DNA of 64,000 bases from Calliopsis andreniformis (Eukaryota > Arthropoda > Insecta > Hymenoptera > Andrenidae), in contig NC_135071.1 of the NCBI RefSeq assembly GCF_051401765.1, positions 8,472,961-8,536,960 of the forward strand, given 5' to 3'. Under the pieces are notes generated by a model. It was not told the DNA's origin. It did no database searches and saw only the letters and a program-made list of their open reading frames with translations. Positions 1 through 64,000 of the stretch are shown piece by piece; position 1 is the stretch's first letter; every line of letters starts with the position of its first letter. The position numbers and the translations under genes were made by a program.

Positions 1-1767
1 GCCAGCGTGTCCCTCGAAGACATCTTTCACCGAAATTTGACTGCTTCTCGAGGGACGACCTTGAATTCCCAGAGGATTTCCAGCCACTCCGTAAATATTA
101 TTCGCTCCTAACGTTTGCATTTGTGATTTTCGTCTTTGCGCCATGATGCTGTTCCTTCGGCCCTCGAAGGCTTTGAACGCCTTCGCTGAACGTCTTGTAG
201 ACATGTTTCTTGGCAGACCTATTTAAAAACAATCATAAAGGTTCATAAAATTAAGCAAGAAGACAATGTAGAAATAATAAACTAAAAGAGTAAAATAATA
301 ATAAACATTCTTTGTATAAATACTTGTAGTATTATAAGAAACGATACAATCTAATAAGTTCTTTATTATTTTACAACTGAAATTCTTAATTTCAAGCTGT
401 GAATAAATAAAACTGAAGTATCAAACTGTATTTTAAATATTAGGATAGTCTCTAACAAGATTTTCTAGTCAATTTCCGTTTTCTTTTCAAACGTGAACCG
501 TATACATGATCAAAAGTTTTCTTTTATACTTTCCACTTATTTTCTCTTATGAGACAGTGCATTTAAACGAAAGAAGATTTATGTGTCTGCACTTTGACTT
601 TTTAAAGGGTATTGGAACTAGTCACGTGCAGAGCTTAAAACTTGAATATTCGACCTCAGTTAGTTCTGCTCGATTTATGAAACTTTACAGACCAGAGGAA
701 TTTTTTTTAATAAATATGGACATAGAAATATTAGGAAAAGTTGTGCACACGTTCAAATTTTTAAATAGAAAAAAGAATTTTCACACGATTTGTAGACTTT
801 CTGATCACTGCGCGCAGTAATGAATATATAGTTTCTAGTAAAATAGTTGCGTTTTTCTATCTTAATTTAGTATATACGACTAATTGTTATTATACAAAAC
901 TCTAAACATTATATATTTTTTGGTAGCTTTCTTATTTATTCACAGATAGTTCTTTTGGAGTCCCAGTAATCATTCAATTAAGCCACATTATTTCCTGTCT
1001 CTTTACAATTACTGTTATCAATTGTTATTTGTGAAGTGTGTTCATAATAAAGCTTGGAGCAATATTCTACCAAAGCAATCTAGGATTGAAAATGAATGTC
1101 TGTTCAGAATAAAGAACGTGACAATATTTTCAATTTTGGCCAAGAAACATTCTTTTTCAACCCCCGTGTGATGGGAAACAGTGTAGAGACCACTTCCTCC
1201 AATTCAAATCTCTTTTTAAAACGTTCCATTCCCCCAGCTGTCGGTTTTTTTTGTAAAGCAAACACGCCTTCCGATTTTTTTCTCTCACCGTTTCCGTCGG
1301 ACATACTGAAGAATCGTTGCCTGAAGGCGACGTCGAGTGTATTGATCGCCTGCGTTTTTCTTCGGCTCTTTTCGAGATTTCTTATAGTCTTTCTTCTACC
1401 AGGCCCGCTGCCACTGCCTTCCTCGTAATCACCTTCCATTCCGTCTAATCTTTGTAAATCCCTGACTATTTCCACCGCGTGTTTTGACAGCAACGCCTCC
1501 TCTGATAGATCTTTCGTCTGGCAAGAGCAAACGAGAAAACGATTGAAGAGAACTGTGCCAATGGGACTCACTCAACGAACCCATGGTTTTAATACTGACC
1601 TTCTTGCAGCAGTACCAGTCCAGGCTGGTGCTGGCCAAAATGTGGGCGAACGTGCCAAATCGATGGAACAGCATCGCGGTGAATTGAATGATCAATATCA
1701 GGGCGAAGAAGAACACGAAGACCAAACCGATTGGTTCGAGTTGTAGGTACACCTTTGTGATGTGTAC
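1..1767 (-). CDS. kkv: CHS1 exons 17-19: C-terminal helices and basic tail (partial at window edge)
   Basis: Exon 17 (1600-1767) begins VHITKVYLQLEPIGL and holds a long helix (VFVFFFALILIIQFTAML), then FHRFGTFAHIL and LDWYCCKK, all conserved in insect CHS1. Exon 18 (1289-1517) encodes TKDLSEEALLSKHAVEIV, the basic GPGRRKTIRNLEKSRRK and LDVAFRQRFFSMSDGNG. Its donor is the strong ACG|GTGAGA; the open frame continues past it only by chance. Exon 19 (1-218) starts after AATAG and encodes RRNSIMAQRRKSQMQTLGAN and SSQISVKDVFEGHAG before leaving the window. The remaining few dozen residues and the stop codon lie to the left. Confidence 0.92.
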
Positions 1768-4700
1768 CTACGAGACATAATCGTTGTTAGGAGACATTGA
1801 CGAATGAGATAGCTGTGCTTAAGATATAAATAAAGAGGTGGGAAAGGAACACGTAATATAGTCAACATTGCGGCTGCTCGTTGTTACTTCATTAGAGGAA
1901 CAAAATTGCAAGGGACACGCTTATGAAGATTAAGATATTAAACGTTGTGGGGTCACTGTTGATTCTTGACTCATATAGCGTTGCGGGCTTATAACGATCC
2001 TATTTAGTTATTATCAAATTTGTTGCTCACGTTTGATATGGCTACAAAGGTGCTTGGTTGTATAATAGAACTCGGTTTGTATGAACTACATTTATATGAA
2101 TGAAATCTAATTAGTGCTTGATTTACTGAATTTTAGGCATCACAGCATTATTTCACTTATATAAACATTTAATAAAACAATTTCAATGACAGGGGCTCAC
2201 CTTATGCATTTTGCTTTGAAACTGATAAATTTAGATAAATGATTTTTCTTGATATTTAGTATTTTCATTTCTCGTTATTATTTATTTCAAAATATATATT
2301 TTATATTAAAATTGGTTGACAATTATAATATAAGTTATTTGTCCCCTATAGGGGATAATGTTCAATTAATTTAACGTTAATATATTGTGTCAATTTATCC
2401 ACCTGATACAGTATCTTTATTACAAAATAAATCAAGCATTTAATTAATTTGGCTGTACTACATAACTGTAGTTATTATACTCGTAAATTTATTTCTAAAT
2501 TATTATTATTTGAAACGTTACTACGTATTTATGAATAAATGCTTGACACAATCCACTCTTATTATGTGAGCGAAGAACCATAATGAGGGGAGAAAATTAA
2601 GTGAATTTTTATTACATGGACCTGTTTTCTTGTCTTCCTACCATTTCATTCAAACGGAATACTATAGTAGTTATGCTTTTCACTTAATTAGTTACGAAAA
2701 TTTATCTCTGAAACTAGAATTTAAAAATTGCAACAAATAAAGACTTTAAGAATTTCAAGATTTGATGATTCAAAAATACAAAACTTCGAAAACTCAAATG
2801 TACAAGTAGGTATCCAATCATTCAAACATTATACTTCTAATAAACTTTAACATTACTTAACATTCACGCAACACTAATGTTATCAGAAACAATTCAAAAT
2901 AAACAATTAAGAATTAAACTACTGAACTATTGAATGTATCCAGTGACCACCATTTATATAAACAAAAGAGCAAATTGTTATATTCTAATGAAATAACAAT
3001 ATACTTCCTGATCATAAGCAACGATAGTTTTCAGAATCCAATATATTGTCATTGAAATTAGTAACTTAAGTTTCACATTATCTGCAAAAAAGTTTTATTG
3101 TGGATATCAGTAACTATCGATATTATGAACAGAATGCCGCAAAAAATTTGTATTAAATTACACTTAAATATACACAAGACATGTAAGCCACCGTTTAGTT
3201 ACATTGACAGTAACTCGTTAGTGGTGCTCCTCTGCTGTCATACCTAGCAGTGCATTGTCAGAATTAGACACACGCGCGCATACAATAAGAAACGTGAAAC
3301 GAAAACCTGCGTGACAATCCTCCCTCGTTCGTATTCAGGCAGGTGAGTGGAAAACTGAACAAGGTTTCGGTATGTTTTCTGACCTCGACTCTCCCGCGTT
3401 CCGCAAACCGTGCAAGTGCCACTACGAATTGAGAGATAAAAGCTACACCTCCAACTAACTAGGAATTAACAACTCTAATGAACAGGAACTATCAACATTT
3501 TTGGATCGCGAGAAAGTCAAGGGGTACAGAAGTCAAAAGAACACTTTGGACAAGATTACATTCTTTGTTATTCAATGAACTCGAATGAAAGCAACTGGAC
3601 AAATAGTTTAGAATTTTGTGAAGCAACTTGACAATTTTTTATCTATTGCCGCAGTATTTTCTCGTTATAATCTCATTGCTGTCTTGCAGTTTTGGTTTTT
3701 GGAGCATAATTTTTACTTGCGTAATAAAAATTTGTTTAATGTAAAGTGAGAGCAATTTCATTAATAGTTTAAGACTTCTGAAAGCTTAAATGTTTTAAGT
3801 ATTTAAGAAATTGGAAATTCACTAAAATAAATATTAGCAAGAACCATGTGTATTCACATTTTATAGCGATTATTTATATTTCTCTACTTGTCATGAGTAT
3901 TCCACTTTTTCTTCCTTTTTGTTAACCACCTATTAATAAGCTTTTTCGTTTTTAATATTCTGAAAAATTTATTAAAATATTGTAGCTAAACTGTACTGTA
4001 GCTAAATATTAATTCATAGTACTGTAATAGGTATAATGCTGAAAATACAACCAAAATAACATAAAGTGGATAAAAGATGTATTTTTCATTTAAGCTGCCT
4101 TTATCATTATTAAAAACAATATACGACTCCCTATGTGCTGTAAACTCATCACTGAGATCGAGCTGCGAATTTATAAGGAGAAAGTACTGTATACTCATGC
4201 AGGTTCAATTTAATAACCGTCAAACTGGCTCTTCAGACTTCTGCCAGTTAATGTTAGTCATTGTGAAGATCCTAGAATGTGAGTGATTGTATTAAAGACT
4301 ATTGTCTGCTTCTAGACAACAAAGATACAGGGTAGAAGAAAGGATGGATAATCTCGATTAAAAAGGTGACGACGTTATTTGGTGACTTAGCTAACTAGCT
4401 TCTAGTCAGATGCTTGGTTCCGCCCCGACTTCCATTCGATCTGGCTGTACCTGTGCAAACATGTTAATAGTCATTCGCCACGTGCTGATGATCCATGTTA
4501 TTGACAAAACATAGACATGTCCCAGCAAGTGCAACATTATCACCGGGTACCGATTCCCAATGTGCTCAGTTGCTCGTCGCATAATCTATTGTTTACGTAA
4601 CACAATAAATCGATTGAGGAAATAATTAAATTAATCTTCAGGATTATTAACTATGCTGCTAAACAATAATTTAAAAGATGCTAAAGTTTCTTTGTTTCAC

Positions 4701-7700
4701 TGTTTCATTTGATTACTAACGAATAGATAATGGAATAGATTTTTAATTAATATAATGAGAGATCCTAAAATGTAACATTTACTTTTTAATAAATGTTTCA
4801 CAATTTGTGGAACACGTCCAATCAAATATTCAAATTTTCAAGTTCTCTAATTTCCTAATTAAAAAGTTTATATTAGGAAATGTTCAAACTTTCAAATTTC
4901 TGTTATATTAAGTTTTTAAATTTACAAATTGTTGAAATTTGTTAATTTTCAAATTCTGAAATTACTACATTTTGGAGATTATCGATGATGATATTCAAGT
5001 ATTCAAATATTTAAATATTCGAGTATTCGAGTACACAAATATACAAGTATTCAAGTATTCGAGTATTTAAGTATTCAAATATTTAAATTTTCTGATTTTT
5101 AATTTTCTAATCCGTAAGATAGACAAAATAACTTTAATTATTAATTTTTCATAAATTATTAGTGACATCCACCCAAAATGGGTTAATGAAACATTCGGCC
5201 AGATGAGTACTGCAAACTGGCAAAAACTCGACAGAAAGTAAGCATTACACTCCAGGAAGTCTCTTTGTAAGAATACGTGACGTGTTATAAAAATTTATAA
5301 ACTTTAAGCAAAAATATCTGAAGTCGCTCTCAATAGCGCTGAATGCTTTTTTCGTTAACTCTATTATCATTCTCAGGTATATTCTTCTGGATTTGATCCT
5401 CTATCTTCATATTAGTTCATTTACATTTACATAAAAAGGAGTTCAAAATTTAAAAAACGAGGAAATCAGTATTTCCGGGGGTCAACAAATGTTACTAATT
5501 ATTTTACTTATATTTAATACCAAAATATGTAACAATAATAATTTATCATTAAATATAAAAACCTTTCTACCCTCCAACTATTCTAATAAACTAATCCCAA
5601 ATTCTTTTTCAAAAAATTGACTCCCTTGTATTAACTAACACACAAAATTTAAACCCCATCAAAATCTTCAGCCGTTCCCTATCTAACAACCAATTATTGC
5701 AATTATGTAGAAATGCGTCAAGCTCAGGGCACAAGGCTTCGTTGCCACTGTCGATAGCTCAATTAACAGAGATCTTTCAACTAGACGAGGCCAACGTTCG
5801 ATTTCCCATCTAGTAGCGGCCAATCAACGAATTCTTTTTTCGATTTGCAGACTAATACCCTCTGCTTCGTGTAACGTGTTTCGATTTCGATTCGCTGCCG
5901 CACTAAACCGCTATCGGACGTGAAAAATCGAGAACGAAGAGGATAGACAGACAGCGCGAGCAACGGAGCACATCGGAGGTGTTAGTCTCCCGAATTATCA
6001 GCGAGACAGCGCGCGTCTCTGTTCCACAGTTTCCGTTTCTTTTTTGGAAATATCCAGGTACCTCCGAGGTCTCTTCGATGAAGGTGATATTCGTCTTGGC
6101 GCCGAGCGGCCAGACAACGTGCAGCTGATCTTTGTTCAGCTGCAGCAAGAATACGATCAGAACGAACAACGCATTGAACATAAAAAACGCGAACACGCTC
6201 TTGTTCCGTAGCTCGACCAAGTCGCCGGCAATGCGAGCCTGTCGTGGATCAGGGAAGAAAAAAAGCATAGATTAGATAATATGTAGAAAAATACGCTCCG
6301 TCCAGTCGCTGATCCTATAACTCCTTGGGGAACCTTTTCCGAAATCCTTTTTTTTGACGTACGAAGCTTCTGAGTATAGTGGAACCTCGATAGCTGCGCA
6401 AGATGGGGTTCAGAAAACATGCAAGCAGTACTGTCCATAAATGCGATTACCTATATCAATTTATCCCCTTCTGCAGCTTGTGTTCTATTTCTGTGAGCCA
6501 CAGAGCAGAAAAATACCACTGTTTGGACAGCACTGTGTACAAATATCAAGGTTCTATTAATACTAGAACTACCATTAATTAACGTCTACCTCTTTCCAAT
6601 GGAGCAGTTAAAATAACAATTTGTAAAAAATACTTGACTCAAATAGTATTAATGTATTGCATTTCGTATCTCTTTAAGATATATAATACTTGAAAACAAA
6701 ATACAATATTTAATGAACGACCATGTCAGTCATTTTAACTGCATTGATATTTCTAGTATTAATACAGCAGGCGAGGTTTGATAGCGAGATCCCACTCTAC
6801 GAAGAATCACGATATTATGATTACTTCAGATATCGCATGGAAATTGTAATTTCCTGCAAATTTTCAGATCCTTGTGAAATGCCGATTTATGTTCATTTTG
6901 TCTGAAAATTTGCTAACGTTTCAAGTATGCCTTTCCTATACTTTAAATGCGAGAACCTAAGATTTCGTTCGAGTGGGATGAAGGGATGAAATTCAAGGAG
7001 CAGGATAACTCGACGTGGACGGAGCGGTCTTTACCTCCTGTGAGCTTTCGTCATAGGTGATGTTCGTCTTGATACCGAATGGCCACTTCACGTGCAACAA
7101 GTCTTTGTTTAATTGCAGCAGAAAGACGATCAGGACGAAGAGGGCATTCATCATAAAAAACGCGAACACGCTCTGGTCACGTAGGTCCTTTAGATCTTTG
7201 GCGATTCGTGCCTGATGTAAGCAGCGTGAATCGATTATTCTTTTGGTTTACTACCTTGGAAATGAATTTCCACTTTTTCATTTGTCATCAATCTTGTACT
7301 TTCAGTTTTCTAGGATTCTTTCTAACCTTTTTTTCACAGTATTTTAATATCCTAAATCGCGATTTCTGAGAAAGTATTATTCTAAATGAGTACAACAACT
7401 GGATGTATTTCATAAATGAACAAAGGTACCGTAAATAACTTGAAATTTTGGAAATAATTTGAAGAAAGTGCTAAAACCAATTTTTCAATTTGCATAGAAT
7501 AGAATACCCGATAGTACATAATTATTTAAAGAATTCTAGTGTGAGACTATTCATTTATAAATGAAATTTAGAAAAATCTGATTTGTTTTGCAAAAGAAGA
7601 CAGCTTTGTTTAATCTCCTTGAAATTCCCTACTGAGTATAAAAATACAAAAATACATAATTGATTGATATAACTAAAGCATGATAACATGAATTCAAATG

Positions 7701-10700
7701 ATTATACGATTTGTCGAGAACAATGAATTATATGTATTGAATGTATTGAATATATTAAAAAGAATCACTCTCTACAAAAAAAAACAAGCAAAAATAAATT
7801 TTTACTTTTTTAAATTCATCAGAAATTCTTATTACTTTTAAAAATGAGATCCAATTAATGTACACAGATAAGGAACGACATATTTTCTTTGATATTTTAT
7901 AGTTACTATGATCATACGGAAAAGCGTTGCAATAAGAAACCTTTACCTTCTCTGCCTTATCCTCGTCTATGGGATACAGATACTTCTCCAGAAGATCCTT
8001 CCAGAACTGTTCCTCCTGCATAGACAAGACGTCGATTTCTCCTTTCTTCAGTCCGTCGTCACTCAGCCAGTACGGTCGACTGAGGAAGTTGCTGCCTTCG
8101 CGATTGCCTTCAGTGTTCTGACTGGTCACGGTTTCCGGTTCGCTCTGACAGTCCTGGTCCTCGGCAGGATCCTCACCAATAGCGCCAAGATGATCAGCAG
8201 TCCGTGAGCCTACTGAGGACGCTCGTCGTCGACCGGAGAGCCCATGTGGATCAACGGCTCTAGAAAAAGTAAGCAAAGCGTTTTCCTAACTACCAGATTT
8301 TTCCAGTTCTCCATTCACTATTCAATTTCTAAGTAAGTACCAATAATTAACTAAAACGTATTAAAATTAAAAAAGGTAGGGTAATTTGTTTTGCTCCTTG
8401 ATGAAAAAATATGAGATTGATGCATATTAAATGTCGGTCGTTTAAGTTTAAAGTATGAAATTAAGCCCTGATGTTATGTTTTAAATTTTGTTTGATTTTT
8501 ATAACTCACATTTTTTAAAGGCTTGTCCATACTTTGAAATAGAAGAAAAGGTAATGACAAACACGCCTCAACAATCGATAATTAGTATTAGTTTGTAATA
8601 AAAAAAGATACTGTTTTTAAAGGTACCTTTCTATCGTGTCTAATCGTTTTCCGAGCTGTTCTAAAGATTCAGCAATAGCAACCAACTGTTGCTTTTCGTT
8701 GGAAGTCTGGCCATGAGTGCAGAACATGCATTTGAACAGTCCTGCTAGAGAAATTTCTATCGATCCTTCTTCGTCGTCGCTCGATCCAACGCCATTTTGT
8801 AAGAAACCTAGCAAGGATTTTTGTTTCGCTTTCCGTTTTGCTTCCTCGGCCTCCTTTTTCTCTTGTTCAAGTTCCTGATAATTTGATGAGAAGAATATTG
8901 AATAAATTAATGTCCTCTGTTACATAAACTATATCTGATATAAGGAATTGTTAAGATGAAATACAAAGCTGATCGAAAGCTAAAAATTGCATATAGCTGA
9001 TTGTATTCACTAATAATAAATAATAATTCTACAAACAAGTTAATTAGTCCTACAAGCATTTAAGAGCTAGTAACAATATGTTTAGTATGAGCTGCATTGT
9101 CAAAGAAGAGTACCTTCAATAAATCAAAAGTGTCTTTTAAATGTATTTTTCACGTAAAAGTACTTTTTCTAATTCCAAATTTCTCTTTTCTACGTTATTC
9201 TTAAAAAATAATTTTTCCTCGGTATTACGAGAATTCTTAAATACGTATGAAATGATATACATGTAGTAAATTCTTTGTAAATGTACCTAAAATTTTTTTC
9301 AAATTTACATGTACCACAAGACAAGTCTTCATCTTTTTTCTGTTACTTCACGTCATCAGTATGTATAACCTTGCATGTAGCAAATGAATATTAAAATTCA
9401 TAGGTTGTTGTATTCCTCTTAATATGATGTACTACATGGCTCAAAAAAAATTCCATTTCCATTTAAAACGATAAAATCGCTCTTATATCAAGAGAACCTA
9501 ATATCGATCACCACAAAAAAAGTTCTCTTTTGTTGAACAATGCAGCTTTTGTTAAATTGCTTCGGGGTCATTCCACGGGAAATTGGACACTTTTTGGATT
9601 ACCACCTAGGATTTTGTTCAAATTTGAGTATATTGTAGTCTTTAGTGATATTTAAACGTATGTCAAAAGAATTTTCCAAATTTTGAAAATTGTCGATTTT
9701 AGAGCTGCTCAAAGTATAGTGCTAACTTTTTTTCAAATAATTATAATTCTTGAACCACTAAACGCACGAGAATAAGCTTCTGGGTAGTTATAGTGAACAC
9801 ATAAGAGTACTAAAAAAATTGTTTCAATTTAGAACAAGTTTTTTTAAAACACTTTTTTTGTAATTTTTTTAAACATGTGCGACTTTTTAGTACTACGTAC
9901 GAATTTAAAATTTTGGAAAATCCGAGGTGGTACTCCAAGAAAAGGCCGATTTCTAGTGGAATAACCCTTCGACGAAGCTCAAGTAGTGATTTAATCAACC
10001 ATGTGTATTATATTGTATTATAGAATTACTATGTTATTTGTTAGTTTTGACAATTATTGATTTAAGGAAAGATAATACCAAGTGCATCACAATATTATAA
10101 GACCTGCATCTTGAAATAAAAACAGCCAATGGTATTAAATTATTATCACCTAACTTAGAAACATCATCCAATTGGAAAAATTGTTTATCTGAAAATCATT
10201 AAAATTATAGTATAAAAAAATGTACATACGTTAATTATAGTACAATATAGTGAAAATGTCACCATATTATCATCACATTTTAACATCCAATGAGTTCTAG
10301 GGTACCAAAATAAATTTTTACTTCTTGTCTTAAATTTCCCCAAATTTTCATATTTTCTAACACCATATTGGCCGTGATAATTTCAAGGCTGCACAATTAT
10401 TAACACATTGCAGATCAGTAGCTTCGTTATAAGCCTTAGTCAGTGGCCCTACATAAAAGGTACAATACTTTTAAGTCCTATGTGGAATGTTTACTAAAAG
10501 ATAGGAGAAAAATTGAAAACAAAAAAATTGAATTCTGTATCACAAAATAAGACAAAAACTTTTTGACGAAACTGTTTATCTCTAAAAATTTTAGTAAAAG
10601 GAACTCGACACTTGGCAACTTGTCAAACATTTTACTCGTTATGTTGTCGAATCTGAAAAGCATTTTACCTAAATTATTAATTGTTACTACAAAGATGTTC

Positions 10701-13700
10701 AAATTATAAAACTTATTTTGTAAACAAAGCAAGAAATCTATATACTTTAGTCAATATGATTTAATATATTTTGTATTAAACCTTGATAAGTTATCGTAGT
10801 TTCTTCATCGTAATGGCAAATGTGAACTAAATTTCAAAATTATTAAAAGACTACCACTCAGTTCTAATTCCTTTGTCCTTGATTTTCACCTTAATTTGTC
10901 ATGTACAATAGAATCACTTCTCAAATTTTCTCCTACCTATTGTCGAACCCTCTATATGATCCGTCCACAATTTGTTAATATGATAAGGGTAGAAAGAGAT
11001 GGAAAATATGTTAATAATGCAATCAATTACCGCAGCGGTCTTTTTAGTCCTTATTTCCCTCGTACCCCATGTAATGTCATTCAAGTTACTGATGGCGTAA
11101 ATGATAAGCAACACGTACATCGATGGTACGGTTATGAAGTATATGAGACTGAATAATAGGCAATACAGTTCCCTTGGATGTAAGAATGCCGTAATCCCCA
11201 GTTGACTTATCAGCAATATTATAAACATTGCGGACGGTGACAGTACTCCATCATGGACAATGCTTATTGCGATCCCAACGATGACAGCGACCATTACCAT
11301 GCCGTACAAGGCACTGATTATTGCCGCTGTAGTAACCTATCGTACCATGGTTAATATGTTAATAATTGAGTTAGCATTTTTTGTTCAATCTAGGTGCGCA
11401 TATACTACCATTTATAAGTATTTGGAAACTTGGAACCTGGTTAAAACATTAGTATCTTTATTGTACAAGAAAATTTTTCTAAATGGATTGTTATCAATGA
11501 ATGTTATTAATAAAGATCTATGATAAATCTAGAGAAACTATAATAATACGAGTTATATTCTAAAAATTTGTTCAACTAGATGACTAGTTTAAGGCTACGC
11601 GTTTATTTAATAACAGCTAATTTATGCTGTTTTTAATCAAAGCACTTTAAAGCCACTTTACGGAGGACTTTAGAATTCATGGGTCTGTTTCTTCAACAAA
11701 CGAAACGTTCGTTCTTTAACGATGTTCTGACGACTATGTTTGAACTTGTCTTGATCATACGATAAATAATTCGGGCATATTCGTCAGAACATCAATTCAC
11801 CAGAATACGCATCCACTGTAACCGCAATCTTAGAGAAGTTTCCACTTAAACTAAAAATATAAACGTTTTAATCAGGTTTCATCAACTGTCCAAGTACTTA
11901 CAGATGGTAATATCTAGAATGCATCGAGAATTATCGAATCTTCGTTAAAGGACCAGAACATTCAATTTAATTACATGTTGAGTTAACGTCTATACTACAA
12001 GCAGTAAATAAGTCAGTACATGAAATGGATTGAGAAGACGTTGGTAACGACAAGATCTCGATGCATCAGATTAAATTATTTTGTTATCGAACGAGGACGT
12101 ACATTGGCAAACGTAGAAGCTGATAACTGCGTTGCGTAGAAATTTGAAAACAGAGGCACCTGCCACCTTAAAGTTAAACACTTGTTTTAATGTGCCACCC
12201 CCATAATATTCTGAATATTACATCGCTGCATGGTGTGTATTATTATACAGGGTAGTTGTATTGCGTGGATTTAATAATTGATAAAGCAAAGCAAATCGGA
12301 GGTAAAACGAAAGGGGGCAGTCGACACGAACCTTCTTTGTCTTTTTCACTTGGACCTCACGTGTTCCCCAGGAGACCACGTTCAAATTTATAATCGAGTA
12401 GAGGATCAGAAGAAGGTACATAGACGGAATCGATAGGAGATAAATAATGCCGTGCACGATACACCAAAACTCTTGGGGATGCAAACAGGCAGCTATGAAA
12501 AAGGAACTGGACAGGGATATCAAGAAAATGGCGGATGGTGAACCGATACCGTCCTCCCCGAGCTGGAGAGCCGTACCTACGATCACGGCCATCATTATCA
12601 GCGCGTATCCTGTTGATAATATCTGCGCGCACAGAAGCTGAAATACGAGGACGTTCAGAACACTGACAAGTAAAGCAGACGACCATGAACGAATCACTGG
12701 AGTGAACAGACTTACCTGAATATTTGCCTTACACGTAAAACATACGATCATAAATAGTAAAATAGGAATAATGTTGTAGTAAAAACTAGTCCAGTTGTCG
12801 ATCTTGAAGGCAGCCACGAAGGCACCCACCAACATGAGGAAAATCGTACCCGGTCCTAAAATGGTACCACCTAGGAAAGAATGTATGTCATTATCGATTG
12901 CTGGCTTTTTAGAGAATAAAGTGTTTGTAATTTTAATAAATCTATAACTAACCCATGAGTAAAATTTGATAGAAGATGTATGGAAGAGAAATGTTATCGT
13001 TAATTTTGATAGTTCGTTTTGCGTCCATCAGAAGGTCCATGATATTGGCTATAGTCGAGGGCACCCATCGACGACGTTGATTGTAGAATTCGTTGAAACC
13101 TTCGGGTGCGTGAGTATATGCATCGCTAGCTGCAGAATACTCGACCTGTAACAGATATAAACAATTTAAAGTTATTAATTTACATTTTATTGTATCCTCC
13201 ACATAATGAGACTTTAACATTACAAAGTACTTTAGCATCTATGCTACTATACTAATATTTTCAAAATTACCTTTTATACATATACTCTTACTAAACTACA
13301 TAACGAGTTTACCCTATATATATTTGCTAGAGTATATTTATTCTATAGAAAATTATTAATGACAACAAAGACTATCTAAAAGGATACCTGATGACAAATG
13401 AAATGGATTGAAACGCAGTAAAGGTATTAAAAGCTATTTTGCAATATATTCATTTATCTTGTAAGCAGACTCAGTTATGATAAGGTCACTTATTCAGCCC
13501 TCATTAAAGTTTCTAAATACCTACCCTGTAACCTCGTTGTAATAGCAGCGTACAAAGCCATCGATCCTCTCCCTGGTCATACTGAACGTAATGTCTCGCC
13601 TCGTCAGACCTGGTAGTGTACTTCTTCATCACATTATCATCCATCAGAGCCTTCCCTCTGAAGAGCGAGAAGCAGCCAGGACTACAAAGCACGCAGCCGA

Positions 13701-16700
13701 TCATGTGCTCGGTCGCCTTCTGGAGCCAGTGACCAATCGCGTACTCGAACTTTTGATACCAGACCATTGGACCTGATGAGATCAAAATGGAAAATGACTT
13801 TAGGAGACTGTATTTTGTACTTAACCATTTGATGTTTATTTTATTACTATCCTGACCTGAGCCAACTGGATGAATACGACCACAAGCTGCTCCAAGGTTC
13901 TTGTTCTTTTTCATCAAGTCTACGAGCAGTTTTACTGCAGCCGGTTGGAAGTCAATATCGCCATCAAGAGTCAGTAGGTAAGTGTTCTCCGCGATTACCT
14001 CTTTACGATCCACGCTAATTGGTAACTCCATTAATCGGTGCCCCAGCAAATAGTACATGTACATCACCTGAAGATAATGTGAAGGTGATAATCTTTGTTA
14101 GTCAGAGAACAAAGCAGATTTTTTGAACTGTTCATGTATAGAGTATTCGACGACATGTGTCAGAAATTTAAAGAGGTGATTCTATATAGCAAAATAAGAT
14201 ATTATTTAACATAATTAATTGCTAAAGATACACCTAAAATTCATATAAAATGTGTCTGACTCTGGGACTTAATTTACTTGCGACACGCAATAGCAAATCA
14301 CGCGAAACAGTGTCAGTAGAATAACCTAATAGAATAAGTCAAGTCAGACACGCAATTTCGTAATTCTTGATTTGCAAACTATTAATACTAGCTTGTAATA
14401 CTCTTAACCCCTAACTATTAACATGAAGTCTGGTAGACTCTACATGATAATACTTTTACTATTGATTTCGTTTAAATATGAAAAGCTTTATACTGAAAAT
14501 AGGAAATATATGTCATACCTTGTTCTTTTAATTTATTAATTATGTCTTTGTGCCACTTAAAATTCTGTATCCGTAGTTGAAGGATGATACCATTCAACAA
14601 CCCTAACTTAACCAATTTACGACTAATCTACAATAACCGATTAAAATGGGACACTCTGTACCAGTAATGATAGCAAAGAAGTTTTGTGTCATTTCTGAAC
14701 TATATTATACCTGACTCCAACGTTTCCTATGACGGATCTTGCTCTTGTCCTTCAAATGAGCGATCATCTTCGTCTTGCCAGGAAGAGTCCATACCAATCG
14801 ACCACCATAAGGCGTTGGATATTTCTTCGGCGCTCTCACGTGCATCCTAGTCTGATGAACATCCGATGCAGCTTCATCCAAAGTGCCCACCAACAACTTA
14901 ACGAACCTGTTCACCTGCGACTCGTTCTCATCGTGATCCGATAACTCGAAAGCGTCATCGAAGAAGATATGAGCTGAAGAAACAAATTCATATCACGTAC
15001 AGAGTTCCCTCCAGGCAACCAAAAAGCAGTAGATAAAAGTTTGAATAAAAAAACGATTAGCATTTTAATAAAAAGACACCTCAATTTCGTATATCCCGAG
15101 GATGCCTTAAAGTATTATTTACACTGAAATAAACTAAATTCCTATATCTTACTTTTTAGAGGTACCATGAGATATTGGCATTAATATTTACAGACAGCAT
15201 ATGTACTTAGCTATTCAAGAGAAAAGTTTCATAGAGACACTGTGCATGGATATACTACTCTAGTATAAGTGATTCAGGACACAAAGAGTTCGGATATAAT
15301 TTTTTCTGTACATATTAGCAAAGCAGAAATAACAGAAATACTTAACAAAATTGAGATTGAACTTACTTTCAAACTCGTAGTAATCCGGATCAACAACCTT
15401 CAGATATTTTTGTGCGACACGTCGGGCACATTGATCCTCATCAAGTCGCAGGATACTTTTCAAGAATTCCATCATTTCTTCCTTGTTCTCATGCCACATC
15501 GTCGCACAGGCATAGATCCTTGTTACATGATCGCTACTTTTTACAGCTGACGGAGGTGTAGTTGAGCCGTCCGTTTGCTCGTATATAGTCTCGTAATCTC
15601 CATCTCCTTTTTCCTTCTCTATCTCCGCCAGATCCTGCCCGACAAAAACACCATTTACGTTTTCATATAAACGATCGTATACTCTCCCACTCTGTTGCTC
15701 GAATCCTCAAACGCGACGCTAACCCAACCCAAAGACTCGTAAACTCGTATATTGCCAAGCCGCTATATGTATTCGACAAATGTAGTTTTACATTAGCACG
15801 ATCTCAGATCCTTCCGTCGTGAAACGAGGAAATTTCTTTCAGCGAAAAACTTGGATATTTTTTTACAATTGCATTCTTAAAGGAATCTGCTAAAAATAGA
15901 TATTTTTTTAAAGTAATACGCTAAATACGTTATTACTGGTATATTGAGTTACTCATTTGTGGTGGAATAAAATTGTTAGTATATTTAACTAACTTGATTT
16001 TTATTACTTTTGATTTGAACGAATATGGGTAATAATCATTAATAATATTAACCCTTAACTGCTCTTGTGGGATCCTGCAAAACCCTAGGTATTATATTAT
16101 ATTACTTGATAGTTTTCTTGTGTACTGACAGATAGCTCTTAGAGTCCCAGTAGTCTTTAGTTAAATTAAATTGTTTCATATGTCACTTTGTCACTGTGTT
16201 ATCAATACGTTATAATAAAGTTTAAAAAAATATTCTTCGTAAATGGTAGTTCTTATTTTGTTATTGGAATATCATAGGACTCCACTAGAAGGTTATAGTT
16301 CTTACGTTTCACCAGAGCAGTTAATCCTTTCCACTAGATTCTCTCTTCTAGAAGTGCTAAACAGATTTAAAAGTACTTTCAGCATAAAGAATTGTGCTAA
16401 CCTACCTCAACCTTCACTTCTGGCTGATCGTCTCGTTTTCTATTCAGACCCATCGACTGGTCGATTAGCAGGGAATCGTACATAGGCATCACAAAAAGCT
16501 TTTCGGTGGCAGCGAGACGTTCGCATTTCGGGGTCCACACATGGAGTGTAATCCATGTTTGTGACAGCAGCCAAAGCAACCACACCCAGGCGTACTGCTT
16601 CGATATGAAATCATTGAGGAAATTCTGCTGCGGAGACTCATAGAAGAGATAGTCCGGAATGGTGCCGTGGAAAATGCAAGGATCACCGCTTCGCAAACCG

Positions 16701-19700
16701 CAGGCGGCGATCAGCAGGGATATTGATACTGGTATTGTCAAATTCACGGGGAAGGCGTAACTGAATCCTTGAATTAGGATTTTGCACGCAAATTTACCTG
16801 AAAAGAGCAAAATATGATTTTTTTGTGTGAATTATCACATTGTGCAACTAAATATGTGCATTAGCGGTCGAATGTTTGGAATTGTTTTTTAAATTGAGAA
16901 AAGTAAACGGATAGCTGTAACAATAATTAATTTTATTAATTTATTGCATTTTTTTATATAATGAACATTGTAATTATTTCAAACTACAACTTCGAGCTAT
17001 CTACTTTGCTATACACATGTATAGTATAACTTGAATGAGAATTAGCAAGTGGTTCCAAACTTTTGGCTGGCAATGTATAATCAACTTCTGTAGTTTAAAA
17101 TTGTTAATGGCTATGATTATTGATTAGGATAGCAATAGCGACGGAAATTGTACTGCCTTAAAAATATCAATACTTTTCCTTCAAGTCTCACATGAAGCAA
17201 TAACCATTTGTGTTATTGGGCACTAAAAGTTTAGTATACCTTTCCTACCTAATGGTTTAACGGCACTCATTGTCGAGTGCATAGCTTTAATATGCATTAT
17301 ACAGTCAACAAGTTAATGTTTTACAATTTACACATCCAACGAACTGTATCGTTAAAGAGTATTGCAATCATTGGTTGTTGCTTATTAATTTGTACAACTG
17401 TGAAATGTTTTCCTATTAAAAGTTATCAAAAGAAGAAGAAGACTATAGCGTGAATGAAATATTAAGAAAACTTGGAATGAACTCACATCTTATGAAGAAG
17501 ATCTAGTGAGTCTTTCATGGCACTTAGAGTGCCAAAGGGATTTTTTAATGAGAAATTACAATATGTTACCTATATGGACCGACTGTAAAATTACCTTTGT
17601 AAAAACTGTGACGAAATTTCTCGGACTAGAAGGATGAAATATTGCTTTGATTAAAATTACCTGCAGCAAATATACCTTTGCTACATTTTTTTAGTATCAC
17701 CAGCTTTCAATCTTACATTCACGAGCTACAGAGGTATTTGATTTTAATTATTCCCGAATCCCCATGTTATACAATTACTGTGAAATTTGAGGGTTATCTA
17801 TATTTCGATATTTTATTAAAAAAGACATACTCACCGAAAATGTACGCGAAGTAGGCACCAAAGACTTGCAGCAACAATACGTAAATTGGTGTGTTGACAT
17901 CGGCAGGTATTCTATCACCGAAATCTATCACGTCAGCGATATCTGTGATCGTACTGGACGTCTCTGGTCGTATATTCGATACTATAATCTGATGTTTCCC
18001 AAAAGCGCTGCTTAACATCGAGAATAAATGTCCCACAGTTTCTCCCTTGATGTGAAGTATCAATAGGGTACTGATGAAGAATGCCAGTATCTTCCAGACA
18101 GATATGAACATATAAGTGAAATATCGCGTCAATCTCATCTCTTTCTTCACTCTTCCCAAGGACCGAACGAATCCTGTGGATAGAAGACACGAATAATCGA
18201 TTCTGAGTCGCGCCTTTTTGTCTCGAGTTCTTGTAACAAAGGACATTTTCTTTCATGCGCTTTTTTATCTGTACTGATCTTTAGATAGAAGCATTAGGAT
18301 AGGAAAGTCATGGACACACGGTTAGAAAGTGACGGGTAATTTAAGAACCGGAGGAGATTCGTAAAAACGAATTTACCGCGTAATTTTATACCTATAACAT
18401 TAAAAATTAAAAGTTTATTCGATCGCAACTCAGTTTTTTAATATTTATCTATGATAATGGTACAGCTGCCTACGACTAAGCAACCACTTGTTGCCTATCG
18501 AAATTTGTTACGAAGATAAGCACTGAAGTCGATTGGCGATTTGTCAAAGATTAACACATGCCCTGGTATTTGAATCTTGTATCATCGAAGAAAAAATTAA
18601 GAAAAAAGTCGAAGAGAAAGTAAAGGAACATAGTATCTTTTCACTGTTAAATCGAAACTTCAAATTAACATTAAACTCTCTGTATGTAAGATTAGCCAAT
18701 GGGTTGAAAAACAAAATTAAGTACTATTCGAATAAGTTTTTATATGTATAAAATTTTAAGAAATTTTACACAAAACAAGTTTATAACAGGGGATATAATT
18801 CTAAGTCAGCTCATGCTCATGATATGTCACTCTGAGTTATGAGAAAGATATGAGTGACAGTGTGCGTAAGGAAAGCTCTTATGTCCTCGATGATTTTAAG
18901 ATATAGTGAGCATAGCGAGGAGCTTATCACGAGAAGACACAGTACTTACCAACAGGACTTTGCATGGAGACGTAATTTTCCCACCAGCCGCAAGAAATCA
19001 AAAATAGGGTTGGCGGTATGAGCCACACGGATGGTCGAGAGTTATCCAGTAAAGGCCAAAGGAAGAAACTTGTGCCTTGAGCGGCTAACGCAGCCATATC
19101 GATCAGCACCAAGACAAATCTCTTCGATTCGTCTTTGTTTTTATTGCGGGAGAGAAGCCCTTAAAAGAAACAGTTCGTCTTTATCTTACTATTCGATTCG
19201 AATTACTTCTGCTGATAATGGCACGGAAGCAATGTCTTCGTTAATGGGAAGTGTTCCCCTCTTGATTGAAGTATAGGGAATCATCCATCAATCAAACTTG
19301 AGGAAAAATATATTTTGGAAGGGAAGATTCTATAAATGATTATAGGTTGAACGGAAAATCGCCGATTTTTTATCAAAAACTTTGGCTGAAATCAAACTAA
19401 ACTTGATTGGCTGGAAATTAGTGTATTTTTCATTTTCAATCCATTAATTTTAAATCCCTATGATTTTTCTATGAGTAACAGGTAATTGATATTTTTTGAA
19501 AGAAAAATGACTGCCTTTTTAAATGCAAACTAATTGTTTCTCAAACATTCTTTTCGTATAAATTTTTGAAGTAACTATTACTTCTTTGTCCTTCGGCTGT
19601 AATTTTAACGGCTCCGACTTTAACGTACTGATCGAAAGTTGAAAACAATTTTGTAAAACTGTTGAAGTTAAAGCGATAAGAGGAATTCCATGAAATGTCT

Positions 19701-22700
19701 TCCCTTACCTAACAACCCAGGTACAAAGCAGACGCAGTTGGTCAGCATCGCGCCTTTGACGACATCCATGTCAGGAAGCACCGCCATGAACATTAAAGCC
19801 AAGCCAACTACGTGGAAGGTCTCCATAAGAAAAACGAGAAGGAAATGCGAAGCAGGTGGCTTCTTCCATGATTTGAAAATGCATATCCGAATGCTGCGAA
19901 TCAGTGTGCCGAATTCTGGCACCGCGAACGCAATTATGATGCACCAAATCCATGCTATCCTCTCTTCCTCTGTTAATGTTGCTACAAGTTGCTTGTCCCG
20001 GCCTGCAAAAAGGAAAATTCCATGAAGACATTATCTTATTATTAAATGTGAATAATAAGTGAAATTTGTTTCTTTGAATCAAGGAGAGTAGGACCTCAGT
20101 CGATGCAAAAAGACAGGCTGAAAATTGTATGCAAATATCAAGGTAATCGAGTAAGTAATAAGACCATGATAAGTGGTGTAAACATGAAACGATTTTTGAA
20201 GAAATTTAATTAACGAATTTAATGAAGTCTATCTAAATCTTCTCATGTCTTGATAGCCTTCTGTTTTCTATTATTCTATTAGCAAGTAACATTATGTATT
20301 ATTCTTCGATTTTCTTTGACTTCACATATGTTGTAGTACTCAAAAAACTAAGTGAAACATATTTTTTTATAACTGCAGATATTTGATTTAAAAAAGATAA
20401 TTGGAACTTTTGATAAAAATATTGTATTCTTTTGCATTTTAATCTGTGTGTAGAACATTTTTTGTTATAGCAAACCTACTATAAAATCTCAATTCTTCGA
20501 AGAGATTTATTTTTTAAGGCATTTTTTTCTTCTCGTCATACAAAATTTATTTGAAATGAATTAGTGTTAATATTTATTCTGTAAAGGGATGTCGGTTTAA
20601 ACATTTACTTTATATATAATCAGAAAATAGATTTTTTTCTTTTGGGGCAAACTATTGAGGCAAACATCAGAAGGTAAAGTATAAGAGGAGATTATGTTCC
20701 TTATGTGGGGAAGGAAAAATCAACATGGAGGTAGTTTATCCTTAAAAAACAAACCCCTTCGAAAAATTGGAATTCCATAATAGATTTTCTACGACAAAAG
20801 ATATTCTACAGACATTGAAATTCAAAAGAATTCAATATTTTTATCAAAAATTTCAATTATTCTTGTTACATGTTAAATCTTTGAGATTTATTGTGAGTTT
20901 CACCTTTTCAAACTGAATATCTGCAGATATAAAGCAACACGTGACGCTTAGTTTTTTTAATACTACAAAGTATGTAAAATCGAAAAAAGGGTAAAAAAAA
21001 ACACTTACCTAGTGTTCCTCATAAGTGACTAAACAGTAATATTCAAAGCGTATTAGAAACATTGATCAGACTTTAGTCTTCAGTGATCAAATTCCTTTAA
21101 AAATCGGCTTTAAATCATATCGCTTAACATTACTTCAATATTATAGAAAATTGAAAAATATGTTAGTAGTCTACTTTGAACAATGAAAATAAAGTTCTAT
21201 GTGTACATATCTGGACCCCAGAACCAATGTGTATTAAGTCCACAAAACACATTTGTTTTCTTTAATATACTTGTTTTCTGTGTGACTTCTATATGACTCT
21301 CCTATTGTTTCCTATTCTTTCAGTATAGTGAAAGCTCTTCTGTACAACAGAATTAATAGACAGGTACTGAGAAGAGAGGTCGAACAGTAGTAATCACATC
21401 GAAAGGGAAACCCGCAGCAAAAAGTTCCGCGACAAAATGCACCAGAAGGCTCCATTTATAGAATGTAATAATTGCTTTCGTTATCTAAGATCGAGTGACT
21501 TTGTACACTTCACACTGCGAGCATGCACAGCGGTGTTTCAACCTGTTTTCACGTACTTTCTCTCCTTTGCCTGTAAGATGTCCGTGTCGGCAGCAAAAAC
21601 GTTCCGCTGTAATTGTGTTACGAGTATGATCCACTTTTTACATTATTTTGTGCCGGTTTCTAAGATCGTTTTAACAAACTACTGCACAGGTTGTATGAAA
21701 AATACGCGACTGAAAAATTCTACTATTACGTTCTAATTCGGATAATAATTCTCGCTTTCTTGTGTCTATATTGTAATAAATTTTAGCAATGTGTTACATA
21801 GTTTTATCTGTCGTAACATTGCAAATAATTTATCTAACATTAAGTTATTCTCAGTGGAACGACTAAAATGTAGGTGAAAAATCAGTTCGAATCTATGCTC
21901 TAAAAAATTAGTCACATTCGAGTAAAGAATAACACCGTACAATTGATTAATTGATTTTACAACTTCTTTAAATCTAATTAATCGTTAACAGTCACAACAA
22001 TTATCTACGGTAATTTAAAAGAAGAGGAAATTACTTAATTGCATCTTCTTCAAGCACTATTTTGTTCAGTTTATTTTCCGATTCTTCTGACATACTTGAG
22101 TTTTCTTAAGTATAATCCAGTTATACAGAGTGATCAACGACAACTATCAAAAATGCTAAGAAGTGATTCTACATGCCAAAATAAGACGAAAATTAAGAGT
22201 GGCGAAATTGTACTTAAGGATCCGTTTTCGAGGTATTAATTGTTCAAGTTAGACTTAGAATACCTACGCATACAATGTGTCTGACGTGAGAATTTATTCT
22301 ACTGCCAGGGTGCACTAGCCAAGCCGCGCTTAGTGATATCAGTAGAATAAATCCCCTAAGTCAGGCACATTTCAAGCATATTTTAAACGTTTTCGGAACA
22401 ATTGGAAACTCGAGAGTTGAGTCTCAAACGCAATTTTGTCGCTCCTTAAAATTTTGGTTACCTGTTGTCGAGTACACTATACTGTTCAATCTTCTTTAAA
22501 ATGTAAAACTTGTCTAACATGTCATCCCACACGTATATCATTTTCAAACAAAAATTTCTCCTCGTTTCAGCCCTTTTTTCCCAACATTCGATTGAATATT
22601 TAAACTGCAAAAGTTACCACAAAGCTTCTATATCACTCCAGTTCAACGTAACTATTGTACCTGAGGTTTCGTAAGCCAGTACAAATTGCAAACGAGCCAC

Positions 22701-24055
22701 TAGTCACGCATTATCTCTCGTCTAACTCCAACCTGAGAATTTAAACGAATTTCCCCAATTTATGTGAAACACAGACAAACGGTTTGCAGGCGCTGGTTCA
22801 GCCGAATCCAAGTGAGGCGAAACGAGAAACTAATTTCGGGTACGAAACCGCTAACGTAAACCGTTCCGCGAGTATTAGTGCAGCTGCTGGCGTATCGATC
22901 ACTTACCTATCTGTCTATTACAGTAAGCAATCTTTCGATCGGCTCTAAGTTGCGATGTCATGAATAGAATGGTTCCTTTGGCAACAACACCGCTCCCTAG
23001 CACTATCACAAAAACTACAAGATACACGATGACCTTCGTTATTTGTACCGTCACCTCGAGGCATTTCTGATTGGCCATCGAACCAGAGTCGATTTTTGGC
23101 GGCGGATTCCGGAACACGTCCCATCCTTTCGTTTCCACGACGGTCCTTTGACTGAAACAAAAAGTGCATAAGGAAAACATTTATTTTAAAAACGAAAGAA
23201 TAATTCCTCTCGCTTATTTATTTCGATTTTTCTGTATTAAGCAAACTTCTGGGCCTCTTTTTTATTATTAGATATGTTTACTACTGTACCACTGTATTTT
23301 TTAAGTTTTCCTTATTTATTAACGTCAGTAGAGAATTATTATTGGAATAAAGTACGGAATTATGTGAAAATAAGACGAAATGGTTTGTTTGCCTGTTAGT
23401 CATTGTATGCAGGTACCATTTTTTTCATATAACAAAAATTGGTGTTCTCTTTATCAAGTATGATAAATAAATAGTAACATTAGCAAGTGAGTGTTGAAAC
23501 AGATATTATATAGGCTACTCCAGAATTTTCAAAATTTCTTTCTAATTTTGGTCAAACGAAGGCAGAATGTGCCCATATTTCTTACAAAAATGTTACTATC
23601 TAGCATTTCGCATAAAGAACCCATGAATGTTAAAATAGAATGAAGAAATTAGTGATTATGCACGACCACTCGTTAAATTCTCCAAACTTGAGAGGAATAT
23701 TTATAAAAAAATGTTAATAAAACGTGATAAAGATCCTGTTTTGTTACTTAATTATAGCTTTCATGGGAAGGTCACGGAAGAAAAGGAATGAGTATAAGTA
23801 TTTGCGATTTATTTTTGAATGCAAGGTAGTTGAGCCGACACAAAGAGGAACCGAGCCTCGTGCCTTTTGTTTCCTGGAGCAAAACAACGGCAAACGTTTG
23901 CGAATACCATGGTTACTCTGCAAAGATGTGTCTGCCACATACCTGTCGCCATAGTCTTGTGTCAATGGGGTACTCTCGCCGTCCGAAAAGTCATCCGCCC
24001 CAGCAACTGTTGCAACGCCTGGGATCATTCCATTTTGTTGTTGATTTTTCGACAT
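1..24055 (-). CDS. kkv: Chitin synthase 1 (cuticular, class A; kkv), 19 coding exons, 3' end off window
   Basis: Family-2 membrane glycosyltransferase that polymerises UDP-GlcNAc into chitin at the apical membrane of epidermis and trachea. Coding exons in transcript order: 23943-24055, 22907-23151, 19709-20002, 18950-19159, 17835-18173, 16406-16797, 15367-15634, 14711-14973, 13857-14067, 13525-13772, 12953-13145, 12716-12870, 12332-12637 (or 11031-11336), 8627-8874, 7947-8259, 7035-7211 or 6062-6238, 1600-1767, 1289-1517, 1-218. All junctions are GT-AG and the frame holds for 1,530 codons; insect CHS1 is usually about 1,560-1,590, so only a short tail is missing. Landmarks: CATMWHE (about 574-580), LDGDID (742-747), EDR (847-849), QRRRW (884-888), SWGTRE (1066-1071). 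The coiled coil after the five-helix cluster marks CHS1 rather than CHS2. The start ATG lies one base after an acceptor AG (24057-24058), so a 5' UTR intron is expected. Exon borders were read by eye. Confidence 0.95.
219..1288 (-). other. CHS1 intron between exons 18 and 19
   Basis: AT-rich intron with no coding potential that I can support. It contains one copy (about 896-1070) of a dispersed repeat that recurs at about 16078-16235. Confidence 0.7.
896..1070. repeat. Dispersed repeat, copy 1
   Basis: This segment shares ordered blocks with 16078-16235: a CAGATAG-TCTT block, then GAGTCCCAGTA, then TGTTATCAAT and ATAATAAAG at similar spacing. It lies in the exon 18-19 intron. The family is not recognised. 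Confidence 0.55.
1768..6061 (-). other. CHS1 intron 16b-17 (4.3 kb)
   Basis: Largest intron of the gene. It is AT-rich with no supportable ORF. It includes a 12-base palindrome CCCCTATAGGGG (about 2342-2353), a GC-elevated patch at about 3180-3560, and an AAGTATTC-type simple repeat at about 4985-5095. Confidence 0.6.
4985..5095. repeat. Degenerate AAGTATTC / AAATATTC simple repeat
   Basis: About 110 bases of tandem 8-10-base units with the core TATTC preceded by CAAG, CGAG or TTAA. The units are imperfect, as expected for an old minisatellite. Confidence 0.6.
6062..6238 (-). CDS. kkv: CHS1 alternative exon 16b (59 codons)
   Basis: The second 177-base copy encodes ARIAGDLVELRNKSVFAFF, the same helix, and a tail NITFIEETSE. 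The acceptor CGACAG|GCT and donor GAG|GTACCT are phase 0. It lies 796 bases downstream of 16a in the transcript. Because both copies are multiples of three, neither double inclusion nor skipping would shift the frame, so exclusivity cannot rest on nonsense-mediated decay alone. In described insects the two forms are used in epidermis versus trachea or at different moult stages; which applies here is not visible. A short inverted-repeat element (6555-6764) sits in the intron between the pair. Confidence 0.93.
6555..6764. mobile_element. MITE-like element, TTAATACTAGAAC family, copy 1
   Basis: A segment of about 210 bases bounded by inverted ends TATTAATACTAGAAC and its complement, with a second matched block (AGTTAAAAT) inside. 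A related element lies at 52145-52360. There is no coding capacity, so it is non-autonomous. It sits between the alternative CHS1 exons 16a and 16b. Confidence 0.55.
7035..7211 (-). CDS. kkv: CHS1 alternative exon 16a (59 codons)
   Basis: This 177-base exon encodes ARIAKDLKDLRDQSVFAFF, a membrane helix (ALFVLIVFLLQLN) and an extracellular stretch ending ITYDESSQE. The acceptor CATCAG|GCA and donor GAG|GTAAAG are both phase 0. It corresponds to the first of the two 59-residue mutually exclusive exons known in insect CHS1 genes (for example 8a/8b of beetles and 20a/20b of moths), which differ in expression by stage and tissue. It matches 16b at 44 of 59 residues. The differences cluster in the cytoplasmic lead-in and the extracellular tail, and the helix is nearly unchanged. 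Confidence 0.93.
7947..8874 (-). CDS. kkv: CHS1 exons 14-15: coiled coil and linker
   Basis: Exon 14 (8627-8874) begins ELEQEKKEAEEAKRKAKQK, a charged heptad-rich segment, and ends with SLEQLGKRLDTIER. This coiled coil after the SWGTRE helix cluster is a hallmark of cuticular CHS1 and is absent from gut CHS2. The first half continues smoothly from the KKTKK at the end of exon 13. Exon 15 (7947-8259) is a polar, probably disordered cytoplasmic linker (GLSGRRRASSVGSRTADHL) leading to the conserved WLSDDGLKKGEIDVLSMQEE and LLEKYLYPIDEDKAEK just before the alternative exon. The junction splits an Arg codon (AG|A). Exon 15 ends at a codon boundary, so both 59-codon alternatives can follow. Confidence 0.93.
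8875..11030 (-). other. CHS1 intron between exon 13b and exon 14
   Basis: About 2.2 kb of AT-rich intron. It contains a 403-base inverted-repeat element at 9565-9967. No other duplicated CHS1 exon was found in it. Confidence 0.6.
9565..9967. mobile_element. MITE-like element with GGGTCATTCCAC ends and TTCG target duplication
   Basis: The left end GGGTCATTCCAC is matched by the inverted right end GGGTTATTCCAC. The inverted similarity runs for about 50-60 bases per side (for example ACCACCTAGGATTTT versus ACCACCTCGGATTTT). TTCG flanks both sides (9561-9564 and 9968-9971), consistent with a 4-base target duplication. There is no transposase. Confidence 0.65.
11031..11336 (-). CDS. kkv: Tandem copy of CHS1 exon 13 (13b), candidate mutually exclusive exon
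   Basis: A second 306-base, 102-codon open exon lies in the intron between exon 13 and exon 14. Translated in phase 0 it aligns to exon 13 end to end with no gap; I count 50 identities in 102. It keeps the motifs VIVG, SPSA, LHP, PSMY and TWGTRE, and the three membrane segments remain hydrophobic. The acceptor is GATAG|GTT and the donor GCG|GTAATT, both phase 0, so it can replace exon 13 or be added to it without a frameshift. A TGCTAAC branch-point-like heptamer lies upstream, but there is no clear pyrimidine tract. The intact frame over 102 codons argues for function. It could also be an unused recent duplicate; no transcript evidence is available here. No other CHS2-like exons lie nearby, so it is not part of a neighbouring paralogue. 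Confidence 0.7.
11337..12331 (-). other. Spacer between CHS1 exon 13 and exon 13b
   Basis: 995 bases, AT-rich, with no coding signal. If 13 and 13b are mutually exclusive, this is the inter-exon spacer where regulatory or base-pairing elements would be expected; none is obvious by eye. Confidence 0.5.
12332..12637 (-). CDS. kkv: CHS1 exon 13 (canonical copy): five-helix cluster end and SWGTRE
   Basis: A 306-base exon (102 codons, phase 0 at both ends) that continues the helix cluster begun in exon 12 (12716-12870). It contains IMMAVIVGTALQLGEDGIGS, CLHPQEFWC, PSMYLLLILYSIINLNVVSW and the chitin synthase signature SWGTRE, then ends in KKTKK. The acceptor is strong (pyrimidine-rich, TTTCAG), and the upstream intron (12638-12715) is only 78 bases. 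The donor reads AAG|GTTCGT, a poor match to consensus. This copy is very close to the conserved insect CHS1 sequence, so it is taken as the default exon. A diverged copy lies about 1 kb downstream in the gene, at 11031-11336. Confidence 0.93.
12953..15634 (-). CDS. kkv: CHS1 exons 7-11: catalytic core
   Basis: Encodes about residues 532-925, the cytoplasmic glycosyltransferase domain. Exon 7 (15367-15634) has VTRIYACATMWHE; exon 8 (14711-14973) has HIFFDDAFELSDHDENESQ; exon 9 (13857-14067) has LTLDGDIDFQPAAV, with the DGD expected to bind UDP-GlcNAc and metal; exon 10 (13525-13772) has GPMVWYQKFEYAIGHW, CVLCSPGCFSLFRGKAL and QGEDRW, carrying the catalytic-base EDR; exon 11 (12953-13145) has NQRRRW, the product-binding signature. 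Every signature residue expected for an active enzyme is present. Most introns here are short; the one between exons 9 and 10 is only 84 bases. Confidence 0.95.
14251..14352. mobile_element. Small fold-back element, TGTGTCTGAC family, copy 1
   Basis: About 102 bases bounded by TGTGTCTGAC and the inverted GTCAGACAC, with an inner TAGAATAA block. It resembles the element at 22276-22369. It lies in the CHS1 exon 8-9 intron. Confidence 0.5.
16078..16235. repeat. Dispersed repeat, copy 2
   Basis: Matches 896-1070 in the order and spacing of the blocks CAGATAG, GAGTCCCAGTA, TGTTATCAAT and ATAATAAAG. It lies in the CHS1 exon 6-7 intron. Confidence 0.55.
16406..24055 (-). CDS. kkv: CHS1 exons 1-6: acidic N-terminus and N-terminal membrane domain
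   Basis: Encodes about residues 1-531. Exon 1 (37 codons plus 2 bases) is an acidic cytoplasmic N-terminus with DDFSDGESTPLTQDYGD, typical of insect CHS1. Exon 2 adds QRTVVETKGWDVF and the first membrane helix (VIVYLVVFVIVLGSGVV), followed by the conserved TILFMTSQLR. Exons 3-6 are almost entirely hydrophobic segments separated by short basic loops, matching the multi-helix N-terminal domain that precedes the catalytic domain in class A enzymes. Exons 2 to 5 each end with a single overhanging G (phase 1) and exon 6 ends at a codon boundary. Introns here are larger than in the catalytic region; the one at 20003-22906 is the longest (2.9 kb). Confidence 0.93.
16798..17834 (-). other. CHS1 intron between exons 5 and 6
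   Basis: About 1 kb of AT-rich intron; nothing further recognised. Confidence 0.6.
20003..22906 (-). other. CHS1 intron between exons 2 and 3 (2.9 kb)
   Basis: AT-rich intron with slightly GC-elevated patches at about 21400-21660 and 22660-22890, a fold-back element at 22276-22369, and a fragment (about 22115-22215) related to the 27513-27910 element. No gene is supported. Confidence 0.55.
22276..22369. mobile_element. Small fold-back element, TGTGTCTGAC family, copy 2
   Basis: About 94 bases with a left arm TGTGTCTGAC followed by ATTTATTCTACTG and an inverted right arm CAGTAGAATAAAT then GTCAGGCACA. The arms pair over about 30 bases. Related to 14251-14352. Confidence 0.6.
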
Positions 24056-24075
24056 TCTACGAACAGAAAAAACTG
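24056..24075 (-). promoter_or_regulatory. kkv: 5' UTR splice acceptor immediately before the CHS1 start codon
   Basis: On the minus strand a T-rich tract followed by TGTTCGTAG ends one base before the ATG at 24055. This is a good 3' splice site, so the start codon lies in the second or later exon. The promoter and non-coding first exon must therefore lie upstream, at higher coordinates. Confidence 0.6.
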
Positions 24076-26560
24076 TGTTAAAAAAGCGGTATCTAAGCTA
24101 TGAGAAAAAACAAGATTTGTTGTAAAATAATACAGTTTGAAAGACAAATTTGTTCAAAATAAACATTTAATAGATGTATACCTCACCAAAATTTGAAAAA
24201 ATTGTCCAAAGTAGATGATAAGAATTCTCTATCATTTGTAGAAATCGTTAAGGTAGAACGATTTTAAAAAGTAACAAAAATAAAGAAAGGGAAATGATAG
24301 GAAAGCATGTGTTGTAGAATGTGTCAAGTAATTAACATAACATTAATCCTCCATGGAAATTTCACTGTTGCATGATGCATCACGGGGCTATTATCATAGA
24401 ACCACTTTCAGACTGATATATTCAAATGCCCTCATTACGTGTCCTAATTTTAAAGAATACAAAACAGTTACTTTCTTTGTGCCTGAAAAATAGTTTTCTA
24501 TGTAATTTAGTTAAACAAAATATTTCTTTCAATAGAAGTACACACAGAAATATTAGAAAGAAAGTTTTCTTGCATAAATGTAGGAGATTAATTAATTACT
24601 GTACAATTAATGACTTGTTCTCTAAATTTTTTCTAAAAGATTTATTCAATTTTCTTTTTTACTATTCGACACCAGTTTTCACAAAAATTCAGTTTTTATA
24701 TTTCCCATTTATTTAACACCATATGTCTTTATATTGACAACATTTTTATCATTTAAAACTTCTATAAAAACAAATTTCGGCCGAAACAAATGTAAAGTAA
24801 GTTCCATTGAAATTCTCTTTTAAAGAGTTTATGAAGAGCCTAAAAACTGTAATTGAAAGTTGAGATGAATACTATACGACCCTATCCATCGAAGTCGAAT
24901 ACGTCTCGCTGGATCAACGACGTTAAGGAGAAAGTCAAGGAAGGAAAGCCCAATTTGCTAGCATATGGCAGCGTAATAATGGAAACCAGATGCAACTTAC
25001 GCCAATGTGGACGAATCGCTATGCAAATGCATTTCTTTACGATCGATGCTACAATATAATTGTCGAGCAAATAAAAAAACTGGATTTCCAAAAATAAATA
25101 TCGAGGATGGAGTGAACGCTACGTTACGGATCAGTTGGCAGTCGGCTTTCTATACTTGCCACTACTTTCCATAGGGTGGCCAACATCGTGTTTCCCGCGA
25201 AATGTGTACCTTGCTGGACATTTTTGCTTGAGTGATCATTGCGAAAGAAACTAACCGATAAACTAATTACTAATTCATTGAAACCGGAATAGACGTAGGA
25301 TCTTGCACAAGTTGCATGCCTCAGGACTACTTTACAGATTGAAAATAGACCTTTTGCAGTTTTCTCCTTGAGGAATTTATCTACCATAGGAATTATAATA
25401 ATGTCTAGAAACTCAAAGGTAATAAAGCTATTTATAAAGAAAGTGATCAATATATTATTAAATTGCTTCAAAAAGGATGGGTTTTTCTGCTCCAAATATG
25501 ATGAATTAGAAAATGGAAGTTACTGAAAACGTTTAAAGTCTTTTTAAGTGAACTGTCATCGATAAGTTGATATCTAGAGTCAATATAAGATACACGTTTA
25601 AAGTCTTATTAGTAAGTGTACGACTAGCAATGAATTTAAAATTTTGAAGTAGCTACTAAAATTAGCAGATTTGAATCTGATTGAATAAATCGTGTGGTGA
25701 AATGAATCGTGAAATTCTAGAGAAGATTCCGAATTCGATAAAATAGCTGTAAATTAATTTACAAGAGTTGATAGGAGAATCAAAAAGTAATGTTAATAAC
25801 ATCGGCTGTAGACTACCTCGAATACCCTACCCTCTGCGCTATGATTACTCGACGAAACAAGTATAAAGAATGAAATATTTAAATTAGATACATTGTTACT
25901 ATCATTTTCATCATGTAAAAATTGAGCAGTTTTAGCGAAGATACGATTTAAAAGACTAATTGCCCAAATCGTACTTCCTGTATGATATCATAAAAAATGT
26001 TATGACAAACTAATTTGCCCTCTACAAAAAGTAGACCATGTAATAAAAAGTAGCTTGAAGACCAAACTACAATATCTAATATGAACACCTGGATAAACTA
26101 GTGACAACTAGGAAACATCACCATTATCAAAGAAACATGCCTCATTATCAAAATGCTTAAGATGTCAAATGTCCCAATAAGTGGACAACACTTGAATTGC
26201 GTCCCAGTTACTCAGTATACTATTTGTGATACAATTTTTATTACTGTTACGATAAAATTTTCATCCTTTATTAGTAATACCGTTTTTTATTAGAATTTAA
26301 GCATAAAATTAAATAAAATTAGCGTTAGTAACCAAGTATTAGAACATGGTCAACTACTGGGATATTTCCTTATCTTAAAATATCTTAAGTGGTATCATTG
26401 ATACAACTCGCCTTTACTTTCAAATATTCCAGTAACCTGACAAAGTAGACGACCTAAAGTGCGAATTAACGCAAATCAGAAGAACGTAGGTCGAGGGATC
26501 GCTGTACAAATCGTTGCCCATATGCTAGACGACGTTCAAGGACCAAATTACCTAGTGCTC
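24057..26560. other. Upstream flank or 5' intron of CHS1
   Basis: About 2.5 kb of AT-rich DNA. Short open frames (for example 24853-25059 plus, 25124-25495 minus) match nothing I recognise and lack supporting splice or codon signals. Probably part of a long CHS1 5' intron. Confidence 0.45.
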
Positions 26561-26564
26561 ATTA

Positions 26565-27112
26565 ACTAACAAGCGCACCTAGTTCCCTCGTTTCCGCGAG
26601 ATCTGATCGTTGGGCACGGCAGAGAGGCGGCAGGCGCTATTAAGCGACGAAATAGGGCAGAATAAAGAAAAGAAGGAGGCGGAGGCGAGAAGGTGTACCA
26701 CCGCAGCGTTACGATCTCGCCTGGACGAAGGCGGAGGCGTATCTTTGTTCGTGGAGGTCTGGGCTTTCTGGTTCCTGGACACTGAAAGTGAAAGGGAACG
26801 AACCGTGAAAGATAACATAGCAAGGACGTCCACTGCAACTCGCCGTGTCGGTTGCTGCCCTCGAGGCACGTCACGGATTCGTTCGTTCCTCGGTTTCACC
26901 CCCTCGACGCCGCTAGCAACGAGCCAGCTAACCTCCCGTCGCTCTTTCCACCAACCTTTCCACGTCACCCTTCTTTGTCCACGGCGCTCTGAGTGCCTGA
27001 CTTCAGGGTTACAGAGTTAACCACGATAATGAAGTGAAACAAGCTGCCCAGTCCCAGCGAGGGAGGCTTCCCTTTGTTTTATTCATTCCAGGAATTCGGA
27101 GGTAACGGGTCA
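26565..27112. promoter_or_regulatory. GC-rich island, candidate promoter or non-coding exon
   Basis: About 500 bases markedly richer in GC and CpG than the surrounding 2-3 kb. Open frames on both strands are the expected by-product of GC content and show no recognisable domain. On the minus strand it could serve CHS1; on the plus strand it could serve the exon-like ORF at 27092-27223. Confidence 0.35.
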
Positions 27113-27223
27113 ATGTCGACGATTGACCGCTCCTACTTTCTGCTTCTTTTGGCCTTAGTTCTGTTACCTTTCGTCGTGGATTTAACCCTCGTTGAACGGG
27201 TTTTCTATGGGTTAGGCGCGCTG
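27092..27223 (+). CDS. Orphan exon-like ORF with signal-peptide-like hydrophobic segment
   Basis: A good acceptor (TTTTATTCATTCCAG) ends at 27091 and a strong donor (GTGAGC) follows an AAG at about 27223. Between them, an ATG at 27113 opens MSTIDRSYFLLLLALVLLP, a short polar N-terminus and a hydrophobic core like a signal peptide or single membrane anchor, then FVVDLTLVERVFYGLGALK. Local GC is higher than the flanks. I do not recognise the protein and found no convincing next exon before 47.9 kb, so it may be the first coding exon of a gene with distant exons, or chance. Function unknown. Confidence 0.3.
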
Positions 27224-27512
27224 AAGGTGAGCAGGACAGAAGTAAAGACGTGTATTTACCGATTACTGTGTGAAGACGGTTAAACTAATAATGACTGAAA
27301 GAAACTTATCTTGTTCGAATCTTTCGTTTAAAGTTACTCGTTATTTGCGGTAAACGATTTTGTTGATATTATTCAAATAATTTGTTCATATTTTGACAGT
27401 CTTTTGAAGAAACTCTACAAATTCGAAATTCAATTAATAAAGTTTTTACTATAAGTAGAACAAAAATCATGATCTTTGAGTCGTATCTACTGTTTTTTTA
27501 ATACATATAATA

Positions 27513-27910
27513 TACAGGGAGTTCCAGAACTGGTAATACTAAAGGGAAGAAGGTGATTCTACATAAGACGAAAATGTAAAATAAAATGTTTTGATATTAT
27601 GTCCCGTTTCTAAAAAAATTGACTTTGAATTTTAACCAGGAGCTACCGAAGCACAGTTTTAAACACTTGTTGGCTAAACGAGGAAAGGGTAATGCGTCTA
27701 GCTTACCAAAGAGATAGTCAATGGTCAGATTAAGAGTGTTTTCTTTAGTCCGTGTACCCTTCAAGCATCCGCAATTGTTCTTCAGTACGATTGTACCTGA
27801 TTCTCATTCAAACTCAATTTTCTTAAAAACACAGCAGGATATAAAAAAAATCTTCTTCTGATTTATTTATTTCATATCATATCGTACCACCAGTTCTAGA
27901 ACACCTTGTA
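27513..27910. mobile_element. TA-flanked MITE-like element with TACAGGGAGTTC ends
   Basis: The left end TACAGGGAGTTCCAGAACTG and the inverted right end TACAAGGTGTTCTAGAACTG pair over about 27 bases. TA dinucleotides flank both ends, as in Tc1/mariner-derived elements. It is about 400 bases long with no transposase. Part of it resembles 22115-22215. Confidence 0.6.
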
Positions 27911-30900
27911 TATATCTATAACATCAGTAATTATCATTGTTCTGCTAGCCCAGCTGAAATAAACAATTTTTTGAAAGATGAATGAAAAGTAACGTTACTG
28001 AGATGTCCTTATCTTCGAGTATTACTAACCATAAACTATCACTGATTTTGGGAGATAGAGCGATACATAAAAATATTTTCAGAATTTCAGAGCAAAAATT
28101 TAATATTGAGCTTGAAAAAGTTAAATCATTAATTTCAAAGCTGGGTGCAACTATCAGCCCGCGTAAAAGTGCAAATAACGTAAAACACTCCAATTTTTGT
28201 TTACAGTTCAAGTCACTAAATTCGACCAGAAGTAGACAAACAGGTAAATTTTAGTTGAACGTCCAGACCTCGTTTCTGCTTGAGTAAAATGCTGTTTAGA
28301 CGGGCAACTTTGAAGGATTGAAGTCGATCGGCTCACTTATTTGGCCAAAAGTTGCCTAATGTAAATGCCACTTTAAAGTTGCTTCGGGTGACTTCTCTTT
28401 TCAAAATATTAAAAAATTGAAAATTCAGAAATTTCACAATCCAAATATTTAAATTTTTTAATTTTTTCTTAAAAATTTAAAAATTGAAAAATTAATTTAA
28501 AAATTTTCGAATCTTTCAGAAATATAAGATGCACAGAACAAATTTAAACCTAAGTATCTCGTGAAGTATTAATTACATACCGCCAAAAGTGACTCATTAG
28601 AAGTGAGCGTTAAGTATTCTTAAGAAACTCGATCATCGAGAGAATAATTATTGCGTCACCTATAGAATTCACGCGATTTAGCTAACTTTTAGAGTAACAT
28701 GATTGATAAAGATATTGGTGTAGAACTTGTTTTAGTCGACATATAAATGCATTTCTGCAGTCAGTAGATACCTAGTTTCACAATATTTTAATGAATATCA
28801 TGCAATGCAAATCAATACCATGTTAAACACAATTTCAATTAATACCATTTGGCATAAAGGTGCTAAATAGAAAGGAGTTCTTTCCACAATGCTTTAAATA
28901 GTATCTTCAATTGTTTTTCCAGTATGTCCCCTTTTTTCTGTACCAATTGACCGATAACAAATGATGTAGATACGATTTCGATGAATCGATAAGACTGTCT
29001 GTTTGAAGTATTTCAAAATTCGGGGACACGAAAATCAAAGGTACCGCCAGAGGTTTTACCTCTATATATAAATCCTCTGTTCCTACTCTATAAGTCCATT
29101 GACAATGAACTCGCCAAGTGAAGGATAAACGTTCTCCAAGTCGACACGCGACGCACAACGTTTTAAAACGACTGTTTGGTTTCAAAACATATTCCACCTT
29201 AGTACAAATCATTAAAAACAAGTTAGTCTATTAACAATTAAATATTTTCTTAATAATTTTCTTTATGAATTTAAAATATTTGAAACACAAAGTAAATTAT
29301 TTGACTAAAACAGCGGACATTTGAAGTAAGCATAACTAAACTGCTGATGCTTATGCAAATTTCTATATTCATAAATAAAATTAGAGAAATGCAATTTAAT
29401 TAGAAACTTGTTTCACCCTCCAAGTAACATAAATTCTTCCTAATTTATGATATTTTGTAGAATTTTTTACATTATATGAACTTTGTTCGTTTTTGCATAT
29501 CGAAATTTTCAATAATTGGCATCCGCAATCTAATTATAATTCCTTCAATTTTAGTAAATTTATTATGGTTCTGAACTATTTGACGAAATTTATGACACCA
29601 AAAATTAAATAAGCGAAAATAGTGAAAATTTTTATTTTTTCATACGCAGGCAGTCGTTTCGAATCACTGTGCGTCGCGACTTTGCACGGAAGCAGTTTCT
29701 GTTTTCTAAGCCGAGAAAACAGGCGAGGTGAACGTGAATCCGAGCATACGTCGCTCGATTTTAGTCGTTGTATAACAACGCGATTATTCGACCACGCGAA
29801 TTCATTATTAATCGCGATGCGATCGCTAGGGAAATTAATCGTTAGCCGAGGCTGAGAATTGGCGAGGAAGAAAGCGAAACAGAACAATTGGAGGAATGGA
29901 AGACTGCATTGCCTGTAATAAATGTAATTGTCTAACTGACTGAATGATAGATTAGAGGAGATGACTGGTAGGATTTTATGCAACAGCTGTTTATTTTTTT
30001 TTTCATGTTAGTTCGTGACATTAACACTGGTCCGCCAATTATTAAGATATCTATCATATATTTAGACCATTAATTACAGAAAAGAATTTCAGTAAGATCA
30101 ACTGCAAAATTATTTATGAAAAGGAGTAATTACTTTTTTTGAAAAGCATCAAATGAGATAGGTACCTATAAAAAGAAGTATGTTATCATGTATTGTTTTC
30201 TTTACATAACTGACTTCTCTATAGTTGCGGATTAGAATTAAAATACTTCCTTTTTATTATTCTCTTTTAGACAAGAATGTCCCTTTCGTCCTATTTCCTT
30301 CCTACTACCTAAAAATCTCAAAAACTAAGAAGCCATTAATAAGAGTCGAAATAACATGCTTGCTAACTTAACACCTCTAACATTAAACCAAATATTGTCG
30401 TGCCTAAAAACAGTCAAGTTCAATGCACTGAAGGATGAATGTGCTGGTCATAAAAGTTCTGCAACCCTCGTTAAAAAGAAGATACACGTAACCTTGTAGG
30501 CATGAGGTAGTGAAGGTGTAGCTTCGAGGCATCTAATTCGAAATTACAGAGTGTCCACGTGTTAGCGAAAGGTTCAGTTGATTTAATATCGAGGTATCGA
30601 GGGAACGTGCTTCGAATGGCGAGGTGTTGCCGAGGATCTCCGATGAGGTTTGTAAAAATCTAAGGGAACGTTTACACCCGGCTTATCAGGCTCGGTATGG
30701 TCTATTCTTCTCGTGTTTTATTTCGATCATAAGTTACGCTCGTATGCATAAATGTCAGCAGCACGACTGTGGAATATCGTGGGCTGGCACTGTCGAGCGT
30801 TAGCGTTTCTCTACTCCCTAGGCTACCACTTTTCGTCGTCTTAAGGCCGTTGTCCTACGAGTCATTGTCCACCGCGGAATTGTTTGCTCTCCTCTCTATG

Positions 30901-33900
30901 CCTCAACCCTCTCGCGGTCCAGACCCGACTTGCCAGTTTCGCTACTAGTTTTGTCTATATATATTTCACGAGGAGCTCCCTCGGAAAACAGATTTTAAAA
31001 GTAATTGAATGGTTCTTAGCAGCTGCTGTTATAGTGGTTATTCCTTCTGTGTATCTATAGTACTACGCATTGTTAGTATATATTCTAGATATATGGAAAG
31101 ATGCACGGTTACCGAATTACTGTCATACTGTTAGTCTAAGCTATTTTACTTAAAAAAAAAAAACGAATAAACCATGGGAACCGAAATAGAAAAAATTTTT
31201 GCATGGAATTAAAGCTGTGATTTAGCAGTACTTAAAAATTCGAAATTGATTAACTAGAAAAGTGGAAATTATGAATTTTCTTCTAGTAAAGGGAAAAGGA
31301 GACACTATAGACAAAAATATAAATGCAATTTTTAAGTTATGATTTTAATAAAATATAATGCTTCAAATAATATAGGCACCATAAGAAAGATAAACAAGAT
31401 CATACTTCTACATACTGATTGAATTTTTTTATTTAATATCTGAATGATAGCAATTCATATATATATTTCAAGCATATTTAAATTTCTGTCACGACAATAC
31501 TTGGTCACGTGAACAAAACCGAACATCAGTACTGTTATACAATGAACAAAAAAATTCCTAGCTACTTTCATAACATTTGCGAAAATATGAACAGATAAAT
31601 ATTCCTTGTTTTGTATTTCCTCTTAGTTGCATAGATACTATTGAATATGTGCCTTAATTTACGTCATATCGATGCAAACAGAAGTACTAATTATGTATGT
31701 AGAAACCCTTGCGCAAACATAATTAGTTTGTTTTATTCAAATTTGTCAAATTACAAGCGTGCCAACTTTTAGAAAGCATCGACCCTCTTACGTAGTTTAA
31801 CAAATTCCCAATGGTTCAAAAGTTTAACATTCGTAAATACAGACATTAAGGCCATAATTAATTTGAAACCTTCTCTGCGACTGCTCGGACTTGAGATTAC
31901 TTCTGACGGTTCAACAAATGTCCCACAGATTAATTCAACTGCTAAGAGAAAATGGTATTTAACACTTCAAAGTTAATGAATAAAATATATCAACTAAGAA
32001 TACCTCACCCTAAGCATATTCTGACTTTCAACTAATATTATAATTCCAAAATAGTGTGACATATTCAATTAATTCATATATCATTAATTTTTTATTTCGA
32101 TACTCTGTTCTTTGCATTCTAAGAATGGGTGTGTTCAGGGAACAGAGATTTAATAATTTTACATTATACATTTTGGTGTAGAAATAACTGGTATGTGTAA
32201 AAAACTCGTTGATTCTTATCATTTTCTGGTTTAATTAGTTCTCAAGATTATTTTACTTTTTTTATCATGTTTTCTATGCGAAGAATAACAAAAAAAGTCT
32301 TATTCATTCTGAAAGTCTCTTTTGATAAACAATGTTGCAATAATTGTAGAAATTGCACATTAACTGTTAATTTCACGGCAAACCTCTATATATATGGTTT
32401 GATAAAACTTCCAAGATTTACTTTTAACTAAAATTTTATAAAAAAAGTTGTGAAAATAATTCACAATCACGATTGTTTTTTAGCTATAATTTGTTAAAAT
32501 TCAATTATAACTCAGAATAAATATCAGTGAATAAATTAGCATCGTTATAATGTTACAAACATTTGCTGTCTAATTTACTCTTACTTATCAATTCTGTCAT
32601 TACCTTGAGGTAGAAGTATTTTAATATTTCAGATTTAAAACTAACTCAGAACTTTAAATAATAATCATGAAAATTCTCTAGACTACTACTGCATTCTACA
32701 ACTTTAACAAAAAAAAAGAAAGAAACTCGTAGCAACAGGTGACCTTTCCAACGACGGCTTGAGAAACGGTAGCGACTTAAATGTATCGTCTTTGAGTACC
32801 TTCAACCACATACTTTTCGGCATACATACATATTTATTCTACTGTCCCAATTTACCGCTTCTAACGTCGACCGTTTCTTTTTTCCTAGAAACATTCAATT
32901 TTTTAACGTACCGTAAATTCTTACTTTTGCTTATTCTTCGCCTCAAAAATTCCTTAGAAATTCCTCGGGAATTCGATTGGCTTAAGAACTATTCCAAGTC
33001 CGTTTCATCGCTGATGCATTGGAGATTCAATGTAACGCTACACGAGGTTGTGAAAGACCCTCGATTATTCGGCAGAAGAATATAACGGTACCGTTTCCTT
33101 GTAGCAGTGACATCGATGACAGTGATTTAAATGTCGCGCTACACCCACCTATCAGGCAGTGCGCGTGCAATAGCATTTTATAAGGTTGCCGATGTACAGG
33201 TCGATTCTGGAAACGTGGCCTGACTATGAACGTTACAGTCAAACGAATAACTAGTCACATGAATAAACAAATCTAAATAAATCACGAACAACAATATATA
33301 TGAAAATAATGTTGGTTAATGACATAATTTACTATTCAGGTTAATCGAGTTACGTGAATAAAAATAACTATGAGACCTACATGAGACTACTTTAACAATA
33401 TATTCCCGTTACTTATTTTTCTTGAAATATTCTTCCAAGTTTTTATGCTCCTTCTTATAATAAACAAAATAAAAAGTTCCATAAAAAAAACTACTTATAG
33501 CACATAGAAACACTTTAACAATGTAATTAGCTCAGAAGAAAAAATCACAACCTGAATAAGTGCTAGTCAAACGAAATTAAGTTCGAACTGTAAAGGCCAA
33601 TAAATAAAAGCAGATTTGGCTATTACAAAATTAATTTAAATAATGAAACTTTACAACTTTTAATAGGACTCCAATACGTCTATGAGTTATAAATGTTGAT
33701 AAAAGCAATAAATGATAATAATTATTCTAAAATAAGAGATGATCTTAGATGATGATAATGACATTATTATATTTTGGTCTCGTTCTTAGAATCATACATA
33801 ATAGAAGACGTAGGCGAAGCTATTTTCTATACATCATATAACAGCGAACTAATTATTCCTATGCTAATTTTATGATGTTCATGAAACGAATTCAACGGTC

Positions 33901-34840
33901 ATTCTTATTCTCCTTTCAATCAACTTTAAAGTAATAATAATATCGATCAGATATAACGATGGCGAATTTTAATTACATTGTATGGGTATCGAGTGAAAGG
34001 AAATTTTATGAGAAATCTGCATCCGTGTTCAATATCAGCTGCACGCAGCATTGCCTTGAAATATTTGTTTGCTCTCAATTCTATAGACAATTATTGTGTA
34101 TTGTAATTATATCAAATTTTGAAATAGAATTTATAACCATTTCCTCTATGGACCAATACTTGACTACATTTCAGGAGCGTCCATGAGTCACGAAAAATAT
34201 GTAAATGTTTGTTAAAGACAAACAAAAGAACTAACGACTGTCTATAGTATTCCCAAAGTATGGAAGAAATTCAAAAAATGTGATCTATTAAAAGCAAAAC
34301 ACACATGTTTTCTTCAACATTTGAAGAAAAAAATAAGCTCGACTTGGTGTTGGAGATAACCAATATGCAAATATTATTTTCTCCAGAAATTCTTTCCTCA
34401 CTAAAACCAATGAAATCATCGGTATTGTTTAGAAGAAGGGACAACATTTAGTCTGATAGAAATCGTTTAAGAAGAAATTGTAATGGTTTTGATTTAGGAA
34501 TTAATATCTTTGTTTAAATGATTTCGGTTATGAATAACCATTATAATTGCAACTTTTTAAAAAATTTCGTGTTACAAAATTCCTGCCAACAACAATAGTT
34601 ATTCGTAAGTAGAATACTTAAAAATTTATATTTTTCAATCATTTCATTTCCTGAAAAATCTCTTTAAGATTAAATGATCACTGCCTTCTATATAAATAAA
34701 TATTAATTTTACCTCAATGACCTTTTCCATAAACATTGTTAAAATAACTGTTATTTTCGGTCTCTTTATATAAAATAGCCTTGGCAAACAGGCAACAGGA
34801 TAAGAAAAACCACCAACCATATCATCACTTAAACAATATC
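27911..34840. other. AT-rich gene desert
   Basis: About 7 kb without a supportable gene. A low-complexity A/T stretch lies at about 28390-28520. Slightly GC-elevated patches at about 29640-29880 and 30480-30960 (the latter with a CACGTG E-box near 30556) could be enhancers. Short open frames here show no domain or splice context. Confidence 0.5.
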
Positions 34841-34849
34841 CCTACCAGC

Positions 34850-35810
34850 AATAGTTCCTCCCCAACCGCAAATGCAGCGATCTTGCCTCAAATGGCCCAT
34901 CGCATTTAACCCTCAAGTTCTTGACGCCCTTATTCATAAATTTCCGCTTCGGGAAAGAACTGAAACGACCTCGATCATTCAGAAATCTGCAACTTTCGTT
35001 CCACGCGTCACTCCGTACAAGGATAAGTCCCCCCACATCGAGCGCGAGGAGAGTTCAGCAATTGTCAGCCAAGTCGCGAGTCGAACATGGAACTCAGTGG
35101 CACCCCTGGGACCGTGGTCACGGCTTCGATCGGCAATGAAAATAAACAGGAATGGTCGGGGCGTAGAATCTTGTCGAAGAATTTCAGCGGCATGCGTAGA
35201 TGAATCACGGGACGAAGAAAAGGGAGACAATTTCGCAGAAGAACCCACAAGACCAGGGAGAAAGGAATGACCTTGTATGGGAGGATATTTCGAATCGATT
35301 CGTCGGGACTGCGGAGAGCTCTCGTACGAAGACGTATGGCGACGATTAACCGGTTTCGAGTTGCCGAGCATCGTTACTTCTTTATGAATCAACAATTTCC
35401 TCGCATCCGCCAGCTTGCGCTTCCTCGTTCATCCTAGACGCTAATGGGTCACTGTGTCTCTAGGCGTACCGCGTGATTCCCACGCGACGTAATTCACCTG
35501 ACTTTGTCATCCTCGATCGCTTTCTTGATGCCACGTGTGGGGAGCGTTGAAGGTATTGGAAAGGCGGCCAGAAAAGAATAACGCAACGCCGACGCGAAAT
35601 AGTGAGAAACAAGGGCCGCGGGAGTGACGTATGGGACGTTCGAGTGTGACGTCAGGTAACGGGCGAATGCAATCGCCGTTTTTAATTAACAACGCGTTCC
35701 ACTCGATATAACGACAGAAACCGGTAATTGGGGACGTGATCTGAGTCACGAATGAAAAATTTGAATTTTTCTTTGTGTCGGAGCGAACGGCTAGGAACTT
35801 TCTCAAAGAT
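34850..35810. promoter_or_regulatory. GC-rich island with CRE palindrome, candidate promoter/first exon
   Basis: About 1 kb of CpG-rich DNA in the desert. It contains a full TGACGTCA palindrome (35647-35654) and a half-site TGACGT (35625-35630). On the minus strand a good donor (GTCAG|GTGAAT, exon end near 35498) follows the CRE-containing part. Open frames on both strands are not recognisable proteins. It may be an alternative CHS1 promoter or a promoter of an unseen transcript. Confidence 0.35.
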
Positions 35811-36130
35811 TTTTAGGCCACAACCTTCTTAATGCTATCAAATTATTGATGTTTCGTGTAAGTAAGTTAACTAGCTCGGAGGGATCTGAATTCACTTTGG
35901 TTCATGCAATGTTTATGACACAACCGTGAAATAATAGAGTTATAGTTGGCTTCTCCCATCCCTAAAGTGCACATAATTAGAGAAGCTACCTGTTACTCAC
36001 CAAGTTAAATTTACATAAAAACGTGATGCTGCATGAGCCATATAATCAAAAGTGGTATTTTTGTATAATAGTAATAATGTCAATATTGCCTATATGAACT
36101 TATAAAAATAAGTAAAAAGTAGGATACATA

Positions 36131-36700
36131 CAAGGTGTAACAAATATAGCTATCAATATTTTAAGGAGTGATTGAGGACCTAAATTGGAGCATAAAATGT
36201 CCTATGACATAGCATCCGATCTGCCTTTCGTTTCGCAATAATAATGCCTTAAAGTTAACATACTATAACAATGTGTTAAATAAATGTATCCTAAATTAAC
36301 AATCAGAAGATTCTATCATTTTACAGATATATTGAAGGGTAGAAATAGAGCAAAAGAGTCTTAATACATTTTGTTGTATCTCTTAGAATTTAATTCTTAT
36401 ATAGCTTTAAAAACCTACGATTTGTTTCCTATGATAATCTCAGATACTTAAAGTTTTATAAAAGTTAAACCATAAGAAATACAACAAAATGTATTAAAAT
36501 TTTTGCCTCTATTTTTACCCTACGATGCATCTGTAAAATTACAGAATCCTCTAGTTATTAATGTAGCATATACGTTAACTTTAAGCCATTATTATTGTAA
36601 AATGAAAGCAGATCGGATACTATGTCATAAGACATCTAGGTCTCAAATTTGGATGCTCTATCACCCCTTAAAACATGGAGGGCTATATTTGTTACACCTT
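36131..36700. mobile_element. Long fold-back MITE, CARGGTGTAAC family, copy 1
   Basis: Nearly the whole element is a hairpin: arms of about 270 bases (36131-36400 and 36430-36700) are inverted copies. The ends are CAAGGTGTAAC and GTTACACCTT, flanked by TA. Internal paired blocks include ATACATTTTGTTGTATCTCT with its inverse. There is no transposase. The same family is at 39889-40564. Confidence 0.75.
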
Positions 36701-36759
36701 ATAAGAATCCCACGGAGACGTATCTTAAAATTTGCAATTTTTTGACACATCATATCTCA

Positions 36760-39700
36760 GCTTCCTCTAGACCGCTTTTGTCCACTTGCACTTGCCTACT
36801 GTTTTACATACCTCGTCTCTGATGTTTTCACTCCGTTACCCAAAAACGTTTTTTATATGGCTTTTTTACATGCTCAAAGTTGACCTATTGAAATGCAAAA
36901 TAGGAGTGCGCCATTCGAGAGATAACTTTGAAATCATTGAAGAGTTCTTGTTTTTAAAAACATCATATGTTTCGGATTGTGTTTGCACAGCAAAAATAGC
37001 GAAATTTTTCCTGCAGAAATTGTAAAACGTTTCTATCTGAATCTTCGTTTGGTCTGAATTACTTATGAAATCCATACAGCATGCGCAAAAATCTCTTCAT
37101 TAATAGTCAAACAAGTTAAATCTAGATAAGTACTTAAACTTATACTCAATAAAATTTTTAAGTCGTTTTTATCCAAAACGAAGTTTGAAACTTGAGTATG
37201 TAAAACATAGTATGAGAAATCACTGCATCACTTTTTTCTATATGATAAAACTTCCTTCAAATCTTAGAAGTAACCTGTGTACGTTAATCTTATTACACTC
37301 TTCAGTTATACAAATTTGAATTACAATTTGAACAAAGCAAGACTTCGAACAGTTTTAATTTATGCAATATAAACAAAGATAGATTTAGTGCAACGTCACG
37401 AAAAACAAATATTTTTTTTCTATTGTAAAGTGTAGGTTATTCATAAAAAAAAACAATCCAACTATGTTCAGGTAGTGTTACGTGATAAATATTGTATAAT
37501 TAGTAATGCCATATAAAATTTTTCTATCAGTTATCCTTAAAGTACTCCTATAAATTATTCTTTAAAACGTCACCGTTTTTAAAGTAAATAACAAACAAAG
37601 AATAACTTTTGCTGATATTCGATATGAAGCTGTATCTAGTCAATCCTAGATTGAAGCAACATTGAGAATTATATTACATTTGCCAATGTTATATAGGTAT
37701 ATTAAACCCTGTCGGAAGTGGTGCGTAAGAATATATCATATTTCGTTCAAGTAATTCAACGTAATTGGATAGAATTCCAACATGTAAAACAGTTACATCT
37801 CATGGCTATCTACGTTGAACAGCCTTAAACAACAAAAAGTTATTACACTGTATCAAAATGAAAACCTTCAACTTCTAACGCGTTGACTATCATATTACTC
37901 TTAAACTGATAATAATTTTATTTGCATCACTATAAAACATTTTTAATTTACAAGACTGTGAGTCTGAAACTTGAAACTTTTTAATGAAACAGAACAAGTA
38001 TATGCGAAAAATAGAAAAATTAATCCAGAATAATATTATTTAAATTCCTGTCACAATACATTAGAGTGGAACATATCGATGCTACGTTAAACTCTTACAC
38101 AAAAAAACTTAAAACAATTGTAACTATTTTATAATAGTGAAACAAAAAATACAAAAAATGGTACCAGATATATCTTTTCGAAATGAAGTTTATGTTGAAA
38201 GACGTGAAATTCAAATTTGTCGAGTGTCTACTTATGTATATTATTTAACTAAATTGTTTCATTTTTTTATGCGCTGTAAAATATTGCAGTTTAGATTGAT
38301 TTTGAAAATCTATACAATTTTATAAAACCAGAAAAATTTTTTTAAATCTGTCCCTATATTTCGCTCCATTTTATTGTACATACTCTAACAGTGATGTGAT
38401 TACAGTGAATATTATGTGACGCACCAGATGTTGAAATTGAAATCAAACAAAGCTACTTTATCTATATCTTGAGGTGCAACTATGACATTTTTTGTAAATA
38501 CATTTCCATGACGAAAGTTAAAACATCTAATCAGTCTTATACGTGACCTCGTCATCGATTATCAAGCTTTCAATAATAGTTAATCTTTAATCCACCTATT
38601 TGTTTGATTTTAGTTCACTATCGTAGAAACTCAGTGCATGAGATAAAAATAATAAAGATCGATAACACTATTCATTCCAATACAGATCAATGTCTGCATT
38701 CTTGACCTTAAAAACGTAAAAAGGACATACGATTTTGCAGATAATTTAATCGAAATACGTATAAGACATATATCTGTAATATTTCGTTAATTTTTATACA
38801 ACCTGTGATAACGAAATTCCCCCTAATATTAATTCCTAATTTAGGTGTAGTACAAAGTATTAGAATTCTGTTGCGAGTCAGATATCTGATGACAAATGAT
38901 GTAAGAATGATATTACCAAGAAAAGCCTTTTCATCAGAAGATAAACATTTCCCCTAAATTGAGAATAGTCAAACAACGACGTAGTTGATTTTATTTTCTG
39001 TTTAAAATTTTTAACTAATATTTCTTTGTTGAGTCATTTATGATTGTGATAACTCAGAACATCTTTTCAAATTTTATCTCATTTAATATTTTTACGATGC
39101 ATTTATTATACTGACTCAGTTTTGATATTTGGCATGAAATGTACTTTTGGATAACTTGTAGAAATTAATAAATTTACGAATAAATAAAGTTTTGAATTTA
39201 CAATATGCTCATTAGTCATTTTTAAATTAAAATCGCAATGATTCAACCATATTAATACAGAAGTTAGTATCTACTATGCTTCACAACTATTTATTATTTT
39301 TTCGTTTTTTTACTGTATCTACGTCATAGGGTATACAACGTCTTTTTACGTATTCCATTGTTTTGTGAAATTTTCTTAAAAATGTTCCAATTTGTTAAAT
39401 TACGACCTTCACTCCCTTTAATAGTCCCCATCATCAGGGAACTTATACAGTATAAAACACACGTGTCTAAAGTCAACTCATATGTTGACAACTCATCGCT
39501 GTCTTTTTAAGGACAATATTATCAGAAAAAATGATTCTGGGAAATAGCAGAAACAACGAGAAGATACCATATATATTTAATTTATAATACGTTGTATTCT
39601 CGTTATAATATTATATTTTCATTACAATATTTACAATAGCGTTCCTTTAAGCTGTAGTCTATGTATTATAAAGTAGATTAATACATGTATAAGTCAGACA

Positions 39701-39886
39701 GTTATTCGTGATTTAGAATTTTGACAACTTTCTTAAATAAAGAAAGCTATTCGCCATTGAAGACCATTTTTCACTGTCACAAATTATTAAGAAAGTAGGC
39801 CTTAAACTATCGAAGCGTTACCAAACAAAAAATCGCTAATGCATTACATGCAAGTGCTTGCGATGAATACATGTACGTAAGCAACA
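36760..39886. other. AT-rich intergenic DNA
   Basis: No gene, RNA or clear repeat recognised. Confidence 0.5.
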
Positions 39887-39888
39887 TA

Positions 39889-40564
39889 CAGGGTGTAACA
39901 TGTATACGTTTCAATATTTTAAGTGATGATAGGGGAGCTCAAATAAGTCACAAAGTGTACCATAACATAGCGTCTAATTCGATTCTATTTTGCAGTAATA
40001 ATGCTTCAATATTAATATGTCTATATGGTAAACTACGAGTCGGAGGATTTTGTAATTATACAGATATATTAATGTGGAGCAATAGAAGAAAAAAATCTTA
40101 ATACATTTTGTTGTATCTCTTACGGTTTAATTTTTACAAAGCTTTAAAGATGGAAAATGTTTGCAGAAAAGAATGTAGATAACACACACAAATGTAACGT
40201 AAACGAAAAGACTGCCGACAGTCAGCTGTTTAAGCTTGACCCAGTAATCGATTGAACAGGGACCGTTTACAATAAAAATCCCACTTAAAGACTTGCGTCA
40301 ATAAGGGTCTTAACACGTTCAGGGCCTTCCGAAACAGACGCAATCTTCTCAAGGAACCGAATTCTCTAAGCCAACGGACTCTTAATATGTTTGTCTCACC
40401 TATTTGCACGTGCTACTCTTCGTTTCAGAACATAGTGCTAACTTTAAGGCATTATTACTGCAAAACGAAAGCGGATCAAACAGTATGTTGTAGGACATTT
40501 TGTGATCCTATTGATGTATCCTACCACCCTTTAAAATATTGATACGTATACTTGTTACACCCTG
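39889..40564. mobile_element. Fold-back MITE, CARGGTGTAAC family, copy 2
   Basis: Ends CAGGGTGTAAC and GTTACACCCTG are flanked by TA (39887-39888 and 40565-40566). The arms match those of 36131-36700, including TTTCAATATTTTAA and ATACATTTTGTTGTATCTCT. The centre (about 40150-40430) is a distinct, GC-richer sequence absent from copy 1. No transposase. Confidence 0.75.
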
Positions 40565-41867
40565 TATATGATAATCTAATCACCTAAACCAATATCAAAA
40601 CAGATTAATAGTTTCACAACAAAAGAACCCAAAGAGGAAGTAAGAATCCAGCTACTCTCGAATCCAATTACACTAGTTACATCCAGACCAGTGTATACGG
40701 GTGTACACGCCAATATCACAATTACAACTAGACCAGACACATTCTAATCAGACTGAATATTATCAAGAAAATATTAAAGATAGTAAAATTATCAGGTCAT
40801 TTTGATTTTTGACATATCAAACGCGTGTTCGAGGAATTAAATAACTAGATTACACAACTCCCACTCAACAGATAAACTCCAAAGTTTAGCTAGAGTAATG
40901 AAATAAAAATATATCAAGATATGTATCATGTACAGTCAATGACACATTGGTCACTGAACCATTTTCTAACCATCGAATGCAACGACGCTGACAAAAAGCT
41001 TGGTACTTTCTAAATTACATCAACCTCCGCGTCAATCAACGCCATCGACAGGGACAAAAAGAAAAAGGACGAACGATAACGAAAGTTAGAAGAAAGGAAC
41101 ACCGCGAGAAACACCGTCACGCTGTCCTATAAACATCTAATTTCCACCTCACGCCTTCGTCCGTTTTGCAATACCGTTATATCTTTGCGTGTTGTCTTGC
41201 AAAATGATCAATGAAATCCCGCCGTGACGTGAACCTCTGCGTCTTGACATAGAAATCACGCATTCCCATTATTAGGCGGCGAAAGGCGAGAATACTACAG
41301 AGGGGGGAGCTGTTACGTATTTTCTCACTAGCATTAGAAATAATCAGCAAACTTTTCCATTTTCCAACTCAATTTTCCTCCGTGTCGTAAGTTTCCTTTA
41401 CCACCAGGCTCCCTTACTTTCCTGTTCCTATTTTCTCTTAATTAGCAGTTCGTCTAATTAGACACCGCTAGTACAATGAAACGATGAGCCTCGTGTCACG
41501 TCGAGATTCACCTATTTCTAGATACAACACTTCAGGGGATAATATGAAACAAATCACTAGTTCCGTTCCTCCAAGTGAAACAGCTGTCACAGAGATTCCA
41601 TCGGACCTGATCAGATCATTCCTGAAATTACGAAACCTCATGGCACGGCGATAGAAAGTCAACAGTCATCGAAAGAATATTCGCTCCTAAGGCAATCCTT
41701 CAATTCTAATTTAACTTAAGGTCCAACCGATCACTGGATCAAAACACGGCTCTAGGAAGCTGTCAAAGGCTACAGAGTCACGAATCTCCCTCCTGTCAAA
41801 AACAAGCTGATCCCACACTTTCTCCGCGAATCATCCGAGGAAAAACGAACACTGCAAAATCACGTAC

Positions 41868-42420
41868 CTGCTGGGCGAAAGCGAAACCTCCTCCAGCTAG
41901 CCGATCGAACTTGGAGGCAATCAGAGGCACACTTCCTGAGTCGGCGGCGTCAAGGTTTTCGGGGGACTGGTTCCGTTCGTGGATCTTCCTGTCTCTTCTG
42001 CTCGCATGGAAGCACTGTTTCCTTCCGAGGGGACACAAGTCACCGTCCGAGCATGTCGAGTTTGGATCGGCCAGCGATCATGGACCACGCGAACAAGGGA
42101 TTCGCGTCTGCATACGGTCGCGAAAAGAGCCGAGAACGAGGAGGCTGAGCGATTCGAAGCGGTCAACAAGCAACGATTTTCGTAATCGGCCAGGTGAAAG
42201 CCGTTTAGGTGAGCGGCGAACGAGCGACTGGCTTAGCCACGATCTGCCAGAGGTACCAGAAGCGATCCAGGATCCCCCCTCGCCTTCCACTTCTGTATAA
42301 CTTTCACGACATAGCTAGAGAGCGAGTCTCTCTTTCTCTCTTTCCCTCCTCCCGCGGTTTTTCTTGAGCCCTTTCGCTTCACCTCGGACACGTTGTCTCT
42401 TCGAGCGATTTTTGATGTCA
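41868..42420 (-). promoter_or_regulatory. GC-rich island, candidate non-coding first exon and promoter of CHS1
   Basis: A CpG-rich stretch with a consensus minus-strand donor CAG|GTACGT (exon end 41868). A CT/GA-rich tract at about 42326-42352 resembles GAGA-type promoter sequence. The CHS1 start exon needs an upstream non-coding exon, and this donor would define a first intron of about 17.8 kb. The assignment to CHS1 is inference. The plus strand could equally hold a promoter for SOAT. Confidence 0.35.
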
Positions 42421-42699
42421 AAGCGGTGTCCGGCTCGAGATATCTGTAACAATGGCCGATCTATCGCACGCAATTCAGCCTCGTTGCAAAACCGTGCAGC
42501 GTGGAGAATTGTTGGTCTCCTAGCTCTGCTCTCGGCCCGAGGGAGGAAATCTTGGTTCCTTTGGCGGCTTAGAGTTGGCTCCAGTCGACGTGAGGCGATT
42601 TTCGAATTTGCTGTCTGTCACTGTCTAGAGAGGCTGGAATTGCTAAAAGATTCTGTGACGATGAGTTGTCCGACCGTTTCGAAATCGTGAATATGACGT

Positions 42700-45020
42700 T
42701 AAGGAAAGGCGATAGTAGAAATCGAAATGAACAATTTTACCAGAGTAGCTGACCTGGTCATTCCCTCAACGACTTTGTGTTTGTGCTGGGTACTATCTTA
42801 ACTCGATCGTTATCGCAATATTTAATCTATCGTTCAAGTACACGATACACTAGCTAGAATTGAGTGGGGTTCCCTGTCATCTTCCCACTTGCCACTAGGA
42901 AGGTTCAACAATAAATTAAAGGAAAAATAATTTCCAGTGGATATGCTTCTGACGGTTCGTAATATTATGTGAATAATTAGGTAATTTTGTTCAAGTATTT
43001 CGATAGTGCCGAATATTTCTACACCGAATTACCATATTGCGCTAACAGTTACGGTGCAATTAATTGTGCGTATAACAAAGGTGTGTGTTCGAATCGCAGT
43101 CGACCTGAACTAAACACCTTCGCTGTTTCCAAGCGTTACGTTTGTACAGAGGGATGTGCTTGTACAGAGATTTGTGAACATCTTTCCTATTTTGGCTGAA
43201 CAATACCTTAAGTGAAGACGTTTATCGATGATCGTTCTTGCGTCTAAACAATACGTGTGATTTTTGTGCTACTAATCGTAAAAGCTTCGTATCAGTGGAA
43301 CTAATTTCTTAATTATCGTATATGCAATATGCAATATAAGGGTGCAATAAAATTTAAATTGCGAAGTTATAATTGTCTTTATCTCAAATCTATTCAAATT
43401 CACTATCTATTATTATCCATTTGGGTCAGAAACGAATATAATCGTGCGTCTGAATTCTCATTATCTAATCTCCGAATAGAGAAGTATCTATAAGAATTTT
43501 ACAAATTGTAATTGCTTACTATAGATAATAGATAGTCTCGTACAAACTATTTTGGTTCTATACAGAATTATTATCTATACAAGAATGGGAAATATTAACA
43601 TACATGAAAAATGTCCAATTTTTATTATTAGTGTCATTATCTTTTATTCTTTTAGACTTACAAATTTCAAGTTTTGTTAACTAAAAATATCGTAGTAAAG
43701 TAGACGAACACACAAATACGCCAGTGTTTCCAAATTCGTGTCTTTAGGAAATTTATAAAGTACACATTAACAATTAGCATCGCTAAATAGTATTACTGTA
43801 GAGTCTATAGATAAGGAACTTTGATACATAGTGTTTCAACTAACTAATTTATGTCTGCAGCGAACTTTATATACAATTTTGCTAACCGTTCGCCACTTTT
43901 GCTACAAACTAATTAAAGTTAAAAATCAGTGTTAGGTAATTTTTTTAAGAGTCAAATAAGATCTTAAACCATGTGAGACATTCGAAGCATTCGTTAAATT
44001 GATATTTAGAAAACTTATGTAACGCTCTAAGGATTGGTATGGCATAATTGTTAACACCAAATTTATATCTATTTTACTGACCATTTCTGTGTTTTATTCT
44101 TCCATTGCAGTCTGTATTTAATTCTTTATAATTATATTTCCTTGTACTGGACATGGCCTAAGAGGCATTGATGTCTCCGCCATTCTTGAGACATTTCTTC
44201 ACATATATCAATATAAAATAAAAGCTTATATCTTATTAAATTTATCTAACAATTTTAGTTTACTTAGAAGAAGACAATTATGCCATAAAATATATACAAC
44301 TAAATAACCTCTACATTTTGGAACATACTTTTAAATTCAGATAACATAAATATACATTTAATATTTGAGATTAATTTAAGTTCATCTTAATCAAACCAAA
44401 AAAAGAATTAATAATTTCATTAATTTCACGAGAAGAGCTATTTATTTAAATTATTGAGATAGAATTTCTCCGTAAACTAGAAAGATAGTTATCCAACATG
44501 ATGTTATCGCTGTATCCTCTGCGCAACGACGAGTATGTTATACAAGAATTCACCAACAGATGGCACAAGTAGCATAAGATAATCAATATCACCATAATAA
44601 AAACATGATTAGTTGCTTATCGTGCTAGTCATCAATTTCATTTCCTTCCATTCTTTAGTAACCGATGAGTCAATTCATATTTCGATAAGCTGCCTACGCT
44701 TATGATTAATTCCATTCATTAGGTGTTTTCCATATTAAATGTTCTCTTATTGCTATAACCGAAACATCCTTAAAATTATTACTTGGACAAAAGTACATCA
44801 ATTCTTTCACCACATACAAATTTATACATTATGCTATTAATGTTTTGTTAAAGTGGTACCAAAGAATATTCAACTTTGGTACTCAAAATATGATACTTGA
44901 ATATGTGCACATTTGTATATGTATATATTTTTTCTTTAGTATTTTATAACGCGAATAATTCTGACTGATTCCACTCAATCACAAAAACGAGATCCTTTCA
45001 AGGATCTATTACAATTTACA
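42700..45020. other. AT-rich intergenic DNA
   Basis: No gene recognised. A tRNA-like GTTCGAATC at about 43089 lacks a foldable T-stem. Confidence 0.5.
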
Positions 45021-45030
45021 CATATGTATA

Positions 45031-45607
45031 CAGAGCCCCGGAACGATCAGAGCCAAACTTATGAAACGTGTTAATGAGGCCGAGTAGGTAAAAAAAAGTT
45101 TATATAAACTTATGTCCGAAAACCCTTTATTAAAAAGCTATATGCGTCCAAAGATTTTTATCAATAATTATGACAGTTATATCAAATGTTCGATACATCT
45201 TCCTTTTGCAAGAATGCAGACTGTCATTCATCCAATTAATAATTGTTGAATTCTTTCCAATATACTTTCTGTGTTACGCATAGTAGTAAATGCATTTTGA
45301 ATCGTTTATGTTTACCTCCGATTCTTGCCGTTATGATGAAAATTTTTAAATTTGATGCTATTAATTAAATTGCATAGAAATGAATTAAATCACAAAAAAC
45401 CAAGACATAAATTTTAGAAAAAGTTTTAAACGTACGCCATTTTCATAATAACTGGCATTTATAAAAACGATTTTGCCTGTAAATCTTTAAACGCATATAA
45501 CTTTCCAACACAATATTTTCGGACATAAATTTATATGAGCTTTTTTTACTTACTCTTCCTTGTTAATGCATAATATAAGATTGGCTCCGACCTTTCATAA
45601 CACCCTG
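45031..45607. mobile_element. Fold-back MITE-like element with CAGAGCCCCG / CACCCTG ends
   Basis: The two halves are inverted copies over about 95 bases at the ends (blocks GATCAGAGCCAA versus GATTGGCTCCGA inverted, and CTTATGTCCGAAAA versus TTTTCGGACATAAA), with looser pairing inward. TA flanks both ends. There is no transposase. It is a different sequence family from the CARGGTGTAAC elements. Confidence 0.65.
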
Positions 45608-45609
45608 TA

Positions 45610-46990
45610 TGTCTGAACCCTATTAAATTCCACCAAATAAAAAAAGTTAGAAAGTTAGAACAATAATGGAAAACCAATTTCTTTTTAATTTCTCAGCAGA
45701 AAGATCGGATTCCTACACTAACGAACAGATCACTATCAAAACGTCATAAATGCGGGAGTGCAAGTGAACTCAAAGGCAAGATAGAAGAGCGGAAAACGAA
45801 TAACAAAGCGATAACTTCTGTCACGAAACGTTACAGTATTGATACCCTCGAATCGGTCGATTCCTCTTGCAATGAATCACATTAAAAATGATAGTGTCAA
45901 AACATTGTTGTACACAACTGTCTCGTGTTTCTTCAAAGATCCAGTAACTCTGATCACTCGGACCTCTACAGTTCCATTGCTGGTCGGAAGCCAAATATAA
46001 CGACCATTAACCATTCTTGACTTGTTATCTTTCATATACTAGCTAACACGTAATACGCATGAAAAGGAAAACGTGAATTAAATCTATGGAGAAGGTCTAA
46101 TCATGGATGACACTTGCTATTTATCATTAAAATTAACTAGGTAGCCAAAATGAATGGCACATTTGTTTGTCATTTAAAAATACTAACTTTATTTTAAATT
46201 CTTACTGAAATACAAAAAATACAAATAAACATTATTTCACTCGAATTCAACATTGTCTTTAGAATCATAACGATAATTTTCTATTTCAACTGTCTACAAC
46301 TAGTTGATCGTTTCAGTGTTAAAAATTTGACTAATTTTAAGCCTACTTATTGTTAGTCATGAATTCAGTGTCCCGATTTGTCATGTTATGTTTTGCCAAC
46401 AATAAATTTATTATATGTAAAAAATATAAAATATAAAGAAAATAAAAAAATATAATAAAACATAAATCATTAATATTAAAAAGAAAACATATCGCACATG
46501 TACTTCAAAAGTGACACAACTCAAACAACAAATAATTTAATTACAGCTATAAATCAGTTCGGTAAATGCACCTGTATTCATTGTAAAAAGTTTATTAGTG
46601 AAGATCAAAATTGTAGAATCTACTCAAAGGACTTTTCAAGTGTAAATTACAAATTATTTAAATAGCAACAAGAAAATCATTTAATATAAGTAACACGTAA
46701 CTATTTTTTAGACTAATTATTCAAGTAAAATAACTTTCATTAAATAAAACTACTCTTTATGTCAATATTATGTATTTAATAAATAATCTTTTCCTAAACT
46801 CATAGTTTTTTGTTTCCTCTCAAAAACATACTTTTTTAAGTTGTGTCACTTTTGTAACACATATGCGAAATTTTTACTGAAAAAACAACATAAGTCACAT
46901 TTTTATTTTCGAGAAAGTAACGTTTAAGAAGAAGAAAAGTCCCGTTAATCCAATCTTCTTTTATCGAAAATACAATTTCTATCTGCAAAC
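45610..46990. other. AT-rich intergenic DNA
   Basis: No feature recognised. Confidence 0.5.
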
Positions 46991-46999
46991 TTCAATCAC

Positions 47000-47888
47000 G
47001 ATATTGTCACAAATTTTTGAAAGTGTAACCACTTTACCTAATAGCAACAAATACATTAGCCTTCGTTTAGTTCGCCATACGCGGGAACGTGGCTTAAACA
47101 TCATCAGCTCAAAATCCTCATCGACCTTGCCCGCAACAATAGAGGCACCAATTTCAACCTTTCGCAAACCATCATGACAGGAAAGCATCGAGATCGCGAA
47201 CACTCCTGAATATTGACGAACACACATGAATCACCATATCCTCCGATTTCCTCAAACATCGAACGATTTTCAAATTCGAGTCCATTTCTCTTATCTCGAC
47301 CGCTTCGAGTGCATGTTATCACGCCTGCGGTGGCAAGAAGTTTGTAACAAAAGTTCAACCAGTGGCAAATCGCTATTGCAATTACTTAATCAGGAGACGA
47401 AGAGGCAGAGGGACGTAGACAGAGAGCGGGTGGTGGCATGAAAACAGCTTTCGGTACGCGTGCACTCGCAGCAGGCAGAAGACAAGACAAGGTTGCACCG
47501 AAAGAAACCCGAGGCAAACTTTTTCTCGGCGCGATCGCTCGAAAAAATAATCGATAAGCATTGTACCGCTGCCCGTTTCTACTCTTCCCTGATCTATCCA
47601 ATGGATCAGTAGCTGCTCGCGCTCCAACGAGCGTGTACGGTTCTCTGCTGCTGTGTCCGATGTGGTTGTTGTACCGGCTTGTTGGATTCGATTATAGATT
47701 CAATTAAAACATTACCAAACGTTCATTTAGCTGTGCTCGAGTCTGTTCAAAATTGCTAGTCCACTCTTCTCTTCATTTTTATTCGCCTGTGATTTGAAAT
47801 TCACTCGATTTGTGGAAATATTTTTAAAAATTTAGCAAAACTTTTCGGATCGTATTTTATTGTTCACGAACAGTTTAAGGTAGAAAAG
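47000..47888 (+). promoter_or_regulatory. Probable promoter and 5' UTR region of SOAT
   Basis: A GC-elevated island (about 47020-47650) ends a few hundred bases before the SOAT start codon. No TATA box or initiator is convincing by eye. Short open frames on both strands here are not recognisable. Confidence 0.4.
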
Positions 47889-50800
47889 ATGATAGATCAT
47901 TCGACGGGTGAAGGAGAAAAGGAAACGGAAGGTATGGCCACTGACAAGTGCGTCCAGGAAAAAAAGTTTGATACGTATTCTAATGGTTTCAAGAAATCTG
48001 GTAGGTATCCAGTCGGTATCTTAACAATGTAAATATTGAGAACTGTCATATTTAACAAAGAGATTTTTGTATGTAGTATCTGTGTTTCTCCATTTTACCC
48101 AAACATTAATTAGAGAATTTTGAAGCAAGATAAAATTAGTATAAATAAATTTAAGATTCATCCATAATTTCTTCAATCTTTAATAGCAAATGTACCGAGA
48201 AGTCAATGTTGTGTTTTCTACAGATATGCTAACCATGGAAAATAAAGTGCAAAAAGAATATAACCGTGAAATGAAAGAACAATTGCAGGTAGGAAATCAT
48301 ACATAATTTGTAGTATGTAATTCATGAAAGTTTCTAAATGGAAATCATAATTTTATGCCTAACTACAGTGTCTTCTACTTTAAACGTAATATTATATTAA
48401 CAATATCATTTGATATTATACATTGTATCATTTTATCATTAGTATAATATTAGTATATATTAATACATAGTATATTGTATCATTTAGTATTGATACAATA
48501 AACTACCGAATAGAAAAGTATTGCTTGTTATGGTATATTTTAAATATTGCCGCACTGCTTACCTATTGATTTTTAAAAAAATCATAACTTCTGTATTGGA
48601 TATTTTCTTCAAACTGGTAAAATCTGTCCTGGGATATCTCATAACTCCGTGTAACGTAAATACTCGATAACTTCCTTTCGTAAAATTAGTGTTTTCATTT
48701 TTCTTACTTTTTCAATTTTCTTTTATTCGCTATTGTATATGTCTATACTTACAGTTTATGAATAACGAATAACGATTTAAACTTAATTTCATTATTCCTG
48801 AGTTTTATCATACTTTGGCGTCTAGAATCACTTTCAAAGTCACCCTGAATTCACTAAAAATTCTATCACATGGACATAGAAAGTGATTCTAATTTTCTAT
48901 TGTGTAATAAAGTAATTATATAGTCTCTCGATTTTATACCAGCTGTCATAATTCTTTATTCGCACCATTCATAATCGTAAAACATAATGTTATTCAGAAT
49001 TATCTTGTAGACGTATCTGTATTTATATTTTTTAAAAATTGCCAATAAATACTCTACGATAACGACAGTCTCGTTATCGTCTGAAACCATGATCTTACGA
49101 CTGAGCGATGAGGACAACTCGTAGAATTATTTATATTATATTTGTTGTTTTCAGACTCGGTCAGTTATACTATTTTTGATTCATCTGATATTTGCATTCG
49201 ATAAAAAAGCTCTTCCGATCTCGTAACAAGAAGATTGTCTTTCCACTTTGCACATCATTGTTATATGTACATCTCACCATTTTATCAAATCAGCTTGGTT
49301 CCGCATTTTTGCTGTATTGGAGAAAAACAAACCCTCTGAAACACACCTTTCTTTTTACCTACACCAGCACCAATATCCAATCCCTCTGGTTGATTTTCCT
49401 GATGTAGCTGAAGGTAGAAGTTAAGCGTTAAGCGTGGCGATATTTGAATAATTTTTTTCAGTAATGACCAAATGCGATTCGATATGCAAAAATAAACCAA
49501 TAATGCATAATTGATTTCTTTATATGTGGAAAGTTCGCATGCACTCAAATTCCGGATAGGCAGAGCTATCTCAGTTGAATGTTTCTATCCATGTTTGTGT
49601 TTGTAAATACTACCAGATAATCACACGCTTATTATCATTACTACATTCATTTGAAGAACTTTAACGGAAACTTGGTTAGGTGCATGCGTACTGAATTACT
49701 TATTGCCAGTCAATTCGCTTAAAATTATCTTCTTCTGCATTAGAATGTACTTAATTATTTCTTATTATCACGGTGATCAATTAAGAACATGACATTTAAA
49801 TTACCATGGCATAAAAATAAAAATGTAGCATTTAGGTTGAAAGATGGAATGCAACTTTAGCTTGTCGTTGTTTTTATTTTTCTCAACATTATGAAATTTA
49901 TTGAAAGAAATAGAAACCATGGTTAGATAAAAGGAGACAGTTTTTTCACATTACATATTTTTCTGTCACCTTAGAATTAGCTGACAACAAAACCAGAGAT
50001 TCCATATAAAAATCATGATTCCATATAAAAAATAGTAGCACAATAAGTTTCTTGTAACGTTTATCTATGCACACTATTCTATATTAAATAATCACTAACA
50101 ATAAATTTGACTTAATTAAATTTAATCCGTTAAAACCATATTTGATTTTGTTTATTAAAATTCTATTAACGTTTATTTATCGAAATGATATTAATGTTAA
50201 TCTATGAAAACCACACTGGTTTCGTAGTATATCAACAAAATTACTTCGCTTTAGTGGAGGATTTGTTTAATTAATTGAACAAAAGCGATAAATTCGATAA
50301 CTTGTAAAACAGTTGTTTACACGATATTCTTACTCTAACGATAATATCCTCGGACAATAAGCCACATTACATATATTTAACTTTTCAACATTATGTACTG
50401 GTTTATGTTTTCAACAAATTAATCGAAAATTATTAATGACAGTAAGTTTTATTTGCAGGAAGCAAAGCATTTGCTTTGCAAAATTGATTACATGAACAGA
50501 GGAATGAACGATATTGTATCGGAATTAACACAAAAATTAGACGAACTGGCGTCGAAACAATCCAAGGACTTTGGTGAAACGGAAAAACATTACGATAAAA
50601 TGTAACTATATTTAATTTGCCTTTATGAACTTATGACCTAGCTCCGTTTAATTACTTTCAAAATTCGTTATCCAAAAAGTATGTACTAGTTTGTAATCTG
50701 GGGTAACGCGCTCTTATGGAATTCATTTTCTATGAAAAGAAATATCTCCTTGGAAGAGCAATGACAGGATAAATAAAATTTGAAAAATTACATCATATTT

Positions 50801-53800
50801 TGACGCATGTTTGATACAAATAAGCATAATCTTTCATAGAACGATACAAACCAAAGTAAAACATCATTACGGTACGATATGTGAACGGTTGTCAAACGAC
50901 ACGACTTTTAAGATGGCTTGGATACGCATCAACTTAACTGCTTTGACCCGATTCTATAATACCTAGGGAGCCCTATCATGTTTGTATACAACGTGGATAC
51001 ACATTAGTAGCACAGTGTTTTTAATTTTTACATAACTGTTTAGCACTTGCTTATGAAAAATATCAATTAATACCTACAAATCGTTCACAGATTACCTACA
51101 ATCTATACATATAGAATAAAAAAGTACATAAAGTCCATGAATTAAAAAATGAAGAGTCTATATATCTTTAATAGACGATACTAAGCTTGATCGTTCGTCT
51201 TAGATCAAGAAAAACATTGCAATACCTAAAAATTTAATTAGAAATCGTTTAAAATTATTATTACGATTAATCTTCAATATGTATAAAAAAAGAAATAGAA
51301 ACCTACAGATAATGTTATGTAATGTATGCAAACAGGATAGTGTATTATTTATTCAAGCTAAGTATGCTCGCCATGATCAATACATATTCAATAATATGTT
51401 CTTCAAGCAAAGCAAATCACTCACGTAAACAAAATAGAATTTGCAGATTGAATTATTGAAAAAATTCGTACATATGAATGTTTTTCTTCAGTCACGATAT
51501 TTCCTAATCTTTAAACTGCTAAAATGAAATGCTTTTAGATTGACAACTGTTATTTGTAACAACTAATTTAATATTCTCAATGAATTTTGTAAGTTGAACT
51601 TAGTACTTTTTCGAAATAAAATTGAAATACAGTTAATATAGCATTATATTACATGATTTTAATTCGTTTCTCAAAACCAGTTCATAGATTATGAAATTAC
51701 GTGAATACGCTTGAGTGATCGCGAAACTGGCAGTAATCAATTGCTTCAGTAGTCAATTGAAACTTAAATTATATAAGTTTAAAATATCTGGTTATTTATA
51801 CTGTTGTACATGATTTTTACATAGAAAAGTCACGAAGCTAGGCCTTTTACCTCCTAAACAATTCTCAGGGAGGAATTCTTTGTTGACCGAGCTCTACGAG
51901 ATTAAACACATACGAACCATTTATAATTTCACAATAGCAGCTCTGATTCTACTGTTGATACGCACTGTTGTATATGATATTCGACACACGGGATCGTAAG
52001 TACACGAGCACTCAACTTGTACTTGTTTTTACTTGTCCCCCTACTGTACAATCTATCTCAACTACCTCTGCATAAATTTAGAAATTATTCATAGATGCAA
52101 TTACTTAGAAATGTACAAAGTAGAATACGTTTTAATATTTCCGATTTTAATATTAGAACTACCGAGATTAATTTATGTCTATCAACGGCTTTTAAAACAG
52201 TATATCATTCACAGAAATAGTGTTTACTTATACAATACTTTTTTCGATTTCTTTCACATTAACTAAGAAAAAATAACTCCATCTTTATAAAAAATTAATT
52301 GTGTATAAGAAATAATCGTTATCAATTATTTTGATTATTCTGGTAGTGCTAGTATTAAAACATGCGAACACCATCTGCTTATGTTAACATTTTGTTTCTT
52401 CACAAAATTAATGATATTCTCAATTTCGTAATTTTTTCGTTCAGCTTGTGATTAATAATCTTTTCTTCAAATATTTTTCTATAAACTTATGTTTAATAAT
52501 ACTTTCATTTAATAATTTCCTAATTATCCATTAACATGAAAATACTTCATTGTTCCAGTCCAAATTTTGCTATGGGCACAGTAATGAGTGGTTTCGGTAA
52601 ATTTCCAATAGTGCTTTTTGTTTGGTCACTCATGCAATTTTCAACATTTGGAGTCTATATTGCCTTTTGCACCTGGGCCAGTCATCGCTTAAACTTCACA
52701 CCGAAATGTAAATTCCAATTCCAAAAATCTAGATTTAAGATAATTGGTGTATACCTCTGACGAAATTGTTTTTCAGCATTTATTGAACAATTGTGGGATT
52801 ATGTTTGGCTGTGTACCATGATTCTGTATCAGGTAACGTTTGTTGTACTCTCGACTAGAGCTGTGATCCATGAAGACTTGCCAGTAGCTTCTAGCCTTAT
52901 TATACTTATGGAGCAAGTAAGTTTTCTATAAAAATACTTTATTATTTATGAAAACAGTAAAAACATACTTCATTCCACAGATAAAGTACTTTTGATTCTA
53001 AAGCATAATATAAGATTCATTGCAAGATAATGAATGAATTTGTTGCAGTTTGGAGAAATGAATATATCAGCAAATCTAAAATGATATTAATATTCTGTTT
53101 GATTCTATCTAGCTTTGCATAAAATCCTGGAAATAATCTACATGATATTTATCATAGATTCAGTATTATAATATCGTGGATTTTATAAATATTACTGTAT
53201 AAAGTGATGCTTTGATAATCCTTTGGCGAAACCTTGAAACAAGGTCATAGTTAATCTCAATCAACAAATTAGTTTTAGAACATTCTTAGATTTTAGATGA
53301 AAATCCTATTATTGATCTGCTAACGAAAATTGACTATACATCGAGCTATCGTTAACGAACATAATTTTACCACATACGCTCTTTTTATCAATTTGATATG
53401 AGATACGAGACTTAATTTTACCCTTTGACGTCTTTTTAAATACGATTTCAATTTTCATAAAATTTACTAACTTTTGCTAACAATTATTGTTATATTATGC
53501 TTTAGAAATCAATGTGTCACACTTGTATGTTAATAAATATTTGGGTATAAAGATTGAAGCGATCTTCTAAATTGGTGAAATATGTTGTTGCAATACGTAT
53601 TTGCATGAAATATACATATATTTACGTAATGTCAATACTGTGCAAATTTTGATACAAAAATGTACATTTTTACATGTTTAGCTACGGTTCGTAATGAAAA
53701 CATACGCATTCGTGAGAACTGTGGCGCCCAGATTTATATCTTATAAGTCTCATTCGGATACACCATTACCTCGACTGCCAGATTTCTCTAAATATCTTTA

Positions 53801-56079
53801 CTTCCTCTTTGCACCTACTTTAATCTATCGAGATGATTATCCCAGGTAAATCTTGTCTATTTATTATCATACACGTATCATTTGTCATACAGTGTTCCAC
53901 TTAACGTAACATAAACGGATCTAGTACTTATAATCATTTTATGGTACATGTATGTGTGCCATACATGAGTGTGTAAGCTTCAATATTCAACTTCTCTAAC
54001 GAAGTGGTTAAATGATTAAGAAATTATATACTTGAGAAACAAATTATTACAATATCTTTTCAAAATTTTTGAATTTTTTAAAAACGATACCTAACTGTGA
54101 CATTATTGTAATTTTTACGTTTTCTAATAATTAGTATCAATGTAATTTGTAACATTCTTTAAATTAGTAGTTCTTTATTAATCTGACTCTAAAGTGGATT
54201 TCCTCATATTATGTTTTTAAAAGATAGCCCTACAAACGATTCTCTAATTATTACTATTTAAAAGTTATGTTATTAGTTATACATGGCTAATTAAAATTCT
54301 TTGTGCAAAAATATTAAGGACCAATATCATATTCAAGTCAACGATACTTTGCTTTCATAGTTTCATTTTTGATCACTAATCATGTTATCAACATCTGTCT
54401 ACATTCACATTATCAGAAGGATCTCTAGATTTTGAACATATATTTTTAACCGATAATTGGTCTATCATGAAAACTGTAGTATTTTTACCATTTTTGTTAT
54501 CTATCGTTTGCAAAATCAAAAGTGCAAAGTACTAAACACGCAACGATAAAACACATGATGTAGCTTCTGAATTTATCTTTCATCACTTTGCAGGTGTTCC
54601 CAAAAGAGAACGTGACATTATCAGTCTAAATAAAATTAATATTTTATAACGTAAAAACTACCTTAATAAACAACCATGGAAGAATAATTGTCCATTAGGG
54701 AAAAACTATGATTTTTCCAATTTATCATTAATTTAATACTAATTAAGCATATGTTTCCATAGGTCGAGCAAGATTCGATGGAACGTCGTACTAGGTAATA
54801 TGGCTGAGATAGTTACGATCATTTTCTTCGTAGCAATACTTTATGAACGAATATTAGAACCAACCTTCCGAGACTTCGGCAAACAGCCAATAGAATTGTC
54901 AATAGTATTACTCGGTATGCTTGAATCGATAATACCTGGAATCTTACTCTTTGTATGTGGTTTCTATCTTCTTTTGCACTGTTGGATGAATGCTTTTGCC
55001 GAACTGCTGCGATTTGCCGATAGGATGTTTTACAGAGTAAGTTTTTTTCTGTTAAAATCTCACTGAAAGAATTTTTCAAATTTTAAATGACCTACAAATT
55101 CTTACATAAAAATCATAACATTTAGTCGAATTCATGGCTTAAACTGAAATCATCAACCAGTCCAACCGCGGACTGGACTTTTCTACTTGCTCGCCATTTC
55201 TATTTCCATAAAAAACAATTACAGTATCTATTTATTGACTCATTCATAAACTCATGAATCGACACAAGTAACAAGCCCACAGAGAATGAGAGACATTCTT
55301 CAAAGGCCAATTCACGTATTAATGACTCATGAGTTTATCCTGTTTGAAACATTCCTGAAACACAAAATCATTCTCATCATGACGCTAACGATATCCATCC
55401 CGCGCAACAGCAAAGATCTTGCGTATTCCAAAAATTCGATTTCGAAACAAGTAACATTTACAAAAAGAATAACGTAACAGAAGTTCCTTCAATGGACTGA
55501 GTCATCGGGAACGTTAGATGAGATAGGCTTCCACGAAATTTCACCATCATTTTTTCCGATGCCCCGTAGAAATTTCTCAATATCCGCACTGGTCTCGTAT
55601 CGGGGACACAGTGTTCCCATTAATGAGATTTCAATGGAATTATATCATTCGTCCAATTACAGGATTGGTGGAACTCGAACACCTTCAGCGCCTATTATCG
55701 CACCTGGAACATCGTCGTGCACGACTGGCTGCACACATACATCTACAAAGACATGTATGAGATTGTGGTTCCACGAAACAAGACCGTGGCGGTCAGCACG
55801 GTGTTTGGTCTTTCCGCCATCTTCCATGAGTACCTCCTCTGCGTCGCTTTCCGTTTCTTCTTCCCCGTGATGCTGCTTCTATTCGGTGGGATCGGTGTGG
55901 CGTTATTCACGATAAAGGCATCGGGAAACGTCTTCGTATGGTTTAGTCTTTGCCTGGGAAACGGAGTGCTATGTGCATTGTACAACATGGAACACTACGC
56001 GAGGATCAATTGCCCCCCAGTCCACGACGGGTTCTTGGATCAGCTGCTACCGAGGATCTGGGCATGTCCTCGTCAATAG
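47889..56079 (+). CDS. SOAT: Sterol O-acyltransferase (SOAT/ACAT, MBOAT family), nine exons, complete
   Basis: ER membrane enzyme expected to esterify sterols with fatty acyl-CoA for storage. Exons: 47889-48000, 48224-48288, 50459-50601, 51825-51995, 52559-52707, 52777-52916, 53682-53845, 54763-55036, 55663-56079, all GT-AG. They join to 544 residues plus stop; human SOAT1 is 550. The N-terminus is polar with helical, charged residues. KQFSGRNSLLTELYEI (from 118) and IRTIY start the conserved part; then helices, LRFVMKTYAFVR, YLYFLFAPTLIYRDDYPR, LHCWMNAFAELLRFADRMFY, the signature FYRDWWN (R406/D407 at an exon junction), WNIVVHDWL with the catalytic Asn at about 422, and FHEYLL with the catalytic His at about 461. 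Human SOAT1 uses Asn421 and His460. The stop is TAG. The first ATG was chosen; the frame is open somewhat upstream, so an earlier spliced start is possible. Some insect SOAT-like proteins may prefer other acceptors. Confidence 0.93.
48289..50458 (+). other. SOAT intron between exons 2 and 3
   Basis: 2.2 kb of AT-rich intron; no nested gene or repeat family recognised apart from a TATA/ATAT-rich stretch near 48400-48500. Confidence 0.55.
52145..52360. mobile_element. MITE-like element, TTAATACTAGAAC family, copy 2
   Basis: The left end TTTTAATATTAGAACTACC and the inverted right end TTTTAATACTAGCACTACC pair over about 19 bases; the element is about 216 bases long. It is related to 6555-6764 and lies in the SOAT exon 4-5 intron. 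Confidence 0.6.
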
Positions 56080-56364
56080 TAACTTAAAAGTCAACAGGAA
56101 AATTACAAAACCGTACGTGAAAACGGTTTGAATTAAGTGATGCTGATTCCAGGCTCGAGATTTTGCTCTGAAACAGAGTTCTCTTTCCTGGAAGCTAAAG
56201 TTGCGAAAGTGACGCATGTAGGTCCCAGGGTCACTAAAATATAGAACTGAAATGAAGATAGGAGTGATTAAATTAGCGGTGTTTTGTGAAATGGAATGCG
56301 TCCACTGTGACCAGTATTAAGAAATTGGAAAAACGTGTTACAAAGCCTTTATAGATATTGAAGA

Positions 56365-56390
56365 TGTAAATGTAAATGTAAATGTAATAG
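56365..56390. repeat. Short TGTAAA tandem repeat
   Basis: About four copies of the hexamer TGTAAA in the SOAT 3' UTR. Confidence 0.7.
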
Positions 56391-56454
56391 TTAATTTTGT
56401 GCAAAACACCAATGTGATATTATTTCATGAATGTACAAATACTTGGAATAAGAA

Positions 56455-56460
56455 AATAAA
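56455..56460 (+). terminator. SOAT: Polyadenylation signal AATAAA of SOAT
   Basis: A canonical AATAAA lies about 375 bases after the SOAT stop codon in AT-rich DNA; it is the first clear candidate and would give a short 3' UTR. Confidence 0.5.
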
Positions 56461-56479
56461 TATGATTATTAATTAATTA

Positions 56480-59400
56480 TAATCTATCTTTTTACACTTG
56501 CGTTCCTAGCTTTTGCAATATGACCCACAGAATGTGTTCAAAATTATTTCTTTTTCTAGGTTATCATAGAGAGTGGCAAATTTTCTTTTGTTATTTTAAA
56601 AACCAGTAAAATCTTTCATAATTGCTGCTTCTTATTTTTTATGATATAAATCTCGCAAGTTTAGACAGCACATAGAAGAAGCTATTCTTATTTAAATAGT
56701 TTTATATAAAAAATCGTTACTTATATTTATGTTATTATACATTATATTATGTATGTATTTATATAACACATTATGTATCCGACTCTGTATAATCGATCAA
56801 AGCAATGCAGCAACTTTTCCAAAAGAACCATAATCTTTATTATCAAGGCTTACAATACGTGTCTCGAGGATTCGGCGTGTTTCGAAGACACTCGTCATTG
56901 ATAAAGATAGTTATATATTTTATAATCGTATGTGTATATATATATATAATCTTTTCTCTATACAGGTCGATGCTTAAATGTACACACACGCGCTAATACG
57001 GTTATACATTTATACACAGGTAATTTCTTTGTATTTTAAGTAACAGTATCTCATACACTGCATAAAATTTCACCAAATTTCGAGCGATATCGTTCTGTAT
57101 TTAAAATTTTAGAATATTAACTTTTCCAACTATTCGTTTATCGCTCGCATATATCTTCAGAATGAGACTGCAGTAAAAAAAGAGCTCAAACATTGTTGAA
57201 GTAGCTCAAAATAATCTATAATGAGATAATTTTCAAAATGTATACCGTACGCCCCTTCTCACGCATCACAATCGAAAACAGAGGAAGTCGAAGATACAGG
57301 ATTGAAACTTTTAAGACTAAGACAACATTATTATTTTTAATTATTTTCTTTTTACAAACGACGCGCAGTCTGGCAAATCTCACAGATAAAATTGATTTGA
57401 AAAAACTTACAGCATTTCTTACGAATACACGCACACAATCGAATCAAAAAGAACGCGAGAACGTTTAAAAAAATCTTCGAAAGACAAAGTCTTTGTACAC
57501 GAAATGAATCATCGAGGAACAAGAATTCTCTCGTCTTTCTATTTCGACCTCTCGTCGCATTACTCGGTCGGATTGAATCGTTTTTAGTAATCCTCGTAGA
57601 CGTTTTAGTCACAATGCCGTTCACCAGCGTAAACGCGCCTTAGCTCCTATGTACACGATATACCGTGAGTATTGAAAAAATAAACCGTTATATTTTTCCT
57701 TTATCGCGATAGCTTCGGACAATTCTTCTTCAGAATGACCGCTGCCGACCACACTGAAGCAACGTATTGTCCACGAATACGGTATCTCCGTTCGAAAATA
57801 CAATTTTACACGTGGAAAGTAATCGTACGTCGTATATGTCGACGTAATCATTAATTTGTCTTTAATAGTATTAACAGACAACAGACAATATAACTCGTCT
57901 ATTTTCTTCACATATTCGCAGGTGTCTGTTCGCCCTAAATCTTCCCTTAGCTCAGTTTAAGCATCGAACAAGGTATCGCCGATCAACAGACTCTCATCGT
58001 TAAGACTCGTTCAATTCTTAGACCGAAGCACGTTTCCCCTAATTTGTACAAAGACGACGCGTCCATTTTCGCGAGATCAGAATTTCAATCCTTTGGAAAT
58101 CGATAAATCTTTAATTCAAATTGTATCATCTAGAAGGGAAGTAAAGCGAAGCTACTCGAGAGGAGCAACAAGGAACGCAATTTTAGGTTGTGCTAGAAGA
58201 AAAAGTTCGCCAATTATTGTGTTTAATTTCGTGGTATTGTAATGTGTAGAGAGAATGTGAGAAATATCGTTAAATCGCAAAGGATTAAAGTTCTGTCTCT
58301 GAAAAATCATGTTACCTCTACTTGGCACTTTGTACCCTCTATTCCTTCCTTCCTCTATCCTTCTCTATGTCTCTTTTCGTCGCCCGATTGTTCACCGAGA
58401 GAAGAATCGTTCACATTGAATAAAGTTGATCTCTCTTCCCGACAAATCTTAATAAGCTCAATGTTTTTCTGTTGCGACGCGTTTCTCCTCCCATGCTTTA
58501 ATCGTTCCACTATTCTTTGTCTATCATACAGTACTACAAAACCGATAGTACCTATTCACAACGAAATGGTTGGTTAAACGAAATTTGTCATGGAAGCTTA
58601 ACTAACTATTCGGGTAACTTATTTCTACGAACGATCGATTAGAGACTTATACTTTTCTTTACATAATGCATTTTCACTGATTTAAGTTGCATCCCTACTT
58701 GTACGATAAATAATATATTTGAGAAGTTTCAAGTATCATTCTTTAAAAGCTTACTCGTTTAAATTCATTTTAAACTAAATATTTAACTAAAATTGCTCTA
58801 CAATATGCTCTCACAGAAAAGTTAAAATTAAGAGTTACAAATATACTGCATTTCCAAATACTCCAATATTTTAATTTTTAAACTTCCCAATTCTTTGCAT
58901 TTTCTTTCTATTTTGAATTTTTGTTATTCTTGTTTCCCTTAGAAAATGTGATTCCATATTACATGGTGAAGTCGAACATATCTCAAAATTTCCATTGTTA
59001 TGCATATGTAGGAATATGGATTACAGTTACAACGATTCCAACTTCATTCGTTATTTATAAACGTAAATCGGTTATACGTCGAAGCACTAATTTTCGTCGT
59101 TGTACATACATGATCGAAGAATGTAAGAGGAAGGACGATTGAAACTAATACAAAAACAGGAAGGTAAGGATAAAGGACTTGATAATTGGCTACTTAATTT
59201 TCATTTCTTTTTACAACTCTTTGTTGGAGATTTACATTTACGGTGCTTCTGAAGTAGTAGATTTCATGTAAATTAGAAAATTGTCAAGTAAGGATACAAT
59301 ATTTTTAGAATAACTGAAAAATTGTATTTAAAAAAAATTTTAATAGTAGTCTTCACCTTAGTGTGTCAATATCAATGTTTAATTTTGTGCAATAGAAAAT

Positions 59401-60789
59401 ATAAAATGTAACTCCTTAAATTCATTTTTTAATCTCGTTGTAGCATTATTGTGCTTTCATAATCGTAAACTTCAATGAATTTTAACGTAAAAATACTGGT
59501 CTTAACGAACAAATTTTTCAAAACAACAATTACTAAGTACATGAAATGAACTAATTAAGAAATACTCTATATTAATACGCCTATCTCGCAGTGTCCTTAT
59601 AAATATTGTCCAACGTGGATTCTATCGAAAATAACTTCGTATGTACTCGTCTATATTTATATTTTATACGTCGCGATCACTTTACTATCTTCCTTTTTGT
59701 CCTTTCCCTTTACAAATCTATAAACAATCGTTTTATTGCTAACCTCTTGTCCTTGTATCGCGGCGTACGCATTGATCTATAATAATAAATCACTTTGATA
59801 CACAATGGTATTTTAATAACTTCGTCTCCGCGAAGAAGTTATCCTTTCTTTCCTATGTATGAGAAAATTGAACTTACTCAAGATTCGCATACGGGGACGC
59901 AAATCACGTTTACTATTCGGCAGGAGACTTTAAAAGAACAATAATTGTCTTAACAATTCATAGGGTGTCCCTCCTTGACAAATCCAATAGTCAATTCTCG
60001 GAGAATGAAGTAATAAAAGTATATATATGTATATGTTACTAATCTTCTCAGACGCAGTCTTTTTCCTTAATTAAAAATAATGTTACATATAATTCTGTAT
60101 AATATAAATAATTTGTAATTCTTATATAGTGTAATATACACATCAATCTAATCTCGTTATTGATTGATGTATTAATAATGCTAAAATTTTCTAAAATAAT
60201 TCTATTTAAGAAATCTTTTATTTCACATTTCATTTTTCTTAAAAATTACTAAATCTTTTGTCATTTCTATAAATTTGTCTTTCATTACAGTTTACTTGGA
60301 AATACGAACTAACGAGAATTCTATCTTCTGACTTTTCGAATTAAAACGACCTTTATCCTTCTTTTCTTCGCCTGTACTTAATAGAAATTTAACCACGCTT
60401 CTATTCAACCCACAATGTTTTGCGGTATTCAAAGGTAGTCAGATAGACTGTTTCTAAAGAGCTCATAATGTACAAAAAACTTTCAATTTCACACGTTTAA
60501 CTCGTTAACAAAGACGGTAGAAGCAGCAAGAAATCCCAACAAAACGTACACCACTTTCCGAGAATTGCCTTAAAATCCTTTTCACAGTCCTTTAGCGGGG
60601 GAATCTCGGTAACATCACAGCTACATATAAACACTCGGTTATATTTGTGTACATTAGATGTTTAAGAAACACTATTCCACGCAAAGAAGCTGTAGCAGAC
60701 TTACGAGGCAGCCTCTCAGGACACCCTATAATGTGTGCGCAACGCGGACTATCACGCGGATCGAATTAAATCTAGAGTTTCAGTAACCT
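56480..60789. other. Convergent 3' region between SOAT and MED1
   Basis: About 4.3 kb with no supportable ORF. On the minus strand it probably includes the MED1 3' UTR; the nearest AATAAA (minus strand) after the MED1 stop is at 60217-60222. Slightly GC-elevated stretches at about 57240-58600 carry short open frames that I do not recognise. Confidence 0.5.
60217..60222 (-). terminator. MED1: Candidate polyadenylation signal of MED1
   Basis: TTTATT on the plus strand (AATAAA on minus), about 570 bases beyond the MED1 stop. Other copies occur farther on (for example 59732-59737), so the true site is uncertain. Confidence 0.3.
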
Positions 60790-63700
60790 TCATTTTCCCA
60801 TTCCCACCAGCGCCTCGTCCATGAGTTCGTCGTCGGTGATACATGGTGAGGCGGAATGTGGAGACGGTGGAATAACCCTCGGTGAGGGTGCAGGGCTTTT
60901 TACAATGTGCACGCTCACAGAAGGACTGGCTGGAAAGGCAGGAGGAGGGGGTGGTGGCGTGTTCCTGCGTACCGAGGCTGCCTGGGTCATCGCCCTCTCG
61001 GGAATGCTCGTGAAGTTCAGACTCTTAGCCACGTCTTTCGGGGTGGAAAAATCCAGTAACATCTCCGCGGCCTCTTGCGATGTCGTCGTCGGTATCTCCG
61101 TCACAGCCGTTTTCAACGCGCTTGATGGTCCCTCAGAGGACACTACGTTTCCTAATGAGGAAGAACTCGAGGATGCTCCGGAAGGCGGCACCTGCGGTTG
61201 CTGTTGCTGCTGCTGCTGCTGCGGCTGTTGTTGTTGCTGCTGCTGCGACTGCTGCAGTGGCTGCGGCTGCGGTTGTTGTTGCTGCTGCTGCTGCTGCTGT
61301 TGAGGCTGCTGCGGCTGTTGTTGCTGTTGCTGCTGCTGTTGCTTCTTCTCCTCTGATTTGTACTTTGTCATGGTCGCATCGACTGGTTTGATACTCAAGT
61401 TCAAGCTCTCCGAGTTTCCGTTGCCAGAACTCGGAGCACTTGTTCCGTTCCCGCTTGTTATAGTGCCAGTCGTCATCATGGCAGGGTACACGGGTTTGCT
61501 GGTAGACTGTGTGTCGGTAGCTTTTGGTAGAACGGCCATTACAGAACCACTGCCAGCGACATCCTCCTTGCCACTGGCAATAGAGTTCAATGTGCTACCC
61601 AGAAACTGCGTGTTACTCCTGCTTATAGATGGCTCCTTGCACGTGTCGCGGGACTCGCTTTCAGTCGACTGCATCGAGAGATTCGTGGGAATATCCATGT
61701 CGTGCGAACTGCTGCTGGATAAGGCGGGAAGCAAAAGATTGCTGCTACTGTCAGTAGCGAGGTTCATAGACATTACCGAGGCTGCACTTGTCATGGAAAG
61801 ATTGTCTGGTTTCGTTTGTATGTGATCTCTTCTACCTTGACCCGACTGATCTTCCGACGTTACTTTGGGAACCGCCGACGAAGTATTCGATATCGCTTGG
61901 AGTTTCCCCTGTTCCGTCGATTGCTTTGTCGCGAGATTGTCCAGAGTCTTCCCTGTATCGGGAAGCATGGAGAGCTTCTCCGATTTCTTGTCGCTGGAGT
62001 CTGCATTAGCTCTAGCTGATAGTTTAGGTATTTGAAATTTAGTGTCCAACTGCTTCATGAGACCTTCAACGACCAATTGCGGCGGAAGATTAGGTAAACT
62101 CGATAAGTTCGACATGGAAGCATGGGCAGCCAGGAGCTTGAATGCTCGTTCGCTTTCGCTTTCCTCTCGTAAACCAGAAGGGCTTGATTTTCTAGTATCC
62201 CCGATTCCTTTCCCAGGAAATATACTTTTTTCGCTAGATTTCGATAATCGAGATTTATCGCGATTTCGGCTGAGATCTGTTACCCCCGAACTGGTTGTTT
62301 TCGGTGAGCTTGAAGAAGACTTCGAAGACATAACACTCTTGGAAAGTAATCCGCCACTGCTACTACCACCCACGCTAATTCCTCCAGCACCGTTACCGCT
62401 GCCAGAATTCGGTCCTGAGATAGACTTTAAAGCTGACAGCATCTTTTGACCCAATAATGTCGTTTTACTTCCACTACTGCTGCCAGGACCGGAAGACGAT
62501 GAACCAGACAACTTTGGTGACGTCTGAGAGGGAGGTTTCTTCGACGCAGGACCAGAGCTGACTCCTGGTTTTAAACCAGTGTGCGTTTTCGGCGAACCAT
62601 TACCGGACATACACGTCGACGAAGTGGATGAACTCGAAGACGTTCCAGTAGCAACTGACGTCGATGACGAAGATAACTTAAGGTTTGTTCCGGATTTCGA
62701 ATCTTTTGTGCGGGTTTTATTGATCGTTATCTTCATTCCGTCAGAACTATGCTTCACCATGTATTCTGCAGGATTTTTCGACTCTATGGATGAATTCTTG
62801 CTAATACACTTCCCATCAGTAGTCTTGTTCGATGAATTTCCGACACTCTTCTCTTTCTGGCCACTTGAGTTGCCACTTCCACCAGTGGCAGTTTTCGTTC
62901 CACCGTTGCCACTGTCATCCGTACAGTGCTGTGCACTATTTTTTAGCTTGTCAATAACGGCACTCAAGGATCCTTTTCTATTTCTAGCCTGCTGATGAGC
63001 AATAGCCGACTTGCCGAGTTCAGAGCTGCCGGAAGGAGGCGTGCTACCGCCGCTACTGGGTAGAGCAGCCTGCGTTTCCCCGCTAGGAATTAATTCCAGT
63101 TGTTTTAACTTACCGCTAGACGACTTTGTTTTAGGACTCTGGTGGCCGCTCGATCCGCCGAAAGCTAGCGACGACGTCTTCCTTTCCTTGTCCCGGTTGG
63201 AATCTTTGCTCGATGATGATGAGGAAGACTTTATTTTGGATTGTCCGGAGTCAGTGGTTTTACTGGAAGGCGAATTCGCCGCGGATTTCAGCGCGGACAT
63301 ACTCGGTTTACCGGTACTTGCTGAACTACCATGCTTCGGTGACGACGTACCATGTTTTGGACTCACACTCGCAGGCACTGGCGTATGCTTGGGACTACTG
63401 CTATAGACCGGAGAGTGCTTTGGACTTTGCACTGGCTTGTTTGTTGACTGTTTCAATGTAGGACTGGACTTACCTACAAGAGCAAGTGGGCTGGTATGTG
63501 TCGGAGACGGACTAAATTTTCTTAATGTTGTCGCAGGTGACGAAGGTCGTGAGCTCAAATTTGGCGGTGACTCGGTCGGTTTTATGCTCACTGAAACCGG
63601 TTTCGACAAAGGGTCCTGCTTAGATGGTATCTTATCCGGCGGTGGTCCCATAGGACTGTCTTCTCTCTTTCGCTTCCGTCTTTTTTCCAATTTACCCTTA

Positions 63701-64000
63701 TCCTCTGTCGACTTCCCCTTAGAACTTTTTCGTTCTCTGCGTTCGTCCGTCAAATTTTTCGACTGCGTAGGTCCAGCTATCGGTGTTATAGTAATAGAAC
63801 TTGGTAATGTAGTTTGCGGCGAAGATGCTATTGGTATTATTTCAATACCTGGTCTCCTTTCCAAACCCATCCCCGTAAGTACAGAGTTATAGTTGGTAGT
63901 TTGACCCAAACTACTGCTTGAAATTGGCGTTATACTTACTGATGGCGGTACCAAGCTTTTGTTCTCTTCGAATATAATCGGACTTTTTTTCTCTTCTCTC
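60790..64000 (-). CDS. MED1: Mediator complex subunit 1 (MED1), C-terminal exon, 5' part off window
   Basis: One open exon running off the right edge encodes the last 1,069 residues. MED1 is the Mediator subunit that contacts nuclear receptors and other activators; its folded N-terminal domain lies outside the window. The visible part is disordered: a basic NLS-like KRRKRKRED (about residues 106-114 of the visible part), very long Ser/Thr/Pro/Gly-rich stretches with repeated SPKH-type motifs, the conserved-looking GMKITINKTRTK, a 50-codon Gln/Pro tract, TPPPPPPAFP, and an acidic C-terminus DDELMDEALVG. That last motif closely resembles the DDDLMDVALIG at the end of human MED1, which decides the call. 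The frame is open before the TTG at 63954 (codons such as SPIIFEENKS), so that TTG is an internal Leu, not the start. The stop is TGA at 60790-60792. Confidence 0.88.
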   Translation of the reverse strand, partial: REEKKSPIIFEENKSLVPPSVSITPISSSSLGQTTNYNSVLTGMGLERRPGIEIIPIASSPQTTLPSSITITPIAGPTQSKNLTDERRERKSSKGKSTEDKGKLEKRRKRKREDSPMGPPPDKIPSKQDPLSKPVSVSIKPTESPPNLSSRPSSPATTLRKFSPSPTHTSPLALVGKSSPTLKQSTNKPVQSPKHSPVYSSSPKHTPVPASVSPKHGTSSPKHGSSASTGKPSMSALKSAANSPSSKTTDSGQSKIKSSSSSSSKDSNRDKERKTSSLAFGGSSGHQSPKTKSSSGKLKQLELIPSGETQAALPSSGGSTPPSGSSELGKSAIAHQQARNRKGSLSAVIDKLKNSAQHCTDDSGNGGTKTATGGSGNSSGQKEKSVGNSSNKTTDGKCISKNSSIESKNPAEYMVKHSSDGMKITINKTRTKDSKSGTNLKLSSSSTSVATGTSSSSSTSSTCMSGNGSPKTHTGLKPGVSSGPASKKPPSQTSPKLSGSSSSGPGSSSGSKTTLLGQKMLSALKSISGPNSGSGNGAGGISVGGSSSGGLLSKSVMSSKSSSSSPKTTSSGVTDLSRNRDKSRLSKSSEKSIFPGKGIGDTRKSSPSGLREESESERAFKLLAAHASMSNLSSLPNLPPQLVVEGLMKQLDTKFQIPKLSARANADSSDKKSEKLSMLPDTGKTLDNLATKQSTEQGKLQAISNTSSAVPKVTSEDQSGQGRRDHIQTKPDNLSMTSAASVMSMNLATDSSSNLLLPALSSSSSHDMDIPTNLSMQSTESESRDTCKEPSISRSNTQFLGSTLNSIASGKEDVAGSGSVMAVLPKATDTQSTSKPVYPAMMTTGTITSGNGTSAPSSGNGNSESLNLSIKPVDATMTKYKSEEKKQQQQQQQQQPQQPQQQQQQQQQQPQPQPLQQSQQQQQQQPQQQQQQQQPQVPPSGASSSSSSLGNVVSSEGPSSALKTAVTEIPTTTSQEAAEMLLDFSTPKDVAKSLNFTSIPERAMTQAASVRRNTPPPPPPAFPASPSVSVHIVKSPAPSPRVIPPSPHSASPCITDDELMDEALVGMGK
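61192..61341 (-). repeat. MED1: Gln/Pro-rich CAG/CAA tract in MED1 (50 codons)
   Basis: Fifty consecutive codons of mostly CAG/CAA with scattered CCG/CCA, one Leu and one Ser: the longest pure Gln runs are 10, 9, 8 and 7. Mixed CAG/CAA use suggests an old, stabilised tract. The antisense frames read as artificial Ala/Val/Cys-rich proteins. Confidence 0.9.

Follow-up and report, generated by a model that had tools for sequence, protein, structure and literature searches.

Sequence evidence for a conserved second alternative exon in chitin synthase 1 of aculeate Hymenoptera

Chitin synthase 1 (CHS1, kkv) of insects is essential, makes the chitin of the cuticle and is an insecticide target, and its pair of 59-codon splice alternatives is textbook knowledge. 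The window analysed here, a stretch of 64,000 nucleotides from Calliopsis andreniformis, contains this gene on its minus strand, and the intron after exon 13 contains one further open stretch with the look of an exon. Is this stretch, here called 13alt, a coding exon of CHS1, and is it taken in place of exon 13? The question has some weight. A second switch beside the catalytic unit would amount to a swap experiment done by nature, in which Hymenoptera would exchange, by splicing, the WGTRE segment together with the 89 residues before it, and such a swap makes it testable which helices set translocation, trafficking or the form of the chitin. The features concerned are the following, in window coordinates.

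1..24055, minus strand: CHS1/kkv coding region, exons 1 to 19, the last cut by the window edge; from the joined exons
12716..12870, minus strand: exon 12, upstream partner common to both alternatives, ending in CKANIQ; from the joined exons
12332..12637, minus strand: exon 13, the usual exon, 102 codons, ...VVSWGTREVQVKKTKK; 101 of 102 residues as in protein P0022
11337..12331, minus strand: intron from exon 13 to 13alt, 995 nt
11031..11336, minus strand: exon 13alt, alternative, 102 codons, phase 0, ...DITWGTREIRTKKTAA; from translation, alignment and relatives
8875..11030, minus strand: intron 3' of 13alt, 2156 nt, donor GTAATT (+5 not G)
8627..8874, minus strand: exon 14, downstream partner common to both alternatives, starting with ELEQEKK, with the coiled-coil segment
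7035..7211, minus strand: exon 16a, first member of the known 59-codon pair of CHS1
6062..6238, minus strand: exon 16b, second member of that pair, likewise 59 codons

Rebuilding the gene from exon 1 (24055) through exon 18 (1289) gave a coding span of more than 22 kb in the window. Every internal border is GT/AG, and joining the exons leaves 1530 residues in open frame, whether exon 13 or 13alt and whether 16a or 16b is used. The known pair, mentioned in the initial annotation, is present. The marks of an insect class A chitin synthase are all present in the joined exons: EDR, QRRRW, WGTRE, the 59-codon pair and, after WGTRE, a putative coiled-coil segment, assigned from its heptad-like ELEQEKKEAEEAKRKAKQK rather than from a score.

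Translation of 11031-11336 on the minus strand gives 102 codons (306 nt) without a stop, flanked by AG and GT; the acceptor ends in TACGATAG and the donor starts with GTAATTGA. Exon 13 has 306 nt as well, and the two align without gaps with 50 of 102 residues identical. This is just what the initial annotation had counted, and its phase-0 splice sites at corresponding borders are found too, between the end of exon 12 at 12716 and the start of exon 14 at 8874. The pair thus consists of two neighbouring homologous exons that agree in length and phase. It is distinct from the 59-codon pair, as 13alt has 306 nt against 177 nt and lies 5' of the coiled-coil segment. Nucleotide differences between 13 and 13alt number 46, 24 and 76 at codon positions 1, 2 and 3, and within the window dN between them is 0.45, with dS saturated. 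A tblastn search of the window with the whole protein (E <= 1) returned no other duplicate of exon 13; its sole extra match, of 22 residues at E 0.79, is at chance level. An Rfam search of the window gave no match.

A few observations concern other parts of the window. The intron after 13alt contains a 51-nt inverted repeat, 80% complementary (9565-9615 / 9917-9967), which could be a small transposable element. On the plus strand, the open frame at 55630-56076 matches the MBOAT acyltransferases of Pfam (E 1.8e-19) and is an exon of another gene. On the minus strand, a 1069-residue open frame at 60790-63999 runs off the window edge; it is serine-rich, has long glutamine runs and gave no Pfam match at E <= 0.01.

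Does 13alt occur elsewhere, and in which context? A search with its 102 residues gave 20 proteins out of 34 candidates. Of these, 18 are near-complete and 52-77% identical to 13alt over the aligned part; P0020 and P0021 are partial and cover 51% and 29% of the query. With the full isoform as query, scored on 13alt alone (E <= 1e-5), 11 full-length CHS1 proteins of 85 candidates carry a relative. The end of exon 12 (CKANIQ, CKSNIQ or CKSSIQ) stands directly before it in ten of them, the start of exon 14 (ELEQEK) directly after it in all 11, and exon 13 is absent from ten. The sole full-length protein with both is P0022 (1662 aa), where 13alt follows exon 13. Among the carriers are the apid bees Habropoda laboriosa (LOC108575110 isoform X2) and Xylocopa sonorina (kkv isoform X3) and the vespid wasps Vespula pensylvanica (chs-2 isoform X1) and Odynerus spinipes (KPH14_009451); by lineage look-up all four genera belong to Aculeata. 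Isoform names running from X1 to X3 hint that both alternatives are expressed within one species. The kkv or chitin synthase relatives that bear a species name have Pfam PF03142.

A profile search (E <= 1e-6) widened the set to 551 proteins out of 5522 candidates, of which the best 120 were listed, many of them chitin synthase exons other than 13alt. Among the matches listed, the 13alt clade includes sequences from Temnothorax, an ant by lineage look-up, from Monomorium and Pogonomyrmex, which we take to be ants, and from Ceratina, presumably a bee. In these four genera NCBI models give 13alt as stand-alone chitin synthases of 100-112 residues (P0018, P0058, P0114 and P0038), which are probably exons missed by the CHS1 model. 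The Ceratina calcarata sequence, P0038, groups with ant-type exons (91.3/89), apart from Xylocopa and other bees, which may reflect a contaminant contig or fast evolution. Many frames among P0050-P0134 fall outside both the 13alt and the CHS1 exon-13 clades; they have the same exon ends and other motifs (...APSSLFFFIV..., for example), and among them may be CHS2 or additional alternative exons. The threonine of TWGTRE, which we considered as a mark of 13alt, had to be given up, as several ant-type 13alt sequences, including that of Temnothorax, read SWGTRE. Orthologous loci were looked for in viral_contigs and genome_contigs, and none was found there.

The joints themselves can be followed in a few records. 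P0024, P0027 and P0028 are frames of 1549-1568 residues whose contigs do not exceed 6390, 5931 and 5997 nt; since these contigs are far shorter than the coding span of more than 22 kb, they are most simply explained as spliced RNA, and we treat them as apparent RNA records. P0024 is joined at both borders of 13alt (CKANIQ before, ELEQEK after). The frame of P0005, on the other hand, crosses both borders into the introns (LKLTHQ before, VIIYIL after) and looks genomic, and the two agree in 101 of 102 residues of 13alt. The donor side is repeated by the pairs P0014/P0031 (99/100) and P0007/P0026 (97/100). Taken together, these sequences would locate the two junctions precisely at the positions predicted from the window.

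In our opinion the substitution of 13alt for exon 13 is well supported by these comparisons. The initial annotation's description of 13alt as an alternative to exon 13 holds in so far as replacement is seen in ten of the 11 proteins; strict exclusion is less certain, since P0022 contains both. Neither the frame nor the spacing (995 nt) nor the type of the splice sites (all GT-AG) enforces exclusion. Pairing of the splice-site regions with the introns was compared too: in ten duplex comparisons on one sequence, no competing RNA pairing was demonstrable, the best having 3 of 60 shuffles as strong.

The splice sites of 13alt are unusual. Its acceptor has 8 pyrimidines in 17 positions, the lowest of the 20 exon starts scored (exon 1 at its ATG). 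The codons at its donor read V-I in 35 of 42 relatives, and by the genetic code this means GTNAT followed by T, C or A; therefore position +5 is not G in those 35. A conserved off-consensus donor suggests regulated splicing at 13alt, and because 13alt combines it with the weakest pyrimidine tract, exon 13 would be the default. Use of 13alt would then need an activator specific to a tissue or a stage.

How old is 13alt, and is it under selection? For an IQ-TREE reconstruction we used 131 of 136 aligned exon stretches, leaving out three duplicates and two stretches filled in fewer than 70 columns. The 13alt rows make up a single clade with 53 tips, a support of 85.3/98 and a tree length of 7.85 substitutions per site; 17 of the 18 near-complete relatives belong to it, and P0019 falls outside. 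In a smaller quick tree under a mixture model, with 64 rows (23 of 54 alternative, 9 of 15 CHS1 exon-13 and 32 of 65 other), the 13alt rows again lie on one side of a branch, with an SH-aLRT of only 59.9. WGTRE is kept in all 54 of the 13alt rows, and 28 of 102 columns have one residue in at least 95% of these rows (the end columns, 1 and 102, being partly filled). At positions 5, 24-27, 32, 41, 45, 83 and 88 the 54 rows never share a residue with the 15 exon-13 rows, a separation that is descriptive only, as the list of 13alt rows was drawn up after viewing the tree of 131 sequences. Position 25 is an example: N or S is peculiar to 13alt, and Q stands in 15 of 15 exon-13 rows and 58 of 65 others. 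The view that 13alt is old agrees with its relatives in bees, vespid wasps and ants; that it is also selected, as the initial annotation claimed, is very probable, given this spread and its use in full-length proteins.

At the same time 13alt evolves fast within an enzyme that is otherwise highly conserved. Between the window and P0022, the sole pair with both exons, 70 of 102 residues of 13alt are identical, against 101 of 102 in exon 13 and 92.6% in the remaining protein, and the path between the two in the tree measures 0.512 for 13alt and 0.009 for exon 13. Over all 11 proteins the identity to the window is 64-75% in 13alt and 85.9-95.0% in the remainder. The greater variation would also fit relaxed constraint.

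It has to be asked, then, whether 13alt is an exon of consequence at all. Its open length alone does not decide this. When 306-mers were simulated at the composition of the adjoining introns, only 7 of 20000 were open in frame, which speaks against a pseudo-exon or a chance open frame within the intron. However, in the gene's 15 introns of at least 200 nt the longest run without a stop on the sense strand measures between 31 and 90 codons, and an intron stretch open for 90 codons, like the weak acceptor tract of 13alt itself, is what one would expect on that explanation. Where length is not decisive the relatives are: they and the full-length proteins that carry 13alt contradict a chance frame, which we regard as practically negligible, and 13alt is an intact exon rather than a dead copy. 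A subtler objection is that 13alt is spliced in only rarely, does little and is conserved passively or nearly so. The fast evolution relative to exon 13 and the poor splice sites would agree with this. Yet the frame is kept in 53 diverged sequences over the whole length of their tree (reading-frame databases favour intact copies and would hide broken ones, so that the absence of stops is partly ascertainment), the near-fixed columns persist, and the off-consensus donor is itself retained as V-I in most relatives. We find low use with little function rather unlikely.

Another possibility is that 13alt does not replace exon 13 and is an optional cassette that follows it, the real product being 102 residues longer and having an extra set of helices. 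Indeed P0022 has this order, joint inclusion keeps the frame as both exons are in phase 0, and two membrane crossings per exon, as predicted by the models described below, would preserve the topology. But exon 13 is missing from ten of the 11 proteins with 13alt, among them the apparent RNA records P0024, P0027 and P0028, and P0022 comes from a 17-Mb contig and is therefore probably a gene prediction; an added cassette seems to us very unlikely. The last alternative concerns only the origin of 13alt and is compatible with our preferred explanation, substitution for exon 13. The initial annotation took 13alt for a tandem copy of exon 13, and this was not borne out: neither tree puts it within the clade of CHS1 exon 13. 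It could have been acquired from, or be a relic of, another chitin synthase lineage. Its place in both trees, nearer to other exons, would agree with that, and so would NL-x-D before (S/T)WGT, which 13alt has in common with an oomycete enzyme and which exon 13 of the window lacks. On the other side, forcing 13alt and CHS1 exon 13 into a single clade costs 17.2 log units and is not rejected (p-AU 0.201), with just 100 columns and very unequal rates. We consider such an origin possible and somewhat doubtful. The tree of 64 rows speaks neither for nor against a recent tandem duplication within Hymenoptera.

What would the substitution do to the enzyme? Modelled alone from an alignment of 71 rows, 13alt has helices at 2-29, 34-52 and 54-83 (mean pLDDT 78.4, pTM 0.50), and exon 13, from 57 rows, at 2-29, 34-52 and 54-84 (mean pLDDT 69.6, pTM 0.41); both single-exon models are of middling confidence. 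WGTRE stands at 90-94 in 13alt, after three predicted helices, which fits a TM3-TM4-IF3-SWG module. Foldseek with the 13alt model found no solved chain. The profile of the 13alt family does match residues 660-747 of PsChs1 from Phytophthora sojae (7wjm and related; E 2.6e-07, 34 bits). In that enzyme, according to the passages available from PMC9556331, SWG (741-743) lies in the loop from IF3 to TM5, near the reaction chamber, and changing its tryptophan abolishes activity. With the helix names of these passages, exon 13 or 13alt would encode TM3, TM4, IF3 and the WGTRE loop. The initial annotation had the last helices of a five-helix cluster exchanged; a pair of membrane helices together with IF3, the interface helix, and the WGTRE loop seems a better description. 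As to insects, excerpts of PMC9894549 state that Drosophila Kkv without WGTRE stays in the ER and makes no chitin, and those of PMC12431666 that Kkv/Chs2 chimeras joined at WGTRE fail to rescue.

Thus 13alt is a coding exon of CHS1, and we consider it likely that it is chosen over exon 13, with a predicted exchange of helices, IF3 and WGTRE loop. The splicing machinery would pick 13alt in place of exon 13 and thereby swap these parts beside the chitin channel. As W-G-T-R-E is kept, the 13alt enzyme would be expected to stay catalytically competent, and its pore lining, IF3 or dimer contacts or helix packing may differ, so that the same gene could yield a second form of the enzyme that differs in translocation, trafficking or partners. 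More tentatively, and somewhat short of an even chance in our estimate, Aculeata would have two enzymes from one CHS gene through a fast-evolving set at the channel mouth which predates the split of bees, wasps and ants, makes a lineage-specific chitin in some tissue and may even survive from an older exon pair of arthropods instead of being copied from exon 13.

Together with 16a and 16b, four isoforms had been proposed. The combinations are indeed possible, but the proteins are uneven in this respect: nine of the 11 have 13alt with 16a alone, and none has 13alt alone with 16b alone. The association of 13alt with 16a may reflect coupling or sampling. The other two proteins are peculiar in themselves. 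P0032 (Odynerus spinipes) has 13alt together with 16a and 16b one after the other, which is probably an error of gene prediction; P0022, which has 16b besides 13 and 13alt, may be mispredicted or may represent a genuine isoform with both exons. For CHS1 of bees, wasps and ants, expression and knock-down studies that leave exon 13 out of account may overlook isoforms or confound them.

As to novelty, the open-access literature searched (most subscription papers lie outside it) does not, in the parts available, describe an alternative exon in this position; PMC5573318, PMC7828418, PMC7240487 and PMC7370082 offer, as far as their accessible text goes, just general or reference-list mentions. The word "undescribed" is therefore fair for this literature and not for the databases, as isoform models at NCBI already contain 13alt.

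It remains to compare 13/13alt with known systems. Like the mutually exclusive clusters of insects, they are in tandem, of equal length and phase, and used singly in 10 of 11 records with 13alt; unlike them, they have no demonstrable competing RNA pairing, and one record has both exons. PsChs1 shares with 13alt the profile match including the SWG loop; it is a distant oomycete enzyme, likened at 34 bits by protein only. The alternative site of moth CHS-A, which we take to be exon 2 and N-terminal, resembles 13alt in being a second one beyond the 59-codon pair, and differs in the exon concerned. To judge by their titles, papers on OfCHSA of Ostrinia and BmCHSA-2b of Bombyx describe such a site, the Bombyx title calling it "Lepidoptera specific"; the statement that insect CHS1 has only one exclusive pair, made in the initial annotation, is thus right about that pair and incomplete for moths. 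A further parallel is the 59-codon pair itself, 6a/6b in Aedes and 7a/7b in Drosophila, which is treated in PMC2561029, PMC6355952 and PMC3315501. It too consists of tandem homologous exons of equal length in the same gene, and its choice alters a membrane segment, as portions of PMC2561029 and PMC3315501 indicate. That pair lies near the C-terminus, covers one membrane helix and has copies about 74% identical, whereas 13/13alt covers 102 codons after the catalytic region, includes the essential WGTRE and has 50 of 102 residues in common. On the sequences compared, 13alt is best described as genuine: CHS1 of aculeate Hymenoptera has here a second alternative site, which is conserved and has a predicted effect on the enzyme.
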